A program made the position numbers and the translations under genes. The notes beneath the pieces are model-generated. The model was not told the origin of the DNA, did no database searches, and saw only the letters and a list, made by a program, of their open reading frames with translations. This document shows, one piece after another, positions 1-64,000 of a stretch of DNA of 64,000 nucleotides. This DNA comes from an uncultured Chlorobiaceae bacterium (lineage in GTDB: Bacteria > Bacteroidota > Chlorobiia > Chlorobiales > Chlorobiaceae). Each line of letters begins with the position of its first letter. Within the stretch, counting starts at the first letter, position 1. The stretch spans positions 124,001-188,000 of the forward strand of contig CAITSZ010000005.1 of the NCBI GenBank assembly GCA_903895195.1, read 5' to 3'.

Positions 1-506
1 TAGGAAAGACAGGAAAAAACACACTACTGATCCTCCCTTCCGCCGGCTCTTATGTTTTTCTCGGTGAAATTCTGATTGACAAAGAAATAATCGACAAGAA
101 GCCGCCTCTTCCGAACCTCTGCGGAAGCTGCAGCAACTGCATTGACAGCTGCCCCACAGGTGCACTTATAGAATCAGGCAGACTTGACGCATCCAGATGC
201 ATCTCCTATCTCACAATAGAGCTGAAAAGGGAATTCAGTGCAGAAGAGTCATCGATGATAGGCAACCACCTCTTCGGCTGCGATCACTGTCAGGAGGTAT
301 GCCCCCATAACAAGCATGTAAGCATCACTGCAGACAGGTCATTCAAGGTGCGGCCCAACCTCCTGAACATCTCGACTGAAACAATTCTGAACCTGACAAA
401 ATCAAGCTTCCGCAATCTTTTCTATGGAACCCCGATTTTCCGTTTAGGGCTTAAACGCCTTAAACGAAACGCGCAAGCTGTATCTGAAAACCTGCGAAAA
501 TCATAA
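1..506 (+). CDS. queG: Epoxyqueuosine reductase QueG, 5'-truncated by window edge
   Basis: This is the C-terminal part of the cobalamin- and iron-sulfur-dependent enzyme that reduces epoxyqueuosine to queuosine in the wobble position of certain tRNAs, in the cytoplasm. The open frame runs from base 3 to the stop at 504-506. It shows GKNTLL and GSYVFLGEI, the usual QueG lead-in to the ferredoxin region, then two [4Fe-4S] motifs: CGSCSNCIDSCPTGA and CDHCQEVCPHN. The start lies outside the window. A later gene of the same pathway, queE, lies at 5.4 kb. Identification is secure from the paired cluster motifs and their spacing. Confidence 0.93.
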   Translation, partial: GKTGKNTLLILPSAGSYVFLGEILIDKEIIDKKPPLPNLCGSCSNCIDSCPTGALIESGRLDASRCISYLTIELKREFSAEESSMIGNHLFGCDHCQEVCPHNKHVSITADRSFKVRPNLLNISTETILNLTKSSFRNLFYGTPIFRLGLKRLKRNAQAVSENLRKS

Positions 507-878
507 CTCCTCAATATTGACAATCTTCCTATTCTTGAGTGGTCAGCACTGTCGTTTTCAGCAAACAGACCATAAGCCGTTGTCCAGCGACCAATCACGC
601 TTTTCATGCCTTGGTATTTCCGGCAAACACTCACTGCAATTACTCAACAACCTTTTTAGCTGATATCATAATCGCGTGAAGCCGGGTTCTGTTATAAAAT
701 GACAATACCCTAACAATATCAAGGCTGGCGAAGATCTTGATCTCGTAAAACCAATAAATTTACGCCTTTTTGGGCGCTCCCGTCAGAACACTTTTAAGTC
801 GTCTCGGCACCCATAATGGGCATCATTTATCCCAGAAATTCTGTGTTAAAATGTGCTAATAAAATGACAATTAATGCC
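507..878. other. Intergenic stretch without recognisable gene
   Basis: About 370 bases between queG and the promoter of the Nif11-like gene. Short open frames here have no recognisable family match and no ribosome binding site. I see no RNA gene or strong hairpin. The short string AAAATGACAAT occurs twice, near 695 and 861, without evident meaning. Confidence 0.5.
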
Positions 879-908
879 TTGACTTACTGCATGAAACAGG
901 GGTATTAT
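879..908 (+). promoter_or_regulatory. Candidate sigma-70 promoter for the Nif11-like gene
   Basis: TTGACT at 879-884 and TATTAT at 903-908 are separated by 18 bases, each one or two bases from the sigma-70 consensus. A transcript starting near 915 would have a leader of about 75 bases before the ATG at 992. This is sequence pattern only. Confidence 0.45.
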
Positions 909-991
909 GAAGAATATTAGAACCACCTCATTCGAAATGGAAGCTCATCAATTCCCCCATAACCGGTAGTAACAAGCAAATGATGCTCACC

Positions 992-1228
992 ATGTCAATT
1001 GAAAATGAAAACGAGTTCATTGAAAGAATGAAGTCAGACGATGCCTTCAGAGAACGAATTATGTCAATCGAAAATGTCTCAGCTCGAATTAACGCAATCC
1101 ATAGTGAAGGCTATAACATCGCCAAAAATAAGAGCCCCAAGCTTGATTTCTGTTTCTATCAGGAGATCGGAATTTTAAACTGGTGTGGGTTAGATCCATA
1201 CTGCGCTCATTTCTCGATTAACAACTGA
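992..1228 (+). CDS. Nif11-like small peptide with cysteine-containing tail
   Basis: A 78-residue protein whose first ~50 residues (MSIENENEFIERM, then FRERI and a GYN turn) resemble the Nif11 domain, found in nitrogen-fixation-associated small proteins and as the leader of one class of ribosomally made peptide precursors. The tail carries three cysteines in the stretch CFYQEIGILNWCGLDPYC. There is no double-glycine cleavage motif, and no peptide-modifying enzyme or transporter nearby, so a natural-product role is unproven. In-frame ATGs at 980 and 983 are possible starts; 992 is chosen because MSIEN is the usual domain start. A promoter-like pair lies about 85 bases upstream. Confidence 0.6.
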   Translation: MSIENENEFIERMKSDDAFRERIMSIENVSARINAIHSEGYNIAKNKSPKLDFCFYQEIGILNWCGLDPYCAHFSINN

Positions 1229-1319
1229 ATCAGCATTCCCTGAGATTCAGGTCATTCAAGCACTTGTCTCATAAGGACAATGGCTGTTTCACCGCCTTAA
1301 CCAACATACCCCAACCAAT

Positions 1320-1745
1320 ATGAAACCGACGAATCCTTCGGTAACCATAACGCCCTCAAGGGTGCTCATTTTCGAAAATGATGAGTACCTCCTGAAAAGT
1401 ATGGTCAGTTATCTCGTAATGGACGGATATGAAGTTACCGGGGTAAGGAAGGCTGAGGAATTTCAGAAGCACTTGTCCAGTCATTCCTTCTGTGTGGCAA
1501 TTCTTGGGGTCGATCTGCCCGACAATAGCGGACTGCTTCTCACCGAGTTTGTGCAAAAAAACAGCACGCTACGCATTATCACGCTCAGTAATAATTCATA
1601 TGCCGGCAACCGCATGGCCTGCCTTAACGCAGGGGCAGATATTTATCTGATAAAGCCCTTCAATTTCCGGCTCCTCTCTGCAAGTGTCGGCATCCTTATC
1701 CGACGCTCTTATACCGTACCATGGATGCCCTCCATGCTTGGATAA
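1320..1745 (+). CDS. Stand-alone receiver-domain protein lacking the phospho-acceptor Asp
   Basis: A 141-residue single-domain response-regulator-like protein. The fold markers are an acidic cluster at E19-N20-D21, the beta-3 segment ending ILGVDLP, a Ser after beta-4 (TLSN) and the conserved Lys in LIKPF before the last helix. By alignment to the usual LLDxxLP motif, the phosphorylated Asp is replaced by Gly63; D65 is the Asp two positions later. There is no output domain, and no further domain continues after the stop in other frames. It probably acts, if at all, as a phosphorylation-independent partner protein. No histidine kinase is adjacent. It follows the Nif11-like gene by 91 bases. 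Confidence 0.75.
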   Translation: MKPTNPSVTITPSRVLIFENDEYLLKSMVSYLVMDGYEVTGVRKAEEFQKHLSSHSFCVAILGVDLPDNSGLLLTEFVQKNSTLRIITLSNNSYAGNRMACLNAGADIYLIKPFNFRLLSASVGILIRRSYTVPWMPSMLG

Positions 1746-1847
1746 ATGACTGAAAGCAATGGCTTACTCATTTCCATCACCCCACCTGGCACTGTGGTAA
1801 TTACTTCTTAAATATATGAGCCACTGGTGAACATATTTACAGCCTGA

Positions 1848-3425
1848 TCAGTGCTTGAAATGCCGCATGCCGGAAAAAACCATAGCAAGATTGTTGGCAT
1901 CTGCTGCCTCAATAATTTCATTATCGCGGATAGAACCGCCCGGCTGTATGACCGCTGTGACACCAGCCTCAGCTGCGGCAAGCAGACCATCGGCAAAGGG
2001 GAAGAATGCGTCTGACGCTACAACAGAGCCATGGAGGTCGAGCCCGACTTCGGAGGCTTTCCAGCGTGCGATTTTTGAAGAGTCGACACGCGACATCTGA
2101 CCGGCTCCAACACCGAATGTCTGACGGTTTTTGACATAGAGAATGGTGTTCGACTTGATATGTTTGCAGATCTTCCAGGCAAACATCAGGTTGTCCAATT
2201 CTTCAGCAGTAGGCTGCCGTTTGGTGACAACCGTCAAATCCTCTTTAGCGACTATTTTGCTGTCGCGCTCCTGAACGAGCATCCCGAACGGTGTTGACTT
2301 GAACTCCCAGCCGCCTTTCGGCAGGGGGTGGTTCTGCTGCACAAGACGGCGGTCCTTTTTCTTTATGAGCAGATCCAGCACTCCATCTTCAAATGCTGGA
2401 GCAATGAGGATTTCGGTAAAAATTTCGTTGACAGCTTTAGCTGTCTCCATATCAAGAGGACGGTTAAAGACGATGATTCCACCGAAAGGAGCCTGGGTAT
2501 CAGTTGAAAATGCCCTGCGGTATGCTTCGAGCAGTGTTGGAGCCTGTGCAACGCCGCACGGGTTGGTATGTTTGATAATAACCACTGTCGGGTCTTCACC
2601 GCGGAACTCTTCAATCAATGTTGTTGCTGCGGCTATATCGAGCATGTTGTTATAGGAGAGCTCCTTGCCATGCAGCTTTTCGAAAAAGTCAGCAAAAGAA
2701 CGTGTTCCATTGGAATCGGTAAGGCGATATAGGCCCGCGCTCTGGTGGGGGTTCTCTCCGTAGCGCATATCAAGTTCTTTTTCAAGCTTGACCGTCATGG
2801 CAGCTGAAGCTTCCTGCTGTTTACCGGCGATAGCACCAGTGAGGTACGATGCAATTGCCCGATCGTAACGGGATGTGAGTTCAAAAACCTTTAAGGCAAG
2901 CTGAAGGCGAGTCGTCCTTTTTGTTGCACCGTTCTGCTCCTTCATTTCCTGAAGAACACGCGCATAGTCGGCGCTATCGGTAACTACCGTGACAGATTCG
3001 TTGTTCTTGGCTGCGCTGCGGAGCATTGATGGGCCGCCAATATCAATATTTTCTATAGCATCTTCGAAGGTTACACCTGGCTTGGCCACTGTTGCTTCGA
3101 AAGGGTAAAGATTAACCACGACGAGGTCTATAAAGTCGATTCCGTTAGCCTTAGCCTGGCTGATATGGTCGGCATTCTCCCGTACTGCAAGTAGAGCACC
3201 ATGTATTTTTGGATGCAGGGTTTTTACCCGTCCATTCATGATTTCCGGAAAGCCGGTAATGGTGGATATGGAAGCTGCGCTGATGCCTGAATCCTGCAGT
3301 GATTTCAATGTTCCGCCGGTTGAGAAAATCTCAACTCCCATGGCACTCAACTCCCGGCAGAAATCAACAATACCGGTTTTATCAGAAACAGAAACCAACG
3401 CCCGCTTGATGACAGGATCAGACAT
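1848..3425 (-). CDS. purH: Bifunctional AICAR formyltransferase / IMP cyclohydrolase
   Basis: This 525-residue enzyme catalyses the last two steps of de novo purine synthesis: formylation of AICAR with 10-formyl-tetrahydrofolate, then ring closure to IMP. The N-terminal cyclohydrolase (MGS-like) domain begins with [11 protein letters not shown] and contains [12 protein letters not shown]; the C-terminal transformylase carries RYGENPHQ near residue 220, the catalytic KHTNPCGVA near 283, and [12 protein letters not shown]. Length is that of the family. It is monocistronic, and its 5' side contains a heptamer repeat (3526-3553) and the decayed toxin-antitoxin locus. purN lies 1.4 kb away on the other strand and purF at 9.9 kb. 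Confidence 0.97.
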
Positions 3426-3525
3426 TTGCAGAAAATTTATTTAATGATCTTTTCATTGAGATTCACAGAGGCGGAATCTAAGAAAAAATCCCTAATTATC
3501 TGATCTCTTAAGTGGGGAGGAACAA

Positions 3526-3553
3526 GTGCTGAGACGTGAGTGCTGGGTGCGGA
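3526..3553. repeat. Heptamer tandem repeat, about four copies
   Basis: Four consecutive 7-base units follow the pattern GTGCTGA, GACGTGA, GTGCTGG, GTGCGGA. The same heptamer theme recurs at 6090-6110 in another gap. It lies about 100 bases upstream of purH. Confidence 0.6.
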
Positions 3554-3634
3554 GCTATTCGGAAGGATCAAGATAGAATAACGCTCTGCCTTAGCTATTG
3601 ATACTAAGGCTTGAACAACTACTTTTTTGCTTTG

Positions 3635-3932
3635 TCACTTTAGCCGTTTTCGCCAATAGAAGGGACGTCTTTTCTGGTGAGCATACGCCAAAATTAAAAT
3701 CTTATCTTGGTGGACAAGATAGACCAGATTGTACTGGGAAGCGCAATAAAGACTTTCTCCGTAATCTTCTCCCTATTCTTGGTGAAGCCTCAGGATTCTT
3801 TAAAATCTGATCAAGAGCTCTTTCCACTTCAACAAGCAATTGTGAACCAAGCCCTGACTTCTGCCTTTCGTAGTACTGCGCTGCCTCTGTGACCTCTGCA
3901 TCAGCACTGGGATGGAAAGCAATCGGCTTCAT
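3635..3932 (-). pseudogene. ParE/RelE-family toxin, frameshifted
   Basis: The first 65 or so residues (MKPIAFHPSADAEV, AAQYYERQ, EVERALDQI, RRKSLLRFP) are a clear plasmid-stabilisation ParE/RelE-type toxin. One extra base near 3734 throws the frame out; the next frame continues exactly where expected with YNLVYLVHQDKILILAYAH and RRPFYWR and stops at 3635-3637. The open frame as it stands ends early, at 3702. The restored protein would be about 98 residues, the usual size. Its ATG overlaps the TGA of the upstream antitoxin remnant by four bases, as in intact operons of this family. Loss of function is inferred; sequencing error is the main alternative, but the partner gene is independently broken. 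Confidence 0.85.
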
Positions 3933-4153
3933 GAAATAGCCGCACGGGCTCGACGGAGGACTTCTTTGTCTGAAATCTCTGTTGCAATCCCCTGCTCCAA
4001 CTCATCCAGGCGGCGCTCTGCCTACTCAGTCCACAATACCTCAACTTCAGCTTCAGATAAATTGTCGAGACTCTCAACTATCCACTTTGCCAGCGTAGCA
4101 CGTTCCTTTAATTCGAGCTTCTGAATTTCGACTTCAATCTCTTTGATACCCAT
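3929..4153 (-). pseudogene. Addiction-module antitoxin (CHP02574/Unstab_antitox type) with internal stop
   Basis: The protein starts MGIKEIEVEIQKL and runs through RATLAKWIVESLDNLSEAEVE to LWTE, a good match to the antitoxin family paired with ParE-like toxins. A TAG at 4022-4024 interrupts it; the same frame then continues AERRLDELEQG and VLRRARAAIS to a TGA at 3929-3931 that overlaps the toxin start as ATGA. Restored length is 74 residues, normal for the family. The ATG at 4153 is preferred; an upstream in-frame start at 4234 would add unrelated residues. With the frameshifted toxin this is a module dead in both genes. Confidence 0.82.
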
Positions 4154-4286
4154 ATCCTTGCGATTTAAATTTATGAGCAACAGAGTATACTTACGGTAAA
4201 GGTACGGATAATTCCACTGAAATGAGTAGAGCAAGGAGTGCGACTCTCTTCACTTATATCAAATAATGAGATTGATGTCAGCTCCA

Positions 4287-4439
4287 TCATATAGTGCTTG
4301 CTGGTAAGGTCTTGCCTTCAGTTGCTTCTGCGTGCCCAACTTTCGGGTATCGCTGTGCAAGGTCTGCCTGCAAGGTGGCAGCTGAAAAACCACCAATTCT
4401 GTCACCTGCCAGCGACCCGTCAAGAATCAATGTTTTCAT
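4287..4439 (-). pseudogene. Truncated flavodoxin-like NADPH:FMN reductase fragment
   Basis: A 50-residue frame begins MKTLILDGSLAGDRIGG, which resembles the first beta strand and phosphate loop of flavodoxin-fold quinone or FMN reductases (compare the usual ILxGSPR). It stops after 50 residues where family members have 170 or more. A strong ribosome binding site, AAGGGAGGG, lies six to eight bases before the ATG, so the start was once real. No continuation was found in the other frames. The family call rests on one motif and is tentative. Confidence 0.35.
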
Positions 4440-4471
4440 TATTCCCTCCCTTATAAATTGTTTGCCTCCTT

Positions 4472-4749
4472 TCATATGCAATTTTCCATGGCGTTTGGCA
4501 ATTCAGTATATGTGACTGCTCCGGTACAAAGCCCTTCCAGTGAGTTCAATGTGATTGAGTGCTGACTGCGTGTTCTTGCATTCAAAACCGTCGTCGGCAA
4601 AACGTAGAAACACCAATGATCAATGTCCATCGGGTCGATAGTCTCTTTACAAGTATGAGCAAGCAGAGCAAACACGTAAACATCAGCCTGCAATCACAGT
4701 TTAGCTCTTCTCTTACAACCTGCTTGAAAAGAATCATCCCTGATTGCAT
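4472..4749 (-). pseudogene. Frameshifted remnant of an unidentified protein
   Basis: A frame from the ATG at 4749 reads MQSGMILFKQVVREELNCD, and a second frame, shifted near 4693, reads QADVYVFALLAH, DHWCFYVLPTTVL and SQHSITLNSL to a stop at 4472. Joined, the two read like the C-terminal part of one protein; the YVFALL / WxFYVLP pattern reminds me of PD-(D/E)XK-type hypothetical proteins, but I cannot name it. It precedes the truncated flavodoxin-like fragment on the same strand, suggesting one decayed operon. Confidence 0.35.
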
Positions 4750-4813
4750 ATTAAGAGAAAGCGATGCCAGACCCTATCGTTGCGTTGAAAAGTTGTAAAA
4801 TCATAAACTTCAG

Positions 4814-5416
4814 ATGAGTATCCACAAAACCCGCTTGGCAATCTTCTGCTCCGGTACTGGAAGTAATTTTCAGGCGATCTTTCATGCGCTGAAGAATAAA
4901 CAGCTCAATGCGGAAATCGTGCTTTGCCTTTCTAACCGTGCACAGTGCTTAGCAATGGATTTTGCCCGCCTGAATGGCATTGAGACAGTGCATCTGACGG
5001 AAAAACAGTTTGACTCTTTAGATGATTTTGCTGCGGCAATGCTCGAGTGCATCAGGAAGCAGAGTATCGATATTATTGTGCTGGCGGGATATATGCGTAA
5101 GGTGCCTGACGACGTCGTGGCTGCATTTAAAGACAGAATCATCAATATCCATCCGGCCCTGCTGCCAAAATTCGGTGGCGAGGGGATGTATGGCATTCAT
5201 GTTCATTCTGCCGTTCTCCGTGCAGGCGAAACGGAGAGCGGAGCGACAGTACATCTTGTTAACGAAGAGTACGACAAAGGGAAAATTCTGATGCAGCGCA
5301 AGGTAGCAGTACTGCCTGATGATACACCGGAGATACTTGCAGCAAGAGTGCTTGAGTGCGAGCATACGCTATTCCCTGATGCGCTGGAAAAATTTCTTGC
5401 CGGTCATCAGTCATGA
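4814..5416 (+). CDS. purN: Phosphoribosylglycinamide formyltransferase
   Basis: A 200-residue GAR transformylase, third step of purine synthesis, using 10-formyl-tetrahydrofolate. It has the N-terminal FCSGTGSNFQ loop that binds the ribosyl phosphate, the catalytic pair N111 and H113 in INIHPALLPKFGG, and the catalytic Asp at D154 in VNEEYDKGKIL. Length fits the family. Its TGA overlaps the queE start as ATGA, so the two are translationally coupled. Confidence 0.96.
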   Translation: MSIHKTRLAIFCSGTGSNFQAIFHALKNKQLNAEIVLCLSNRAQCLAMDFARLNGIETVHLTEKQFDSLDDFAAAMLECIRKQSIDIIVLAGYMRKVPDDVVAAFKDRIINIHPALLPKFGGEGMYGIHVHSAVLRAGETESGATVHLVNEEYDKGKILMQRKVAVLPDDTPEILAARVLECEHTLFPDALEKFLAGHQS

Positions 5417-6084
5417 GCACTGGCACACTGAACATCAGCGAGATATTTCACTCCATCCAGGGCGAATCATCCTTTGCCGGGTGGCCTTGCGCCTTTATAC
5501 GTCTTGCAGGATGCGGTCATGGATGTATCGGCTGCGATACCGCCTACGCTGAAAGCGAGGCCAATACAATTGATATTGAGGAAATTATCCGCCAAACGGC
5601 TGTTTTTCAGGCACCCCTGATTGAGGTCACCGGTGGAGAGCCACTCCTGCAGCCGGCTGTTTATGCGCTTATGGAGCAGCTCTGTAACCTTGGTCATACC
5701 GTACTGCTTGAAACAGGAGGCTTTCTTTCTGTTGCCGGAGTTGACCCTCGTGTCCATAAAATCATCGACATCAAAGCGCCGACATCAGGCGTAAGCGATC
5801 AAAACAATCCGGAAAACATTCGCCTTGCACTTGCAGCCGAACCTGCGTTACGGCAAAAATTTGAGTTCAAGATGGTTCTTGGAAGTCGGAAAGACTACGA
5901 GTGGGCAAAATCGCTGCTGAGTGAACATCGGCTGACAGACTCTTTCACCATCATGATGGGCGTGATGTTCGGCAGGCTGGAGCCCCGCGAACTTGCAGGG
6001 TGGATTCTCAGTGACCGCCTTAATGTAAGAATGCAGCTGCAGTTGCATAAATACATCTGGCCACCCGATATGAGAGGGGTATAA
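5413..6084 (+). CDS. queE: 7-carboxy-7-deazaguanine synthase
   Basis: A 223-residue radical SAM enzyme that rearranges 6-carboxy-tetrahydropterin to 7-carboxy-7-deazaguanine in the preQ0/queuosine pathway. The [4Fe-4S]-binding cysteines are C34, C38 and C41 in AGCGHGCIGCDT, followed by the SAM-binding TGGEP. The N-terminal SEIFHSIQGESSFAG and the C-terminal QLQLHKYIW are family signatures. It overlaps purN by four bases. With queG at the window start, the strain has at least two steps of queuosine formation here. Confidence 0.95.
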   Translation: MSTGTLNISEIFHSIQGESSFAGWPCAFIRLAGCGHGCIGCDTAYAESEANTIDIEEIIRQTAVFQAPLIEVTGGEPLLQPAVYALMEQLCNLGHTVLLETGGFLSVAGVDPRVHKIIDIKAPTSGVSDQNNPENIRLALAAEPALRQKFEFKMVLGSRKDYEWAKSLLSEHRLTDSFTIMMGVMFGRLEPRELAGWILSDRLNVRMQLQLHKYIWPPDMRGV

Positions 6085-6089
6085 AGAAA

Positions 6090-6110
6090 GTACTGAGTAC
6101 TGAGTGATGA
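6090..6110. repeat. Heptamer tandem repeat, three copies
   Basis: GTACTGA, GTACTGA, GTGATGA in tandem between queE and the glycosyltransferase. Same theme as 3526-3553. Confidence 0.55.
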
Positions 6111-6140
6111 GTGGAAGATTAAATATTATTCTCTTTTAAT

Positions 6141-7142
6141 ATGGTTGATTTGATTTCACTTTCTATTGTTGTCCCTCTGTTCAATGAGCGGGAATCGCTG
6201 CCTGATCTTCTGGAGCAGCTCTATCTTGCCATGCAGGAAAAAGAGCTTCGAAATCTCTTTACGGAGCCATTCTGTTTTGAAATCATTCTGGTTGATGACG
6301 GCTCCACTGACGGGTCATGCCCGTTAATCAGGAATCTGATTCTCTCAAGGCCTGAGCTCCGCCTGATTTCGTTTCAGAGAAACTTTGGCAAAACAGCCGC
6401 GCTCTCAGCTGGATTCATGGCTGCAAGCGGAGACTATATCTGCACCATTGATGCTGATTTGCAGGATGATCCCTTTGCCATCAAGGAGATGATTAATAAG
6501 CTTCAGGAAGGATATGATCTGGTAAGCGGGTGGAAACAGCAGCGCAAGGATCCGATATCCAAAACCCTGCCATCAAAACTGTTCAATCTGGTAACACGCC
6601 TCTTTACAGGAATCACCATTCACGATTTCAACTGCGGATTGAAGGTCTACCGCAAAGAGGTGGCAAAACGACTTGAACTGCGTGGAGATATGCACCGCTA
6701 TATTCCTGTTCTGGCAGAGTGGATGGGGTTTAAAATTGCTGAACTCCCTGTCAGACATCAGGCGAGACAATTCGGCACCACAAAATATGATTCATCAAGG
6801 TTTTTTTCGGGGTTGTTCGATTTTCTTTCGGTCCTCTTTATCACCCGGTATCTTCGCCGTCCCATGCATTTTTTTGGTATGGCGGGCCTCATAAGTTTTC
6901 TTCTGGGTTTTTCCATCAGTCTTTATGTCACACTCGATAAAATCATGCTTCATAAACCGGTCAGCAACCGCCCGATTCTTTTTCTCGGCATCCTGCTGCT
7001 GATTCTCGGAGTCCAGCTTTTTTCGACCGGTCTTCTTGGTGAAATGCTTTCGACGTCGTCATCCAAAGAGAGTTCATTTGCAGTTCGCGAAACACAGAAT
7101 CTCACTGCCGGGCAAGCCAGAAAATTTGGCAATCCCGATTAA
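6141..7142 (+). CDS. Family 2 glycosyltransferase, polyprenyl-phosphate sugar transferase type
   Basis: A 333-residue membrane glycosyltransferase of the DPM1/GtrB/ArnC type, which moves a sugar from a nucleotide donor to undecaprenyl phosphate on the cytoplasmic face. The catalytic GT-A domain shows [11 protein letters not shown], the nucleotide-binding VDDGSTDGS and the metal-binding DADLQDDP. Two hydrophobic segments near residues 237-262 and 273-296 form the C-terminal anchor, followed by a short polar tail. The sugar cannot be told from sequence. It precedes nfo by 22 bases. Confidence 0.85.
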
Positions 7143-7164
7143 TTATTACTATTCACTTTTGTTT

Positions 7165-8007
7165 ATGAAACGAGTTGGAGCACACGTCAGTATAGCTGGA
7201 GGAGTTGAAAATGCACCGTTGCAGGCAATCAGTATCGGGGCGAAGGCATTTGCCATGTTTACTAAAAACCAGCGACAGTGGACCGCCCCAAAACTAACAA
7301 CATCCTCAATTGATGCATTCCGCAAGAACTGCAGTGAGGGCGGTTATAAGCCTGAACACATTCTGCCTCATGACAGCTATCTCATCAATCTGGGCAGTCC
7401 CGACCCGATAAAGCTCCGGAATGCCCGGGAGGCATTTATTGATGAAATGCAGCGGGTGGAAAGTCTGGGCCTCTCTCTGCTGAACTTTCATCCCGGAAGC
7501 CATCTGAACAGCATTAATGAAGACGCCTGTCTGCAGCTTATAGCAGAATCAATCAATATGGCTCTCAATGCGACCAGCAACGTCACTGCCGTGATTGAAA
7601 ACACAGCGGGGCAGGGAACAAATATGGGATACCGGTTTGAACAGCTGGCATCTCTGATTGATCAAGTTGAAGATAAGAGAAGGGTTGGAGTGTGCCTCGA
7701 CACCTGCCACATGTTTGCAAGCGGTTATGACCTGCAGACAACCGCGGCAATCGAGGAAACCTTCAAGGAGTTCGATCGGATAGTCGGGTTCGGCTACCTA
7801 AAAGGGATGCATCTTAATGATGCCCTTCGTCCGCTTGGCAGCAAGCTTGACCGCCATGCGAGCATCGGCAAGGGAACGATCGGGATGGAGGCATTCGCTT
7901 TTATCATGCATCATCCTTCCTGTGAAGAGATACCCCTGATTCTTGAAACTCCGGACTCCGATCAATGGAGTGCAGAGATCAGCCTGCTATACTCGCTTGA
8001 GTCATAA
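7165..8007 (+). CDS. nfo: Endonuclease IV (apurinic/apyrimidinic endonuclease)
   Basis: A 280-residue zinc-dependent TIM-barrel endonuclease that cleaves 5' to abasic sites in base excision repair. It starts [15 protein letters not shown], the family N-terminus; an in-frame start at 7036 would add residues overlapping the previous gene, so 7165 is chosen. Zinc-site motifs are [23 protein letters not shown] and [16 protein letters not shown], followed by SIGKGTIG. All match the family. Confidence 0.95.
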
Positions 8008-8012
8008 CGGGG

Positions 8013-8894
8013 TCAGCGTTTCGACACAACCCTGAGATATTTGCTGACGGAAAGTGCACTGCCCAAAATGCCCAGCGCCAGACCAAGAAGAACCGTGGAC
8101 GGATAAATCAGCAGCGCTGAAGGCTCCAGTACCTTATAGATACCGGGCTCGTAACGAAAGAGCAGTTGATCAAAAAGCAGGTAGACCGCCCCCGAGGCCA
8201 GAAGACCAGAAAGCAGACCCTGTAGTGCACCCTCAATTACATAGGGAGCCCCGATAAACCAGGCTGTAGCTCCAACAAGGCGCATAGTCCTGATTTTTTC
8301 CTTTCTTGAATACATTGCCAGCCGGATCGTATAGCCGATAAGCACAATTGTTGCCAGTGAAATCAATATTCCTATGCCGCCGGTAAGCAAGGTAAACAAG
8401 CGGGCATTCTTTTCGATCTGACCAAGAAACGACTGATTGTAGCGTATATCAGCATCCGGAGCTATTCTCTTGATTTCCGGTACAATTCGCCCAATACTTT
8501 CGGGGGTTGCATAGTCGGAGAAAAACTTCAGTCTGATTGAACGGGGAAGCGGATTTGAACCGAGAATCTTGACAATATCCTCTCCAAAATCATGCGTGAA
8601 CGCTTGTGCGGCTTCTTCCTTCGAAACATACGAAGCCTCCTTCACTCCTCTCAGCCTCTTTATCTGCCCTGCTGTATCGAGAGCCTGAGATTCGTTAACA
8701 GAGTCTGCAATAAAAACCTCAAGCTCCACCCTGCTCCGGAGCTCCTGTATAACATCAAAAAAACTGAGAGAAACGGTACTGAACAAACCAAGAAGCACAA
8801 GAGCAAAAAAACTTATGGTGACAGTAATTGCGGCAGGCAGTTTAGCCCGTCCCATACTTGAAAAGCCTTCCTTGATAACAAACGAAAGTGACAT
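8013..8894 (-). CDS. ftsX: Cell division protein FtsX
   Basis: A 293-residue ABC-type membrane protein that, with the ATPase FtsE, relays division signals to cell-wall hydrolases. It has one N-terminal membrane segment near residues 20-45, an extracytoplasmic domain of about 120 residues containing YVSKEEAAQAF and NPLPRSIRL, and three C-terminal membrane segments, with KIRTMRLVGAT between them. This topology and motif order is FtsX-specific. ftsE is not in the window. It converges with nfo, five bases apart. Confidence 0.92.
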   Translation of the reverse strand: MSLSFVIKEGFSSMGRAKLPAAITVTISFFALVLLGLFSTVSLSFFDVIQELRSRVELEVFIADSVNESQALDTAGQIKRLRGVKEASYVSKEEAAQAFTHDFGEDIVKILGSNPLPRSIRLKFFSDYATPESIGRIVPEIKRIAPDADIRYNQSFLGQIEKNARLFTLLTGGIGILISLATIVLIGYTIRLAMYSRKEKIRTMRLVGATAWFIGAPYVIEGALQGLLSGLLASGAVYLLFDQLLFRYEPGIYKVLEPSALLIYPSTVLLGLALGILGSALSVSKYLRVVSKR

Positions 8895-8950
8895 AACAGC
8901 TTATTTTGCATTAATAAACGGGCTCCAACACAAAGAATCAACAAAACAAG

Positions 8951-8979
8951 TTGCAAAAACAAGTTTTTTTTCTTTTAAT
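8951..8979 (+). promoter_or_regulatory. Candidate promoter of tRNA-Ala
   Basis: TTGCAA at 8951-8956, a 17-base spacer and TTTAAT at 8974-8979 lie just upstream of the tRNA, which starts at 8994. Confidence 0.5.
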
Positions 8980-8993
8980 TAGAGCTGGCAAAT

Positions 8994-9066
8994 GGGGCTA
9001 TAGCTCAGTTGGTAGAGCATTTGCATGGCATGCAAAGGGTCAGGAGTTCGAGTCTCCTTAGCTCCA
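8994..9066 (+). tRNA. tRNA-Ala (anticodon GGC)
   Basis: A complete cloverleaf: acceptor GGGGCTA pairs with TAGCTCC, D arm GCTC/GAGC, anticodon stem TTTGC/GCAAA around loop ATGGCAT with anticodon GGC at 9027-9029, and T arm AGGAG-TTCGAGT-CTCCT. The discriminator base is A. The CCA end is not encoded. It stands alone, with its own terminator. Confidence 0.95.
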
Positions 9067-9085
9067 CAGCAAAAAAATACAAATA

Positions 9086-9111
9086 GCGCAGTTTATTCCT
9101 GCGCTTTTTTG
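9086..9111 (+). terminator. Rho-independent terminator after tRNA-Ala
   Basis: GCGCAG at 9086-9091 pairs with CTGCGC at 9099-9104 over a seven-base loop, followed by six T residues. Confidence 0.85.
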
Positions 9112-9146
9112 TTTTCAAACCAAAGGCTCTTTACAAGCGGCATACT

Positions 9147-9671
9147 TCACATCTTCTTCCTGCCCACTCTGGCAATCAGAAAACCCAACCCGACAATAAG
9201 TGATGCCGTAAGACCCGCGCCAATATTGAGAAGGGCTGCAGTCAAAACGACCGGGATGGTCAAGCTGATCACAAAGCCAAACGCTGCCGCACTTAAAAGA
9301 AAGGTCATGGCGGTAAGGCCTGTAAAGAAAAAGCTGGTTGCAATACTTCCAGCAAATGAGATAAAGAGTTTTTCTCCCTTTCCTTCCGAAATATTCTGCC
9401 ACCTTTGAATCTGTTTTTTGCTTCCCGGTTCGACCATATTTTTAACCATCATTGCTATGAGGGCAAAAACAATCAGCACTCCTGCATGAACGCCATATGC
9501 GTTGAAAACTTCACTCCTTGACGGGCTGAAAATACCCTGGCCGAGCAGGAGAGCAGCATACCTAAGCATAAAAACAGAGGTAGTGAAAAATACCGTACCC
9601 CAGAGGAGAGTTACCAGTACCCAAATCGTAACACCAGGCGGCTTGGGATTTTCATTTTTTGTTGAATACAT
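9147..9671 (-). CDS. Four-helix inner-membrane protein of unknown function
   Basis: A 174-residue protein with four hydrophobic segments, near residues 17-42, 63-80, 105-130 and 135-165. A polar stretch between the second and third carries NMVEPGSKKQIQRW. No enzyme or transporter motif is recognised. The ATG at 9671 follows no clear Shine-Dalgarno sequence, as is common here. It faces the tRNA-Ala terminator and stands alone. I cannot assign a function. Confidence 0.75.
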   Translation of the reverse strand: MYSTKNENPKPPGVTIWVLVTLLWGTVFFTTSVFMLRYAALLLGQGIFSPSRSEVFNAYGVHAGVLIVFALIAMMVKNMVEPGSKKQIQRWQNISEGKGEKLFISFAGSIATSFFFTGLTAMTFLLSAAAFGFVISLTIPVVLTAALLNIGAGLTASLIVGLGFLIARVGRKKM

Positions 9672-9805
9672 GAGCCTTATTATGGATAGATTAGTTGGAA
9701 ATTATAACAGGCGGCTATCGGATATGTTATAAGAGAAAGATAACAGCAATGCCGGACTGTCAATTCCTTTTCATATAAAAAAAGAGTTCAGGAAAAATGA
9801 GCAAT

Positions 9806-9835
9806 TTGACAAGGCTCAAGAATCACCGATGTAAC
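9806..9835 (+). promoter_or_regulatory. Candidate promoter of purF
   Basis: A perfect TTGACA at 9806-9811 is followed, after an 18-base spacer, by TGTAAC at 9830-9835, a four-of-six match to the -10 box. The resulting leader would be about 90 bases. No PurR-like operator was recognised. Confidence 0.4.
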
Positions 9836-9929
9836 GATTATTTTCAATTTACCGTTTGAATGGTTATGTTCATTCGTCTAATTACCAAGCATTAATGTTC
9901 AGTTCCCTAACTTTAACATATTATTGCCC

Positions 9930-11423
9930 ATGTGTGGAGTTTTCGGCGTTTTTAATTCAAAAACTCCCGCGGAAGATACCTTCTATGGTCTTTATTCCCT
10001 TCAGCACAGAGGACAAGAAGCCGCAGGCATCGTAGTAGCTGATTACAACAAAGTAAAAAAGAAAACGCTCTTCAAACAGCACAAGGGCATGGGGCTGGTC
10101 TCTGAAATATTCAGGGATGAGACTATTTTTGAAACCCTTAATGGTTATGCCGCCATCGGTCATAACCGGTATTCAACCACAGGCTCTTCCAAATCCATAA
10201 GCAATATTCAACCGTTTTCGCTTACCTACCGTTCAGGCAGTCTGGCGATAGCTCATAACGGAAACCTTACCAACTCCCGTGCGTTACGACGCGAGCTTAC
10301 AGAGCTTGGGGTTATCTTTCAGGCATCGTCGGATACTGAAATCATCCCGCATCTGGCAGCGCGAAGCCGTGAAAAAGAGCCTTTACACCAGATCTACGAG
10401 GCTTTGATGCAGGTTCAGGGAGCATACTCAATAGTTATTCTGGCAAACAACCAGTTGATCGCCGCAAGAGATCCATACGGGTTCAGACCCCTCGCTCTCG
10501 GAAAGAAGGTTGATCCGCTCACCGGTGAACTTACCTATATCGTTGCCAGTGAAACCTGTGCTTTTGATATCATACAGGCAGAGTACATTCGTGATATCGA
10601 GCCGGGTGAAATTCTGCTTATCGATCATCTTGCGATCACAAACGAAAAGCCTACATCGCTGTTTCTTCCGTCATCAAAACGCAAGGCCCGCTGTATTTTT
10701 GAATATGTCTATTTCGCCAGACCAGACAGTTTTATTTTCCAGCACTCTGTTGACAAGATCAGAAGAAATCTCGGTAAAAATCTTGCCCGAGAGTCAACAA
10801 TCGAGCATCAACCCGGTGAGAAGGAGCTGACTGTTGTGAGCGTTCCTGATTCGTCAAATACTGCCGCACTCGGGTTTGTCCGGGAAAGTCTGAAAATGAA
10901 TCGGCCTGCACGTTTCGAACATGGGCTTATCCGCAACCATTATGTGGGAAGAACGTTTATCCAGCCTGGCATTCATAGTCGCGATATAAAGGTACGGTCG
11001 AAGTACAACATTGTGCGGGGAGTTCTTCTGGACAGGCCGATCATTCTCGTTGATGACTCGATTGTCCGCGGAACGACAGCAAAAATGCTGATTAAACTGA
11101 TCCGTGAAGCAGATCCGAAGTCGATCAACCTGCACATCAGCTCCCCACCGATTACAAATCCCTGTTTTTACGGCATGGATTTTCCCAACAAACGGCAGCT
11201 GCTCACCCACATGTTTGACAACCTGGATAATGATGTGGAGGAGGTTGAACAGATAAGGGAATATATTGGTGTTGATTCTTTGAAGTACCTCTCCATGCAG
11301 GGGTTGATGAACAGTGTGCCGACGTTTGAAAATGAAGAGGGCAGCTACTGTACGGCTTGCTTCAGCGGGAACTACCCGGTCGAAGTGAGTGATGTGACCA
11401 CGGACAAAGAAGAAAACGACTGA
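9930..11423 (+). CDS. purF: Amidophosphoribosyltransferase
   Basis: A 497-residue enzyme for the first committed step of purine synthesis, converting PRPP and glutamine to phosphoribosylamine. The start is fixed by chemistry: the ATG at 9930 puts the Ntn nucleophile Cys at position 2 (MCGVFGVF), so a TTG two codons upstream is rejected. QHRGQEAAG and NGNLTN belong to the glutaminase domain. VDDSIVRGTT near residue 373 is the PRPP loop. Cysteines in ARCIFEY, NPCFYGMDF and YCTACFSGNYP match the [4Fe-4S] ligands of the Bacillus-type enzyme, but the propeptide of that type is absent. A shared terminator follows. Confidence 0.97.
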   Translation: MCGVFGVFNSKTPAEDTFYGLYSLQHRGQEAAGIVVADYNKVKKKTLFKQHKGMGLVSEIFRDETIFETLNGYAAIGHNRYSTTGSSKSISNIQPFSLTYRSGSLAIAHNGNLTNSRALRRELTELGVIFQASSDTEIIPHLAARSREKEPLHQIYEALMQVQGAYSIVILANNQLIAARDPYGFRPLALGKKVDPLTGELTYIVASETCAFDIIQAEYIRDIEPGEILLIDHLAITNEKPTSLFLPSSKRKARCIFEYVYFARPDSFIFQHSVDKIRRNLGKNLARESTIEHQPGEKELTVVSVPDSSNTAALGFVRESLKMNRPARFEHGLIRNHYVGRTFIQPGIHSRDIKVRSKYNIVRGVLLDRPIILVDDSIVRGTTAKMLIKLIREADPKSINLHISSPPITNPCFYGMDFPNKRQLLTHMFDNLDNDVEEVEQIREYIGVDSLKYLSMQGLMNSVPTFENEEGSYCTACFSGNYPVEVSDVTTDKEEND

Positions 11424-11425
11424 TC

Positions 11426-11461
11426 AAAAAAAAAGGCGCACACACAATACGCCTTTTTTTC
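11426..11461. terminator. Bidirectional terminator between purF and the DksA-like gene
   Basis: An A-tract, GGCG at 11435-11438, CGCC at 11450-11453 and a T-tract form a hairpin that can end transcripts from both convergent genes. Confidence 0.8.
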
Positions 11462-11488
11462 TTCTTAATCTTCACAAATTTGGTGCAG

Positions 11489-11923
11489 CTACTTTTTCGT
11501 CTGTTTGAATTCAATTCTCACAGAGGTATGCGGTACAGCCTCCAGCCTTTTTTTCGGAATCGGTTTGCCGGACTTGATACAGATACCATAGACCTTGTTT
11601 CGGATTCTATCAAGAGCCTGATCAATGTAGGTGATATATTTTTCGTCACGGGCGATAAACATGAAACGCTGTTCACGATCCATGGTATCGGTACCATGGT
11701 CAGCCATATGCATGGAGTAATTCGAATTAATTGAATCTTCCGAATTCTCGTCAGAAATCGAGGAACGAAGAATGTCGAGATCACGAAGTACCTCTTCTCT
11801 TCTTTTAAGCAGCAACTGCTTGAAATGCTCGAGTTCTTCGTCGGTTAAATAGGTTTTGGTAAGTACCGGTTCCTCAATAACCTCATTATCCTTCTTGGAA
11901 GCACTGCTATTCTTTTTCGCCAT
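11489..11923 (-). CDS. DksA/TraR-family regulator without zinc-finger cysteines
   Basis: A 144-residue DksA/TraR-like protein, a family that binds the RNA polymerase secondary channel. A charged coiled coil runs through residues 25-60 (LTDEELEHFKQLLLKRREEV), followed by MADHGTDTMDREQRF and the C-terminal YGICIKSGKPIPKKRLEAVP. The canonical zinc finger has four Cys; here only the first remains (GIC), the second is Ser (KSG) and the last pair is lost (SVRIEFK). To my knowledge this cysteine-poor form is common in the Bacteroidetes/Chlorobi group, so it is probably functional. It lies just 5' of ileS's 3' end on the same strand side. Confidence 0.85.
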   Translation of the reverse strand: MAKKNSSASKKDNEVIEEPVLTKTYLTDEELEHFKQLLLKRREEVLRDLDILRSSISDENSEDSINSNYSMHMADHGTDTMDREQRFMFIARDEKYITYIDQALDRIRNKVYGICIKSGKPIPKKRLEAVPHTSVRIEFKQTKK

Positions 11924-11983
11924 AATAGATCACATTTTCTTAATCACAAAGAAGGCTGTAAAATTACAGAGTTAATAATACTA

Positions 11984-14900
11984 TTAACCTGCATATTTTT
12001 CAAGCGATAACCAGCAAATTTCACCATTAACAGCCTCCTCCCTTCCCTGAATTGCAAATGAAGGATCAAATGCTGTTACAGTAAGTTTTGTGGCTAAAGT
12101 TTCAGCTTTAATATACGCATCATTTTTCTTCGCAGCATCCTGAAGTTTTTCGGAGCCCTGGATAGCAAGGGAAATACGATCGGTAATTTCAAACCCGCTT
12201 TCCTTGCGGAGAGCCTGGATACGACTCACCAGTTCACGGGAAAGACCGAGCATTTCAAGTTCTTCATTCATCTCTGTATCAAGAGCGACCATGATGCCAT
12301 TCTGCTCATCGGATGCTACAAGCCAGCCCTCAATATCCTCATGCATGATCTCAACATCATCACGCACTATATCAAACACTCTGCCGTCAAGCTCAAGAGA
12401 GAGATGACCCTGATGTTCAAGAACTGCAATCTGTTTATGGGTCATCATTCTTATGGCTTCAGCAAGTGTTTTCATATCCTTGCCGAAGCGGGGTCCAAGG
12501 GTTTTGAAATTCGGCTTCACTTTTTTGCTGATTACCGAGCCATCCTCCTCTATGTACTCAATCTTCTGGACATTGATCTCTTCGAGAATGATATCTCCAA
12601 CCAACTCATACTCTTCCCTGGCTGTGGTATCGCTTACAGCAAGCAGAATCCGCTTGAGCGGCTGACGAACCTTGATTGAAGCCTTTTCGCGCATGGTACG
12701 CACAAGGGAGGTAATAATCTGCGCCTTTTTCATGCGCTGCTCGAGCGGGCGGTCGATAGCTGAGAGGTCAAGCAGAGGAAAATCCGCCAGGTGAACTGAC
12801 TCGAAGGCTTCGAGCCCGCTGACACCGTTAAGATTCAAATAGATCCGGTCAGCAAGAAAGGGCGTAAACGGAGCGAGCAGTTTTGCAAGCGTTTCCAGAG
12901 AGCTGTAGAGCGTCTGGTATGCGGCAATCTTGTCGGGCCCCATGTCGCTTTTCCAGAAGCGTTTTCGTGAACGGCGAATATACCAGTTTGAAAGATCGTC
13001 GACGATAAAATCGTTTATCAGCCTTACAGCACCGGTAAGGTCGTACTGCTCCATACGCATATGGACGCCTCCAACAAGCGTGTTCAGACACGACAAAACC
13101 CAGCGGTCAAGCTCTGAGCGATCTTGCAGAGGGGCTGAAGTCTCTGAAAACTTGAATCCATCAACATTGGCATAGAGCACAAAGAAATTATAGCTGTTGA
13201 TGAAGGCCCGGAAAAATTTGCGTTGTTCCTCCTCAATCTCTTCAACATTGAACGATTTCGGCCTCCATGGAGGGCTGGTAACCATCAGATACCAGCGAAG
13301 CGCGTCGGCACCGTAACGCTCCATCGTCTCAAAAGGATCAACTACATTGCCTTTTGACTTCGACATTTTCTGGCCGCTTTTATCAAGAATATGACCGTTT
13401 ACAATTAGGTTTTTGTATGCCGGTTTATCAAATATCAGCGTTGCTATTGCATGCATGGTATAGAACCAGCCTCTCGTCTGATCGACTCCCTCAGCAATAA
13501 AGTCTGCTGGAAAGGTCTGATCGAAGAGTTCACGATTTTCAAACGGGTAGTGAAGCTGGGCAAACGGCATAGAGCCACTGTCAAACCACACATCAACAAG
13601 CTCTGGTGTACGGTTGAAGCGTACCCCATCGCGTATGAAGTATATGCTGTCAACAAACGGCTTGTGAAGGTCAAGTGTTACCAGCTCCCTGTCAAGTGCA
13701 TCTCCGAGGAGAAGCCTGACGCCATCAATATCGATGAACCCCTCGCGCAATTCAGCAATGGAACCAATGGCGAACATTTTTCCGGAAGCCGCATCGTCGC
13801 CAATAGCAAAATTCTCAGAGACCCATAAAGGAAGCGGAGAGCCCCAGAAACGCTCACGTGAAAGCGCCCAGTCCTTGTTATCCTCAAGCCAGTTGCCGAA
13901 ACGTCCTGAACCGATTTCCGGAGGGCACCAGTTAATGGTTTTATTGAGCTCAACCATACGATCAGCTATGGCAGTAGTCCTGATATACCAGGATTCCCTT
14001 GCATAATAGATAACCGGGACATCATAACGCCATGAATAGGGGTAGCTATGGGTAATGGTCTCCTTACGGTACAAATTTCCTGCTTCCTTAAGCTGCCGGA
14101 TAATCAGCGGATCAGTGTCCTTGAAAAACATACCGTCATAATCGTTGACTTCGGCAGTAAAACAGCCGTTCCGCGCCACAGGCTGGAGCATCGGCAAATC
14201 GTATTTTTTGGCGATCTCATAGTCATCGGCACCGAATGCCGGTGCAATATGCACGATACCAGTTCCGTCCTCAGTTGAAACAAAAGACCCGGAGGTAACG
14301 TACCAGCACTTTTTTTCCGGATGCATATAGGTGAAAAGCGGCTCATAGTCAAGTCCTTCAAGGTCTCGTCCTTTCAGTTCGGCAATAACCGTCCACAGTG
14401 AAACGCCTTCATCGTTTTTCTCAAGGAGCACTTGCAGTCGGGACTTTGCAAGAATCAGCACTTCGCCACTTTCGCTGTGTGCGACCTTGACATAGTCAAT
14501 ATCTGAGCCGACACAGAGGGCAACATTTGAAATCAACGTCCATGGAGTAGTCGTCCATACGAGAAAAGACTCTTTGGAACCCTTGAGATGAAACTTGACG
14601 TATATACTTGGATCTTTAACCTCTTTGTAGCCCAATGCAAGTTCATGCGAACTCAGCACTGTCTCGGATTTCGGGTCCTGCGGTACAATTTTATAGTCCT
14701 TGTAGATCAGACCCTTGTCAAAAATAGTTTTCAGAGCCCACCAGACCGACTCGATGTAGTCATTGGTGCAGGTTATGTAGGGATGATCCATATCAACCCA
14801 GTAGCCCATCCGCTCGGTCAACTTCCCCCAGCCTTCGCGATTATCATCAATATGATGATAGACAAGTGCCCTTGCTTCGGCGTTGAATTCGCCATCTCCG

Positions 14901-15241
14901 TATTCAACAACCTGGGCTTTGTTCTTGAGGCCAAGCTTTTTTTCAACAGAAATCTCTACAGGCAGACCATGGGTATCCCACCCGGCCTTGCGCGGCACCC
15001 GGTAGCCCTGCATGGTTTTATAACGGCACACAACATCTTTTATAGTACGGCTGAATATATGGTGAACGCCCGGTTTTCCATTGACGGTAGGAGGTCCCTC
15101 ATAAAAAGAGTATACCCTCTCTTCGGGTTTCTGTTCAAGGCTTTTGCGGAAGATCCCGTGATCGTTCCAGTAAGCCAGCACTTCTGCTTCTACTGTACTG
15201 TATGGTACATTCGATGGATACTCAACAAATTTATCGTCCAT
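11984..15241 (-). CDS. ileS: Isoleucyl-tRNA synthetase
   Basis: A class I synthetase of about 1085 residues, charging tRNA-Ile in the cytoplasm, with an editing domain. The HIGH-equivalent is GVHHI near residue 50, preceded by [21 protein letters not shown] follows; [10 protein letters not shown] near residue 625 is the second signature. The length and the long C-terminal extension fit the eukaryote-like type 2 IleS rather than the shorter E. coli type. The ATG at 15241 (MDDKFVEYP) is preferred over one at 15256 because the family starts near this point. Two hairpins lie immediately upstream. Confidence 0.96.
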
Positions 15242-15265
15242 TGTCTTCTGAATCATTCAAATAAA

Positions 15266-15285
15266 ACAGGCAGGCCCCAGCCTGT
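15266..15285 (-). terminator. Hairpin with T-rich tail in the ileS leader
   Basis: ACAGGC at 15266-15271 pairs with GCCTGT at 15280-15285 over an eight-base loop. On the minus strand it is followed by TTTATTT, only about 25 bases before the ileS start. It could end transcripts from the upstream small gene or act as an attenuator. Confidence 0.5.
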
Positions 15286-15326
15286 GATTATAAAAAAATA
15301 CTTTACACCCATGCATTGAAACAATA

Positions 15327-15361
15327 CAGGCAAGCCTTTCAATAAGAGAAAAGCTTGCCTG
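15327..15361 (-). terminator. Nine-base-pair hairpin downstream of the candidate chlorosome gene
   Basis: CAGGCAAGC at 15327-15335 is perfectly complementary to GCTTGCCTG at 15353-15361, with a 17-base loop. The minus-strand tail TATTGTTTC is only moderately T-rich, so it may be a terminator or an mRNA-stabilising hairpin. Confidence 0.55.
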
Positions 15362-15406
15362 AAACCTTTTATAACAACCACGGCAATATATGCCTCTTAA
15401 AGGCAC

Positions 15407-15622
15407 TTAGTTCTTATTACCGAGAGTGGAGTTAACGCCTTCAAGGATTTGTTTTGCGACTACCGTCAGAGAATCAAGCGCCTGAGAAACTATTTTGCTT
15501 AAAGGAGCCATGGTACTGTCAAGAAGAGTACCTACACCAATAAGGATAGTTGAAAAATCCCCTCCTCCAACATCACCCTGGTTTTGCTTTTCCTGACCGG
15601 AACTTTTAATTTCTTCAGCCAT
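15407..15622 (-). CDS. Candidate chlorosome envelope protein (CsmB/CsmF-like)
   Basis: A 71-residue protein with a charged N-terminus (MAEEIKSSGQEKQNQ) and a glycine-rich turn (DVGGGDF). One amphipathic-hydrophobic stretch follows (STILIGVGTLLDSTMAPLS, then VVAKQILEGVNSTL). The size, the lack of cysteine and the pattern LLDSTMxPLSKIVxxALDSL followed by a polar Asn/Lys tail recall the small CsmB/CsmF chlorosome envelope proteins of green sulfur bacteria, which sit in the lipid monolayer around bacteriochlorophyll aggregates. This is from memory of family character, not an alignment. It is transcribed toward ileS, with two hairpins between them, so it is probably its own transcript. Confidence 0.5.
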   Translation of the reverse strand: MAEEIKSSGQEKQNQGDVGGGDFSTILIGVGTLLDSTMAPLSKIVSQALDSLTVVAKQILEGVNSTLGNKN

Positions 15623-15736
15623 ATGACACTGAGATTTAGGTTAATCGCTAAGCAGAACAACAATCTTAGATTTTAATATAAGGAATCAAATAATCAAAGC
15701 AAATCAATAGGGCCGCCCCGGAATTCTTTACTCATT

Positions 15737-17158
15737 TTATTGGCGTCCATAGCGATCTTCAAGACGAATAATATCGTCCTCACCCAGATAACTGCCCGAC
15801 TGCACCTCAATCAATTCGAGCGGAGTTTCTCCGGTATTTTCAAGACGATGAAGAGCTCCTACAGGGATATAGGCTGACTGATCCTCATACAGGGTGATTT
15901 CCCTCTCTTCAATTCTCACAAGAGCGGTTCCTTTTACTACAACCCAGTGTTCGGCACGGTGCTGATGTTTTTGCAAGGAGAGGGCAGCTCCTGGCTTTAC
16001 GGTAATGCGCTTGACCTTGAAACGTTCTGAAAAATCAACCGTCTCATATGAACCCCATGGTCTGTAGACCCGGCGATGAATTTCCGCTTCATCACGTTCT
16101 TTTCTTTTCAGCTCTTCGACAAGCATCTTGACATCCTGAACGGAAGAGCGAGAAGCAACAAGCACTGCGTCGGCCGTTTCAACGACAATAAGACTATCAA
16201 GGCCAACAGCCGTAACCAGACGACTGGTCGCATGGATGTAGCAGTTCCTGACATCCTGAACCAGCACGTCACCCTTTTTTACATTACCCGCTTCATCACG
16301 CACATGAACATCCCACAGGGCTGACCATGCACCTATATCATTCCATCCTGCATCAAGAGGAACAAGAGCGGCTTTTGCAGTTTTTTCCATCACGGCATAG
16401 TCAATAGAGTCAGAGGGTGATGCCGAAAAAGCTTCAACATCAAGTCGTAAAAAATCAAGATCTTTATGCGCGGTCTCCAGGGAGTGGCGGCACGCTGCAA
16501 CGATTGCAGGAGCATGTGCTTCAAGCTCCTGAAGATAGGCTTCTGCCTTGAAAAGAAAGATGCCGCTGTTCCAGAAATAGTCTCCAGAGGCAAGATAGAG
16601 CTCCGCCGTTACCTTGTCGGGCTTCTCAACAAATTCAAGTACGGGCCATGCCACATTGTTATCCCGGCTGGTAACTGAAGCCCTTATATAGCCGTATCCG
16701 GTTTCGGGAGAGGCCGGGACAATTCCGAATGTAACCAGGTCACCCTTTTCAGCTGCAGACTTTCCGGCATCAACGGCAGTAGCGAAGGCTGCCGGATCGA
16801 GAATCACATGATCGGCCGGTAGTATCAGCATAAGGGCACCAGGATACCGTTCAGCAATGAGCATTGCCGCAACCGCTGCAGCTGGCGCGGTATTGCGTCC
16901 TAAAGGCTCAAGAATAATCTCTCCGATATCGGTATTGATTTCGTGCAGCTGCTCTGCAACCAGAAACCGGTGGCTCTCATTGCAGACACAATAGACCGGC
17001 CCTGTATCTTTGGTTGAGATCAGGCGAAGCACGGTATCCTGCAGCATGGTCTTTTCGCCGATGAGCGACAGCAGCTGTTTGGGGTATAATGCACGGGATA
17101 GAGGCCAAAGCCGGGTTCCCGAACCGCCACTGAGAATCACTGGAATAATCATGGACAA
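15737..17158 (-). CDS. manC: Mannose-1-phosphate guanylyltransferase / mannose-6-phosphate isomerase
   Basis: A 473-residue enzyme that makes GDP-mannose from mannose-1-phosphate and GTP. The N-terminal nucleotidyltransferase has GGSGTRLWPLSRALYPKQ; FVEKPDKVTAELYL and FWNSGIFLF follow. The C-terminal cupin has RPWGSYETVD, then QKHQHRAEHWVVVKG, with histidine ligands of the type II mannose-6-phosphate isomerase. Length fits the bifunctional family. It is the last gene of the rfbACDB-galE-manC run, ten bases after galE. Confidence 0.94.
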   Translation of the reverse strand: MSMIIPVILSGGSGTRLWPLSRALYPKQLLSLIGEKTMLQDTVLRLISTKDTGPVYCVCNESHRFLVAEQLHEINTDIGEIILEPLGRNTAPAAAVAAMLIAERYPGALMLILPADHVILDPAAFATAVDAGKSAAEKGDLVTFGIVPASPETGYGYIRASVTSRDNNVAWPVLEFVEKPDKVTAELYLASGDYFWNSGIFLFKAEAYLQELEAHAPAIVAACRHSLETAHKDLDFLRLDVEAFSASPSDSIDYAVMEKTAKAALVPLDAGWNDIGAWSALWDVHVRDEAGNVKKGDVLVQDVRNCYIHATSRLVTAVGLDSLIVVETADAVLVASRSSVQDVKMLVEELKRKERDEAEIHRRVYRPWGSYETVDFSERFKVKRITVKPGAALSLQKHQHRAEHWVVVKGTALVRIEEREITLYEDQSAYIPVGALHRLENTGETPLELIEVQSGSYLGEDDIIRLEDRYGRQ

Positions 17159-17168
17159 AAAGGGTTTG

Positions 17169-18146
17169 TTAAATGGTTACAAATTTTTCGTACATCTTCC
17201 AGGTCGAAGAGATGAGGGTATCTACATCGCTGTATTTCGGCACCCATCCAAGCAGCTCCCTTGCCTTTGCCGATGAGGCAACCAGTTCGGAAGGATCTCC
17301 TGCACGCCTTCCTGAAATATCAGCAGGAACTTCCCTGCCGGTGATTGCCCGGGCTCGGTCAACCATTTCAAAAACACTGACACCTGTCTGACTTCCAAGA
17401 TTCACCGTCAGGCTTCTGTCATGCTGCAGAAGGTATTCAAAAGCAGTGACATGGGCTTCGGCAAGATCGCTGACATGAACATAGTCACGGATGCAGCTTC
17501 CATCACGTGTGGGATAATCATCGCCGAATATGGAGAGTTTCGGGCGAATTCCTGCGGCTGCTTCCATCACAATCGGGAGAAGATTCTCAGGATTCAGTTC
17601 AAGACCCTTGATGCGTCCTCTCACATCATAGCCCGCAGCGTTAAAATAGCGGATTGCGGCATACCGCATCCCTTTGAGACGATCATACCAGTCGAGTATG
17701 CGTTCTATTTCAAGCTTGGTAAAGCCGTAAAAGTTTTCGGGCTCTTTCGGGTGATTCTCATCAATCGGAAGGTATTGAGGACTGCCATACACTGCAGCTG
17801 AAGAGGAAAAGATAAGACGTGATATTCCAGCCGCAGTTGCCTGGTTGAGAATATTAATGGTGCCGGAAATATTGGATTCAGCATAGAGTTCCGGTTTAAG
17901 CATGGACTGACCCGCAGCTTTAAGGGCGGCAAGGTGAACACAGCCATCAAAGCCCTCTCTCATCGCTTCTCTCAGCTGTTCGGGACGCATGATATCGCCA
18001 TACACAAAAGCCGCATCATGAAAGAGATTTTCTCTCAAGCCGGTTTGAAAATTGTCAAACACTGTCACCGCATAGCCTCGATCAAGAAAAGCTCTTGCAA
18101 CATGACTGCCTATATAGCCTGCTCCACCAATCACAAGAATCCGCAT
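17169..18146 (-). CDS. galE: UDP-glucose 4-epimerase
   Basis: A 325-residue extended SDR enzyme interconverting UDP-glucose and UDP-galactose. The NAD-binding GGAGYIGSHVARAF is at the N-terminus; FSSSAAVYG supplies the catalytic Ser and YGFTKLEIE the Tyr-xxx-Lys pair. RYFNAAGYD, CIRDYVHVSDLA and VNLGSQTG are GalE signatures. It lies between rfbB (44 bases upstream) and manC, consistent with supply of galactose for envelope polysaccharide. Specificity for UDP-GlcNAc cannot be excluded from sequence. Confidence 0.92.
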   Translation of the reverse strand: MRILVIGGAGYIGSHVARAFLDRGYAVTVFDNFQTGLRENLFHDAAFVYGDIMRPEQLREAMREGFDGCVHLAALKAAGQSMLKPELYAESNISGTINILNQATAAGISRLIFSSSAAVYGSPQYLPIDENHPKEPENFYGFTKLEIERILDWYDRLKGMRYAAIRYFNAAGYDVRGRIKGLELNPENLLPIVMEAAAGIRPKLSIFGDDYPTRDGSCIRDYVHVSDLAEAHVTAFEYLLQHDRSLTVNLGSQTGVSVFEMVDRARAITGREVPADISGRRAGDPSELVASSAKARELLGWVPKYSDVDTLISSTWKMYEKFVTI

Positions 18147-18190
18147 AATAAGTTCCTTTCAGTTCAATAGTTGTATTTCAAGGGCGCTTC

Positions 18191-19240
18191 TCACCTGCTG
18201 CCATACATATCTTCATAATAGTGCTGATAGTCGCCTGAGGTAACATTATCAAGCCACTCTGTGTTTGAAAGATACCAGTCGACTGTCAGTTCAAGCCCTT
18301 TTTCAAACGATATTGACGGAACCCAACCGAGTTCCCGCTGCAGTTTGGATGAATCGATGGCATAACGAAGATCGTGCCCGGCCCTGTCGGTAACATAGGT
18401 CACCAGCTGTTCAGACTCTCCGGCAGCTCGACCAAGCTTTGTATCCATAATCCTACAAAGAAGCCGGATAAGATCGATGTTGCTCCATTCATTGTGGCCG
18501 CCGATATTATAAGTTTCGCCATTGCGACCCTTATGAAAAATGACGTCGATAGCTTGGGCGTGATCAACAACCCAGAGCCAGTCACGAATATTCTCACCCT
18601 TTCCGTACACAGGAAGCGGCTTATTGTGCACGATATTGTTGATAAAAAGAGGAATCAGCTTTTCGGGAAACTGGAATGATCCGTAATTGTTTGAACAGTT
18701 GCTGATCACCACGGGCAGATTAAAGGTATCGTGATAAGCACGGACAAAATGATCGGAAGAGGCCTTTGAGGCTGAATAAGGGCTATGGGGATCGTAAGCA
18801 CTCTCTTCGGTAAAAAGCCCGACGCTGCCCAGCGAACCGTATACCTCATCGGTTGAAATATGGTAAACCCGCTTTCCTTCCATGTCGGACTGCCAGCAGG
18901 CTTTCGCAGCATTGAGCAGATTCACGGTGCCAAGCACATTGGTAACGACAAACTCCGTCGGGTTTGCAATTGAACGATCAACATGCGATTCGGCTGCGAG
19001 GTGAATTACTCCATCAAAGCGAGAGTCCTGAAACAGGGTCAGCAGAAAATCACCATCGGTTATATCCCCTTTAACAAACCGGTAGTTCGGCAGCGTGTCG
19101 ACATCCTTGAGATTTGCAAGATTGCCTGCATAGGTGAGGCTGTCGAGATTGGTTATTGTGTATGACGGGTAGCTCTGTAAAAAATGCCTGACGACATGCG
19201 ACCCTATAAAACCGGCTCCCCCGGTAATGAGAATATGCAT
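18191..19240 (-). CDS. rfbB: dTDP-glucose 4,6-dehydratase
   Basis: A 349-residue SDR dehydratase, the second step of dTDP-L-rhamnose synthesis. The NAD-binding loop is GGAGFIGSHVVRHF; HLAAESHVDRSI, STDEVYGSLG (catalytic Thr/Asp/Glu) and YSASKASSDHFVRAY are family-specific. NCSNNYG and GKGENIRDWLWV follow. It lies in the rhamnose gene run, 58 bases after rfbD on the same strand. Confidence 0.96.
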   Translation of the reverse strand: MHILITGGAGFIGSHVVRHFLQSYPSYTITNLDSLTYAGNLANLKDVDTLPNYRFVKGDITDGDFLLTLFQDSRFDGVIHLAAESHVDRSIANPTEFVVTNVLGTVNLLNAAKACWQSDMEGKRVYHISTDEVYGSLGSVGLFTEESAYDPHSPYSASKASSDHFVRAYHDTFNLPVVISNCSNNYGSFQFPEKLIPLFINNIVHNKPLPVYGKGENIRDWLWVVDHAQAIDVIFHKGRNGETYNIGGHNEWSNIDLIRLLCRIMDTKLGRAAGESEQLVTYVTDRAGHDLRYAIDSSKLQRELGWVPSISFEKGLELTVDWYLSNTEWLDNVTSGDYQHYYEDMYGSR

Positions 19241-19298
19241 TGGTTGTTAGAATTATGTATTGGTTGACTTTGCTTATCACCTCTCCTTCAGCACTTTG

Positions 19299-20162
19299 TT
19301 ATTGTTGAATCTTTTGAAGTAAACATGACAGTGAAGCACGCCAGTTTGGAATTTCAACCCCCCACTCTTGCTTGATGGCTGACTTGTTAAGAACGCTGAA
19401 TTGAGGCCGTGGAGCAATTTGGGGATAGTTGACGCTTTCTACCGGAAGCACCTTGCAGGGGAGGCCGGAAATTTCCATAATCGCTGCAGCAAAATCATAC
19501 CACGAGGCGACTCCCTCATTGGAGTAGTGATAGCTCTCTTTATAGTGCCTTGCAAGATCAGAGGTATCAAGTATGGAAACAATTGCTGCAGCAAGATCGG
19601 TAGCATAGGTCGGTGTGCCTATCTGGTCGACTACAACGTTCAGTGTTTCACGTTCAGCGCCAAGTCGAAGCATGGTTTTAACAAAGTTGGCACCGTAGGC
19701 TGAGTAGAGCCATGATGTTCTGATAATCAAGTATGAGGGGTCGATCTGACGAATCAGCTCCTCGCCCTCCCATTTTGACTTCCCGTAAACGGTTCGTGGA
19801 GAGGCTGGATCGTTTTCCCGATATGGGGTCCAGGACTCTCCATTAAAGACATAGTCGGTGGAAATATGGATCAGAAGGGCATTGTGTTCTTTCGCACATT
19901 CTGCCAGCACAGCCGAACCATCCCTGTTGACACGGTATGCAGTGTCGGCATCAGATTCAGCTTTATCTACGGCGGTATATGCCGCACAATTGACAATCGC
20001 GTTTATCCGGTGTTCCCTGCACAAACGATCGACGTGATCATGACTGGTTATATCAAGGTCAGGAAGATCGTAGAAAAAAAACTGCTGACTGCCGCTTTTG
20101 GTCGACAACTCCTGCAACTCAGACCCCAGTTGACCTTTACTGCCGGTAACAAGAATATTCAT
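19299..20162 (-). CDS. rfbD: dTDP-4-dehydrorhamnose reductase
   Basis: A 287-residue NADPH-dependent SDR, the final step to dTDP-L-rhamnose. VTGSKGQLGSEL is the nucleotide-binding loop; NCAAYTAVDKAE, STDYVFNG and YGKSKWEGE, with the Tyr-xxx-Lys pair, identify the family. ADLAAAIVSIL and YHYSNEG follow in the substrate domain. It sits between rfbC and rfbB on the minus strand. Confidence 0.95.
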   Translation of the reverse strand: MNILVTGSKGQLGSELQELSTKSGSQQFFFYDLPDLDITSHDHVDRLCREHRINAIVNCAAYTAVDKAESDADTAYRVNRDGSAVLAECAKEHNALLIHISTDYVFNGESWTPYRENDPASPRTVYGKSKWEGEELIRQIDPSYLIIRTSWLYSAYGANFVKTMLRLGAERETLNVVVDQIGTPTYATDLAAAIVSILDTSDLARHYKESYHYSNEGVASWYDFAAAIMEISGLPCKVLPVESVNYPQIAPRPQFSVLNKSAIKQEWGVEIPNWRASLSCLLQKIQQ

Positions 20163-20200
20163 GAGAAATAAAGAAAATTATGAGGTCACCAATTCGTCAA

Positions 20201-20806
20201 CTATGGGGTACAAAGCTTTGAAATCCCCGGATAGAGCTTTTCCTGCCGGTAATCATCGTAGGGAAAGCTCTCTATGAGTCCGAAGCAGGGCTGAACTGCA
20301 TCTTTACCGGAAACCCGGATATCCTTTTCAGGAACCTGCCATTCTATAGCCAACGCAGGATCATTCCATAACATACCTGCATCGTATGAAGGCATATAGT
20401 AGTTATCGCACTTGTATGCAAAAACAGCCTCTTTGGATAGAACAAGAAAGCCGTGTGCAAACCCTTTAGGAACCCAAAGCATATTCTTCCGATCAGCATC
20501 GAGGATGCATGTCACATGGCGACCGTACCATGGTGAACCGAGACGAATGTCAACAGCTACATCAAGAACACTTCCATAAACCACCCGCACAAGCTTGGAC
20601 TGCGTAAAAGGCGGCTTTTGAAAATGAAGACCTCGAAGCACCCCGTAACCTGACTTGGACTCATTATCCTGAACAAACGATATATGGCCGACATGCTGCT
20701 CAAAAAGATCCTGGCGGAACGATTCAAAAAAATAGCCTCGATCATCCCCGAACACTTTCGGTTCAAAAACAAGAACATCAGGAATGGCTGTTGTAATCAC
20801 TTGCAT
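20201..20806 (-). CDS. rfbC: dTDP-4-dehydrorhamnose 3,5-epimerase
   Basis: A 201-residue cupin-fold epimerase, third step of dTDP-rhamnose synthesis. VFGDDRGYFFESF, the catalytic-His-containing RGLHFQKPPFTQSKLVRV, and KGFAHGFLVLS are family marks. The ATG at 20806 (MQVITTAIPDVL) is chosen; an upstream GTG at 20842 overlaps the end of rfbA and adds unrelated residues. The gene starts 32 bases after the rfbA stop, consistent with one transcript. Confidence 0.95.
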   Translation of the reverse strand: MQVITTAIPDVLVFEPKVFGDDRGYFFESFRQDLFEQHVGHISFVQDNESKSGYGVLRGLHFQKPPFTQSKLVRVVYGSVLDVAVDIRLGSPWYGRHVTCILDADRKNMLWVPKGFAHGFLVLSKEAVFAYKCDNYYMPSYDAGMLWNDPALAIEWQVPEKDIRVSGKDAVQPCFGLIESFPYDDYRQEKLYPGISKLCTP

Positions 20807-20838
20807 AAGAACCGCACAATAACTGTTGTTAAAAAAAC

Positions 20839-21717
20839 TCACCTCTGTTCATGCAGTCTTAAGAGATACTGACCGTATTGGTTTTTCATCATTGGTTTCG
20901 ATAACAGTAAAAGGTCTTCATCAGTGATCCAGCCGTTTCGCCATGCAATTTCTTCAGGACAGGCAATTTTAAGCCCCTGCCTTTTTTCGACCGTTTGTAT
21001 AAAGCTTCCTGCTTCCTGGAAAGACTCATGGGTTCCGGTATCAAGCCAGGCGAAACCCCGGCCAAGAATTGAGCACTTCAACTGGCCCCGAAGCAGATAC
21101 TCCTCGTTGACGGCTGTAATTTCAAGCTCACCGCGCGGGGAAGGCTTGATTTTTTTTGCAATCTCAATGACACTGTTCGGATAAAAATAAAGCCCGACTA
21201 CAGCGTAATTTGATTTGGGAGACGGCGGCTTTTCAACAATTGAAAGCACGTTACCGTCTGAATCGAACTCTGCTACTCCATAACGCTCAGGATCACTGAC
21301 ATAATAACCGAATATATTGGCTTTGCGCTCTTTCTGTACCGTCTGAACCGAAGCCTCAAGCATTTGAGTAAACGCATAACCGAAAAAAATGTTGTCACCG
21401 AGAATGAGCGTGACGTCATCACTGCCAATAAATGCTTCACCAAGAATGAATGCCTGGGCAAGCCCGTCAGGAGAAGGTTGAACGGTGTAAGAGAGAGAGA
21501 TGCCCCAGTCGCTGCCGTCTCCGAGCAGCTTTATGAACATCGGCTGGTCTTCAGGTGTCGTTATAATGAGAATATCCCTAATCCCGGCAAGCATCAGCGT
21601 GGTCAGGGGATAATAAATCATAGGCTTATCATATACCGGCAGGAGCTGTTTTGATATCCCCCTTGTAACAGGATAGAGTCGAGTACCGGACCCGCCTGCA
21701 AGAATAATGCCTTTCAT
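20839..21717 (-). CDS. rfbA: Glucose-1-phosphate thymidylyltransferase
   Basis: A 292-residue nucleotidyltransferase making dTDP-glucose, the first step to dTDP-rhamnose. The signature [20 protein letters not shown] is at the N-terminus, then [25 protein letters not shown] holds the metal-binding Asp, and [18 protein letters not shown] and [12 protein letters not shown] follow. It is the first gene of the sugar run; the HEPN gene ends 18 bases upstream on the same strand. Confidence 0.96.
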
Positions 21718-21735
21718 AAGAGTTTTTGTGTTGAA

Positions 21736-22164
21736 TTACTTAACCAGTTCTGCGATTTCTGAGCTTACCCTGATGCATTTGCGGGCAGACTCGATAGCCA
21801 TAAGCCCCTCCTGCTCATGGAAAAGATCCCAGGGAAGCTTGCATAAAGATTCATCACCATATTTGGCCAGCATTTTCTGGTATGAATCATATTTTTCAAG
21901 CTCGGGAAGAAGCTCTTTAACCAGCAGAGCAATCTCGTCTGCCACAGTTCCCTCAGAAATCAGCTGTGATAAATGAACGCCCGGCTTATGAGTAAAAGAA
22001 GAGACGCCAAAGAGCATCAGCACGATCAGTCCGGTATTTTCTATAACCATAATAGATGCGGCAACACATGCACGCCAGCGCTTCTGAGAGTAATCCTGCT
22101 CAGCTTCATTCAGAAACCCTCGCGCAAGCTCGAACCTGTACTCGACATTTTGTTTCAATACCAT
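21736..22164 (-). CDS. HEPN-domain-like protein
   Basis: A 142-residue helical protein resembling HEPN-domain proteins: LARGFLNEAEQDYSQKRWRACVAASIMVIENTG matches the pattern of a helix pair with A/S-rich face and a conserved Glu-Asn, and a later HLSQLI segment fits the third helix. The RNase-type R-x4-6-H motif of toxic HEPN members is not evident. No MNT nucleotidyltransferase partner lies next to it, so it is not clearly a toxin-antitoxin gene. It precedes rfbA by 18 bases and may be co-transcribed with it by position only. Confidence 0.6.
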   Translation of the reverse strand: MVLKQNVEYRFELARGFLNEAEQDYSQKRWRACVAASIMVIENTGLIVLMLFGVSSFTHKPGVHLSQLISEGTVADEIALLVKELLPELEKYDSYQKMLAKYGDESLCKLPWDLFHEQEGLMAIESARKCIRVSSEIAELVK

Positions 22165-22263
22165 TGACAGCCTCCTTTAAACATACCTGCATAAAGCAGG
22201 CCTTTCATTTGAAAAAAACCATCTGATAACCGATCAACTATTTCAAGCCGATCGACCCGGATA

Positions 22264-22773
22264 TTACCACCCTGATACAAGCCGATCAAAAATCTCCTCA
22301 TTAATCTGCCCAAGGGAAACAACTATTGCCTGCTGTTGTGCAACATAATTACCGGCATAATAATCAGCAAATCCAACAAACGATTGTGTAAATAACGGGA
22401 TTTTTTTCACACGATCGGTCATCGTAACATGGACGACAAGTGTAATCCGATTGGTAATCGCGCGTTCTGTTTTACTGGAAAGCTGACCAGGTAGATCAGA
22501 AAAGGATGTGATCGTCCCTTCCAGCAGAGCATCGGCACTTGCCATGGACGGGGTAAAGCGAAGTGAGCTTTGTGACTCTATTTTGTCAACCAGCGCCTTT
22601 GTTGATTGAGCTCTTAACTGGGCAATACCTGCACCGGAACGGTCATCAAAAACGGGAATTGCAATGGTTTTGAGGTGAGCTGGTATCGATGCCCCGGTGA
22701 AGCTGTAACAGCCCTGAAGGAATACCGCAACAAGACAAAAAAGTATGACTCCGGCAGCTCCGGCTTTCAGCAT
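22264..22773 (-). CDS. lptE: LPS-assembly lipoprotein LptE-like
   Basis: A 169-residue predicted lipoprotein: the hydrophobic N-terminus ends in the lipobox LQGC with Cys22 as the lipidated residue. The segment CYSFTGASIPAHLKTIAIP, then FDDRSG and ITSFSD, is typical of the LptE family in Bacteroidetes/Chlorobi, which plugs the LptD outer-membrane channel for LPS export. lptD is not in the window. It is fourteen bases after the SDR gene on the same strand and is the end of the RuBisCO-like protein cluster by spacing. Confidence 0.8.
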   Translation of the reverse strand: MLKAGAAGVILFCLVAVFLQGCYSFTGASIPAHLKTIAIPVFDDRSGAGIAQLRAQSTKALVDKIESQSSLRFTPSMASADALLEGTITSFSDLPGQLSSKTERAITNRITLVVHVTMTDRVKKIPLFTQSFVGFADYYAGNYVAQQQAIVVSLGQINEEIFDRLVSGW

Positions 22774-22787
22774 GACAGTCCTTTGGA

Positions 22788-23612
22788 TTAGTAGGTTCGA
22801 CGGTCAATCCTGCTCAGTATTTTACGGAAGGGATAGGTCAAGAGCAACATTTTTTTTCTTCTGCCATTCAAAGCAGAAAGATAGACCCCGGTTTTCAAGT
22901 CACTCCACCGGGAAGCCAACTTTACGGCAAGCTGAGCTGCAACGAGAGGCGACTGTGCAAATATATCAAGGATGGTATTGAAGGTCGCCAGCTGTCGGGA
23001 AAGTTCTGGAGTTGGATTTTCAGCGCTGACCATGCCGGTTCGAACCAGACCGGGATGCAAAAGCATGACAGATATCCCAGTATGCCGATACTCTGCAGCA
23101 ACGGCATAGGTAAACCGGGCAATGGCAGCCTTTGTTGAGCCATAAGCGCTTATCCAGGGAGTATTTGATTTCCTGTCCGTACCGGAACCGGCCATATTAA
23201 TGATTTTTCCTTTACGATTTTCTTTGAGAAAGTAGTTGATAGCAGCCCGACACCCGTTATATGTTCCTTTAAGGTTTGTATCGATTACTTTTCCCCATGC
23301 ATCAGGATCGCTTTCAGTAATATTCCGAAAAGTATCGGATATCCCCGCATTGTTGATAAATACATCTATTCTGCCGAACTTTTTGACCGTGTCCACAATA
23401 AGTTGTTCCATATCGACAGTGGAGACAACATTACAGACACAGCCGTAGACTGAGTCAGGAGGGAATTCCAATAGTGCCGCCTGAACATTGGCATTCGAAG
23501 AAGAGGTTATGACCACCCTGGCTCCTTCCCTGACAAACTCATGGGCTATTGCTTTACCGATCCCTTTGGTGGACCCGGTAATGATGGCAACTTTATCTTC
23601 GAGTACACCCAT
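22788..23612 (-). CDS. Short-chain dehydrogenase/reductase next to the RuBisCO-like protein
   Basis: A 274-residue classical SDR. The NAD(P)-binding TGSTKGIGKAIAHEF is near residue 13, NNAG near residue 87, and the catalytic Ser (AGSG) and YGSTKAA pair follow. The substrate is unknown. The C-terminus (GRRKKMLLLTYPFRKIL) is basic and hydrophobic, which may suggest membrane contact. It follows the RuBisCO-like gene by 15 bases on the same strand, so the two are probably co-transcribed, and its substrate may be related to that protein. Confidence 0.85.
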   Translation of the reverse strand: MGVLEDKVAIITGSTKGIGKAIAHEFVREGARVVITSSSNANVQAALLEFPPDSVYGCVCNVVSTVDMEQLIVDTVKKFGRIDVFINNAGISDTFRNITESDPDAWGKVIDTNLKGTYNGCRAAINYFLKENRKGKIINMAGSGTDRKSNTPWISAYGSTKAAIARFTYAVAAEYRHTGISVMLLHPGLVRTGMVSAENPTPELSRQLATFNTILDIFAQSPLVAAQLAVKLASRWSDLKTGVYLSALNGRRKKMLLLTYPFRKILSRIDRRTY

Positions 23613-23627
23613 ACTCAGTCGTTGTGG

Positions 23628-24944
23628 TTACTTTACCTTCAATTTCGTTTTTCTCTCTGCCCCGTCAACCATTGCCTGAAGTTCAGGCCGTCCGGCTGCA
23701 TAGGTCTCAAGAGATATTCCCTGTTCAATGGCCTCCCATGCCTGACGTATACTCGCCGCACCGGCTTTGGGGCCCATTGGATGGCCAAAAATTCCACGTC
23801 CGGGAACAAAGCCGAAATCAACACTTCCGACATGGCGGTAAACGGTTTCAAGCGTCAACGCCGAATCGCTGCCTCCAGGTACTGGAAGTGAGCGTTTGAT
23901 ATGGCCGAACTCCTGAAGACATTCCTGAATATTCTCCTTCACCTCTTCTTCTGGAGTCATCATTCTTCCGCCAAATCCGGGCATGATAATAGAGTCAAGA
24001 CCGGCAAGCCGCTGCAGCTTAGTCATCACTCTGGAGTGAATACCATATTTTTCCATTCTACTGAAGGCGGCGATAAACGGAAAATGTCCGATAAGAGGAA
24101 CCTTTGTATGTTTCGCCAGCATCCGGACAGCACTCAACCCTACAGGAAGGGCATTGACAAGCAGGGCATTGGCCCCATTACTGACTGCAATATCATGCTG
24201 CTCGATGAGGCGGTCGACCTCATCAGTGACATTAGCAAGATAGACCTTCGGCACACCGGTCACCCGTTCCGCCTTTAATCTCGCATCTCCAAGAGCATGG
24301 GATCTTTCAATAAGACTTGACCAGTCTACATCGGCAAGCATCTCATCGTCTTTAGCTATATCAAGACCACCCAGCCAGCTCTGGTAGGCAATTTCAGCAA
24401 AATGAGCAGGACTGAGACCGATATTCGGCTTTACAACACCGAAAAAAATCGGCCTGTCATAGGCCTGAAGTAGGTCGCGAATACCTTCAATGCCGAATTT
24501 TGGACCATCAAAGGCAAGGAGATAAGACTCCGGAAAGCGGATATCAAGCAGTTTGACCACCGGAACGCCGGGAGTAAAAAAGACGCCCTCTCCACATACT
24601 GCGGAGAGCAGATTCGGCAGTTTCGGACCGAAATTGCGATGAGGATGAGCAATAGTGACTCGGCAGGCATGAATAGCGCCTGATTCTGAATGTCTGACTG
24701 GATAACTGAGCTCCGGCAGTTCGCCCTCAACCGTCAGGCTGATAACTTTTGCACCATATTGCGGGCGAAAGTCTTCATCATAATCAACGCGACTCCACTG
24801 CGCTGTGGATTGCTCGCTGCAAAAATGTGCAAGAGCCGTCTCAATATCACCCACACATTCAAGGTAGTAGTCAAGCGTCAGGTAGTCAGCCATTTCAAGC
24901 TGCTCCCTGGAGGCAAAAAAACCTTTGATATCCTCAGTATTCAT
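23628..24944 (-). CDS. RuBisCO-like protein (form IV)
   Basis: A 438-residue RuBisCO large-chain homologue that does not carry out carboxylation. It keeps K172 in VVKPNIGLS and the metal-site trio K198, D200 and E201 in LDIAKDDE (RuBisCO K175, K201, D203, E204). It lacks the Arg after His287 (HFPF instead of HR) and the loop-6 Lys (MPGFGGRMM). This pattern fits the photosynthetic green-sulfur-bacterial RLPs, linked in C. tepidum to sulfur metabolism and oxidative stress; their reaction is not settled to my knowledge. It lies between an LsrF homologue and an SDR, all on the minus strand. Confidence 0.93.
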
Positions 24945-25023
24945 AAATAAATATCATACCCTCTGGCCATCCGTAAGCTGCATAAGGGTTCCCGTTGAAA
25001 AAAATCAACCTGAAAAATAATGC

Positions 25024-25049
25024 CAGGGCAGGCGAACGCGCCTGCCCTG
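25024..25049 (-). terminator. Strong 11-base-pair hairpin after the LsrF-like gene
   Basis: CAGGGCAGGCG and CGCCTGCCCTG pair around AACG. The minus-strand tail ATTATTTTT follows a few bases later. It separates the LsrF-like gene from the RuBisCO-like gene, so the two may be separate transcripts or partly attenuated. Confidence 0.75.
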
Positions 25050-25071
25050 AAAATCTGAACCCATTTAGGGG

Positions 25072-25953
25072 TTATCCTTCAGCCTTTATGGTATTGAAAT
25101 AGTCGAAAGCATCCTTTGGACTCAACTGCTCATGAACAACCTTATTAACAGCTTTCATCATGGCAAGAGGGCTGTCGCTCTGGAATATATTTCGCCCCAT
25201 ATCGACACCTGAAGCTCCACCCTGGATTGCACTCCATGACATGGTCAACGCTTCGAGTTCAGAGATTTTTTTCCCTCCGGCCATAACAATCGGTACCGGA
25301 CAGGATGCCGTAATGGTTTCAAAATCTTCAGGTACATAGTAGGTTTTAACAATCTGAGCGCCAAGTTCGGCCGCCATCCTGCAGGCAAGCCTGAAGTATT
25401 TGGCATCCCTTACCATATCCTTGCCGACTGCAGTTACTGCCATAGTCGGAATCCCGTAGCGAAGGCCCATATCGACAAGTCGAGTCATGTTGTGAATGGA
25501 TCGGGTCTCATATTCACCGCCGACAAATATCTGGAGGGTTATTGCTGCGACATTCATCCGGATCGCATCCTCGATATCGACTGCAAGTTCCTCATCAGAG
25601 AGCTCCTTGAGAATACTCGGCCCACCGCTGCAACGCATGACAACCGCCCTGGTGAGGCTTGGCGGAACAGTGGTGCGCAGAATACCACGGGTCAGCATTA
25701 TTGCATCAGCATAGGGCATAAGAGGTACAATATTGACATCGGGACGTTCAAGACCTGTAGTCGGACCCTGGAAGTAACCGTGATCAATAGCGAGCATAAC
25801 GGTTTTTCCGGTATCAGGCCGGAATATTCTTGACAGGCGGTTTTTCATTCCCCAGTCGAGAGAGTGGGCCCCTTTGAGGAAAAATCCATAGTTGTTAACC
25901 GGAGTATCAAGATGATACTCTTTCGCCTGCTTGTCTTTATCGTATTCCGCCAT
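25072..25953 (-). CDS. LsrF-like DhnA-family aldolase/thiolase
   Basis: A 293-residue TIM-barrel protein extremely close in pattern to E. coli LsrF, the coenzyme A-dependent thiolase that cleaves 3-hydroxy-5-phosphonooxypentane-2,4-dione in autoinducer-2 breakdown. Shared strings include [56 protein letters not shown] with the Schiff-base Lys, and [11 protein letters not shown]. No other lsr gene is present. Green sulfur bacteria do not have a known autoinducer-2 uptake system, so the substrate may be a different phosphorylated diketone. It lies between the aldolase/SDR fusion and the RuBisCO-like gene. Class I fructose-bisphosphate aldolase is the alternative reading. Confidence 0.85.
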
Positions 25954-26006
25954 GATAATGCATCTCCTCTTTTCGGTTATGATTGTTTGTGGGTTATCTG
26001 TTGAAT

Positions 26007-28124
26007 TTATCGGAGGGCAGCTGCAATATTGCCTCCATCTACCGTTGTAATTGAACCTGTTGTTCTTGTTTCAAGCGCCAGGTGCACGAATGCCTCAGCA
26101 ACGTCTTCAGCGGTAACCTCCAACTGAAGGAGGTTGCCTGCCATGTACTCCTTTTCACTCAGGCCACGGGCCGTTGAGCGGGCTTTAATCATCTCTGCGG
26201 TAAGAAGGCCGCTGCGTATGCGGTCGGCGTTGATGCCGTTTGACCGAATGCCGTCTCGTCCGTGGTCAAGAGCATATTGACGGACAAGAAACAGTGTCGC
26301 CGCTTTAGGCAATCCGTAGGGACCAAAGTCTGGACCGGGATTGACGGCCTGTTTGGAAACGTTGAAAAGCAATACCCCGCCGGTACCCTGCAGTTTCATT
26401 ACCCTCACAGCCTCCTGGGCCATGGACTGGTGCGAAAAGAAGTTGAGCTCAAAGCTTTTGCGGAGCAGTTCATCAGACACTTCGCCGATGCGCCCCTGAA
26501 TTGCGGCTCCCACATTGGAAACAACAATATCCAGACCGCCGAACCGGCGGCAGACAGCATCGAAAGCAGAGCGGACAGCTGCTCGCGAAGTAACGTCACA
26601 AGGAAGAGCAAGAACATTGCCACCGATTTCCGCTGCTGCCCTTTCGAGTGATTCCGCAGAAAGATCAAGAATAACAAGTTCCGCACCTTTCTGACGGAAC
26701 GCTTTGGCAGTTGCAAGACCAATACCGCTGGCCGCTCCGGTTACCATGACAACTTTTCCGGCAAAAACATCATGATGAACCTTGTTCATCTTTGCCTGCT
26801 CCATATCCCAGTACTCTATTTCAAAGGCCTCACGGTCACTGATAGACTCAAATGTACCCAGTGATTCAGCATCCAGAATTCCAGAGGCAGTGCATGTGGC
26901 GATATCAGCATTGACTGCAGCTGAGGCAGCGGTTCTGCCAAGTCCGAAGAGTCCAAGACCCGGAACAAGAACCACTCTGGGCAACGGGTCAAGCATCGTT
27001 ACCTGCATGCCTGAGGCCTGCCGCTGTGCGGTAAAATATTCGATGTATTCCTGGCGGTAGCGCTGCACAGCTTCATGCACAGCACTCTTGAATCCTGAAA
27101 GATTCTCAGCATCAGGAGGAGGAACTACAAGCGGCTTGTTTTTCGTCCGGATTATAAAGTCCGGAGTCATTGCGCCCTTCTGGCTCATACGAACAAGCTC
27201 ACTGCTATTGACATAGTCAAGAATAACATCAGAGGTACGGAAATCGAGAATAAACTGGTGGTACTCTCGCGTGCCTGGAGACTTTTCATCGACACATGCG
27301 CCCCTGATAACAGGAGCAGCGTCTTCAACCGAAGCTATTGATGCTGGAAGCGTTATGGCCGGAACTGTTTTTCTTCCGGCTGAAGCAATCCGTTCTTCAA
27401 GTCTGCTGACGGCATCGATCATTCGTGTGTAGGCCTCTTTGGCGGTAGCACCGAACGTTACCAGACCATGTTTCTGAAGCACCAGGCCATTAATGTCAGG
27501 ATTTGCCTCATAGACAAGAGCTGCCGACCGGGCAAGGCCGATTCCTGGCTTTATATAGGGAACTGAACCAAAACGTTCGCCAAGCGTATCGCTGCAAAGC
27601 TTCTCGCCGTAGGGCTGATTACTTATGGTGAGCAGAGCGAACGAATGCGTATGCAGAATAAAACGGTGTGGAAGAAAAGAGTGAAGAAGTGTTTCAATAG
27701 AAGGAGTAAGCCGCTGCTCGGTCATATGATCAGTGAGGCTGAACATGTTCAGGAGCAGAAGGTATTTAAATTCTTTCGTAGAAAATCGCTGAAGCACTTC
27801 TTCGCTCGCCTTGTCGTTCCGGCTGAAAAGCTCTCCCAGCTTGCGAAGGGGACCAAGCCGCAGCGGCGTATAATCCAGGCAGGTAACGCGACTCAAGTCA
27901 ATTCCACTGGCTTTAATCAAGAGTACTTCAGAGCGGTTGCCAACCACATCGGCCAGTTCGCATTTAACAGAGGTGTTCCCTCCTCCATGCATTACAAGCG
28001 AACTTTCACTTCCAAGCAATCGGGATGCATACACCAGTTCGGCCAATTCAGACGGGATCTCGGGCGAACTGGACAGTTCTTTGACTGAGCGTTGAAGATC
28101 ACTGTCATTCCAGAGGTTCTGCAT
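26007..28124 (-). CDS. Class II aldolase / short-chain dehydrogenase fusion (RhaD-ADH type)
   Basis: A 705-residue two-domain enzyme. Residues 1 to about 430 are a class II aldolase of the rhamnulose-1-phosphate type: [19 protein letters not shown] with the catalytic Glu, HTHSFALL and KHGLVTFG with the zinc histidines. Residues about 460 to 705 are an [25 protein letters not shown], and YGLPKAA with the Tyr-xxx-Lys pair. Family members cleave a ketose-1-phosphate to dihydroxyacetone phosphate plus an aldehyde and oxidise or reduce the aldehyde in the same chain. No rhamnose isomerase or kinase lies in the window, so the substrate is open. It precedes the LsrF-like gene by 53 bases. Confidence 0.9.
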
Positions 28125-28198
28125 AGGAAATCATACTTCTTACACCGCATCATCGGCGTGTATTGTTGAAAAATAAAGACAAGCGAAAAAAATCCTGT

Positions 28199-28420
28199 TC
28201 AGCTGTGACTGTTCTTCTGTTTCTTTTCATGCCAGCCTTCAATAAAAAATCCCGCACTGTAAATAATGAGGAACCCGGGAATAATAGTCCCGAGAAACAT
28301 CATTTTGTCACTGATGGTCTGGAGTTGACCGGAAGACCAGATAATCCAGACAAGCACATACCAGGCTGGCCCTACAAAGAGAAAAGTGTTATTCCAAAGT
28401 CTTTTAAAACTGTATTTCAT
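28199..28420 (-). CDS. Small two-helix membrane protein
   Basis: A 73-residue protein with hydrophobic segments near residues 13-28 and 41-60 and a lysine-rich end (GWHEKKQKN). No family is recognised. It lies 37 bases after bchV on the same strand and 74 bases before the aldolase/SDR gene, so it is probably in the bchV transcript. A role in pigment enzyme anchoring would be speculation. Confidence 0.65.
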   Translation of the reverse strand: MKYSFKRLWNNTFLFVGPAWYVLVWIIWSSGQLQTISDKMMFLGTIIPGFLIIYSAGFFIEGWHEKKQKNSHS

Positions 28421-28457
28421 AGCATTGTAAACGTCTTAACAACGAGAGTGGCTAGGT

Positions 28458-28931
28458 TCAGATTTGACCTTCAATACGAAGTTTACGCTCGTTGAGTTTT
28501 TCAAGAATGATCCGGGTCAGATATTGCAGTGCATTGATCACATAGGTGAAATAGGCCAGAAAAGCTTCCCATACAAGCACATGTTCAGGATAGCCAAGAA
28601 AGACCATGATAAAATAAAGAAGATGGAATACCGCCGCCACAGTACTTCCTATATCTTCCCAGACAAACTCTTTTGAGTAAACCCATTTATCGAAAACCTC
28701 CTTTTCAAAAAACATACCTGTTATGAAAAGAAGAGCAAAAAAGATGGTCTTGAAAAGAATGGCTATGCTGACCCAGTAAAAATTTGTTACGAAAAGGCCA
28801 TTTGCATACAGAGCAGTTGTAGTTACACCGGCAACAAAAAGCAAAAACTGTATCGGCGCAAGAATAATCTGAATGTCAGTCCAGATGGAGGCGTTTCGTT
28901 TAACCAGCTGTTCAGGTGTATAGCGAGGCAT
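28458..28931 (-). CDS. bchV: 3-vinyl bacteriochlorophyllide hydratase (BchF/BchV family)
   Basis: A 157-residue integral membrane enzyme that hydrates the C-3 vinyl group of the chlorin to 1-hydroxyethyl, the group needed for self-assembly of chlorosome bacteriochlorophylls c/d/e. The start [18 protein letters not shown], the [12 protein letters not shown] helix, [21 protein letters not shown] and [11 protein letters not shown] are BchF-type signatures, with about four hydrophobic segments. Green sulfur bacteria have two paralogues, BchF and BchV. I call this BchV because, from memory, the C. tepidum bchV gene (CT1776) lies near the RuBisCO-like gene (CT1772), as here. No other pigment gene flanks it. 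Confidence 0.85.
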
Positions 28932-29109
28932 GTGCTGTTACTCTTAACTGATAGTAAAATATGTTACCAGTGAGATGACGTTACCATCGGCACTGTCATT
29001 ATTAAAGCTTGGAATATAGCAAAATTGAAGAGAAATAGTTCGATGGATAGCTGTGAAAGGGTAACACTACCGGTAGAAATATATCAGGGATACCCTGGAG
29101 AGAACGTGA

Positions 29110-30210
29110 CTATTGGTTCATCTGTGTTTTGCGGAATTCTCCGATAGCATCAGCCGCCAGTATAGCCTGAAGAACTTTTTCAGATGTTATCTGCCCGGAT
29201 TCATTATGGATGCATTCATCCGGGGCACATGCTTTTTCTGCAACTGCCATAAGTTTGCCACGGTCAAAGTGACGCAGACCAATATCAGCAAGGGTGGTTG
29301 GAAGACCTACCTGTTCGCAGAACGAGAATACGATAGTCGATTCTTCGGGTGAAGCATCAGTGAGTTGCAGCCCGGCTAAAAGGCCAAACGCTACTTTTTC
29401 ACCATGATAGAATGCATGTGTTTCTTCCAGCACTGTGAATCCGTTGTGAATGGAATGGGCACTTGCCAAACCTCCGCTTTCGAAACCCACACCGCTTAAG
29501 AGAATATTCGCCTCCACAATATGCTCCAGAGCCGGTGTGATGATCCCCCGCTCTGCGGCAATTCTGGCTGCATTGCCATATTGCAGCAATGTATCATAAC
29601 AGAGTCTGGCAATGTTGAGCCCGGTCAGTGTAGTGAGTCCGCCACACGCGTTTTTAGAGTGTGAGAGGCTGCAGGACTTTGCTTCAAACCATGTCGCCAA
29701 TGCATCACCCATACCTGAAACAAGAAAACGGACGGGAGCCCTAACGATAATTTCCGTATCAACAAGAACAGCTGCGGGATTTGATTTTTGATAATAGACT
29801 GATTCCATCGTACCTAGCTCTGAATACAATACGGCGCATCCGCTGCAGGGAGCATCAGTCGATGCGATCGTTGGCACGATAATGACCGGAATACCGGCAC
29901 GGTCGGCGGCAATTTTTGCAGTATCGATTGTTTTTCCTCCACCCATGCCTGCAAGAACATCCACATCCTGCTCACGTATGACTGAAGCAAGCCTGGAGAG
30001 CTCTTTTTCGCAACACTCTCCCTGAAAGCGCTCGACAGAGAAAGAGTGTGCGTTTAGATCAATGCCGCACTCCGGGAGAATCGTTTTTTGCACTGTAGGC
30101 GAGGCAAGAATAAGCCCACGCTGTCCAAAACGTTTTATGAGGGCGGGCAACTCCTTGAGAGCACCGGCACCTTGAATGTACTTACCCGGAAAAAATGCTG
30201 TTTTCAACAT
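29110..30210 (-). CDS. GldA-like iron/zinc-dependent polyol dehydrogenase
   Basis: A 366-residue member of the iron-containing alcohol dehydrogenase superfamily, closest to glycerol dehydrogenase. FFPGKYIQGAGAL opens the chain. The NAD site shows GMGGGKTIDTAK and VPTIASTDAPCS. The metal site is formed by the Asp in SGMGDALATWFEA and the His residues in LASAHSIHNGF and HAFYHGEKVAFG. Family reactions include glycerol to dihydroxyacetone and reduction of small hydroxy-aldehydes. It is the most upstream gene of the cluster, 178 bases before bchV, and could supply or consume the DHAP-side or aldehyde products of the aldolase. The substrate is not known. Confidence 0.87.
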   Translation of the reverse strand: MLKTAFFPGKYIQGAGALKELPALIKRFGQRGLILASPTVQKTILPECGIDLNAHSFSVERFQGECCEKELSRLASVIREQDVDVLAGMGGGKTIDTAKIAADRAGIPVIIVPTIASTDAPCSGCAVLYSELGTMESVYYQKSNPAAVLVDTEIIVRAPVRFLVSGMGDALATWFEAKSCSLSHSKNACGGLTTLTGLNIARLCYDTLLQYGNAARIAAERGIITPALEHIVEANILLSGVGFESGGLASAHSIHNGFTVLEETHAFYHGEKVAFGLLAGLQLTDASPEESTIVFSFCEQVGLPTTLADIGLRHFDRGKLMAVAEKACAPDECIHNESGQITSEKVLQAILAADAIGEFRKTQMNQ

Positions 30211-30380
30211 GGTATGCCTGAAGTGAACAATGCTTTGCCGCAGTGAGTAAAAGAAAAGATAACAAGCAATTGCGTAATCAAAGGTATAAAAGAAAAAGTG
30301 GCTGCAAAAATCAGAATCAGGAAAAGCTTTGAACTATATTTAGCAGACAATCCAACGCATAACAATAAAAGACCTGACCT

Positions 30381-30563
30381 ATGGCAATGAACGTCGAGAT
30401 TAAAAACGGAAAGCTCTGCATCGAAATTGATCTGGAAAAGCCGACTCCTTCTTCATCAGGAAAAACGCTTGTTGTGGCCAGCACACGCGGCAATACGGTT
30501 ACCGCCGTGATGGTTGACGGCAAGCCGGTGACTATAGGGTTGAATGCTTATATAAAGAAATAG
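30381..30563 (+). CDS. Small conserved-looking hypothetical protein
   Basis: A 60-residue protein, MAMNVEIKNGKLCIEIDL, then SGKTLVVASTRGN and VDGKPVTIGLNAYIKK. It reads like a compact beta protein and has the codon use of a real gene, but I recognise no family. An alternative start is the ATG at 30387. Its TAG stop is the first three bases of the nine-base repeat ahead of recX. Confidence 0.6.
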   Translation: MAMNVEIKNGKLCIEIDLEKPTPSSSGKTLVVASTRGNTVTAVMVDGKPVTIGLNAYIKK

Positions 30564-30596
30564 GTCTTATAGGACCTATAGGACTCATGGGACTTA
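30561..30596. repeat. Nine-base tandem repeat, four copies
   Basis: TAGGTCTTA, TAGGACCTA, TAGGACTCA and TGGGACTTA follow one another with a strict nine-base period. The array runs from the stop codon of the small protein into the first codons of the recX frame. Confidence 0.8.
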
Positions 30597-31081
30597 TAAA
30601 AAAGAGCATCAATTCGATGAGCGCTATGGGGTTTGCGCTTAAACTTCTCGGGTTGCGCAGTCATAGCCGGAAGGAGCTTGAGCAGAAACTTCTGAAAAAG
30701 GGATACTCTGCTGAAAGTATTGAACAGGTTGTTGAGAAACTGACCGGGCTGGGCTTGATGGATGACCGTATGTTCGGCATTGAATTGATCAAAAGCCGTT
30801 CGCGGAGAAAACCATCGGGAAAACTGAAAATACGTATGGAGCTCAGAAAGAAAGGGGTTTCGGATTCAATTATCGGTGATCTGCTCAAAGATTATGACAG
30901 TGCGGAGCTTTGCTATCGGGCGGCAGAAAAAAAGATTGGATTACTTCGGGGAGCTACGGATGAAATGAGAAAAAAGAAACTTGAGGTATTTCTTTATAAC
31001 CGGGGATTCGAATGGCATGATGTTCAATCCGTTATCACCCGGTTATTTAAAGACCTCACAGATGTTGAGGATATCGATTAA
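30587..31081 (+). CDS. recX: Regulatory protein RecX
   Basis: A RecX-family protein of up to 164 residues, which inhibits RecA filament extension. It shows the three-helix repeats: [36 protein letters not shown], and [18 protein letters not shown]. The exact start is uncertain: the ATG at 30587 lies inside the nine-base repeat, and later in-frame ATGs at 30617 and 30626 are equally near the domain. Its TAA overlaps the stop codon of pyrH, which converges from the other strand. recA is not in the window. Confidence 0.88.
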
Positions 31082-31797
31082 GGAGTGTCACTTTGTACAA
31101 GCGAGCCAACCTTCTCTCCCTGCAACAGCTTTGTAAAGTTCCCTTTTTCATTCATGTTCATGACGACGATGGGAAGGGCATTTTCGCGACAGAGAGTAAT
31201 TGCTGTCATATCCATAACCCGGAGATTTTTTCGGAGAACATCCAGATAGGTTATGTTGGAAAAAAACTCGGCATCAGGATTTTTTTCAGGATCAGAATCA
31301 TAAACACCATCGACTCTGGTACCTTTAACAATAACATCAGCTTCAATCTCGATAGCCCTCAGTGCAGCGGCTGTATCTGTAGTGAAATAAGGATTTCCCG
31401 TGCCTGCGCCGAAAATAACAACTCTCCCCTTCTCAAGATGACGGATAGCTCTGCGTCTGATGAAGGGTTCGGCCATCTGCTCCATTTTAATAGCAGTCTG
31501 AAGCCGGGTAAAGACGCCTTTGCGTTCAAGGACATCCTGAAACGCTATGGCATTGATTACCGTTGCAAGCATACCCATATAGTCAGCCTGCACCCTGTCC
31601 ATCTTGGCTGCAGCCTCTGACACTCCGCGAAATATATTGCCGCCGCCAATCACCAGGGCAATTTCGGCACCCAATGCTCGAGCTTCCCTGATTTCCTCGG
31701 CATACCGTTCGAGCATTTCGATATTGATACCGTAACCATCGTGACCAGCAAGTGCTTCACCGCTTAATTTCAGCAAGATGCGCTTATACTGCAGCAT
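31078..31797 (-). CDS. pyrH: Uridylate kinase
   Basis: A 239-residue hexameric UMP kinase of the amino acid kinase fold, making UDP for nucleotide and cell-wall precursors. [42 protein letters not shown] and [13 protein letters not shown] are the expected motifs. It is last in the rplM-rpsI-rpsB-tsf-pyrH order, but a strong terminator lies between tsf and it, so some of its expression probably comes from read-through or its own promoter. Confidence 0.96.
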
Positions 31798-31853
31798 ATC
31801 CTTATTCTCCGAAATAATGGATTATAAAAAACCATCACACCTGAATTTTACTA

Positions 31854-31887
31854 AAAAAAAAGCCTCGAACAACGAGGCTTTTTTTTC
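31854..31887. terminator. Terminator between tsf and pyrH
   Basis: AGCCTCG at 31861-31867 pairs with CGAGGCT at 31873-31879 around AACAA, flanked by A- and T-tracts, so it can act in both directions. Confidence 0.85.
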
Positions 31888-31888
31888 T

Positions 31889-32755
31889 TTACTCTCCTAA
31901 CTGATAGCGAACAAATCCTATCACATCAACCTTTGCCTGATGCTTCTTTCGGAATTCATTGAGCACTTCAGATACTTTGATATTGTTGTCCTTGATAAAC
32001 GACTGTTCGGTAAGCACTACCTCCTGGTAATACTTTTCTAGTCTGCCCTGAACAATCTTGTCGACAAATTCTTCCTTCTTACCCTGACTCAGTGCCTGCT
32101 GTTTGTAAATTTCAGACTCTGATGCAATATAATCAGCCGGTACAGCTGAGCGGTCAGCAACAATAGGCGCTGCTGCAGCTACCTGCATGGCAAGATCTTT
32201 TGCCAGATCCCTGACAACTTCCGGTTTATCAGTAGCGACATGAACTATTGCTGCAAGCTGAGCACCCGGATGGGTGTAGGCATCAACAAGACCGTCAGAT
32301 GCATCACAAAAAACAAGGCGCTTGAGATTAATCTTCTCGCCGAGTTTTCCTGTCAAGGTCTTAATGGCACTGTCGACAGTCTCTCCATCGTAAGCTTCGC
32401 CTAGTGTCAGCTTCAAAAGGTCATCTGCTGAGGTTACGCTATTTACAAGAGCAAGTTCGGCAATCGCCTTGGTAAAGCCTGTAAATACATCACCGCGACC
32501 AACAAAATCGGTCTCACAGTTGAGTTCAAGAATAACGCCCGTTTTGTGATCGGCAGCTATTTTAATACCGATCATGCCTTCTCTCGCCTCTTTGTCTGCC
32601 CTTTTTGCCGCAAGAGCTGCACCTTTCTTGCGAAGATACTCTATAGCTTTCTGTATATCGCCACCTGTTTCATCAAGGGCTTTTTTACAGTCCATCATAC
32701 CTATGCCTGTAATATCACGAAGACTTTTAACGTCTTTTGCTGAAGTCTGGCTCAT
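31889..32755 (-). CDS. tsf: Translation elongation factor Ts
   Basis: A 288-residue guanine-nucleotide exchange factor for EF-Tu. The N-terminal UBA-like module has [18 protein letters not shown] and [14 protein letters not shown]; the core has [14 protein letters not shown], the element that displaces nucleotide from EF-Tu. It follows rpsB by 34 bases in the common rpsB-tsf arrangement, and a bidirectional terminator sits just behind its stop codon. Confidence 0.97.
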
Positions 32756-32789
32756 TGAAATTTGACTCTTATTAGATTATAAACTCTGA

Positions 32790-33545
32790 TTATTCGCTGA
32801 TCTCTTCTGCGCCGCCATCCTCTTCCGCTTCATCAAGATCGGCCAGTACTTCCTGTTCAACTTTCAATGCACGTGCATTAATGACGGTATCGGCAACAGC
32901 TGTAACCATCAGCTTGATAGAACGGATAGCATCGTCATTGGCTGGAATGACAAAATCAACAAGTTCAGGATCACAGTTGGTATCGACCATTGCGAAAATC
33001 GGGATACCAAGTGAACGGGCTTCGGCAATAGCGATGTGCTCTTTCTTGATGTCAACGATAAAAAGTGCTGCAGGAAGTCTTGTCATTGAAGCAATACCAC
33101 CGAGAATTCTCATAAGCTTTTCCTTTTCACGGGCAAGCATGAGACGCTCTTTTTTGGTAATCATATCAAACGTACCATCGGTAGCCATTCTGTCGATGGA
33201 GTTCATGCGCCTGATGCTCTGGCGAATGGTCTGGAAATTGGTAAGCATTCCCCCAAGCCAGCGCTCACAAACGTAAGGCATGCCTGCGCGTTCTGCTTCT
33301 TCAGCAATAATCTGTTTCGCCTGTTTTTTGGTACCGACAAACATGATCTCCCTGCCGGTCTGTGCGATTGCCTCAAGTGCCTTGAGTGCATCATCGGCAA
33401 GAACTACTGTTTTCTGGAGATCAATAATGTGAACACCGTTCTTTTCCATGAAAATGTACGGCTTCATTTTCGGACACCAGCGGCGTGCAAGGTGACCGAA
33501 GTGGACTCCTGCGCGGAGGAGATCTTCTAACTGAAAATTCGACAT
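32790..33545 (-). CDS. rpsB: Ribosomal protein uS2
   Basis: A 251-residue small-subunit protein. [51 protein letters not shown] and [14 protein letters not shown] are family signatures. The C-terminus is acidic ([16 protein letters not shown]). A GC-rich hairpin in the leader may bear on its control. Confidence 0.97.
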
Positions 33546-33598
33546 AGCGGTATTGTTGTTGTTTAGTTATCCCTCTACCATGTATCTACTGCCCGGTA

Positions 33599-33617
33599 TC
33601 CGGCCGTTCAGGCCGGA
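33599..33617 (-). promoter_or_regulatory. GC-rich hairpin in the rpsB leader
   Basis: TCCGGCC and GGCCGGA pair around GTTCA, about 54 bases before the rpsB start in the 162-base rpsI-rpsB gap. No T-tract follows on the coding strand, so it is more likely a leader structure than a terminator. Confidence 0.45.
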
Positions 33618-33707
33618 CACTTCCGGAAAGCTTCATCTGAACAGTGATCAGAATGACATGGTATGCGAAGTAGTGTTCTGAAATACAATAAAAAGAGACA
33701 AAACGGA

Positions 33708-34097
33708 TTAACGCTTTGAGAACTGGAAACGTTTGCGGGCCTTTTTGCGACCGAATTTTTTCCGTTCAACCATACGGGGATCTCTGGTAAGAAGCTTCTC
33801 AGTTTTCAGGATTGCACGGGCCGCTTCGTCAAACTCAGTAAGGGCGCGGGCAATTGCAAGACTGACTGCTCCGGACTGACCGCTGACGCCGCCACCCTGA
33901 ACATTGATCTTGATATCAAACTCTTCAGCTTTTTCAGTAAGCACGAGAGGCCTTAAAGCCTGCTGACGCTTGAATTCATCCTTGAAGTACTCTTCAACCG
34001 GCAACTTATTAACTATAATCCGGCCTTTTCCCGGAGTCAAAAAAGCTCGAGCCACCGAGGTTTTACGGCGACCAACTGTATCGATAACCTCTTTCAT
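33708..34097 (-). CDS. rpsI: Ribosomal protein uS9
   Basis: A 129-residue small-subunit protein whose C-terminal tail reaches the P-site t[51 protein letters not shown] and the ending [18 protein letters not shown] are diagnostic. The ATG at 34097 is used rather than the TTG two codons upstream. It follows rplM by 17 bases. Confidence 0.97.
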
Positions 34098-34114
34098 TCC
34101 CAATTCTTTATTGT

Positions 34115-34564
34115 TTAGTTAACTTTCATTTCAGCAGGAGACTGCGAAGCATGAGGATGCTCTGAACCTGCGTATACCTTGAGTTTTCTGAAAAGCTGGC
34201 GACCGAGATTGTTGTGCGGCAACATTCCCCAGACAGCACTTTCGATAACCTGTTCCGGTCTTTTTTTCCGTAGGTCCTTGACATGATCAATCTTGACGCC
34301 GCCAGGGTACTGAGAGTGAGAAAAATAGCTTTTCTGATCTTCTTTTTTACCTGTCAATGCGACTTTTTCGGCGTTGGTTACCACAATAAAATCACCGGTA
34401 TCGATATGCGGGGTAAACTGCGGTTTATGCTTGCCTCTCAGGACTTTTGCAATCTCTGAAGCCATTCTGCCCAACACCTGACCATCGGCATCAATGACAT
34501 ACCACTTACGATCAACTTCTGCTGGCTTTGCCGAATATGTTTTGAAACTTATCGTCTTGCTCAT
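34115..34564 (-). CDS. rplM: Ribosomal protein uL13
   Basis: A 149-residue large-subunit protein. [42 protein letters not shown] and [19 protein letters not shown] are family motifs. It is the first gene of the rplM-rpsI pair and diverges from der across a 152-base gap. Confidence 0.97.
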
Positions 34565-34716
34565 GCTGTTACTATAGGATTAACTGGACTTTTCCGAAAA
34601 ATAAAGTTCATCAATGTAATTTATTCCACTTAATTCTACAAATTATACCTTATATCTAATCAGGAATTTCAAGAGGGTCCTGATCAACTTTTATTACCAA
34701 GACTGTATTTGTTCTT

Positions 34717-36030
34717 ATGAAGCCTTTAATTGCTCTGGTTGGCCGTCCAAACGTCGGCAAGTCAACCTTATTCAACAGAATCCTGCGCGAGAAAAGCGCC
34801 ATAGTCGACAGCACACCCGGCGTAACACGAGACCGGCACATATCGGAAGGTGAGTGGCAGGGCAAAGAGTTCCAGTTGATGGATACAGGCGGCTACAATG
34901 CCGATGCAGACATCATCAGTATGGCAATGCTTGAGCAGACAATGATGGCCATCCGCGAAGCTGATATTGTCATATTTCTGACAGATGCACGTGCAGGCCT
35001 TTCTTATGAAGATCTTGAACTTGCAAGGCTGCTGCAGCGCACATTCAATCACAAACAGCTTTTTTTTGCGGTCAACAAGGTTGAAACCCCGCAGCTTACC
35101 CTCGATGCCGAGTCGTTTATCAGCACAGGGTTCACGAAGCCTTACTTTATATCTGCAAAAGACGGCAGCGGTGTTGCTGATATGCTGGACGACATTCTCG
35201 AGGCACTGCCTTTGCTTGAAAAAGCTTCAGGTGAAGTAGACACAGCAATCAAGCTTGCTGTTGTTGGAAGACCAAATGTCGGGAAATCGAGTTTTGTCAA
35301 TGCTCTTCTTGGTTCAAACCGCCTGATTGTGTCAAATATCCCCGGCACAACGCGGGACGCGATCGACAGCCGATTCGGCCGAAAGCAGCAGGATTTCATT
35401 TTGATTGACACAGCCGGATTGAGAAAACGAACAAAGATTGATGCCGGTATAGAGTATTACAGTTCACTGAGAACTGAAAAAGCCATTGAGCGATGTCAAG
35501 TTGCACTGGTGATGCTGGATGCCGCACCGGGCATTGAAAAACAGGATATGAAAATTATCAATATGGCTGTTGAGCGGAAAAAAGGTGCGCTTCTTCTCAT
35601 CAACAAATGGGATCTGATCGAAAAGGATTCTAAAACAAGCAAGATTTATGAGGAGAACCTTCGGTTAAACATGGGCAACCTCTCCTATGTTCCGGTTCTC
35701 TTTATTTCGGCACTGACCAAAAAAAATCTTTACCGTGCAATTGACACCGCCAAGGAAATCAGCGAAAACAGGTCCCGCAAAATCCCAACCAGCGTTCTCA
35801 ACAAATTCCTTGAGGAGGCACTTTCACAAACGCATGTCTCTACAAAATCGGGTAAAGAGCTGAAGATCAAGTACGTAACTCAAATCAATGCGGCATGGCC
35901 GGTATTTGCTTTTTTCTGCAATGACCCGCTGCTTGTCCAGAACAATTTCAGAAAATTTCTTGAAAATAAACTGCGTGAACATTTCAGTCTGGAAGGCGTT
36001 CCGATTTCGATGCGTTTTATGCAGAAATAG
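34717..36030 (+). CDS. der: Ribosome assembly GTPase Der (EngA)
   Basis: A 437-residue protein with two tandem GTPase domains and a C-terminal KH-like domain, needed for large-subunit maturation. First domain: GRPNVGKST at residues 9-17, DTGG, and NKVE. Second domain: GRPNVGKSS near 185, [18 protein letters not shown] and NKWD near 293. The KH-like end contains [20 protein letters not shown]. Length fits the family. Confidence 0.97.
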
Positions 36031-36091
36031 AGCGTGAGATCAAAAATCAAACAGTCTTTTTATTACAGTAACAACAAAATCAATAGATCGT

Positions 36092-37174
36092 ATGTCGACA
36101 GTAACGGAAGCGCAAATCATTGAAGCGCTGAGCTCAGTTCAGGATCCTGACCTGAAAAAAGATCTTGTCACTCTGGCTATGATAGAGGATATCGCTATTG
36201 ACAGCAGCAATAATGTATCGTTTACCGTAGTGCTTACCACGCCTGCATGTCCGATGAAAGAGCAGATCAAACAGTCATGTGTTGAGGCAATCAGAAGAGA
36301 CGTGCCTGAGGCTGCAGGCCTGGAGGTTACCATGTCTTCAAAAGTAACCTCATCATGCGGACACCATCACTGCAATCATGAACGTCCGTTGAAAGAGGTG
36401 AAAAATATTATTGCAGTAGCATCAGGAAAAGGCGGCGTAGGAAAATCGACGTTTGCGGTAAACCTGGCAGTAAGTCTCGCAAAAACAGGCGCCACAGTCG
36501 GCCTGGTTGATGCCGACCTCTACGGCCCGAGCATTCCAACCATGTTCGGCATGCAGAATAAAAAACCGGAAATGTCGGGAAAGAACATTCTTCCACTTGA
36601 AAAGTATGGTGTAAAGCTTATGTCGATCGGATTTCTCATCGAACCCGATACCGCACTTATCTGGCGTGGTCCGATGGCTTCGACCGCTATCAAGCAGTTT
36701 ATCACCGAGGTGGAGTGGAAAGAACTTGATTACCTGATTTTCGACTTTCCTCCGGGTACCGGCGATATTCAGATCACCATTGCCCAGACCATTCCATTAA
36801 GCGGCGCAATTATCGTTACAACACCACAGGATGTTGCCCTTGCCGACGTTTCAAAAGCTGTCAGCATGTTCCACAAGGTCAAAGTGCCTATCCTCGGTCT
36901 GGTGGAGAACATGAGCTACTATGAACTGCCGGATGGAACGAAAGACTATATTTTCGGGCATCATGGAGGCGAAATATTTGCAAAGACCCATGGGCTGCAT
37001 TTCCTTGGGGCAATCCCCATTGACAGGGCTGTCCGAGAAGGTGGAGATAACGGAACCCCTTATGTGCTTGGCCATCCTGATTCCGCATCTGCCAAAGCTA
37101 TCGACAGGGCATCAAAAGAGATTGCCCGAATGGTTTCAATAACGAATGCGGCGTCGGTTGAGGAACTATCATAA
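36092..37174 (+). CDS. Mrp/NBP35-family iron-sulfur cluster carrier ATPase
   Basis: A 360-residue P-loop ATPase that carries or inserts [4Fe-4S] clusters. Residues 1 to about 90 are a MIP18 (DUF59) domain (VQDPDLKKDLVTLAMI, TTPACPMKEQI). ASGKGGVGKSTFAVNLA near residue 110 is the deviant Walker A, and VDADLYGPSIPTMFG and FDFPPGTGD follow. The usual CxxC after ENMSY is absent (ENMSYYELPDG). An unusual Cys/His linker, SCGHHHCNHE, sits between the two domains. The NFU gene follows within 100 bases on the same strand, which fits a cluster-transfer role. Confidence 0.9.
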   Translation: MSTVTEAQIIEALSSVQDPDLKKDLVTLAMIEDIAIDSSNNVSFTVVLTTPACPMKEQIKQSCVEAIRRDVPEAAGLEVTMSSKVTSSCGHHHCNHERPLKEVKNIIAVASGKGGVGKSTFAVNLAVSLAKTGATVGLVDADLYGPSIPTMFGMQNKKPEMSGKNILPLEKYGVKLMSIGFLIEPDTALIWRGPMASTAIKQFITEVEWKELDYLIFDFPPGTGDIQITIAQTIPLSGAIIVTTPQDVALADVSKAVSMFHKVKVPILGLVENMSYYELPDGTKDYIFGHHGGEIFAKTHGLHFLGAIPIDRAVREGGDNGTPYVLGHPDSASAKAIDRASKEIARMVSITNAASVEELS

Positions 37175-37268
37175 CTTTGATATTGTTTTTTTGCGCGAGA
37201 GGTTTAATATTAGGTCTCCAAGCAATCTGCCAAACATCATTTTCAATCATTGTAAACCAATTATACCT

Positions 37269-37529
37269 ATGAGTACCAGTAAGGATTATCTTCCAAAGAG
37301 CGATGCGATTTATGACCGGGTTATTGCCGCACTTGAAACAGTACGACCATACCTTCAGGTTGACGGTGGAGACTGTCAACTGGTGGGAATTTCAAAGGAT
37401 TTCGTTGTTGATGTGAAGTTGCTTGGTGCATGCGGATCATGCCCGATGAGCACCCTTACGCTCCGTGCAGGAGTTGAACAGGCTATTAAAAAGGCAAATC
37501 CGGAAATCGTACGCGTTGAGTCGGTATAA
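37269..37529 (+). CDS. NifU C-terminal-domain (NFU) iron-sulfur carrier
   Basis: An 86-residue single-domain NFU protein that binds a cluster between subunits through CGSC. Signatures are VRPYLQVDGGDCQLVGI and LGACGSCPMSTLTLRAGVE. The ATG at 37269 (MSTSKDYLPKS) is chosen; a longer frame from 37146 overlaps mrp and has no family support. It directly follows the Mrp gene. Confidence 0.93.
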   Translation: MSTSKDYLPKSDAIYDRVIAALETVRPYLQVDGGDCQLVGISKDFVVDVKLLGACGSCPMSTLTLRAGVEQAIKKANPEIVRVESV

Positions 37530-37534
37530 CACCC

Positions 37535-39907
37535 TCATTCGTCAAGGTTTCTCAATAACAGTTCAAGGGAGTCTTCATCCTGGATGAGGACCTCCCTTGC
37601 CCTGCTTCCGTCAGCCTCACCGACAATCCCGTTGAATTCAAGCTGGTCCATAACCCTCCCTGCGCGGCTGAATCCCAGTCGCAAGCGCCGCTGCAGCATT
37701 GAGACACTTGCCTGCTGATGGAGCACAACAAGGCGGGCTGCATCATTAAACATTTCATCCCTGTCATCGTTGTCCTGACTTCCAGATGACTGAGACCCGT
37801 TACCTTTTAGTGAATCAGGAACCGGCAGCACATACATGGTTTTCAGCGCCTGCTGTGAACCGATAAAGGAGGTAATCTCTTCAACCTCACCGGAAGAGAC
37901 ATACGGGCCCTGAATACGCATGGCTTTCGGCTGATCGGAAGGCTGAAAGAGCATATCTCCGCTGCCGAGAAGCTGTTCGGCTCCATAACCGTCAAGGATG
38001 GTTCGTGAATCGACCCCGCTTGCCACCTGGAAAGCAATTCGTGCAGGAAAGTTAGCTTTGATAATCCCCGTGATGACATTAACTGATGGGCGCTGAGTGG
38101 CCACAATCAGATGAATGCCGACCGCCCTGGCAAGCTGGGCTATCCGGGTGATTGGCTCTTCAACTTCCCTTCTGGCAGTAATCATGAGATCAGCAAGTTC
38201 ATCAATAACGACGACGATATAAGGCAAGGCCTCGCCAGGTAAACGACGATTGAGATCCTTGATATTGCGGACACCCGCTTTTTCAAGAATTTCATAGCGG
38301 TGCTCCATCTCCTTGACCACGCACTTCAGCGCGTAGACAGCTTTCTGGGGATCGGTTATAATCTGCTCTTCAATACCTGGAAAACGCACAAGAAAATGAT
38401 TCTTCAGATGCTGGTACTGAAAGAGTTCAACCCTTTTAGGATCGATCATGACGAACTTCACCTTATCAGGGTCGCAGGCATAGAGCAGGCTGGATATAAT
38501 AACATTGATACAGACAGACTTTCCTGCTCCTGTAGCGCCGGCAATAAGAAGATGCGGCATGGCCGCCAGATCGGCAATATAGACTTCGTTCGCTATGGTT
38601 TTACCGAGAACGATCGGCAGCGTCATTGTGCTGTTTTTGAATTTCTCGACCTGCAGGACTGAACGCAGCCATACCGTTTTAGCCTTTGCATTTGGAATTT
38701 CAACACCGACAGCGTTCTTACCTGGAATAGGAGCAATAATGCGGATTCCTCTTGCAGACAGCGCCATGGCAAGGTCATTTTCGAGAGATTTGACCCGGCT
38801 GACCTTGACATCAGGTGCAAGCCCGAACTCAAACAGAGTCACTCGCGGACCGACAGTGGTTGCAATGCGCTCTACATCAATGCCGAATATCTTGAGTTTC
38901 TCAAGCAGTTTGCGTTTGCTTTCGGAGAGATGGTGCTCATCGATCTCTCCATCATCTTCAGGTACTTTTTCCAGGAGGTCTATCGATGGAAAGCGGTATG
39001 CTTCGCGATCTTTGGTGCGAACCTTAAGGCTGCGTTCATCAAGGTCAGCCTCAACTTCATGAACGGCTTTCTGAATGATCATTTCAGGCTCGCCGGAAAT
39101 TCTGGCGGTCGGGTTCGGTGTGGAGATATCAACGGGATCGGGTTCCGAATAAAGCGGTTGACCAAATTCAGGCGAAGGCTTTTCCGGCGTCACCTCTTTA
39201 AGTCCCTCCGTATAGAGGTTTTTTTTGTTCTCTCTCAGCTTCCGATTTTCATCTTTTTTTTTACCTATCGTTTCAAGCCATCTCTTCAAAAGGGAAACCG
39301 GCTTCATAACGAGATCAGCTATGGCCACCAATCTCTTCTGGAAATCAGGGAAAAGAGCCCGTCCCATATAAATGGTCAGGACAACAGCAAGTACACTGAG
39401 CAGCACCCATGCCCCGGCATCTCCGATAACTTTCAGTTTTTCGGCCAGCATTCTGCCGATCGAACCTGCCATAATATCACTGAATGGAGCAGAAGTGAGA
39501 CCAAACATGGAGGCAAGATCGACTGAAACCGTTACGCTGTAGAGAAAAAACAGCAGGGCAGGTTTAAGACTTTTTGCCCGGAAAAGGGACCAGCCCCAGA
39601 AAAATACCGCTGTCAAGGGAAGAATAACCGGATAGCCGTAGGTACGGATAAAGAAGGAGGAAAGCTTAACCCCTAAAGGTCCGAAAGGGTTATGGATGGT
39701 TTCAGCAGCATCCCGGGCTGCCTTGCTGAAGATATCGCGCCAGGCAATAGCCGTAAAACCGGCATCATCCTCCGGATGAAAACTCAAAAGAAAACAGATC
39801 AGCAAAAAAGAAACCAGCATAAATACAATGCCGGTCAACTCTCGTTTCAGTGACTCCCTGTCATGAGTTTTTCCTCGTGCCCCTTTATTCTCTTTTTTCA
39901 TTTTCAC
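37535..39907 (-). CDS. ftsK: DNA translocase FtsK
   Basis: A 790-residue septal DNA pump that resolves chromosome dimers and clears DNA from the division site. The N-terminus has about four membrane segments in residues 25-185, followed by a short charged linker. The motor domain has PHLLIAGATGAGKSVCIN (Walker A), VVVIDELADLM (Walker B) and RAVGIHLIVATQRPSV. The last ~65 residues are the winged-helix gamma domain that reads KOPS sites (SVSMLQRRLRLGFSRAGRVM). It converges with the NFU gene five bases away. Confidence 0.96.
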   Translation of the reverse strand: MKMKKENKGARGKTHDRESLKRELTGIVFMLVSFLLICFLLSFHPEDDAGFTAIAWRDIFSKAARDAAETIHNPFGPLGVKLSSFFIRTYGYPVILPLTAVFFWGWSLFRAKSLKPALLFFLYSVTVSVDLASMFGLTSAPFSDIMAGSIGRMLAEKLKVIGDAGAWVLLSVLAVVLTIYMGRALFPDFQKRLVAIADLVMKPVSLLKRWLETIGKKKDENRKLRENKKNLYTEGLKEVTPEKPSPEFGQPLYSEPDPVDISTPNPTARISGEPEMIIQKAVHEVEADLDERSLKVRTKDREAYRFPSIDLLEKVPEDDGEIDEHHLSESKRKLLEKLKIFGIDVERIATTVGPRVTLFEFGLAPDVKVSRVKSLENDLAMALSARGIRIIAPIPGKNAVGVEIPNAKAKTVWLRSVLQVEKFKNSTMTLPIVLGKTIANEVYIADLAAMPHLLIAGATGAGKSVCINVIISSLLYACDPDKVKFVMIDPKRVELFQYQHLKNHFLVRFPGIEEQIITDPQKAVYALKCVVKEMEHRYEILEKAGVRNIKDLNRRLPGEALPYIVVVIDELADLMITARREVEEPITRIAQLARAVGIHLIVATQRPSVNVITGIIKANFPARIAFQVASGVDSRTILDGYGAEQLLGSGDMLFQPSDQPKAMRIQGPYVSSGEVEEITSFIGSQQALKTMYVLPVPDSLKGNGSQSSGSQDNDDRDEMFNDAARLVVLHQQASVSMLQRRLRLGFSRAGRVMDQLEFNGIVGEADGSRAREVLIQDEDSLELLLRNLDE

Positions 39908-39939
39908 CTGTGCAATCGCTCCTTGATACCTTTTGGCCG

Positions 39940-41037
39940 TCAGCTTAGGGAAGTTGTAACAAAAGGCAGAGGACGGATCACTCCGGTATGGAACGTCCCT
40001 CGAACCTCAACCAGTATGGCTGTCCCCGGTGCTAAATATTCGCGCACGATATTGCAGGTACCGATAGGCTCCTGAAGAGTAGGCGAAAGAGTGCCACTGC
40101 ACACCGAGCCGATTTCCTGCCTGTCTGTATTATAGACCTTGAAACCCTGGCGGGGAAGGGCTCTTCCTTCAAGACTGAAAGCTGCCACTCCACGCTTCAA
40201 ATTGAGCTCAACCTGCTGGCATGCCTCTTTACCGACAAAATGGCCTTTATTCATTTTCACCACCCATTTCAGCCTTGCCTCAAGCGGGTTGGTATCCTGA
40301 TCGATCTCATGACCATAGAGGGAGTAACCCATCTCAAGACGGAGCGTATCTCGCGCTCCAAGCCCTATGGGCTTGATACCAAACTCCTGGCCTGCATCGA
40401 AAAGGGCCTGCCATAGAGGGAGCGCAATCTCATCAGGCAGACAGATTTCCACACCCTTTTCACCGGTATAGCCGGTTTTGGCAATAATAAGATCGGCACC
40501 CTGAAATGTAGTATTGCAGAACTGAAATGTGCCGAGAGACTCTATATCAAGAGCAGGGAACACAATCTGGAGAATATCGAAGGCAACCGGTCCCTGAAGG
40601 GCAATCAATGAAAGCCGGTCGGTATGATCTTCGAGGGTAACTCCTTCAAAATCATGGATATGCTGCTGAAGCCATGCAAAGTCTTTTGGTGCATTGCTCG
40701 CGTTGACAATAAGAAAATAGGTGTCACGATCAATTCGATAGATAATCAGATCATCGACAATACCTCCATGAGGATAGAGCATGAGGTTGTACTGCGCATT
40801 GCCTGCTTCAAGCTTTTCCAGGTCGTTGGTTGTGATGGACTGGAGAAAATCTTTGGCCCGACTGCCTTTAATGTAGAAGTTTCCCATATGAGAAACATCA
40901 AACAACCCTGCCGCACTTCTAACAGCCTTATGCTCGGCAATAATTCCGGAATACTGGACCGGCATCAGATAACCACCAAAGTCAATAATTTTTGCTCCAG
41001 CCTGTTCATGCCAGGAGTATAATGCTGTTTTTTTCAT
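39940..41037 (-). CDS. gcvT: Aminomethyltransferase (glycine cleavage T protein)
   Basis: A 365-residue tetrahydrofolate-dependent T protein of the glycine cleavage system. MPVQYSGIIAEHKAVRSAAGLFDVSHM near the N-terminus, the catalytic Asp in GGIVDDLIIYR, and GLGARDTLRLEMGYSLYGHEID are family marks. gcvH and gcvP are not in the window. It has its own 224-base upstream gap. Confidence 0.96.
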   Translation of the reverse strand: MKKTALYSWHEQAGAKIIDFGGYLMPVQYSGIIAEHKAVRSAAGLFDVSHMGNFYIKGSRAKDFLQSITTNDLEKLEAGNAQYNLMLYPHGGIVDDLIIYRIDRDTYFLIVNASNAPKDFAWLQQHIHDFEGVTLEDHTDRLSLIALQGPVAFDILQIVFPALDIESLGTFQFCNTTFQGADLIIAKTGYTGEKGVEICLPDEIALPLWQALFDAGQEFGIKPIGLGARDTLRLEMGYSLYGHEIDQDTNPLEARLKWVVKMNKGHFVGKEACQQVELNLKRGVAAFSLEGRALPRQGFKVYNTDRQEIGSVCSGTLSPTLQEPIGTCNIVREYLAPGTAILVEVRGTFHTGVIRPLPFVTTSLS

Positions 41038-41261
41038 AAGTACTCTATATAAATTGATCGGAGGCTCAACTGACTGTAAAAAAACATTTAAACAGGATAA
41101 TCAAAGCTTTTTTTCTATGCTCTGATATTTTGATGATCATTCATGCGCCACCTGTTTGTTGATAAAAGCCAATATACGAATACGGATTTCTTACAGAACA
41201 GCGGTGACAGAACATTTTTTTTACATGGCAACCAGGGGTGGCATTTCGAAACGAAACGCGC

Positions 41262-43472
41262 TCAGCTTATAAGACGATCAACCGTAAAGACCCCCTGAAC
41301 TTTTTTCACCTTGTCCATCAGAGAGCTCAGCTTGTCTGAGTTACGGACATAGATCATGAGCGTACCGACAAACATCCCGTCGCGGGCGTGAAGCGAAATA
41401 CTACGGATATTGGTATCAAATTTAGAGATGACCGTAGTAATCTGGTTGATAATACCGATACGATCTTCGCCGACAATCTTTATGCCGGCAAGAAAATCTG
41501 TCTCAACCTTCCGGTTCCACGAAACAGAGACAACCCGTTCACTTTTCTGAAGATTTTCATTGCTGACATTGACACAGTTTTTGCGGTGAATTTTCACAAC
41601 GCCCTCTGTTGTCACAAATCCAATCACGTCATCACCGGGAACCGGCTGACAGCATTTAGCGTAGGAATATGCAATATTGCTCATGCCGGCAATAACAACC
41701 TCATCCTTTTTGGAGGTCACACCGTCCTGCTCCTGCTCCTGGCGGGCTTTCTGAAGATAATCCTCAACTTCACGGGCTTCATCAGTGACAGATTTTGCCG
41801 CAGGCTCTTCCTTTCGGGCGCTTGTTACCCGCTCTATAACCTCTTCACCGTTGATCTGCTGACTGGCAAGAGCACTGAAAAAATCTGCAGGGGTCTTGAT
41901 GCCGTATCGCTTAACCTGACGAATGATATCATTATCCGAAAGCAGCTTTTTGGTACCGGACAGCATTTTTTCCCACATGCCCCGGCCTTTTTCAATCTGG
42001 ATTCGCCGTTCATCATTGATGGCAGAGCGAATTTTAAGCTTTGCACGCTGGGTGACAACTATTTTCAGCCAGTCGGATTTCGGCTTCTGGTTTTTCGAGG
42101 TGATGATCTCCACCCTGTCACCGGATTTCAGCTGCGCATTCAGACGAACAATCTTGCCGTTAACCTTGGCGCCGATACAACCGTTGCCCACCTCAGTATG
42201 AATAGCATAGGCAAAATCAATCGGAGTCGCGCCGGCAGGCATGGTTTTCATATCTCCTTTCGGAGTAAAAACGTAGATCTCATCATGGTAGAGATTGAGC
42301 TTGAATCCCTCCATAAATTCAGCCGCAGAATCGGCATCCTTGATCAGCTCCCGGGCCCAGCGCAGAAAAGAATCAACGTTGGCATCATCCCTTGATATTT
42401 TTTCCTTATATCGCCAATGGGCGGCAACTCCAAGCTCAGCAAACTCATGCATACGCTTTGTACGGATCTGCAATTCAACCATGTGACCTCTCGGGCCTAT
42501 GATAGCTGAGTGGAGAGACTGGTATCCATTATGTTTCGGTATGGAGATATAGTCCTTGAAATGCTGCGGAATGGGCGGGTATTTCTGTGTAATAAAGCCA
42601 TAGACTGCAAAACAGTCGGCAATACGCTCCGTATCGACAATGACCCGGATACCATAGAGATCGTGAATATCCTCAAAGGTCTTGTTCTTGCTGCGCATCT
42701 TGTTGTAGATCGAAAAAAGATGCTTGGCACGACCATCCACCGCAACCTTGAAGCCCTGTTTTTCAAGATCCGCCTTGATGGGGACGATCATTTTGCTCAG
42801 ATAGTTAACCCGCTCTCCCCTGCTCGTGCGAACCTTCTTCAGCAGAAAGTCATGCATTTCGGGATCAATAAATTTGAGCGCAAGGTTTTCAAACTCAACC
42901 TTCATCTTTCCAAGACCGAACCGGTGCGCCAGAGGAGCATAGATATCTCTTGTTTCAAGAGCAATCTTCATACGACGGTGCTCCGGAAGAGATTCAAGCG
43001 TTCTCATGTTATGCTGCCGGTCGCAGAACTTTATGAGAATAACCCGAATATCCTTCACCATCGACAGCAGCATCTTGCGAAAGCCTTCAGCCTGGGTCGT
43101 TTCCCTGTTGATCATGATGCCGGAAATCTTGGTAAGCCCTTCTACAATTTCGGCCACTTCAACACCAAGTTCAGCTACAATATCTTCAAATGTGTAGCCG
43201 CTATCCTCAATAACATCATGCAGGAGCGCCGCCGCAACGGATACATCATCAAGAGGAAGCTCATTAAGCAGAATAGTGGCAACTTCGACAGGATGGTAGA
43301 AAAACGGCTCCCCAGAAGCCCTTTTTTCCCCCTCATGTGCCCGATAGCACATAAAAAAAGCCCGCTGAATCAGAGATTCATCGAAGTTTTTAAGATTCCG
43401 GCGTGAAAGCGCAAGTATCTCGTGAAGTTTATCGTAATGATCCTTCTCAATCTGGGCTAACATCGCTAACAA
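41262..43472 (-). CDS. Bifunctional (p)ppGpp synthetase/hydrolase, Rel/SpoT type
   Basis: A 736-residue stringent-response enzyme. The hydrolase HD domain has HPVEVATILLNELP and LLHDVIEDS, with KFCDRQHNMRTL. The synthetase has GRAKHLFSIYNKM, YGIRVIV and KDYISIPKHNGYQSLHSAIIGP. A TGS domain (IYVFTPKGDMKTMPAGATPIDFAY) and a C-terminal ACT domain (EDRIGIINQITTVISK) follow. The intact HD motif predicts both synthesis and hydrolysis of the alarmone. It is the only Rel here and stands alone. Two ATGs near the start, at codons 1 and 4, are equivalent. Confidence 0.96.
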   Translation of the reverse strand: MLAMLAQIEKDHYDKLHEILALSRRNLKNFDESLIQRAFFMCYRAHEGEKRASGEPFFYHPVEVATILLNELPLDDVSVAAALLHDVIEDSGYTFEDIVAELGVEVAEIVEGLTKISGIMINRETTQAEGFRKMLLSMVKDIRVILIKFCDRQHNMRTLESLPEHRRMKIALETRDIYAPLAHRFGLGKMKVEFENLALKFIDPEMHDFLLKKVRTSRGERVNYLSKMIVPIKADLEKQGFKVAVDGRAKHLFSIYNKMRSKNKTFEDIHDLYGIRVIVDTERIADCFAVYGFITQKYPPIPQHFKDYISIPKHNGYQSLHSAIIGPRGHMVELQIRTKRMHEFAELGVAAHWRYKEKISRDDANVDSFLRWARELIKDADSAAEFMEGFKLNLYHDEIYVFTPKGDMKTMPAGATPIDFAYAIHTEVGNGCIGAKVNGKIVRLNAQLKSGDRVEIITSKNQKPKSDWLKIVVTQRAKLKIRSAINDERRIQIEKGRGMWEKMLSGTKKLLSDNDIIRQVKRYGIKTPADFFSALASQQINGEEVIERVTSARKEEPAAKSVTDEAREVEDYLQKARQEQEQDGVTSKKDEVVIAGMSNIAYSYAKCCQPVPGDDVIGFVTTEGVVKIHRKNCVNVSNENLQKSERVVSVSWNRKVETDFLAGIKIVGEDRIGIINQITTVISKFDTNIRSISLHARDGMFVGTLMIYVRNSDKLSSLMDKVKKVQGVFTVDRLIS

Positions 43473-43827
43473 ACTCCCGAAAAAAACCTGTTATAAGATA
43501 TGGGGGGGCAGTCACTTCTACTTCTTGTATATAAACACAGCTTACGGACTTTTCATCAAAAAAAAGTCTCCAATCAATAAAAAAGCGCCATCAAGCAACA
43601 TACAAAATAGAGCGCATCGGGCAATAAAAACGGTGCGAATTACTCCCCAGCATTGATTGTTTGATCTGTTTATCAATCTGTTCAGTTCAGAATATGAAAT
43701 TGCGACCTTATGTGAAGTCTGCTATGATTTGCAAGGATAAGTACTCCCGCGCTGTTACCTTCATGTATTGGATTTTTGGATCGCTTCGAGTGAAGCGCCT
43801 GCTGTTTTCAATTGCTTCACTTAAATA
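43473..43827. other. Intergenic region between rel and sucD
   Basis: About 350 bases. It contains a perfect small hairpin, CGCTTC-GAGT-GAAGCG at 43782-43797, and A-rich runs near 43555-43585. An 85-residue plus-strand frame from 43661 runs into sucD on the opposite strand and has no recognisable family. Nothing else is supported. Confidence 0.5.
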
Positions 43828-43853
43828 TGAAAGGCGCATTTCCATGCGCCTTT
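43828..43853 (-). terminator. Terminator after sucD
   Basis: GAAAGGCGCA and TGCGCCTTTC pair over a six-base loop, followed on the minus strand by ATATTTAAG. It lies 46 bases past the sucD stop. Confidence 0.75.
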
Positions 43854-43898
43854 CACGTCTAACAACGACAAATGCTGATCAATCAAGAGGGGAGTATT

Positions 43899-44798
43899 TT
43901 ACCTGCCAAGAGCCTTGATCATGGCTTCGCCTAAATCTGCAGGGCTGTCAACGACGTGAATGCCTGCGGCTTCCATTGCTTTTATCTTGTCGTCAGCGGT
44001 TCCTTTACCTCCGGATACAATGGCTCCTGCATGACCCATTCTGCGACCGGGAGGAGCGGTACGACCGGCAATAAATCCGACAACCGGTTTCTTGAAATAC
44101 TTCTGAATATACTCTGCAGCCTCTTCCTCTGCGCTTCCGCCAATTTCACCGATCATAATAAGCCCTTCAGTCTCATCATCTTCAGCAAAAAGCTTGATAG
44201 CATCAATAAAGCGGGTACCGATAATCGGATCCCCTCCAATACCGATGCAGGTTGACTGACCAAGACCGACCTGGGTCAGCTGATGTACCGCTTCATAGGT
44301 AAGGGTGCCGCTGCGGGAAACAACACCGATGGATCCTTTTTTATGGATAAAGCCTGGCATAATACCGACTTTTGCTTCACCAGGGGTAATGACGCCCGGA
44401 CAGTTCGGACCGATAAGAACAGCTCCCTTCTCCTGGACAAAAGCATACGCTTTCATCATATCGTTCACTGGAATACCCTCAGTAATACAGATAATCACTT
44501 TCAATCCGGCATCAGCAGCTTCCATAATGGCATCAGCAGCAAAAAAGGCAGGAACGAAAATAACAGTCGCATTGGCTTCGGCTTTTTGCACGGCTTCCCG
44601 TACGGTGTTGAACACAGGAACGGGCCGGCAGAACTTGTCTTTTTCGTTGCCATGATAGAGTATATCACCTTTGCCGGGAGTTACCCCTGCAACAACATTG
44701 GTTCCATATTCAAGAATCTGGGAGGTATGAAAGGTACCTTCCGCTCCGGTTATCCCCTGCACAAGCAGACGGGTATCCTTGTTTACTAATACACTCAT
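43899..44798 (-). CDS. sucD: Succinyl-CoA synthetase alpha subunit
   Basis: A 299-residue alpha subunit of succinyl-CoA ligase, used in green sulfur bacteria in the reductive TCA cycle to make succinyl-CoA. [26 protein letters not shown] and [14 protein letters not shown] bind CoA; GPNCPGVI follows, and the phosphorylated His lies in [12 protein letters not shown]. sucC is not adjacent. Confidence 0.96.
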
Positions 44799-44844
44799 GG
44801 TAAAGAATATTATGATTAATGGTTGTTATCTACTCCCCCAACTG

Positions 44845-46272
44845 TTATACAGAGTGCTGCATTTTTTTGGCAATACCAAGCAGCTTTCCTTCCTCGAAAA
44901 AATTACAGATCAGATGCATGCCGACAGGAAGATTGAGACTGTCAAAACCAAGAGGCACACTCACAGCCGGCATACCTACTATACTGGCCGGAACGGTGAA
45001 AACATCGGCGAGATACATCTCAAGCGGATTCTCTGTCTTATCGCCAATACCGAACGGCGGAAAGGGTGAGGTCGGACCTGCTATTACATCCACACCCTCA
45101 AGAGCTTCACGATATCTGTCCTGAAATACACGCCTTACCTGCTGCGCTTTTTTATAATACGTGTCATAATATCCGGCAGAAAGCACATAGGTGCCAAGCA
45201 TAATCCTGCGCTTCACCTCCTTGCCGAACCCTTCACTCCTCGAATTCACATACATGGAAGAAAGGTCTTCCGAATGTTCAGAACGGAACCCATAGCGGGC
45301 ACCATCAAACCGTGCAAGGTTGGAAGAGGCCTCTGCAGTAACCAGAATATAATAAGCCGCTATCGCATATTCACTGTTTGGAAGGTGTATATCGACAAGT
45401 TCAGCACCCTGATCGCGAAGTTCATGCAGCTTCCCCTTCACCATACGGGCGACATCCGGATTAAGGGAGTCGGGAAAATACTCTTGGGGAACACCGATTT
45501 TCAATCCTTCGACCGAAACACTCGCCATTTCAGAAGAGTAATCGGTAACTGCATGATAAGAAGAGGTTGCATCATGACCGTCCTTGCCTGCCATAACCTC
45601 AAGCACAAGGGCCGCATCATCGCAATTTAGTGCAAGCACACCTATCTGGTCAAATGATGAGGCAAACGCTACAAGCCCATATCTGGAAATCCTTCCGTAT
45701 GTAGGTTTCAAGCCTACAATATTGCAGAACCCTGCAGGCTGCCGTACTGACCCTCCTGTGTCGGAACCGAGAGCCACCATGGCAAGGCCATTGGCCACCG
45801 CTGCAGCTGAACCACCTGAACTGCCTCCAGGCACCCTGTTTTTATCAAACGGATTAGGAACATTGCCAAATGCAGAATTTTCATTTGAGCTGCCCATGGC
45901 AAACTCATCCATATTGGTTTTTCCGAGAAAAATAGCGCCTTCCCCCTCAAGCCTCAACACCGAGGTTGCATCATAAACGCTTTCGTAATTTCCAAGAATT
46001 TTCGACGCACAGGTAAGCCGCCCTCCTTTCATGGAAATATTATCCTTTATTGCCATCGGCATACCGAAAAGTCTTCCGGGGGTTTCCCCTGCGCTGAGTT
46101 TCCCATCAAGGCTCCTGGCCCGTTCAAGAGCCTGGTCATGAAAAACTGTTATATAAATATTATCATCCTGATGCTGATCAATACGTTCCAGATAAAAACG
46201 TACAACCTCTTCACAGGTTATTTTCTTAGAGAGTAACCTGGAGCGTAAATCCTCGTAACTACTTAAATGCAC
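44845..46272 (-). CDS. gatA: Asp/Glu-tRNA(Asn/Gln) amidotransferase subunit A
   Basis: A 475-residue amidase that supplies ammonia to transamidate misacylated Glu-tRNA(Gln) or Asp-tRNA(Asn). The Ser-cisSer-Lys triad is K76 in AIKDNIS, S151 in PGGSSGGSA and S175 in [31 protein letters not shown] is a GatA signature. gatB and gatC are not in the window. Confidence 0.96.
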
Positions 46273-46500
46273 GTCTATTGTGAATTATTTTAACAGAAAA
46301 GTCACTTTGCCCGATATTTCCTGAATTTCAAGAAAGAAATGCCTGTACGCATTACGGGCTCTCATTATGAGTAAAGTTTGTATAATAGCAAATAACTGCA
46401 TATTATTCAATTCAAGCAATTTTATGCTCCAGAGAAAATCAGTGAATGGAATGGTATGTTTATGACTGCCTGTCAAGCGATAAGGAGTTAAAAAAGATTT

Positions 46501-47349
46501 ATGGCACTCACAACAAAAATGAACCGTTCATCAACCTTTAATCCTCACTGGTTTTCCTCAGACAATACCGCTGTTGATAAACAAATACAAGCCGAGCTTA
46601 AATCATCGTGTACAATCCCGCTCCATATTGGGGTCATTATGGATGGCAACGGACGATGGGCAAAGTCGAGGGGCAAAACAAGAATTCAAGGGCATGTTGC
46701 GGGAGTGGACTCAGTCAGGGATATTGTTGAAGCATGTGCAGAATTAGGCATTAAATACCTCACTCTCTTCACCTTTTCAACTGAAAACTGGAAAAGGCCG
46801 AAAACAGAGGTATCTGCACTGATGCAGCTTCTTGTCAAGGTTATCGGCAGAGAAACCCGTAAACTTCACGAGAACAATATCCGACTTAATGTCATTGGCG
46901 AAATAGACATACTGCCGGATAAAGTTCGCTCAACCATGCTGGAGACTATGGAGCTGACGAAGAACAACAATAAACTTGTTCTGAATATTGCTCTCAGTTA
47001 CAGCGGTCAATGGGATATTGTACAGGCTTGCAAGGCTGTTGCTCTTGATGTACAGTCAGGCCGGATAAATGCGGAATCTATTGACGAGCAGCTGATCTCA
47101 TTATACCTCTCTACCGCCACAATGCCTGATCCCGAGCTTCTGATCCGTACAAGCGGAGAGTTCAGAATCAGCAACTTTATGCTCTGGCAAAGCGCATATT
47201 CAGAAATTTACTTCACCGACACCTACTGGCCCGACTTTCGCCGCCCAAAACTCTATGATGCTATACTTGAATTTCAAAGAAGGGAACGACGGTTTGGACT
47301 GACAAGCGAACAAGTTCAGAATAAAAATCTACCAGCCAAAAAGCTATAA
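46501..47349 (+). CDS. uppS: Undecaprenyl diphosphate synthase
   Basis: A 282-residue cis-prenyltransferase making the C55 lipid carrier for cell wall and envelope sugars. HIGVIMDGNGRWAKSRG holds the catalytic Asp; GHVAGVDSVRDIVEACAELG and TLFTFSTENWKRP follow, and PELLIRTSGEFRISNFMLWQSAYSE is the C-terminal signature. About 35 residues precede the domain, so a start further downstream is possible, but no better ATG with a ribosome site is seen. bamA starts 22 bases after its stop, as in many bacteria with an uppS-bamA order. Confidence 0.95.
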   Translation: MALTTKMNRSSTFNPHWFSSDNTAVDKQIQAELKSSCTIPLHIGVIMDGNGRWAKSRGKTRIQGHVAGVDSVRDIVEACAELGIKYLTLFTFSTENWKRPKTEVSALMQLLVKVIGRETRKLHENNIRLNVIGEIDILPDKVRSTMLETMELTKNNNKLVLNIALSYSGQWDIVQACKAVALDVQSGRINAESIDEQLISLYLSTATMPDPELLIRTSGEFRISNFMLWQSAYSEIYFTDTYWPDFRRPKLYDAILEFQRRERRFGLTSEQVQNKNLPAKKL

Positions 47350-47371
47350 CCTGATTACTCCCTGATATTCC

Positions 47372-49879
47372 ATGAAAAAAACGCGAAAGCTGATAACCCT
47401 CGTTTTGCTTGCTCTTGCCCTGAACACCATTGCAAATACGGTTGAAGCCAAAACCAGACCGGCCAAAGCAAAAAAACAGAGTGCAGCTGCACAACAGACT
47501 GAAAGCGCCAAAGCCATCAGGGAGACCTTCCTCGTGACCGCAATCTCCTTCACCGGCCTTGAGACACTGAATGAAAAGGAAATAACCGCCAGTCTGCCAC
47601 TCAAAGTGAACGATCGTATTTCCATACCCGGACCGGAACTTGCCGGTGCTATGCAATACCTCTGGCAGCTCCAGCTCTTTAGCGATATCAGCGTGCAGCA
47701 AACTGATACCGGACAAAAAAACATTGCCCTGACATTCAGCGTCAAAGAGCTGCCGCTGCTTGACAAGGTAACCTTTGAAGGCAACAAACAACTCGATACT
47801 GATGAGGTTCGACGCAAAGCAGGCCTTGTAGCTGGAAAACGAATAAGCCAGCAGGAGCTGCTTACAGCCGTCAATAAAATTGAGAAACTTTATGCCTCAA
47901 AGGGTTATCTGACGGCCGGAGCTGAATTTCACCTTCAGGAGAGCAGCAAAAATCATGTCAATGCCCTTGTTTCAATCACGGAAGGGACAAAGGTCTCCAT
48001 TGAAAAGATAACATTTCACGGCAACTCGACCTTCGACCAGAACAAACTGAGAGGAGTGTTCAATGAAACCCATCAAAACTCCTGGTGGCGCAAAATCTTC
48101 GGGTCGCCAAAACTCGATACCGACAAATTCAACGACGACAAAAACCTCCTTGTCGAGTTCTACAGAAATAACGGCTACCGCGATGCCAGAGTACTGCGCG
48201 ACTCGATCAGTTATACCGACGACAAAAAAGGCCTTATCCTTGACATCTATGTTGAGGAAGGTCAGAAATATTCTATCGGCACAGTCACCTGGACAGGCAA
48301 TACCAAGGATTTCGCAACAACGGATATTCTCGGTACCACCTTCAAAATCAAAACAGGTGACGTCTATAATGCAAAACTGATCCAGGAACGGCTTAATTTC
48401 TCGCAGGATAACGCTGATGTCAGCTCACTCTATCTTGACCGTGGCTATCTCTCCTTCAAGGCAAAACTTGAGGAAAAGGTCATTAAACCAAACCTGGTCA
48501 ACCTGGATATCTCTCTACGTGAAGGTGAACCATTCCAGCTGAACACCATCAATATCAAAGGCAACACCAAAACAAAAGACCATGTCATCCGCAGGGAGCT
48601 CTATACCGTTCCCGGCGATATGTTCAGCCGGCAGAATGTTGTACGCAGTATCAGGGAGCTGAGCATGCTCAACTACTTCGACCCGGAACAGATTACCCCT
48701 GACATCCAGCCGAATCCTGAAAACAACACCGTTGACCTTACCTACAATGTCAGTGAAAAGCAGACTGATACCTTCAACACATCGGTCGGCTACAGCAGCA
48801 CAGGATTTACCGGCTCACTCGGTCTTACGTTCAGCAATTACTCACTGAAAGATATCTTCAATCGCGAAGCATACCAGCCGCTCCCGCATGGCGATGGTCA
48901 GAAACTGAGCTTTCAATGGCAATTCGGCAGTGACAACTACAAGACACTCAGCCTTTCATTCACTGAACCATGGGCATTCGGCACGCCGACCGCAGTCGGG
49001 TTCTCCGTCTTCAACACCCATACCGCATACATCTACAACAGTGATGGTGTTACTCCAACCATTATGGATCAGTACGGTGCAACCATGTCTGTCGGAAGAA
49101 GGCTGACCTGGCCGGATGACTACTTCTCGGTCAACTGGAAACTGAAATACCTGCACACGAACGGCGGACTGTTGAATTTATATGCATCGCAGGCAAATGC
49201 ACCCAATAAAGCTGATGAGTATTCTATCACACAAACAATTGGCCGCAACAGCATCGACAGCCCGATCTTTCCTCGCAGAGGCAGCAAAAACTTGATCTCA
49301 GGAGAACTTGCCGGTGGACCCCTGCCTGGGACGGTTGATTTCTACAAGATCACAGGAAGCTCAAGTTGGTTTGTTCCGATCACCCATCAGCTTGTGTGGA
49401 ACATTTCGACACAGCATGGCTATGTAGGCACCTTTACCAACAATGATTACATACCCTACACTGATTTCTTTTATATGGGGGGCAGTGGCATGTCAACGCT
49501 CCCGACTGTACCGCTGAGAGGCTATGGTGACCGGAGCCTCGGACAGAATCTCTACCCGTCCGATCCTTCATCGACACTCTATGGCGGCAAAATCTATTCC
49601 AAGTTCACCTCGGAACTGCGTTACCCGCTGACCATGTCACAGTCGGTGAGCATTTACGCGCTGGCATTCGTCGAAGCGGGCAATCTCTGGCGAAACACAA
49701 GCTCGGTAAACTATGGCGACCTGAAAAAATCAGCCGGCCTTGGTCTACGGCTATACCTCCCGATTATCGGTCAGATCGGGCTTGATTACGGCTACGGATT
49801 CAATGCCGTTGACAGTGTTGCAAACAAAAAACAGCAGGGCTTCAGCTTTACCTTCAGCTTCGGCGGGGCGAATGAATAA
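47372..49879 (+). CDS. bamA: Outer membrane protein assembly factor BamA
   Basis: An 835-residue Omp85 protein that folds beta-barrels into the outer membrane. A signal peptide (MKKTRKLITLVLLALALN) is followed by five POTRA domains over residues 45-430, including VTFEGNKQLDTDEVRRKAGL and IKGNTKTKDHVIRRELYTVPG. The C-terminal 16-strand barrel contains the lid motif PLRGYGDRSLG. It ends in the aromatic barrel signature FSFTFSFGG. Confidence 0.96.
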   Translation: MKKTRKLITLVLLALALNTIANTVEAKTRPAKAKKQSAAAQQTESAKAIRETFLVTAISFTGLETLNEKEITASLPLKVNDRISIPGPELAGAMQYLWQLQLFSDISVQQTDTGQKNIALTFSVKELPLLDKVTFEGNKQLDTDEVRRKAGLVAGKRISQQELLTAVNKIEKLYASKGYLTAGAEFHLQESSKNHVNALVSITEGTKVSIEKITFHGNSTFDQNKLRGVFNETHQNSWWRKIFGSPKLDTDKFNDDKNLLVEFYRNNGYRDARVLRDSISYTDDKKGLILDIYVEEGQKYSIGTVTWTGNTKDFATTDILGTTFKIKTGDVYNAKLIQERLNFSQDNADVSSLYLDRGYLSFKAKLEEKVIKPNLVNLDISLREGEPFQLNTINIKGNTKTKDHVIRRELYTVPGDMFSRQNVVRSIRELSMLNYFDPEQITPDIQPNPENNTVDLTYNVSEKQTDTFNTSVGYSSTGFTGSLGLTFSNYSLKDIFNREAYQPLPHGDGQKLSFQWQFGSDNYKTLSLSFTEPWAFGTPTAVGFSVFNTHTAYIYNSDGVTPTIMDQYGATMSVGRRLTWPDDYFSVNWKLKYLHTNGGLLNLYASQANAPNKADEYSITQTIGRNSIDSPIFPRRGSKNLISGELAGGPLPGTVDFYKITGSSSWFVPITHQLVWNISTQHGYVGTFTNNDYIPYTDFFYMGGSGMSTLPTVPLRGYGDRSLGQNLYPSDPSSTLYGGKIYSKFTSELRYPLTMSQSVSIYALAFVEAGNLWRNTSSVNYGDLKKSAGLGLRLYLPIIGQIGLDYGYGFNAVDSVANKKQQGFSFTFSFGGANE

Positions 49880-49903
49880 TCCGTAAGCTTTTTTATCCTG
49901 AAT

Positions 49904-49950
49904 GGTTAGAAAGAAAAAAGGAGGCTATGCCTCCTTTTTTCTTTCTAACC
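49904..49950. terminator. Bidirectional terminator with a perfect 22-base-pair stem
   Basis: Arms 49904-49925 and 49929-49950 are exact reverse complements with a TAT loop. The core is GGAGGC/GCCTCC flanked by A6/T6. It serves bamA on the plus strand and the BFN gene on the minus strand. Confidence 0.9.
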
Positions 49951-49962
49951 CATCTTTTTTTT

Positions 49963-50556
49963 TCATGAACTGCTTTTCAATCGTGTAATTTCATCACGCA
50001 ACCGGGCAGCCTCTTCATAATTTTCATTGCTTATGGCATCGTTGAGTGCCGACTGCAACTCCTCAAACCTGACATTGGGACTGACAAGAGCTGGTGGGGA
50101 AACCTCTTCGGCCTGCAGCACCTCATCCTCCTCTCCATCCTCTTTCTGCTCCTCCTTTATTCCGGCCTCGTTCATTATATCTTCAGTAACAAACAAGGGC
50201 GCATTAAATCTCACTGCAATGGCGATGGCATCACTTGGACGTGCATCGATTTCATGCACTTCACCATTTACCTCACAGACGACCTTCGCATAAAAAGTCT
50301 CATTATGCAGTTCATCGATAATAATTTCATTGACATGCAGATGAAAAACATCGGCAATATTCTTAAATAGATCGTGGGTAAAAGGTCTCGGCGGCTTAAT
50401 ATTTTCAAGCTTCAAGGCGATCGCCTGAGCTTCAAAACCACCAATGATAATAGGAAGCTTTCGCTTTCCCTCCAATTCATAAAGAATAAGAGCATAAGCA
50501 CCGTTAGTATGAGGACTTGTTGAAAGTCCAAGAATATCCACCTGAAGTTTACGCAT
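49963..50556 (-). CDS. Bifunctional nuclease family protein (DUF151) with UVR motif
   Basis: A 197-residue protein. Residues 1 to about 130 are a BFN/DUF151 domain (VDILGLSTSPHTNGAYALILYE, LPIIIGGFEAQAIALKLE, DARPSDAIAIAVRFNAPLFV). An acidic linker (EEQKEDGEEDE) follows, then a C-terminal UVR motif (ALNDAISNENYEEAARLRDE). BFN proteins have reported nuclease activity in some species. The ATG at 50556 is preferred to a TTG two codons upstream. Confidence 0.88.
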   Translation of the reverse strand: MRKLQVDILGLSTSPHTNGAYALILYELEGKRKLPIIIGGFEAQAIALKLENIKPPRPFTHDLFKNIADVFHLHVNEIIIDELHNETFYAKVVCEVNGEVHEIDARPSDAIAIAVRFNAPLFVTEDIMNEAGIKEEQKEDGEEDEVLQAEEVSPPALVSPNVRFEELQSALNDAISNENYEEAARLRDEITRLKSSS

Positions 50557-50633
50557 TGTCAATAAAAAAATATTTTCGTTCTATCTGAGGCATCCCTATC
50601 AATCCGTATATCTTAACCATAAAGTAGCGTTAA

Positions 50634-51626
50634 TCATTGCTTCTTCAAAAATTCCTTAAGCAAATCAATCAGCTTCGGCAGCACAATATGCACATCGCCC
50701 ACAAGGCCGTAATCAGCAACATTAAAAATAGGAGCATCCCGGTCACTGTTGATCGCAACAACGACACCCGCTGACCCTATACCTGCAAGGTGCTGAACAG
50801 CGCCCGATATACCACATGCAAAATAGAGTACGGGAGCCACTGTTTTTCCTGTCTGCCCGATCTGTTCAGCATGAGGTCGCCACCCGGCATCAACTGCCGT
50901 CCGGCTTGCTCCTACAGCACCTCCAAGAAGCAACGCCGTCTGCTCAAGAAGCGCAAAACTCTCCACGCCTCCCATTCCTCTTCCACCGGCAACCACAATA
51001 CGGGCTTCGGCCACATCTGGAGGGCCCTCACCCATTATAATACGCCGAACAACAGGAAATAAGTCCTTAAGGGTAGATTGCAGAGGCTCAATATCTATGA
51101 AATTAATGCGACCTCCATCGGGAAATTCTACCACTCGGACACTGGACGAAAGAATATAAATCCGCAGCTTTCGTGTCGGCACAAACGAAGCCAGAAAGGA
51201 AGCTGAATATACCCTTCTGGACACCCCAGCTGCATCACCTTCTCCTAAAGCATTTCCATTGAGTAATGACGCCTGCATACGCACAGAAAGTCTTGGAGCC
51301 ATATCCCTCGTCATGGCAGTATCAGCAAAAAACAGGGCGGTACAGGCTTCCCGTTCAAACAAATCAGCAATGACTCTGCTATACCTCTCCTGATTGTATA
51401 CCCTGAGCCCATCTTCTTTTGCATGATAAATAACCCCGTCACCACCCAATGCACCGTCAAGCTGCCCGATTTCAACCGGCCCGGCAAGAATTCCTGAAAC
51501 AACCGAATTTCCATCTAAAGCCGCAAGCCCCTGAACCCTGTTCCAGACAGAAATAGAGGATGGTTTGACAATACCTTCTCTTTGCTCCAGAAATACCAGA
51601 AATTTATTCATCACAGCAGTTACCAT
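50634..51626 (-). CDS. etfA: Electron transfer flavoprotein alpha subunit
   Basis: A 330-residue ETF alpha subunit. The C-terminal FAD domain is complete: VAGGRGMGGVESFALLEQTA, GGAVGASRTAVDAGW, EQIGQTGKTVAPVLYFACGI and GAVQHLAGI. The ATG at 51626 is taken because AGAGGTG lies eight bases upstream. It follows etfB by 15 bases. No acyl-CoA dehydrogenase or ETF-quinone oxidoreductase is nearby, so the electron donor is unknown. Confidence 0.92.
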   Translation of the reverse strand: MVTAVMNKFLVFLEQREGIVKPSSISVWNRVQGLAALDGNSVVSGILAGPVEIGQLDGALGGDGVIYHAKEDGLRVYNQERYSRVIADLFEREACTALFFADTAMTRDMAPRLSVRMQASLLNGNALGEGDAAGVSRRVYSASFLASFVPTRKLRIYILSSSVRVVEFPDGGRINFIDIEPLQSTLKDLFPVVRRIIMGEGPPDVAEARIVVAGGRGMGGVESFALLEQTALLLGGAVGASRTAVDAGWRPHAEQIGQTGKTVAPVLYFACGISGAVQHLAGIGSAGVVVAINSDRDAPIFNVADYGLVGDVHIVLPKLIDLLKEFLKKQ

Positions 51627-51641
51627 TCGTTTGCACCTCTA

Positions 51642-52403
51642 TTACAACAGATTGCACTCATGGCTGAGGACCCGGAGCAGCTCATGCTCATCCGGCACGA
51701 AACAACATATTTTTTTTCTTTCAAGAGGCTCAATACCGCTCATAACAACAAAAGGCTCTTCATGCAAGCTTACCTCCAAAAGACCGACAATTTTTTTTCT
51801 AGCCTCCATTACCGCTCGAATACTGGTATTGCGAGGCTCATTCAAACCTTTTTCGGCACTGAGCACAGCAGGAAAAGTAACCTCTATAGCCTCTATACCC
51901 CCTTCAATTTCGCGTTCGACCCGCAATAAGTCTCCTGTTATCTGCAAAGAAGTAATCCCGCTGACCGAAGCCATCCCAAGCAGTTCCCCAAGCATCGAAG
52001 GAACCTGGGCACTTTGAAAGTCCGTAGACTGCTTTCCGCAAAATACAAGGTCAGGCAGACGATCTGCATAAAACGCGGCTATCGCCCTACTCAAACCGAG
52101 TGCCGTCAGAAACGGTTCAGTCGGGCTCAAGTCCCCCCCCCCGGAACAACTCACCCGAAAAGCCCTGTCTGCGCCTATTGCAAGGGCTTTTCGAAGCACC
52201 TCTCTGGCAGAGTCAGGAGCAAAGCTGAAAACAGTGACGACACTACCTTCAACACGCTCTTTAAGCCGCACAGCCTCCTCAAGAGCATACTCATCATAGT
52301 GATTCATAACCACATTCACTCTTGAATAATCTACTGCCCCATCCAGATACCCGACCACTGAAGCAGTATCAGGCACAAGACAGACGCAAACGGCAATATT
52401 CAT
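51642..52403 (-). CDS. etfB: Electron transfer flavoprotein beta subunit
   Basis: A 253-residue ETF beta subunit binding AMP structurally. AVCVCLVPDTAS opens the chain; MNHYDEYALEEAVRLKE, SFAPDSAREVLRKALAIGADRAF and FCGKQSTDFQSAQVPSMLGELLGM are family motifs. It is the first gene of etfBA; the 3' end of the group II intron remnant lies 111 bases upstream of it, in its promoter region. Confidence 0.92.
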   Translation of the reverse strand: MNIAVCVCLVPDTASVVGYLDGAVDYSRVNVVMNHYDEYALEEAVRLKERVEGSVVTVFSFAPDSAREVLRKALAIGADRAFRVSCSGGGDLSPTEPFLTALGLSRAIAAFYADRLPDLVFCGKQSTDFQSAQVPSMLGELLGMASVSGITSLQITGDLLRVEREIEGGIEAIEVTFPAVLSAEKGLNEPRNTSIRAVMEARKKIVGLLEVSLHEEPFVVMSGIEPLERKKICCFVPDEHELLRVLSHECNLL

Positions 52404-52513
52404 CTAATTTCTTCCTGATTATCAGCTATGGAAATGACGGAAAAAAAGGGATTATCGGGCTCTATCATGCACAAAATAATACATCTGAAACACCAAGAGC
52501 AAATAAATTGCGG

Positions 52514-53005
52514 ATCGGGATAGGGGCGGCCAGAAATCCTGACCGTTCCCCTCCCACACCACCACGGCAAGCGAGTCCGCACCGGGCGGTTCGAGTAGTT
52601 GATGTCATGAGAGGCGAGGTACTCCGATGCTGTCAAAGTGGGAGATAGGCATGAGCCTGTTCATTTCTAACCGGCTGTTATGCCACCAGCGACGAGCATT
52701 AGCCGCCACTTTGGCTGCCTGAACCTCACTTGCACCCATCTTTCGTAGCTCTCGATACATCGTTGTCCCCCGCCGCCAGTGTTTGAGTTGCAATGCGCGC
52801 AAACGGTGACGCAACCATTCATCCAGTTCCTGCTCGCCCTGTTCGACATCGCCTCATATCCGGTTTTTGTTCATCGGCTCACGGTTTCGCTCCACGCTTC
52901 CTTCCCACATTCAGTCACCCTTATGCAGTTGCGCTTCGCTTCGTTCGCTGTGGTCAACTTACGGGAGGACTTCCACCTCCAAGATTGCGCCCATGCTGGG
53001 CGCAC
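52514..53005 (-). mobile_element. Internally deleted group IIC intron
   Basis: On the minus strand the element begins GTGCGCCCAGCATGGGCGC at 53005, continues with a domain I segment (GGAGGTGGAAGTCCTCC, GAGCCGATGAACAAAAACCGG, ATATGAGG), then jumps into the last 82 codons of the reverse transcriptase. Domain V follows (AACCGCCCGGTGCGG, GGTGGTGTGGGAGG), with a domain VI-like stem ending CCTATCCCGAT at 52514. Both ends resemble the group IIC introns of Oceanobacillus and Bacillus. About 490 bases remain of a normal 1.8-2 kb. It sits directly after a terminator, the known target of this class. Confidence 0.82.
52605..52853 (-). pseudogene. C-terminal fragment of group II intron reverse transcriptase/maturase
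   Basis: The open frame reads LDEWLRHRLRALQLKHWRRG, then YRELRKMGAS, ANARRWWHNS and FDSIGVPRLS, the standard ending of intron maturases. The frame opens after a TGA at 52854-52856 and all catalytic RT domains are missing. It lies inside the intron remnant. Confidence 0.85.
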
Positions 53006-53006
53006 C

Positions 53007-53036
53007 AAAACAAAAAGCCGCTTAAAAGCGGCTTTC
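53007..53036 (-). terminator. Terminator of the tRNA-Lys/tRNA-Leu operon
   Basis: AAAGCCGC and GCGGCTTT pair over a six-base loop, followed on the minus strand by TTGTTTTG. The intron 5' end follows immediately. Confidence 0.8.
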
Positions 53037-53049
53037 AATAAAATACAAG

Positions 53050-53131
53050 TGCCCGAGAGGAGATTCGAACTCCTACACCTTTCGGCGCTACCCCCTCAAG
53101 ATAGTGTGTCTACCAATTTCACCACTCGGGC
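53050..53131 (-). tRNA. tRNA-Leu (anticodon GAG)
   Basis: Acceptor GCCCGAG pairs with CTCGGGC. The anticodon stem CTATC/GGTAG encloses the loop TTGAGGG, giving anticodon GAG. A long variable arm and the T arm (AGGAG-TTCGAAT-CTCCT) are present. The discriminator is A and CCA is not encoded. Confidence 0.93.
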
Positions 53132-53164
53132 TTGTGTCAATACACTGAACCAAACATAATTCAG

Positions 53165-53237
53165 TGAGAATAGAAGGACTCGAACCTTCGACCCTCTGCT
53201 TAAAAGGCAGATGCTCTACCGACTGAGCTATATTCTC
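53165..53237 (-). tRNA. tRNA-Lys (anticodon TTT)
   Basis: Acceptor GAGAATA pairs with TATTCTC; D arm GCTC/GAGC; anticodon stem TCTGC/GCAGA around CTTTTAA, anticodon TTT; T arm GAAGG-TTCGAGT-CCTTC. The discriminator is A; CCA is not encoded. It precedes tRNA-Leu by 33 bases in the same direction. Confidence 0.95.
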
Positions 53238-53272
53238 AACCTATAATACAGGTACAGAGAGAGTACCGGAAC

Positions 53273-53380
53273 TTACTTATTCTGGTATCTCTGGCGCTTC
53301 TTGTGCCTATTCTTACGGCGCATTTTCTTTCGCTTGTGTACCGCCATTTTATGACGTTTTCTCTTTTTTCCGCAGGGCAT
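53273..53380 (-). CDS. Small basic AURKAIP1/COX24-domain protein
   Basis: A 35-residue, strongly basic protein starting MPCGKKRKRHKM and continuing AVHKRKKMRRKNRHKKR. This is the pattern of the tiny AURKAIP1/COX24-domain proteins of Bacteroidetes and Chlorobi, thought to be ribosome-associated. An AGGAAAG lies about eleven bases before the ATG. It sits between rho and the tRNA pair on the same strand, a plausible place for a translation-related gene. Confidence 0.8.
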   Translation of the reverse strand: MPCGKKRKRHKMAVHKRKKMRRKNRHKKRQRYQNK

Positions 53381-53562
53381 ATAGTAAGTGTCTTTCCTCT
53401 TGTTTTAAAGGCAGATAATATAGAAAGTTTTTTCAAAACAACAAACCTTAATTCACCACAAAACTCAAATTCACCTTCTTTAAGGGGCGGCATGTTCATC
53501 GTTCGGAAATCCCTTCCGCTACTACCGGTTTATATCTCGATATACAGCGTAAAAAGGGAGCA

Positions 53563-54852
53563 TCAGGCATTCATATTTTTGAAAAAGTCCTTATTGTCTT
53601 TGGTATCAGCCATTTTCTCACGCATGAACTCCATGCATTCGATCGGGTTCTTATCGGCAAGGTATTTTCTGAGAAGCCATGTTCTGGAGAGTTCTTCCTG
53701 AGAAAAAAGAAGCTCCTCCTTACGGGTACCAGAACGGAGAATATCGATAGAGGGGAATATCCTGCGCTCAGAAAGGCGGCGATCGAGCAGAAGCTCCATA
53801 TTGCCTGTTCCTTTAAACTCCTCAAAAATAACATCATCCATACGCGAACCGGTATCAACAAGCGCCGTGGCAATAATTGTAAGACTGCCACCCTCTTCAA
53901 TATTACGGGCAGCGCCGAAAAAACGTTTTGGCTTGGTCAGTGCATTGGCATCAATACCACCTGACAAAATTTTTCCGGAATGAGGAATGATCGTATTATG
54001 TGCCCTTGCCAACCTAGTGATGGAGTCAAGCAACACCACCACATCCCTGCCAACTTCCACCAGACGCTTTGCCTTTTCAAGCACCATATCCGCTACAAGA
54101 ACATGACGTTCAGGATCCTCATCAAACGTTGAGCTCACAACCTCTGCCGGCACACTGCGAGCCATATCAGTCACCTCTTCAGGACGCTCATCGATAAGCA
54201 GAACAATCAGGTAGACCTCTGGATGGTTTTTTATGATCGCATTGGCAATCATCTGCAACAGCATCGTTTTACCGGTTTTCGGCTGCGCGACAATTAAACC
54301 CCTCTGCCCCTTACCGATAGGAGTAAATATATCCATAATACGTCCGCACGCTTCAGACTGCTTTGTTTCAAGCTTGAGACGTTCACGAGGAAAGAGCGGA
54401 GTAAGATTTTCAAAATAAGGTCGTTCTCTGGTAATTTCCGGATCGTTACCATCGATAGTATTGATCTTGAGCAGAGCAAAAAAACGTTCACCCTCCTTTG
54501 GAGCCCTTACCTGACCTGATACCGTATCACCGGTACGCATGTTAAAGCGCTTGATCTGCGAAGGAGAAACATAAATATCGTCTGGAGAAGAGAGGTAATT
54601 ATAATTGGCGGATCGTAAAAAACCGTAACCTTCCGGGATTACCTGCAGAACACCGGTGTTCACCATCACATTGCCACTTTCAGAATCCGAGTTTTTCTGC
54701 GCATTAGCCTCAATGATTTTAAAAATCAGCTCTTCCTTCCGTAAACCAGCAGCCATCACACCAATCTCTTTGGCTAAAGCATGCAACTCAGAAACCTTCT
54801 TTTTCTGGAGCATATTGATGTCCAGACCTTTAAAACCCGAATTGTTCGACAT
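53563..54852 (-). CDS. rho: Transcription termination factor Rho
   Basis: A 429-residue hexameric RNA helicase. The N-terminal Rho-N segment ([12 protein letters not shown]) and the cold-shock-like RNA-binding domain ([23 protein letters not shown]) precede the ATPase with [31 protein letters not shown] and [15 protein letters not shown]. The ATG at 54852 (MSNNSGFKG) is preferred over a TTG at 54867. A 7-base inverted repeat (ATCGGCC at 54916, GGCCGAT at 54941) lies in its leader; whether it regulates is unknown. The rest of the 309-base gap to folC holds nothing I recognise. Confidence 0.96.
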
Positions 54853-55161
54853 TGTAGTTGTATTCAACGCTTGTTATTTGTAAAAAAATTTGATAAAACC
54901 CGAATAGGCAGCGACATCGGCCCGGCAAATCAACCGTAAAGGCCGATAAGGTGGATCATGAATAAGAAGTAGCTTTAGCGCTTTGCCATGTAACATGAAA
55001 GCCGGGAAGAAGATGACAGGGGAAATCTATATTTGAAATAAAGGGATAATCACTACAAGAATTTACGGCAAGAGGTTGCCCTTACATGCAAGAAGAATTT
55101 CGGTGGTTTGACTTAAATATAAAATTTTTTCAATAAAAAACCGTTATTAAACCCTAATGCA

Positions 55162-56433
55162 CTATTCGGGACAAGATGCAATAATCTCACCCGCAAGATA
55201 AAACGAACCCGTCACCAGAATCAGGTCATCCTCGCAGACTGTTTTCCTGAGAGAGACCAACGCCTCACGCCCGGTAGCGAACACCTTTACCTCGGCACCA
55301 TCATATCCACATAACACACCCAGTTCTTCAGCAGGCATGCTTCGCTCTGAAGGAATAGCAACTGGAACAAACGTACACTGCAAACGAAGCAGCTCAGCAA
55401 TAACAGCACGCGCATCCTTATCCGAAGCAAGCCCTACAATGACATACACTCGACGATATCTCTCCCTGAATGAAAGAAGGGCATTGACGGTTTGCCGCAT
55501 ACCATCAGCATTGTGCGACACGTCAAGAAGAACAGTCGGACGCATACCGATTCTTTCCAGCCGTCCCCTGTACCCAGTCTGCAATAACCGTTCAAGCCCC
55601 GCATAAATAGCGTCTGCGGCAACGCCAGCAACTTCAGCAACCATAACAGCAAGCGAAACATTTGAAGCGTGAAAAGCTCCTGTAAGCGGCGCTTTAAGAG
55701 CGGGATAATACCTTGAAGCGCTTCTGACATCAAGCTCCAGCATTCCGGGATCTGCCGAAACGACAGTAGTGATAATATCTGTTCCAACTGCAAACAGCAA
55801 AGCATCGCACAACTGAGCCTGTTTCTCAATAGGCCCGAAGGCCTCAGGGTCACCTACAGCGGTAAATACCCTGCACCCTTTTTTTATAATTGCAGCTTTC
55901 TCTGCAGCTATCAAAGCAAGAGTCTCTCCCAGCCACTCGGTATGATCCATACCGATACTGGGAATCACCACATAATCGCACTCGACAACATTGGTAGCAT
56001 CAAGCCGTCCACCCATCCCGGTCTCGATAACAGAAACCTCAACGCCTTCATCGGCAAACCAGGCAAACGCAAGAACGGTAGTAGCCTCAAAAAAGGTGGA
56101 ATGGTTTTCATCTACCGCATCTTTCAGCCGCGAACAATAGTGAGCCACCCTCTCCCTTGGTATCGGCTCCCCGTTAATCCGGATTCTTTCTGTAAAATCA
56201 ACCAGATGAGGAGACGTATAAAGCGCAGTCTTTTTCCCGCTGGCCTGAAATATTGAAGCAATAGCAGCCGCAACGGTTCCTTTGCCATTAGTGCCGGCAA
56301 TATGCACCACCATGCCTAATCGCTTTTGGGGAGAGCCGACAGAATCCAGCAGAGAGCAAACACGATCAAGGCCGGGTTTTATTCCGAATCGATGGAGAGG
56401 ATAGAGGAAATCGAGAGCTTCCTGGTAGATCAC
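55162..56433 (-). CDS. folC: Folylpolyglutamate synthase / dihydrofolate synthase
   Basis: A 423-residue Mur-ligase-like enzyme adding glutamate to dihydropteroate and folates. LHRFGIKPGLDRV, the ATP loop HIAGTNGKGTVAAAIASIF, SPHLVDFTERIRINGEP, and VSVIETGMGGRLDATNVV are family motifs. LLDVSHNADGMRQTV is in the C-terminal domain. The GTG at 56433, ten bases after the ruvA stop, is preferred; an ATG at 56526 would overlap ruvA by 83 bases. Confidence 0.93.
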   Translation of the reverse strand: MIYQEALDFLYPLHRFGIKPGLDRVCSLLDSVGSPQKRLGMVVHIAGTNGKGTVAAAIASIFQASGKKTALYTSPHLVDFTERIRINGEPIPRERVAHYCSRLKDAVDENHSTFFEATTVLAFAWFADEGVEVSVIETGMGGRLDATNVVECDYVVIPSIGMDHTEWLGETLALIAAEKAAIIKKGCRVFTAVGDPEAFGPIEKQAQLCDALLFAVGTDIITTVVSADPGMLELDVRSASRYYPALKAPLTGAFHASNVSLAVMVAEVAGVAADAIYAGLERLLQTGYRGRLERIGMRPTVLLDVSHNADGMRQTVNALLSFRERYRRVYVIVGLASDKDARAVIAELLRLQCTFVPVAIPSERSMPAEELGVLCGYDGAEVKVFATGREALVSLRKTVCEDDLILVTGSFYLAGEIIASCPE

Positions 56434-56443
56434 TGTGGTGGCG

Positions 56444-57046
56444 CTAACTGTTATGAATTGAAACAAGCGCTGATTTGACCACTTCTTCGACAGTGAGATC
56501 GGGATGTTGTTCAAGAATGCCGACAACAGCTTTATGCACTGTTATTCTTGAAAATCCCAGGGTGACGAGAGCATTGACGGCATCTTCCCTCAAACGGGTT
56601 GTCTGAGAGGTTGACGATGCCGCTAAACCACCCACATCCGGCAGTTTCAGAATTTTATCACGTAATTCAAGAATTATCCTTGCTGCAGTTTTTTTGCCTA
56701 CACCCGTGATACCGTAAAGCTGTTCGGGAGCATTAGCAAGAATGGCTTCATGTACTGCAGGAACAGGCAGTCCGGACAGAACCGCCAAAGCAAGCTTGGG
56801 CCCTACACCTGAGGTGAGCAAAAGCAGGCGGAACAACTGACGCTCCTCCTCCTTTAAAAAACCATACAGCTGGAGAGAATCCTCTCTGACAGAAAGATGG
56901 GAAAACAACAGTACATCGCTGCCCGGTTCGGGCAGCTGACGATATGTGCTTGCGGAAATCAAAAATCGGTAAGCAATACCCGAAACCTCCACAACAGCCT
57001 CTTCAGGTAAAAGAAAAGCAAGCTTGCCGCGAAAATATGCAAACAT
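56444..57046 (-). CDS. ruvA: Holliday junction branch migration protein RuvA
   Basis: A 200-residue RuvA that binds the four-way junction and loads RuvB. The OB-fold ([23 protein letters not shown]), two helix-hairpin-helix motifs ([15 protein letters not shown] and [19 protein letters not shown]) and the C-terminal domain III ([13 protein letters not shown]) are complete. ruvB and ruvC are not here. Confidence 0.96.
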
Positions 57047-57143
57047 GAGAGCTATTTAAATAGAATCCCGGCCTAAAACTTCAGAAAAAGTATGTTCAAC
57101 AGACATGAAAAGACCTATGGACAAAACATTTTCCTTCTTTTAA

Positions 57144-57416
57144 TTAACCCTGCACGTAACTATTTAAAAGACGTGTCAACTGGGATTTCTTACGAGATGC
57201 TTTATTGGCGTGAATATAATTTTTCACACCGAGTCTATCGAGTTTCTGAACAGCTGAACGGTAGGCAACTTCGACCACAGCCTTGTCAGCGCTGGTATCA
57301 ATCAGTTTCTGCATCGTTTTCACAAGAACTTTCAGCTCTTTTTTCCTTGATCTGTTCCTGGCATTTCTTCTTTCTGACTGCCGAAGTCTTTTTTCAGCCG
57401 ATTTGTGTAAAGGCAT
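57144..57416 (-). CDS. rpsT: Ribosomal protein bS20
   Basis: A 90-residue basic, helical small-subunit protein. [25 protein letters not shown] at the N-terminus and [21 protein letters not shown] at the end are family marks. It has its own 205-base upstream gap and is likely a separate transcript. Confidence 0.95.
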
Positions 57417-57621
57417 ATATTGTTGCTGTTAGGATAAAATAATTTTTCATTAACAAACGGTTTGCAATATAAAATAATCAACCAACAAATCAAAAGGTTA
57501 CCGACCATCATGCCAACAAAAGAACCCGCGCTCTACGCTTGAAACTGACAATCAGGTAAGAGTAACATCCCTTCTTTTTTTTATATTGCGCAAAATTTTC
57601 ATCACAAGAATCACCTGTATT

Positions 57622-59046
57622 ATGAGCCTGATGATCAGCGTTTCCGGGATAAGAGGGATTGTCGGCGACAGCCTGACCCCTAAAAATCTCACCACATTTT
57701 CAATGGCCTTCGCCTCATGGATTCTGCGAAATAAAATGAACCATGCTCTCCTTCCCGCTGAAAAAAAGCCGCGAATTGTCATCGGCAGAGACACAAGACC
57801 GACTGGCAAGGCAATCAGCGATCTCATCAGTAATACCCTTGTACTGTGCGGATGCGATGTCATCGATATTGGGGTTGCCACAACTCCAACCGTTGAAATA
57901 GCTGTCACTGGAGAAGAGGCCAACGGAGGACTCATCATCACAGCATCACATAACCCTGTCGCTTGGAACGCCCTTAAAATGCTCAATCACCATGGTGAGT
58001 TTTTAACCGGCACGGAAGTCGATGAACTGCTCGACATTGCTGAAAAAGAGCTTTTCATCTACGCACAATGGGACACCATCGGCAAGATTTCCCAAAATAA
58101 CCGGTATGATAACCTCCATATCGAAAAAGTCCTTCAATTGACCTGTATAGACCCTGCGGCAATTGCCTCACAGCAGTTCCGGGTTCTTATCGACTGTGTT
58201 GAAGGTGCCGGCTACTCCATTGTACCAGAACTTTGTAAACAGCTCGGCATAGACAACATTGTTCCATTCGCATGTGGAGGCACCGGACTGTTTCCCCGAA
58301 ACCCTGAACCAATAGAAGAAAATCTCTCCACCACAATCGCTGCCGTTAAAGAAAGCAAATACGATTTTGCCATTATCGTCGACCCCGATGTAGACCGGCT
58401 CGCTCTTCTCTGTGAAGACGGCTCCCTTTTCGGAGAAGAGTACACACTTGTCGCCTGCGCGGATTTTTACCTGAAACACAACCCGGGAGCCGTCGCCAAC
58501 AACCTTTCAAGCAGCCGTGCACTGCGCGATATTGCAGAAAAGTATGGCGTACAATGCTACAGCGCCAAAGTTGGCGAAGCCAATGTCAGTGAAGTCATGA
58601 AACAGGTGGACGCAGTCATTGGAGGAGAAGGAAACGGAGGAGTTATCTTGCCTGAGCTGCATTACGGCCGCGATGCCTTAGTAGGGATAGCACTTTTTGT
58701 CCAGGCATTCACCTACTGGCGGACCCAGAATAACGGCGGACCACTCACTCAATTCCGGAAGCATTTCCCGGATTATGTCATGTCAAAACAGAAAATCACG
58801 CTTGCATCAAGAGACCGCAGCTCACTTGAAAAAATATTTTCCGATATTGCCCTGCACTACCACAACGCCGAGGCAAACACTCTTGACGGCCTCAAACTTG
58901 ATTTTGCTGACTGCTGGGTTCATTTACGACCATCAAACACTGAGCCCATTGTGAGGATATACGCCGAAGCGCCTACCAAAGACCGTGCAGAAGAGCTTAC
59001 CGGAAAACTGAAGCATGACATTGAAAAAAGAACGTTAGAGCATTGA
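57622..59046 (+). CDS. glmM: Phosphohexomutase (phosphoglucosamine mutase / phosphomannomutase)
   Basis: A 474-residue alpha-D-phosphohexomutase. The phospho-Ser lies in [14 protein letters not shown], the metal loop is [21 protein letters not shown] is the sugar-binding loop, and [16 protein letters not shown] closes the C-terminal domain. [14 protein letters not shown] starts the protein; the ATG at 57622 is chosen, while a TTG at 57586 adds nonmatching residues. The balance between glucosamine and mannose activity cannot be decided from sequence; manC elsewhere in the window needs mannose-1-phosphate. Confidence 0.85.
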
Positions 59047-59085
59047 GCTACCCTGCACAGGCATGTATATCTCCCGCTAAATCTC

Positions 59086-60909
59086 ATGAGTAACGACACA
59101 AAAAGCAAAAGTTTCAAGCCCCAGCAGGATGAAACACTCGAAAAAAAGCAAAAGAGCTCGGTAGACCGCTACATTGTCAACCGCCTGCTAAGCTATTTAA
59201 AGCCCTATAAAACGCTCATCAGCGCAGCCATTGCCGTTACAATTGCAGGCTCCTTTCTCGGACCCTTACGCCCCTATCTGACAAAAATCGCAATTGATGA
59301 TTATATAGCAAAGGGTGATCTCAAAGGCCTGACGATAATCAGCATCTTTCTTGCCGCAGCCATTCTGCTCGACGGTATAAAACAGTATATCACAACCTGG
59401 TGGACGCAGATTATAGGACAGAAGGCAGTGTTCGACATCAGGATGGATATCTTCACTCACCTGCAGAAACTGCCCGCAAGGTTTTATGACCGGAATCCTA
59501 TAGGACGCCTGATAACCCGGTCAACCAATGATGTAGAATCGCTGAACGAAATGCTCTCCAGCGGCATCATCACCATTCTCGGCGACATCCTGCAGCTCTT
59601 TTTCATTGTTCTCCTTATGGTATGGATAGACTGGCAGTTGACCCTTATCGTCCTGGCCATTCTTCCTCTGATGCTCTATGCCACAATAAAATTCAAAAAC
59701 AAAGTCCGGGCTGCATTCCAGGATGTTTTAACCCATCTTGCCCGCCTCAACACATTTTTTCAGGAGCATATTACAGGGGTGACAATTGTTCAATTGTTTA
59801 ACCGTGAAGAGCGGGAAAGCATCAAATATGCATCTATCAATTCCGACCACAGAGATGCGAATATTCGAACTGTCTTTTACTTCTCCATCTATTATCCTCT
59901 CATTGAGGTACTGAGCGCTGCAGCAGCAGGACTGGTCATCTGGTACAGCGGCATCCGGCTGCTCAAGGCGGATCTTACCATTGGAGTGGTTATATCATTT
60001 GTTCAGTACATCTGGCTTTTTTTCCGTCCGCTTCAACATCTTTCCGACCGTTTCAACGTTATTCAGACCGCAATTGCCAGCTCAGACCGGATTATAAGGC
60101 TTCTTGACGAAGAAGAAGGAATAGAAAACCCATCCGGATTGCACCATCTCGCAACATTCAGGGAGAACATCGCATTCAGCAATGTCTGGTTCGCCTACGA
60201 TCAGGAAAACTGGATATTGAAAGATATCTCACTTGAAATCCGGCATGGAGAAAAGGTTGCAATTGTAGGCGCTACAGGGAGCGGTAAAACGACGCTTATT
60301 AACATTCTCTCCAAGCTCTACCCTTTCCAGAAAGGCTCCATAACCATTGACGGCAAAGCCTTGCAGGAAATAGAAGAACACTCTCTGAGAAAACTCGTCG
60401 GTGTTGTCATGCAGGATGTGTTTCTGTTTTCCGGAACCATAAAAGAAAACCTTGCATTCGGCAATCCAGAAGTCACAGACGACACCATCAGGGAGGCGGC
60501 AAAAATTGTGGGAGCCGACCGCTTTATTGAACAACTCCCGGGAAAGTACGAGTACAAAGTGCTTGAAAACGGAACAGGACTCTCATCCGGACAAAAACAG
60601 CTTATAGCCTTCGTCCGTGCGCTCCTCTACAACCCCGAAATCCTTGTCCTTGATGAGGCCACCAGTTCAGTCGATACGGAAACCGAAACCCTGATCGATT
60701 CGGCAACAGCCAGCCTCATGAAAAACCGGACATCAATTATAATCGCGCACAGACTCTCAACGGTTCAAAAAGCCGATAGAATCATAGTGCTGCACAAAGG
60801 AGTTATCAGAGAAACCGGAAATCATCAGGAACTGCTCGCCAAAAGAGGCCTCTACTACAAACTCTACCTGCTCCAGCACCCCGAACAAACCATCTCCAGA
60901 AAGAGCTGA
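59086..60909 (+). CDS. ABC exporter, fused permease and ATPase (MsbA/MDR type)
   Basis: A 607-residue half-transporter that would work as a dimer. A polar N-terminus (MSNDTKSKSFKPQQDE) precedes six membrane segments over residues 35-325, with YDRNPIGRLITRSTNDVESLN in the coupling region. The ATPase has VGATGSGKTTLINILSKLYP (Walker A), LSSGQKQLIAFVRALL (signature) and ILVLDEATSSVD. A lipid or drug substrate is possible, and the pattern is not specific. It follows glmM by 39 bases. Confidence 0.9.
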   Translation: MSNDTKSKSFKPQQDETLEKKQKSSVDRYIVNRLLSYLKPYKTLISAAIAVTIAGSFLGPLRPYLTKIAIDDYIAKGDLKGLTIISIFLAAAILLDGIKQYITTWWTQIIGQKAVFDIRMDIFTHLQKLPARFYDRNPIGRLITRSTNDVESLNEMLSSGIITILGDILQLFFIVLLMVWIDWQLTLIVLAILPLMLYATIKFKNKVRAAFQDVLTHLARLNTFFQEHITGVTIVQLFNREERESIKYASINSDHRDANIRTVFYFSIYYPLIEVLSAAAAGLVIWYSGIRLLKADLTIGVVISFVQYIWLFFRPLQHLSDRFNVIQTAIASSDRIIRLLDEEEGIENPSGLHHLATFRENIAFSNVWFAYDQENWILKDISLEIRHGEKVAIVGATGSGKTTLINILSKLYPFQKGSITIDGKALQEIEEHSLRKLVGVVMQDVFLFSGTIKENLAFGNPEVTDDTIREAAKIVGADRFIEQLPGKYEYKVLENGTGLSSGQKQLIAFVRALLYNPEILVLDEATSSVDTETETLIDSATASLMKNRTSIIIAHRLSTVQKADRIIVLHKGVIRETGNHQELLAKRGLYYKLYLLQHPEQTISRKS

Positions 60910-60912
60910 AAG

Positions 60913-62181
60913 CTACAGGCTGCTATCGCGGAGTACACTCACCGGCTCAAGTTTAGCCGCCCTTGCCGAGGGCAGAATCGCAGCAAGAGTGCTTATCAGA
61001 ACTGTTACACCAATCACCATAAAAAAATAGACCGGATTATACGACATACTGAACCCGGTTTTGGTTATAGGCCCCTGAGAGCTTTCAATTGGAAGACTGG
61101 CAAACAGATTGATAGAGCCGATAGCCAGAACTCCCCCCGCAAGAGCTCCGGCAAGGCCCACAATAAACCCCTCAAGAACAAACATGCTTATCAGCTGCAG
61201 AGCCGAAAAACCCAACGACTTCATAATTGCAATGTCCCTGCTCTTTTCAAACACAGTGGTAACCAGAATATTAGCCACCCCGAACCCTGAAACGACACCG
61301 ACAAAAGCAACAAGAGAAAACACGATATAACCGATACGGGCAAAAAGGGAGAGTATACTGGCGTTCTCCTCCTGCCAGGTCATGCATCGATACCCGGTAA
61401 CCTTTTCAAGATCTCTTGCCAGCAGAGCATTATCAAGAGGAGTATCAACCTTAAGCGCAATACCAGAAACCTTGTTTGCCGCCATTCCCTCAATGATCTG
61501 ACCAAGCTTGAGAGAGACCAGAACACTGTTATCGACCGCATTGACACCGGTAAAGAAAATTCCGGCAACCTTGCACTGCCTGCTCTTCCCTGAAGCAGGA
61601 ATGATAATAACATCATCATTCAGCTTGAGATTCATATCCCGCGCCACCGTACGTCCCACAAGCATTGCATTGGCCGTTTTTTCAAACGTGGCAATCTCAC
61701 CGGCAAGCATTTTTTTCCTGATACCGCTGATAGCATCTTCACGATCAATCAGAACGCCCTTAAGGGTAAGAGGCTGGTTGCGACTTCCCTTAACAGCCAT
61801 AACCTGAGAAATAACGTAAGGTGAGGCAGCAAGAACCCGTTTATTATACTGTTGCAAACTGAACACACTGAGAATCTGCCGATAATTCCGTACCTCTTCA
61901 GGCTCCTGCTTCTGAATATTATTTTCAACGAAAGCTATCCCATCCTCATGCTTGCCCTCAAGAATATTTACGGGCATAGGGCGCATTTTCTCCCCCTTTA
62001 CCGTTATATGCGGCGCAACATTCACAATGGTCTCAATAAACGAATCGAGCAACCCTCTGGTAAGAGAATTGGTTGTAATCAGAACCATTGTACTGATCGC
62101 GACACCGAAAATAGTAGTCAATGTCTGCCGGCGACGTCCAAGCAGATGCCGCAGAGCTATGGAAAACAAGGTTTTCAGCAT
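60913..62181 (-). CDS. LolC/E- or MacB-type ABC permease
   Basis: A 422-residue membrane permease. Membrane segment 1 is near residues 18-40, then a large extracytoplasmic domain follows (residues 45-270), then three C-terminal segments. FSIALRHLLGRRRQTL opens the chain; FGVANILVTTVFEKSRDIAIMKSLGFS is the FtsX-like MacB/LolCE motif, and PSARAAKLEPVSVLRDS is the ending. The ATPase partner is not adjacent. In lipoprotein-sorting systems this half would extract lipoproteins; in MacB it would drive efflux. The choice is not possible here. It converges with the exporter gene three bases away. Confidence 0.85.
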   Translation of the reverse strand: MLKTLFSIALRHLLGRRRQTLTTIFGVAISTMVLITTNSLTRGLLDSFIETIVNVAPHITVKGEKMRPMPVNILEGKHEDGIAFVENNIQKQEPEEVRNYRQILSVFSLQQYNKRVLAASPYVISQVMAVKGSRNQPLTLKGVLIDREDAISGIRKKMLAGEIATFEKTANAMLVGRTVARDMNLKLNDDVIIIPASGKSRQCKVAGIFFTGVNAVDNSVLVSLKLGQIIEGMAANKVSGIALKVDTPLDNALLARDLEKVTGYRCMTWQEENASILSLFARIGYIVFSLVAFVGVVSGFGVANILVTTVFEKSRDIAIMKSLGFSALQLISMFVLEGFIVGLAGALAGGVLAIGSINLFASLPIESSQGPITKTGFSMSYNPVYFFMVIGVTVLISTLAAILPSARAAKLEPVSVLRDSSL

Positions 62182-62300
62182 GATAACACCAATGAGAGAT
62201 CCTCTAAAACGTTATGGTATGTTATTATTAAGTTATATTTTGAACATAAAGTATTACAAATCCTGCAAGGAACGTATCCTTTCTGCATGATCAATCAATA

Positions 62301-63380
62301 ATGAGCGAGAGCAACCACGATAATAATATAACAATCGAGCGCAAGCACAGCCATGTGGAAATATGCCTGCACGGTGACGTTGCCTATAACAGCAAAACCA
62401 CTGGATTTGAGCGGTTTGATTTTCAGCATGATGCTCTCCCTGAACTTCGTTTTTCCGACATCGACCTCTCCACTTCATTTTTAGGCAAAAAAATTGCCGC
62501 CCCGTTCATGATATCCTCCATGACCGGAGGATACAGCGAAGCGGCAGCCTTAAACCGGCAGCTTGCAGAAGCCTCAGAGCACTTTCAGATTCCGCTTGGC
62601 GTCGGCAGCATGCGCCAGGCGCTTGAAAACAGCTCACACCGCGAAAGTTTTGCCATTGTTAGAAAATATGCCCCGTCAGTACAGATTTTTGCCAACATCG
62701 GAGCTCCTGAAATTGCAAAAGGGCTGACTGATCGGGAAATCAACATCATGCTCGAGCTTCTTCAGGCCGATGGACTGATTGTACACCTTAATGCCGCCCA
62801 GGAACTCTTTCAACCCGAAGGAAACACCGATTTCCGGCATGTACTCCATCAGCTTGCAGCCATCACCGCTAAAATCCCCGTCCCTGTCATTGTAAAAGAG
62901 GTCGGATGCGGCATCTCTGCATCGGCTGCTCTCAGGCTCATTGAAGCAGGTGTCAAAGCTATTGATGTTGCCGGCGCAGGAGGAATCAGCTGGCAGAAAG
63001 TGGAAGAGATCCGCTACACACGGCAGTTCGGGCAGGAAACCCGTTTCAGCATGCCCGCACTCGAAGAGCTGCTGAACTGGGGCATTCCCACAGCCCAATG
63101 TCTCCTTGATATCCGCGCAATGAAACGTGACCATCCTGAATACAAAGAGATTGAAATCATTGCATCAGGAGGAATCCAGTCCGGTGCGGATATTGCAAAA
63201 TCATTAGCTCTTGGAGCGCAACTGGCCGCTTCAGCCAGGCATATTCTCAAAGCCCTTCACCAGGGAACCCTTGAAAAAACTATTGAAACCTGGCTCAACG
63301 ATCTCAGGGCAATCATGTTTCTTTCCGGTTCCGCCAAGATAGAGCAACTCCGACACAAACGCCTTATCATTAAACAATGA
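62301..63380 (+). CDS. fni: Type 2 isopentenyl-diphosphate delta-isomerase
   Basis: A 359-residue FMN- and NADPH-dependent isomerase that converts IPP to [16 protein letters not shown] near residue 13, [30 protein letters not shown] and [13 protein letters not shown] are type 2 marks, as is [25 protein letters not shown]. Its TGA overlaps the next gene's ATG, so it is translationally coupled to the prenyl synthase. Confidence 0.95.
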
Positions 63381-64000
63381 CCAATTTCATAATGAATATG
63401 CCTATAACTCAGGAGCTTGTCGAAAAAAAATACAGTCTCTACCACTCGAAAATAAACGAGGCTTTAGCCTCCTGTTTTGATAAAGAGATCCCCGTAACCC
63501 TTTATCAGCCGGCAAGGTATATTCTTGAAGGAAATGGCAAAAGAATCCGGCCATTTCTTACACTGCTTGCCTCCGAAGCTATATGCGGGTCAATTGACAA
63601 TGCGCTCAATGTTGCACTGGCCGTTGAAATCCTCCACAACTTCACCCTGATCCACGACGATATCATGGACCAGGCAGATCTCCGCCACAGCAGACCAACC
63701 GTTCACAAAAAATGGAACGTCAATGCCGCCATTCTGACTGGAGACATGATGATCGCCTACGCCTATGAACTCGCTCTGAAGGAAAAAACAAACCGCCATA
63801 CAGAACTGATTCACATCCTCAATCACGCCAATATAACCATCTGCGAAGGCCAGGCGCTTGATATGGAGCTCGAAGAGAAGCAAGATGCCACAATTGCAGA
63901 CTATCTCGACATGATTTCAAAAAAAACCGGTCGTCTTATTTCTGCCGCACTTGAAGCAGGCGGTGTCGCTGGAAATGCAACGGATGAACAACTTCAGAAA
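63377..64000 (+). CDS. Polyprenyl diphosphate synthase, 3' end outside the window
   Basis: The first 208 residues of a trans-prenyltransferase of the farnesyl/geranylgeranyl class. [17 protein letters not shown] and the first Asp-rich motif [20 protein letters not shown] are clear; [14 protein letters not shown] and [11 protein letters not shown] follow. Starts at 63392 and 63398 are possible. Chain length is not certain without the full sequence. Directly after fni it would give prenyl chains for bacteriochlorophyll tails, carotenoids or quinones. Confidence 0.9.

Follow-up and report, generated by a model that had tools for sequence, protein, structure and literature searches.

The purN-purH interval of an uncultured Chlorobiaceae bacterium very probably contains a type II toxin-antitoxin operon, with a PF09720 gene upstream and a PF05016 gene downstream, that has recently turned into a pair of pseudogenes. 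This is ordinary gene decay, which is a known phenomenon, rather than a novel type of system. The locus lies in the analyzed stretch of 64,000 nucleotides (the window) on contig C5; the draft genome measures 2.49 Mb and consists of 49 contigs. Both genes of the operon, the antitoxin pseudogene (3932-4153) and the toxin pseudogene (3635-3932), are encoded on the minus strand between two genes that we take, from their translations, to be purN (4814-5416, plus strand) and purH (1848-3425, minus strand). Where relatives that match here carry a name, it is Chlorobium or uncultured Chlorobiaceae.

Among the 86 genomes of the family that were searched for relatives, Chlorobium sp. L227-2013-22 (SZXX01000012; genome G033, locus L049) carries an intact pair at the same site, the kind of close-relative copy that the preliminary description had proposed looking for. 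This sister shares the purH-adjacent position, the gene order, the ATGA overlap and 91 % DNA identity with the window over positions 4345-3555 (791 bases). In contrast to the window, with its nonsense codon and frame break, the sister encodes a 74-aa antitoxin (L049 3391-3615) and a 98-aa toxin (L049 3612-3908), uninterrupted, in register and followed by purH. Since both proteins are intact and in register there, the two readings do not stem from frames that are open by chance, and since the pair is kept intact at the same site, the two breaks belong to the window lineage alone. Compared with these same-site orthologues, the pair carries disrupting lesions, which is what defines it as pseudogenes, and both broken sites are conserved positions in the relatives. 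The intact pair would classify as a type II toxin-antitoxin system by its adjacency, its antitoxin-first order, the ATGA coupling, the lengths of 74 and 98 codons and the same order in relatives.

The minus-strand antitoxin frame starts with the ATG at 4153 and reads MGIKEIEVEIQKLELKERATLAKWIVESLDNLSEAEVEVLWTE, a stop, AERRLDELEQGIATEISDKEVLRRARAAIS and a second stop. Its sole internal stop is a TAG at codon 44 of the 74-codon frame (4022-4024, minus strand), and the frame closes with a TGA that shares the 4-base ATGA with the toxin start codon at 3932. The in-frame TAG and the otherwise open frame down to a TGA overlapping the toxin ATG had been noted before, and both were confirmed, with the TAG at 4024-4022 and the ATG at 3932. 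Relative to the sister, the stop is a substitution; it replaces a glutamate that is invariant in 11 of 11 aligned antitoxins and costs the protein its C-terminal 31 residues, including the family-invariant E44, A45, E46, R48, L49, E53, G55 and R70. Reading of TAG as a sense codon was ruled out, as four of the 34 flanking genes end in TAG, which is thus an ordinary stop here. The intact sister antitoxin scored 38.2 bits against the PF09720 profile (Unstab_antitox; curated cut-off 23.3) and is a member of this family. The window antitoxin with an X at the stop also passed (31.6 bits), and the separate pieces each fell below the cut-off (15.9 bits for the 43-residue stump alone). Against TIGR02574 (addiction module component, NCBIfam), the antitoxin reached 14.7 bits, which is under the curated cut-off of 31.9 and places it outside that family. 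A search for plasmid relatives of the antitoxin gave no match, and a sequence search of solved structures returned no homologue of toxin or antitoxin.

From its ATG at 3932, the zero frame of the toxin comprises 76 codons and closes with a TAA at 3704-3702. Residues 1-66 (3932-3735) match the sister toxin to 94 % in one frame, and residues 67-98 (3733-3638) match it to 94 % in the next frame, which ends with a TGA at 3637-3635. At the junction (3733-3735, minus strand) the window has one base more than the sister and the other relatives, so that an earlier claim of an extra base near 3734, followed by a frame that fits the family, holds. The break strips the toxin of its conserved C-terminal third, including the AHQKRRPFYWRKRLK region. 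For the intact sister toxin, the PF05016 profile (ParE_toxin) gave 28.4 bits over positions 1-88 of 89 at a cut-off of 23, and the toxin is accordingly a predicted member of the ParE/RelE superfamily. The 76-aa piece of the window scored 20 bits, below the cut-off, and was therefore filed as a PF05016 pseudogene.

The second half of the toxin frame is as intact and as conserved as the first (94 % on both sides), as would be expected if the frame change were a programmed shift from which full-length toxin is still made. A slippery sequence at the break had been named as a finding that would speak against decay, and we found no X XXY YYZ heptamer around it, nor a +1-prone codon with a stop or a rare codon after it. 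Moreover, the zero frame runs ten codons past the break before stopping, the intact toxins of the relatives are read without any change of frame, and because of the antitoxin stop such a shift would leave full-length toxin without full antitoxin. A programmed frameshift is thus so improbable as to be nearly negligible, and inactivation of the toxin is the far better reading.

A second alternative is that the operon is really intact and that at least one of the lesions arose in sequencing or assembly, or reflects a mixed population. The draft state of the genome, in 49 contigs, would allow for this, and the low dN/dS of the pair (0.14) is what a functional or just-inactivated pair would show. 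As a control, we compared the 34 flanking genes of the window (4.8-43.5 kb) with the sister and found no internal stop or frameshift. With purH included, about 36.7 kb of coding DNA was compared, of which the toxin-antitoxin pair makes up 1.4 %. The chance of two lesions landing in the pair is about 2 in 10,000, a rough figure for a region that was picked after the fact. The error reading would also need two different error types within 519 bp. Homopolymer error was ruled out because runs do not exceed 2 bases around the antitoxin lesion and 3 around the toxin lesion. Furthermore, the adjacent gene has a clear real deletion (see below). Given the unbroken flanking genes, the absence of any run above 3 and this large deletion, sequencing error is improbable, and the clustering of the lesions among unbroken neighbours favours real decay. 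The view that two lesions make an error less likely, put forward in the preliminary description, is therefore strengthened by the flanking genes and by a third lesion. Within the control, one gene at 15737-17227 (473/496 aa) had been flagged for two stops; it matches the sister over all 473 residues of the window ORF, and the two stops were attributed to a start-site difference. The remaining flags were artefacts of joining two sequence pieces or start-site differences.

This third lesion, which is of a different type and was overlooked in the preliminary description, is a deletion in a flavodoxin/FMN-reductase gene. In the sister, genes for a TetR regulator of 229 aa and a flavodoxin/FMN-reductase of 434 aa (PF03358, PF02525) precede the operon, whereas the window has lost both. 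By comparison with the sister, a 5' remnant with the leader and the first ~30 codons of the reductase is left at 4351-4467 and a 3' remnant at 4296-4345, both on the minus strand. Between them, 1,159 bases of sister sequence (approximately 1.16 kb) are absent, and five unrelated bases stand at the junction. The TetR gene that accompanies the reductase is gone from the window; the remnants and this loss concern 4296-4467 and 4468-4710 (minus strand). At least ten other Chlorobium genomes have the two genes side by side, in most cases adjacent to purN and/or purH, which makes their loss a peculiarity of the window lineage.

To estimate the age of the inactivation, we compared substitutions between window and sister. 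Over the pair, dS was 0.21 and dN 0.030, and the resulting dN/dS of 0.14 lies within the range of the 34 flanking genes (0.017-0.214, median 0.089). Polarised changes amounted to six nonsynonymous, seven synonymous and one stop on the window branch, and to five nonsynonymous and ten synonymous on the sister branch. Relaxed selection was not supported by these few changes, as the two branches do not differ clearly. The substitution pattern indicates that the inactivation is recent and has had no visible effect on substitutions yet.

In type II systems, the intact antitoxin neutralises the toxin and autoregulates the operon. In its intact state, the antitoxin of this locus would likewise bind and neutralise the toxin and probably repress the operon. 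The frame break presumably came first and rendered the toxin harmless, and with no toxin left to neutralise, the antitoxin would have been free to gain a stop. We examined this order in 21 related loci (or copies), which are not phylogenetically independent. An uninterrupted toxin is present in ten of them (one cut by a contig end), and the antitoxin is uninterrupted in all ten, counting locus L044, though its start is CTG. In the other 11, the toxin is broken (frame break in G000, stops in G052, L045 and L046, truncation in G078, fragment in G069) or missing (G083, G024 twice, G042, G028), and the antitoxin is damaged in six and undamaged in five. A damaged antitoxin beside an intact toxin was found in none of the 21 loci. 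Fisher's test gave p = 0.012 without phylogenetic correction and p = 0.093 when related loci were roughly collapsed. The relatives thus lend indirect support to the earlier suggestion of decay after toxin loss, and loss of the toxin first and of the antitoxin second appears as a trend in these sequences, not as proof.

The L044 pair stems from a contig labelled Thermoleophilia (CAIOZS010000117.1), is 75-81 % identical to the Chlorobium pair and comes with other toxin-like matches. It represents either horizontal transfer or a misbinned contig.

Upstream of the antitoxin, the operon leader (4154-4230, minus strand) contains a block, GGAATTATCCGTACCTTTACCGTAAGTATACTCT, which in an alignment of upstream regions is kept in front of other Chlorobium copies and is unbroken in the window. 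We infer a putative promoter role for this block; a consensus promoter scan listed no minus-strand site at 4154-4230. As the leader is unbroken, transcription may continue. The products of the locus would now be limited to an antitoxin stump of 43 aa and a toxin stump of 76 aa whose end is scrambled, and neither is expected to work. Most likely, nothing functional is made from the broken pair. The conserved leader could also mean that the 43-aa N-terminal part of the antitoxin has been retained for a separate function, for example either as an operator-binding repressor or as a decoy for the toxins of other modules (anti-addiction). In agreement with this idea, the genome has four other ParE-type toxins, and the relatives G024, G042, G052 and G078 retain an intact antitoxin with the toxin missing or broken. 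However, the truncation removes the invariant residues listed above, no relative keeps a conserved N-terminal-only antitoxin of such length, the antitoxin ends differ each time among the other toxin-less loci, and we saw no sign of selection on the stump. A retained role of the stump is hence very improbable, and decay of both genes is preferred.

Comparable cases have been described. Decay of the chromosomal ccdO157 toxin-antitoxin module in E. coli is documented (Mine et al. 2009, cited in PMC2654758). The likeness lies in a chromosomal type II module that degenerates among close relatives; the differences are that ccdO157 belongs to the CcdA/CcdB families and was sampled in many strains of one species, whereas the pair in the window is PF09720/PF05016. 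Solo antitoxins of type II systems are also widely noted (PMC2701414), and the four relatives with a retained antitoxin resemble them; in the window, by contrast, the antitoxin is broken too. The locus is therefore a well-resolved further example, in Chlorobium, of a clean and recent toxin-antitoxin decay with an intact same-site sister. The rule that an antitoxin can be lost only after its toxin is borne out to some extent by the relatives. The case also calls for caution with automatic annotation, in which both stumps will be called as genes.

The PF09720-PF05016 module seems to recur in the purN-purH interval. At three loci (L051, L125 and L126 in G024, G042 and G028), an antitoxin, whole or truncated, adjoins purN without a recognisable toxin. 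In two other genomes, G080 (L018, ~2,850-3,050) and G037 (L019, ~2,835-3,050), nothing of the operon follows the FMN-reductase but the leader and a few initial codons of the antitoxin, which run into a short frame that presumably resembles a HicB-type antitoxin. There, the same decay seems to have gone further. More speculatively, and with a low likelihood, the interval in Chlorobium might be a recurrent landing and decay site with a graded series from intact pair over broken pair and solo antitoxin to the leader with a few codons of the antitoxin. In this series the toxin would be the first to go in every case, and the 43-aa stump in the window might have kept its ability to bind the operator. 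If true, this interval alone would allow the order in which modules decay to be measured.

The stretch between toxin and purH (3511-3554), which contains GTGAGTGCTGGGTGCGGAG, is a dispersed intergenic repeat, with five further copies in the genome (81-90 % identity) and an occurrence in the sister as well.

Follow-up and report, generated by a model that had tools for sequence, protein, structure and literature searches.

A conserved gene row at the C. tepidum-type RuBisCO-like protein of Chlorobiaceae and a possible ketose-1-phosphate module within it

Related systems and the gene row

The RuBisCO-like protein (RLP) of C. tepidum has been known since about 2001, and we know of no reaction that has been assigned to it. 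The enzymes encoded around its relatives have better described counterparts. LsrF of E. coli, the 3-hydroxy-2,4-pentanedione-5-phosphate thiolase, splits its dione phosphate to dihydroxyacetone phosphate (DHAP) and acetyl-CoA (PMC8016206, excerpt). 5'-Deoxyadenosine is toxic and in B. thuringiensis is salvaged via 5-deoxyribulose-1-phosphate (PMC6079011, excerpt). Two related systems are the disposal of 5-deoxyribose by DrdK-DrdI-DrdA and the DHAP shunt (MtnP or MtnN plus MtnK, MtnA, Ald2), in which class II aldolases split methylthioribulose-1-phosphate (PMC5893883, excerpt); an MtnA-type enzyme takes both sugars, 5-deoxy and methylthio (PMC8102628, excerpt). In the MTA-isoprenoid shunt of R. 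rubrum, which comprises a DeepYkr RLP and a cupin, the presumed substrate of the RLP is a 5-substituted ribulose-1-phosphate. A 2018 paper places the R. palustris member of the C. tepidum type, RLP2, outside this shunt, describes its role in methylthioadenosine (MTA) metabolism as negligible, if any, and still asks for experiments on the function of C. tepidum-type RLPs (PMC5893883).

We analysed a stretch of 64,000 nucleotides (the window) from an uncultured Chlorobiaceae bacterium. It contains a form IV RLP gene of the C. tepidum / R. palustris RLP2 type (23628–24944; best PDB chains 1tel/1ykw) in a row of genes on the minus strand. Upstream of it are a gldA-like dehydrogenase gene (29110–30210; NF006941, 468 bits, cut-off 336), bchV, encoding a BchF family 3-vinyl hydratase of 157 aa (28458–28931; TIGR02020, 201 bits, cut-off 101), a gene for a 705-aa fusion of a class II aldolase domain with an SDR, here called AldSDR (26007–28124; NF006193, 1363 bits, cut-off 1213), and a gene for a 293-aa class I aldolase/thiolase of the LsrF family (25072–25953; NF006081, 509 bits, cut-off 297). 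Downstream is a further SDR gene (22788–23612), found in 15 of 15 Chlorobiaceae loci, followed after 14 bp by a conserved neighbour on the same strand, the gene of an LptE-like lipoprotein (lptE; 22264–22773), whose job is probably separate from that of the rest of the row. The name bchV for the BchF-family gene is our assumption, made partly from a tree. The gaps measure 15 bp (SDR–RLP), 127 bp (RLP–LsrF) and 53 bp (LsrF–AldSDR), and further upstream 333 bp (AldSDR–bchV) and 178 bp (bchV–gldA). The initial annotation listed seven genes on one strand; six were confirmed, and a separate small membrane protein was not found. No minus-strand ORF in the 333-bp gap reaches 80 aa, and BchV, with its 157 aa, is a small membrane protein too.

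Conservation of the row and the class of the RLP

The order AldSDR-LsrF-RLP-SDR-lptE was kept in all 15 Chlorobiaceae RLP loci picked across the family, and matches to LsrF, SDR and lptE lay within 1.5 kb of RLP in each of the 30 best-scoring RLP loci, which are near relatives and overlap the 15-locus set. The clustering of these genes is not due to chance. The gene-neighbourhood comparison thus upheld the clustering proposed earlier for AldSDR, LsrF, RLP and SDR, but not for gldA, which was found at the row in none of the 15 loci and in only one of 21 named green sulfur loci (L116, a near relative). gldA was therefore ruled out as a member of the unit and is a lineage-specific neighbour, whereas bchV, upstream of the row in 13 of the 15 loci, is a frequent but not constant one. 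In families f3 and f4, PF01008 and bchF are present and RLP, LsrF and AldSDR are absent in 10 of 10 genomes, so bacteriochlorophyll synthesis is possible without the module.

Two genomes speak against the suggestion that RLP acts together with LsrF and AldSDR. G086, a single-contig genome of 99% completeness, carries RLP and lacks both LsrF and AldSDR, and G087 carries RLP on one contig and AldSDR-LsrF on another; in both, RLP adjoins a gene of ~1,200 aa and there is no SDR beside it. The RLP is thus separable from LsrF and AldSDR, which counts against a single pathway. It may be that the RLP is a mere genomic neighbour, that AldSDR and LsrF do a separate job, and that the RLP acts elsewhere, the stress or sulfur phenotype arising by another route. 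Besides these two genomes, such a reading agrees with the dispensable or negligible part, if any, of R. palustris RLP2 in MTA use (PMC5893883, excerpt) and with the finding that, of 59 LsrF loci from outside Chlorobiales, just 1 has an RLP no more than 8 kb away. Against it stand the adjacency of LsrF and RLP in 30/30 and 15/15 Chlorobiaceae loci (overlapping sets) and an independent RLP–LsrF operon in one Opitutaceae genome (L156), and we regard it as somewhat unlikely. Among 120 genomes drawn from that family, one had an RLP of the L156 type, and this was the L156 genome itself. We also considered the RLP as a substitute for the Rpe-like epimerase that occurs near LsrF in 25 of 59 non-Chlorobi loci; this was unsupported, because L156 has an RLP, yet the start of an Rpe gene also follows its LsrF.

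The RLP matched 1tel/1ykw with ~770 bits over 429 residues and 2qyg with 671 bits, and the next best chain with 174 bits. Judged by sequence similarity, it is a C. tepidum-type (IV-Photo) RLP whose nearest solved relatives are the C. tepidum RLP and R. palustris RLP2; it groups with 1ykw/2qyg, the type whose R. palustris member lies outside the R. rubrum shunt. In the RuBisCO numbering, the alignment retains Lys198, Asp200, Glu201 and the Lys175 equivalent, and other residues stand at the positions of Lys177, Lys334 (Arg in this protein), Asn123 and Ser379. The two features that we take to mark IV-Photo, a retained metal/carbamate Lys-x-Asp-Glu and the loss of the loop-6 Lys334, are thus both present. 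The protein was far under the MtnW thresholds (TIGR03332, 150 vs 513.6; PRK09549, 197 vs 409), and with both cut-offs missed it is not of MtnW (DK-MTP-1-P enolase) grade.

AldSDR, LsrF and their pairing across phyla

In 40 aligned AldSDR sequences, Glu144, His158, His160 and His219 of the aldolase part and Ser590, Tyr603 and Lys607 of the SDR part were invariant; presumably these residues are catalytic. For comparison we took the RhaEW-type fusions of rhamnulose-1-phosphate aldolase and lactaldehyde dehydrogenase, which have the same domain order and belong to the same family (PRK08324 group). AldSDR differs from them in passing the generic fusion profile NF006193 but falling below the RhaD fusion cut-off (TIGR02632, 447 bits vs 567.75), and in its genomic company, which is LsrF and RLP instead of genes for rhamnose catabolism. 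The similarity to RhaD-type fusions would suit a turnover of 6-deoxyhexoses of the rhamnose or fucose type, in which rhamnulose-1-phosphate or its 4-dehydro form would yield DHAP and lactaldehyde or lactoyl-CoA. This is also favoured by LsrF loci of other phyla that have a rhamnulokinase-like gene close by (L156 and L163, the gene scoring below cut-off in both) and by the loci of genus g1, 8 of 10 of which carry dTDP-rhamnose genes downstream. It is made improbable by the missed TIGR02632 cut-off, by the Chlorobi locus itself, which has neither a sugar kinase nor a sugar isomerase, and by genus g2, where rfb genes are adjacent in none of five loci.

The LsrF protein is 61% identical to E. coli LsrF, and Asp57, His58 and Lys203, which we take to be the catalytic residues, are retained; with the equivalog score of 509 against 297 this bears out the initial identification of a close LsrF homologue. 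It differs from the E. coli system in that LuxS is missing, that a dehydrogenase takes the place of the LsrG isomerase as partner, and that Planctomycete-titled relatives are closer (up to 80% identity among the matches listed). Processing of the AI-2 signal as in enteric bacteria, for which the passed NF006081 profile would speak, was rejected as extremely improbable: LuxS was absent in 31 of 31 genomes, including the source genome, whereas the same search was positive in 5 of 14 control genomes, and at the locus no lsr genes other than LsrF were seen. By our own reasoning, the dione phosphate of LsrF is structurally 4-dehydro-5-deoxypentulose-1-phosphate, that is, 5-deoxyribulose-1-phosphate oxidised at C4.

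LsrF relatives of 66–80% identity occur in many phyla among the matches listed, from which the best 80 of at least 585 confirmed matches were used. At 49 of 59 non-Chlorobi LsrF loci a same-strand dehydrogenase gene lay no more than 3.5 kb away. It was an AldSDR-type SDR in 39 loci and a zinc dehydrogenase in the other 10, and no locus had both; ten loci had neither nearby, and one locus had an SDR on the opposite strand. In the farther flanks of similar length, counting either strand, SDR was found twice and zinc dehydrogenase not at all. The loci in which the pairing was first noticed are also those in which it was counted, and the value for the lack of overlap between the two types (P ~3e-6) assumes independent loci, which these are not; nine of the ten zinc-dehydrogenase loci have delta-proteobacterial-type titles and may thus represent one lineage. 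An aldolase domain was nearby in only 21 of the 59 loci. With the dehydrogenase so much more frequent than the aldolase, the core of the module is probably the oxidation of a ketose-1-phosphate followed by cleavage with CoA. In other phyla the AldSDR-LsrF module is found amid sugar kinases, epimerases and isomerases, which points to sugar catabolism and against a deoxyadenosine reading. Going by the pairing across phyla, many annotated LsrF proteins may be ketose-1-phosphate thiolases acting after a dehydrogenase, and not quorum-signal enzymes.

Salvage genes and a proposed route

A genome search for mtnP and mtnA, advised in the initial annotation, returned only the second. A bona fide mtnA (TIGR00512, 382 bits, cut-off 279) lies on the same contig, ~100 kb from the RLP row, and PF01008 was found in 93 of 98 genomes of the class. 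The enzyme beside mtnA is a phosphorylase of PNP type (TIGR01700, 320 vs cut-off 293) and not of MtnP grade (TIGR01694 for MTAP, 75 bits vs 275), and PF01048 is represented by a single protein in the genome. No adenosine-type deaminase was found in the genome, its sole PF01979 protein reading by eye as a dihydroorotase. Both negatives weigh against a salvage of 5'-deoxyadenosine. The organism thus resembles the DrdK-DrdI-DrdA and DHAP shunt systems in having MtnA, a class II aldolase domain and DHAP as an expected product, and differs from them in the missing MtnP-grade enzyme, the aldolase–SDR fusion, the additional LsrF thiolase and the unclustered mtnA.

Plausibly, 5-deoxy- or 5-methylthio-ribulose-1-phosphate is made here via mtnA. 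The processing of a deoxy- or methylthio-pentose phosphate, as first proposed, is partly supported, by mtnA, by the clustering of the families and by the LsrF residues that are kept. Its methylthio form, a salvage of methylthioribulose-1-phosphate from methylthioadenosine tied to sulfur metabolism, could draw on mtnA, on the acceptance of both sugars by an MtnA-type enzyme (PMC8102628, excerpt) and on the class II aldolases of the DHAP shunt, but the lack of an MtnP-grade enzyme, an RLP below MtnW grade and the negligible role, if any, of R. palustris RLP2 in MTA use (PMC5893883, excerpt) make it quite unlikely.

Our tentative proposal, which we hold to be possible but short of probable, is that AldSDR and LsrF form a ketose-1-phosphate module with 5-deoxyribulose-1-phosphate as substrate, and that the RLP acts on the same type of sugar. 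It starts from the observed gene conservation, the cross-phylum pairing, mtnA, the intact motifs and the absence of LuxS in 31 genomes; the substrate, products, reaction order and place of the RLP we infer as follows. Radical-SAM enzymes of (bacterio)chlorophyll synthesis would release 5'-deoxyadenosine, and MtnA would convert the sugar derived from it to 5-deoxyribulose-1-phosphate, the likeliest substrate in green sulfur bacteria; the substrate would then perhaps be a waste of chlorophyll synthesis with the radical-SAM steps as its source. The SDR domain of AldSDR would oxidise the C4 hydroxyl to give a 2,4-diketose-1-phosphate, which LsrF would cleave with CoA to DHAP and an acyl-CoA, the products from 5-deoxyribulose-1-phosphate being DHAP and acetyl-CoA. 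By retro-aldol cleavage, the aldolase domain could alternatively give DHAP and an aldehyde. The RLP would most likely take the C3 proton from the same kind of ketose-1-phosphate, as an isomerase or epimerase.

In favour of such a source, a second AldSDR-LsrF pair lies directly after the radical-SAM gene bciD in two of eight bciD genomes (G026 and G048), and AldSDR/LsrF remnants were seen beside bciD in G078 and G085; against it, six of the eight have no intact pair there. In midpoint-rooted trees, given without support values, bchF3 fell outside the bchV clade and the bciD-side copy within the genus. These placements speak against the view that the copy arose along with the bchV/bchF3 duplication: the copy is young and bchF3 apparently an old sister of bchV, so the copy was probably recruited separately.

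The gene row and the pairing of LsrF with a dehydrogenase give a short list of candidate substrates for the C. tepidum-type RLP. A more specific version, which we consider unlikely, combines an oxidative, CoA-yielding salvage of 5'-deoxyadenosine by MtnA, AldSDR and LsrF to DHAP and acetyl-CoA with an RLP that would isomerise part of the 5-deoxyribulose-1-phosphate to 1-deoxyxylulose-5-phosphate for the isoprenoid pigment tail. The C. tepidum RLP mutant reportedly has a pigment phenotype too. If true, this combination would give the C. tepidum-type RLP a function and would explain both the stress and the pigment phenotype of the mutant.

Gene order around the RuBisCO-like protein

The minus strand of the window carries, in transcription order, gldA, bchV, a class II aldolase/SDR fusion (AldSDR), a class I aldolase/thiolase (LsrF), the RuBisCO-like protein (RLP), an SDR and lptE. 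Neighbouring genes across AldSDR, LsrF, RLP and SDR are separated by gaps of 15–127 bp, lptE starts 14 bp past SDR, and bchV lies 333 bp upstream of AldSDR. The initial annotation listed seven items here; the genes are present, but their number is six, the small membrane protein being BchV itself. It had also counted gldA as a member of the cluster, which did not hold, as gldA was found at none of the 15 Chlorobiaceae RLP loci compared. Gene count and gldA aside, its observation was sound. No kinase, sugar isomerase or transporter gene was seen at the Chlorobi locus. Just downstream of lptE there are galE and rfbABCD-like (dTDP-rhamnose) genes (17169–21717, named by eye); some or all of the galE/rfb-type genes occurred at 8 of 10 loci of genus g1, whereas none of the five loci of genus g2 had them.

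Twenty stretches were fetched, of which the 15 Chlorobiaceae RLP loci were chosen by hand across both genera. All 15 carried AldSDR-LsrF-RLP-SDR-lptE in this order, confirming the proposed clustering of these families in Chlorobiaceae, and bchV was upstream in 13. At each of the 30 best-scoring RLP loci, a set sharing three genomes with the first, matches to LsrF, SDR and lptE were within 1.5 kb of RLP; only the 20 plus-orientation loci entered the calculation of gene order and spacing.

Among 98 class genomes, RLP was detected in 82, LsrF in 79 and AldSDR in 78. All three were absent from the ten genomes of families f3 and f4, which lie outside Chlorobiaceae and have bchF, and from G050 (99% complete, 40 contigs), where an assembly gap or gene loss may account for the absence. 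One or more of them were also missing from a few further Chlorobiaceae drafts, in several of which matches were truncated by contig ends. In family f2, also outside Chlorobiaceae, genome G086 (one contig of 3,293,456 bases) has RLP, and neither LsrF nor AldSDR was found in it at thresholds of 1e-10 and 1e-40; in G087, RLP sits on a separate contig from AldSDR-LsrF. In both f2 genomes (loci L052 and L054), RLP adjoins a gene of about 1,200 aa with an alpha-amylase-type look by eye. In Chlorobium ferrooxidans DSM 13031 (locus L129), the RLP frame after LsrF is in two pieces, with LsrF and AldSDR intact; its genome G024 shows the same split, which is a frameshift or a draft error.

Partners of LsrF in other phyla

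Genome contigs were scanned with four LsrF sequences, giving at least 585 confirmed relatives. The best 80 were kept, comprising 21 from green sulfur bacteria and 59 others, which were 66–80% identical to LsrF and had titles of Planctomycetota, Verrucomicrobia, Acidobacteria, delta-proteobacterial groups and more; two of the loci, L145 and L156, come from one genome. Partners were counted at these 59 loci on the same strand and within 3.5 kb of LsrF. The AldSDR-type SDR domain was present at 39, an Rpe-like 3-epimerase at 25, a class II aldolase domain at 21 and a zinc dehydrogenase at 10. SDR and zinc dehydrogenase never occurred together and ten loci had neither; a dehydrogenase (49/59) was the most constant partner and the aldolase was optional. 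The non-overlap has a P of about 3e-6 if loci are independent, which they are not, and the dehydrogenase pattern was noticed and counted on the same loci. Nine of the ten zinc-dehydrogenase loci bear delta-proteobacterial-type titles. Close to LsrF but on the other strand, SDR and the aldolase domain were each seen at one locus; in the farther flanks, on either strand (341 kb, compared with 362 kb near), SDR was seen at two loci and aldolase, epimerase and zinc dehydrogenase at none.

The only zinc dehydrogenase scanned, that of L161, matched the L-threonine 3-dehydrogenase model best and also matched those of scyllo-inosose 3-dehydrogenase and galactitol-1-phosphate 5-dehydrogenase; none of these scores reached the cut-off, and all three models represent enzymes that oxidise secondary alcohols. 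Other LsrF neighbours, identified partly by eye, were rhamnulokinase-like and PfkB kinases, E1/E2 dehydrogenase-complex genes, class II FBP-type aldolases and one D-lyxose isomerase-family gene. In the Verrucomicrobial operon L145, the Rpe-like gene is separated from AldSDR by the gene of a uroporphyrinogen-decarboxylase-family protein (PF01208; 9654–10739). No description of the LsrF–dehydrogenase pairing was found in the titles and abstract openings searched; the Chlorobi neighbourhood may already have been noted in the main RLP review or the 2001 C. tepidum paper.

In E. coli, the LsrF substrate is formed from phospho-DPD by the isomerase LsrG, whereas at LsrF loci of other phyla the usual partner is a dehydrogenase. 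The NCBIfam name of LsrF identifies its substrate as a 3-hydroxy-2,4-dione phosphate, and its products are given in a passage of PMC8016206 as DHAP and acetyl-CoA. By our own chemical reasoning, oxidation of the C4 hydroxyl of a ketose-1-phosphate would give a compound of the LsrF-substrate type, and 5-deoxyribulose-1-phosphate oxidised in this way would be the exact substrate. Since a dehydrogenase is the most constant partner and C4 oxidation would yield such a substrate, oxidation followed by CoA cleavage would be the simplest common function.

Type and linkage of the RLP

The RLP belongs to the C. tepidum/R. palustris RLP2 type. In RuBisCO numbering, it retains the equivalents of Lys198-Asp200-Glu201 and Lys175, and those of Lys177, Lys334 (Arg here), Asn123 and Ser379 are replaced; this pattern would be expected of an enolising, non-carboxylating enzyme. 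According to passages of PMC5893883, R. palustris RLP2 converted little methylthioribulose-1-phosphate in vitro and its role in MTA use is negligible, if any. No reaction assigned to the C. tepidum-type RLP was found in the titles and abstract openings searched. Of the interpretation first offered, sugar-phosphate salvage, the chemical class (ketose-1-phosphate salvage) is judged right; its substrates are candidates, and RLP and gldA had been tied into one pathway too confidently.

Outside Chlorobiales, RLP was linked to LsrF once among the 59 loci, at L156 of Opitutaceae. There, positions 886–9075 carry RLP, rhamnulokinase-like, TIM-barrel isomerase-like, E2, E1 alpha/beta and LsrF genes and the start of Rpe; RLP, kinase and E1 alpha were called by model score, the other genes by eye or BLAST. 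This RLP is of a different type, 29% identical, with MtnW as the closest model, below cut-off. It is possible that the operon encodes an undescribed sugar pathway using an RLP. PF00016 matched in 9 of 50 genomes searched, that of L156 among them, and the L156 type of RLP was present in one of 120 family genomes, namely its own. The RLP–LsrF link is strong within Chlorobiaceae and rare outside among the loci examined.

Candidate sugar source and the bciD-side copy

A search for mtnP- and mtnA-like genes, suggested in the initial annotation, found a true mtnA (TIGR00512) in the genome of the window (G000). At contig C5, 45357–47252 (locus L100), it lies directly behind a PNP-type phosphorylase gene and is followed by a cbb3-type oxidase subunit gene. 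By model score, the phosphorylase is an inosine/guanosine PNP rather than MtnP. The residue corresponding to Asn243 of human PNP is Asp, and this substitution may favour adenine nucleosides. PF01048 was found in 95 and PF01008 in 93 of the 98 class genomes; judged by eye, they are adjacent in many (e.g. G022 and G001) and kilobases apart in G036, G040, G048 and G086. The sole PF01979 protein of G000 reads by eye as dihydroorotase, so no 5'-deoxyadenosine deaminase was found among the PF01979 proteins examined.

Passages on the BChl e cluster in PMC3613366 and PMC6639628 name cruB, bchF2/bchF3 and bciD, and the aldolase pair is not mentioned in them. The bciD gene was detected in 8 of 98 class genomes. 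In G026 and G048 it is directly followed by an intact AldSDR-LsrF pair; G078 and G085 have a remnant of AldSDR beside it, in G078 together with an LsrF remnant; and at 1e-4 neither gene was found beside bciD in G001, G029, G064 and G003 (the G003 contig being only 3.9 kb). No bciD was found in G047, but the end of an LsrF gene lies there at the edge of a contig, ahead of cruB. In trees, the bciD-side AldSDR copy clustered with the G041 primary copy at a support of 1.0, and bchF3 was placed outside the bchV clade. The sequences fit a separate recruitment of the pair to a radical-SAM site; its decay in two genomes and absence from others indicate that it is not essential there.

HemN, BchQ and BchR are radical-SAM enzymes in bacteriochlorophyll synthesis. 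BchE and BciD are described as such in passages of PMC5972617, and passages of PMC6079011 and PMC8102628 describe 5'-deoxyadenosine as an inhibitor of radical-SAM enzymes, disposed of elsewhere via 5-deoxyribulose-1-phosphate. Because bacteriochlorophyll synthesis proceeds through radical-SAM enzymes, the 5'-deoxyadenosine load should be high.
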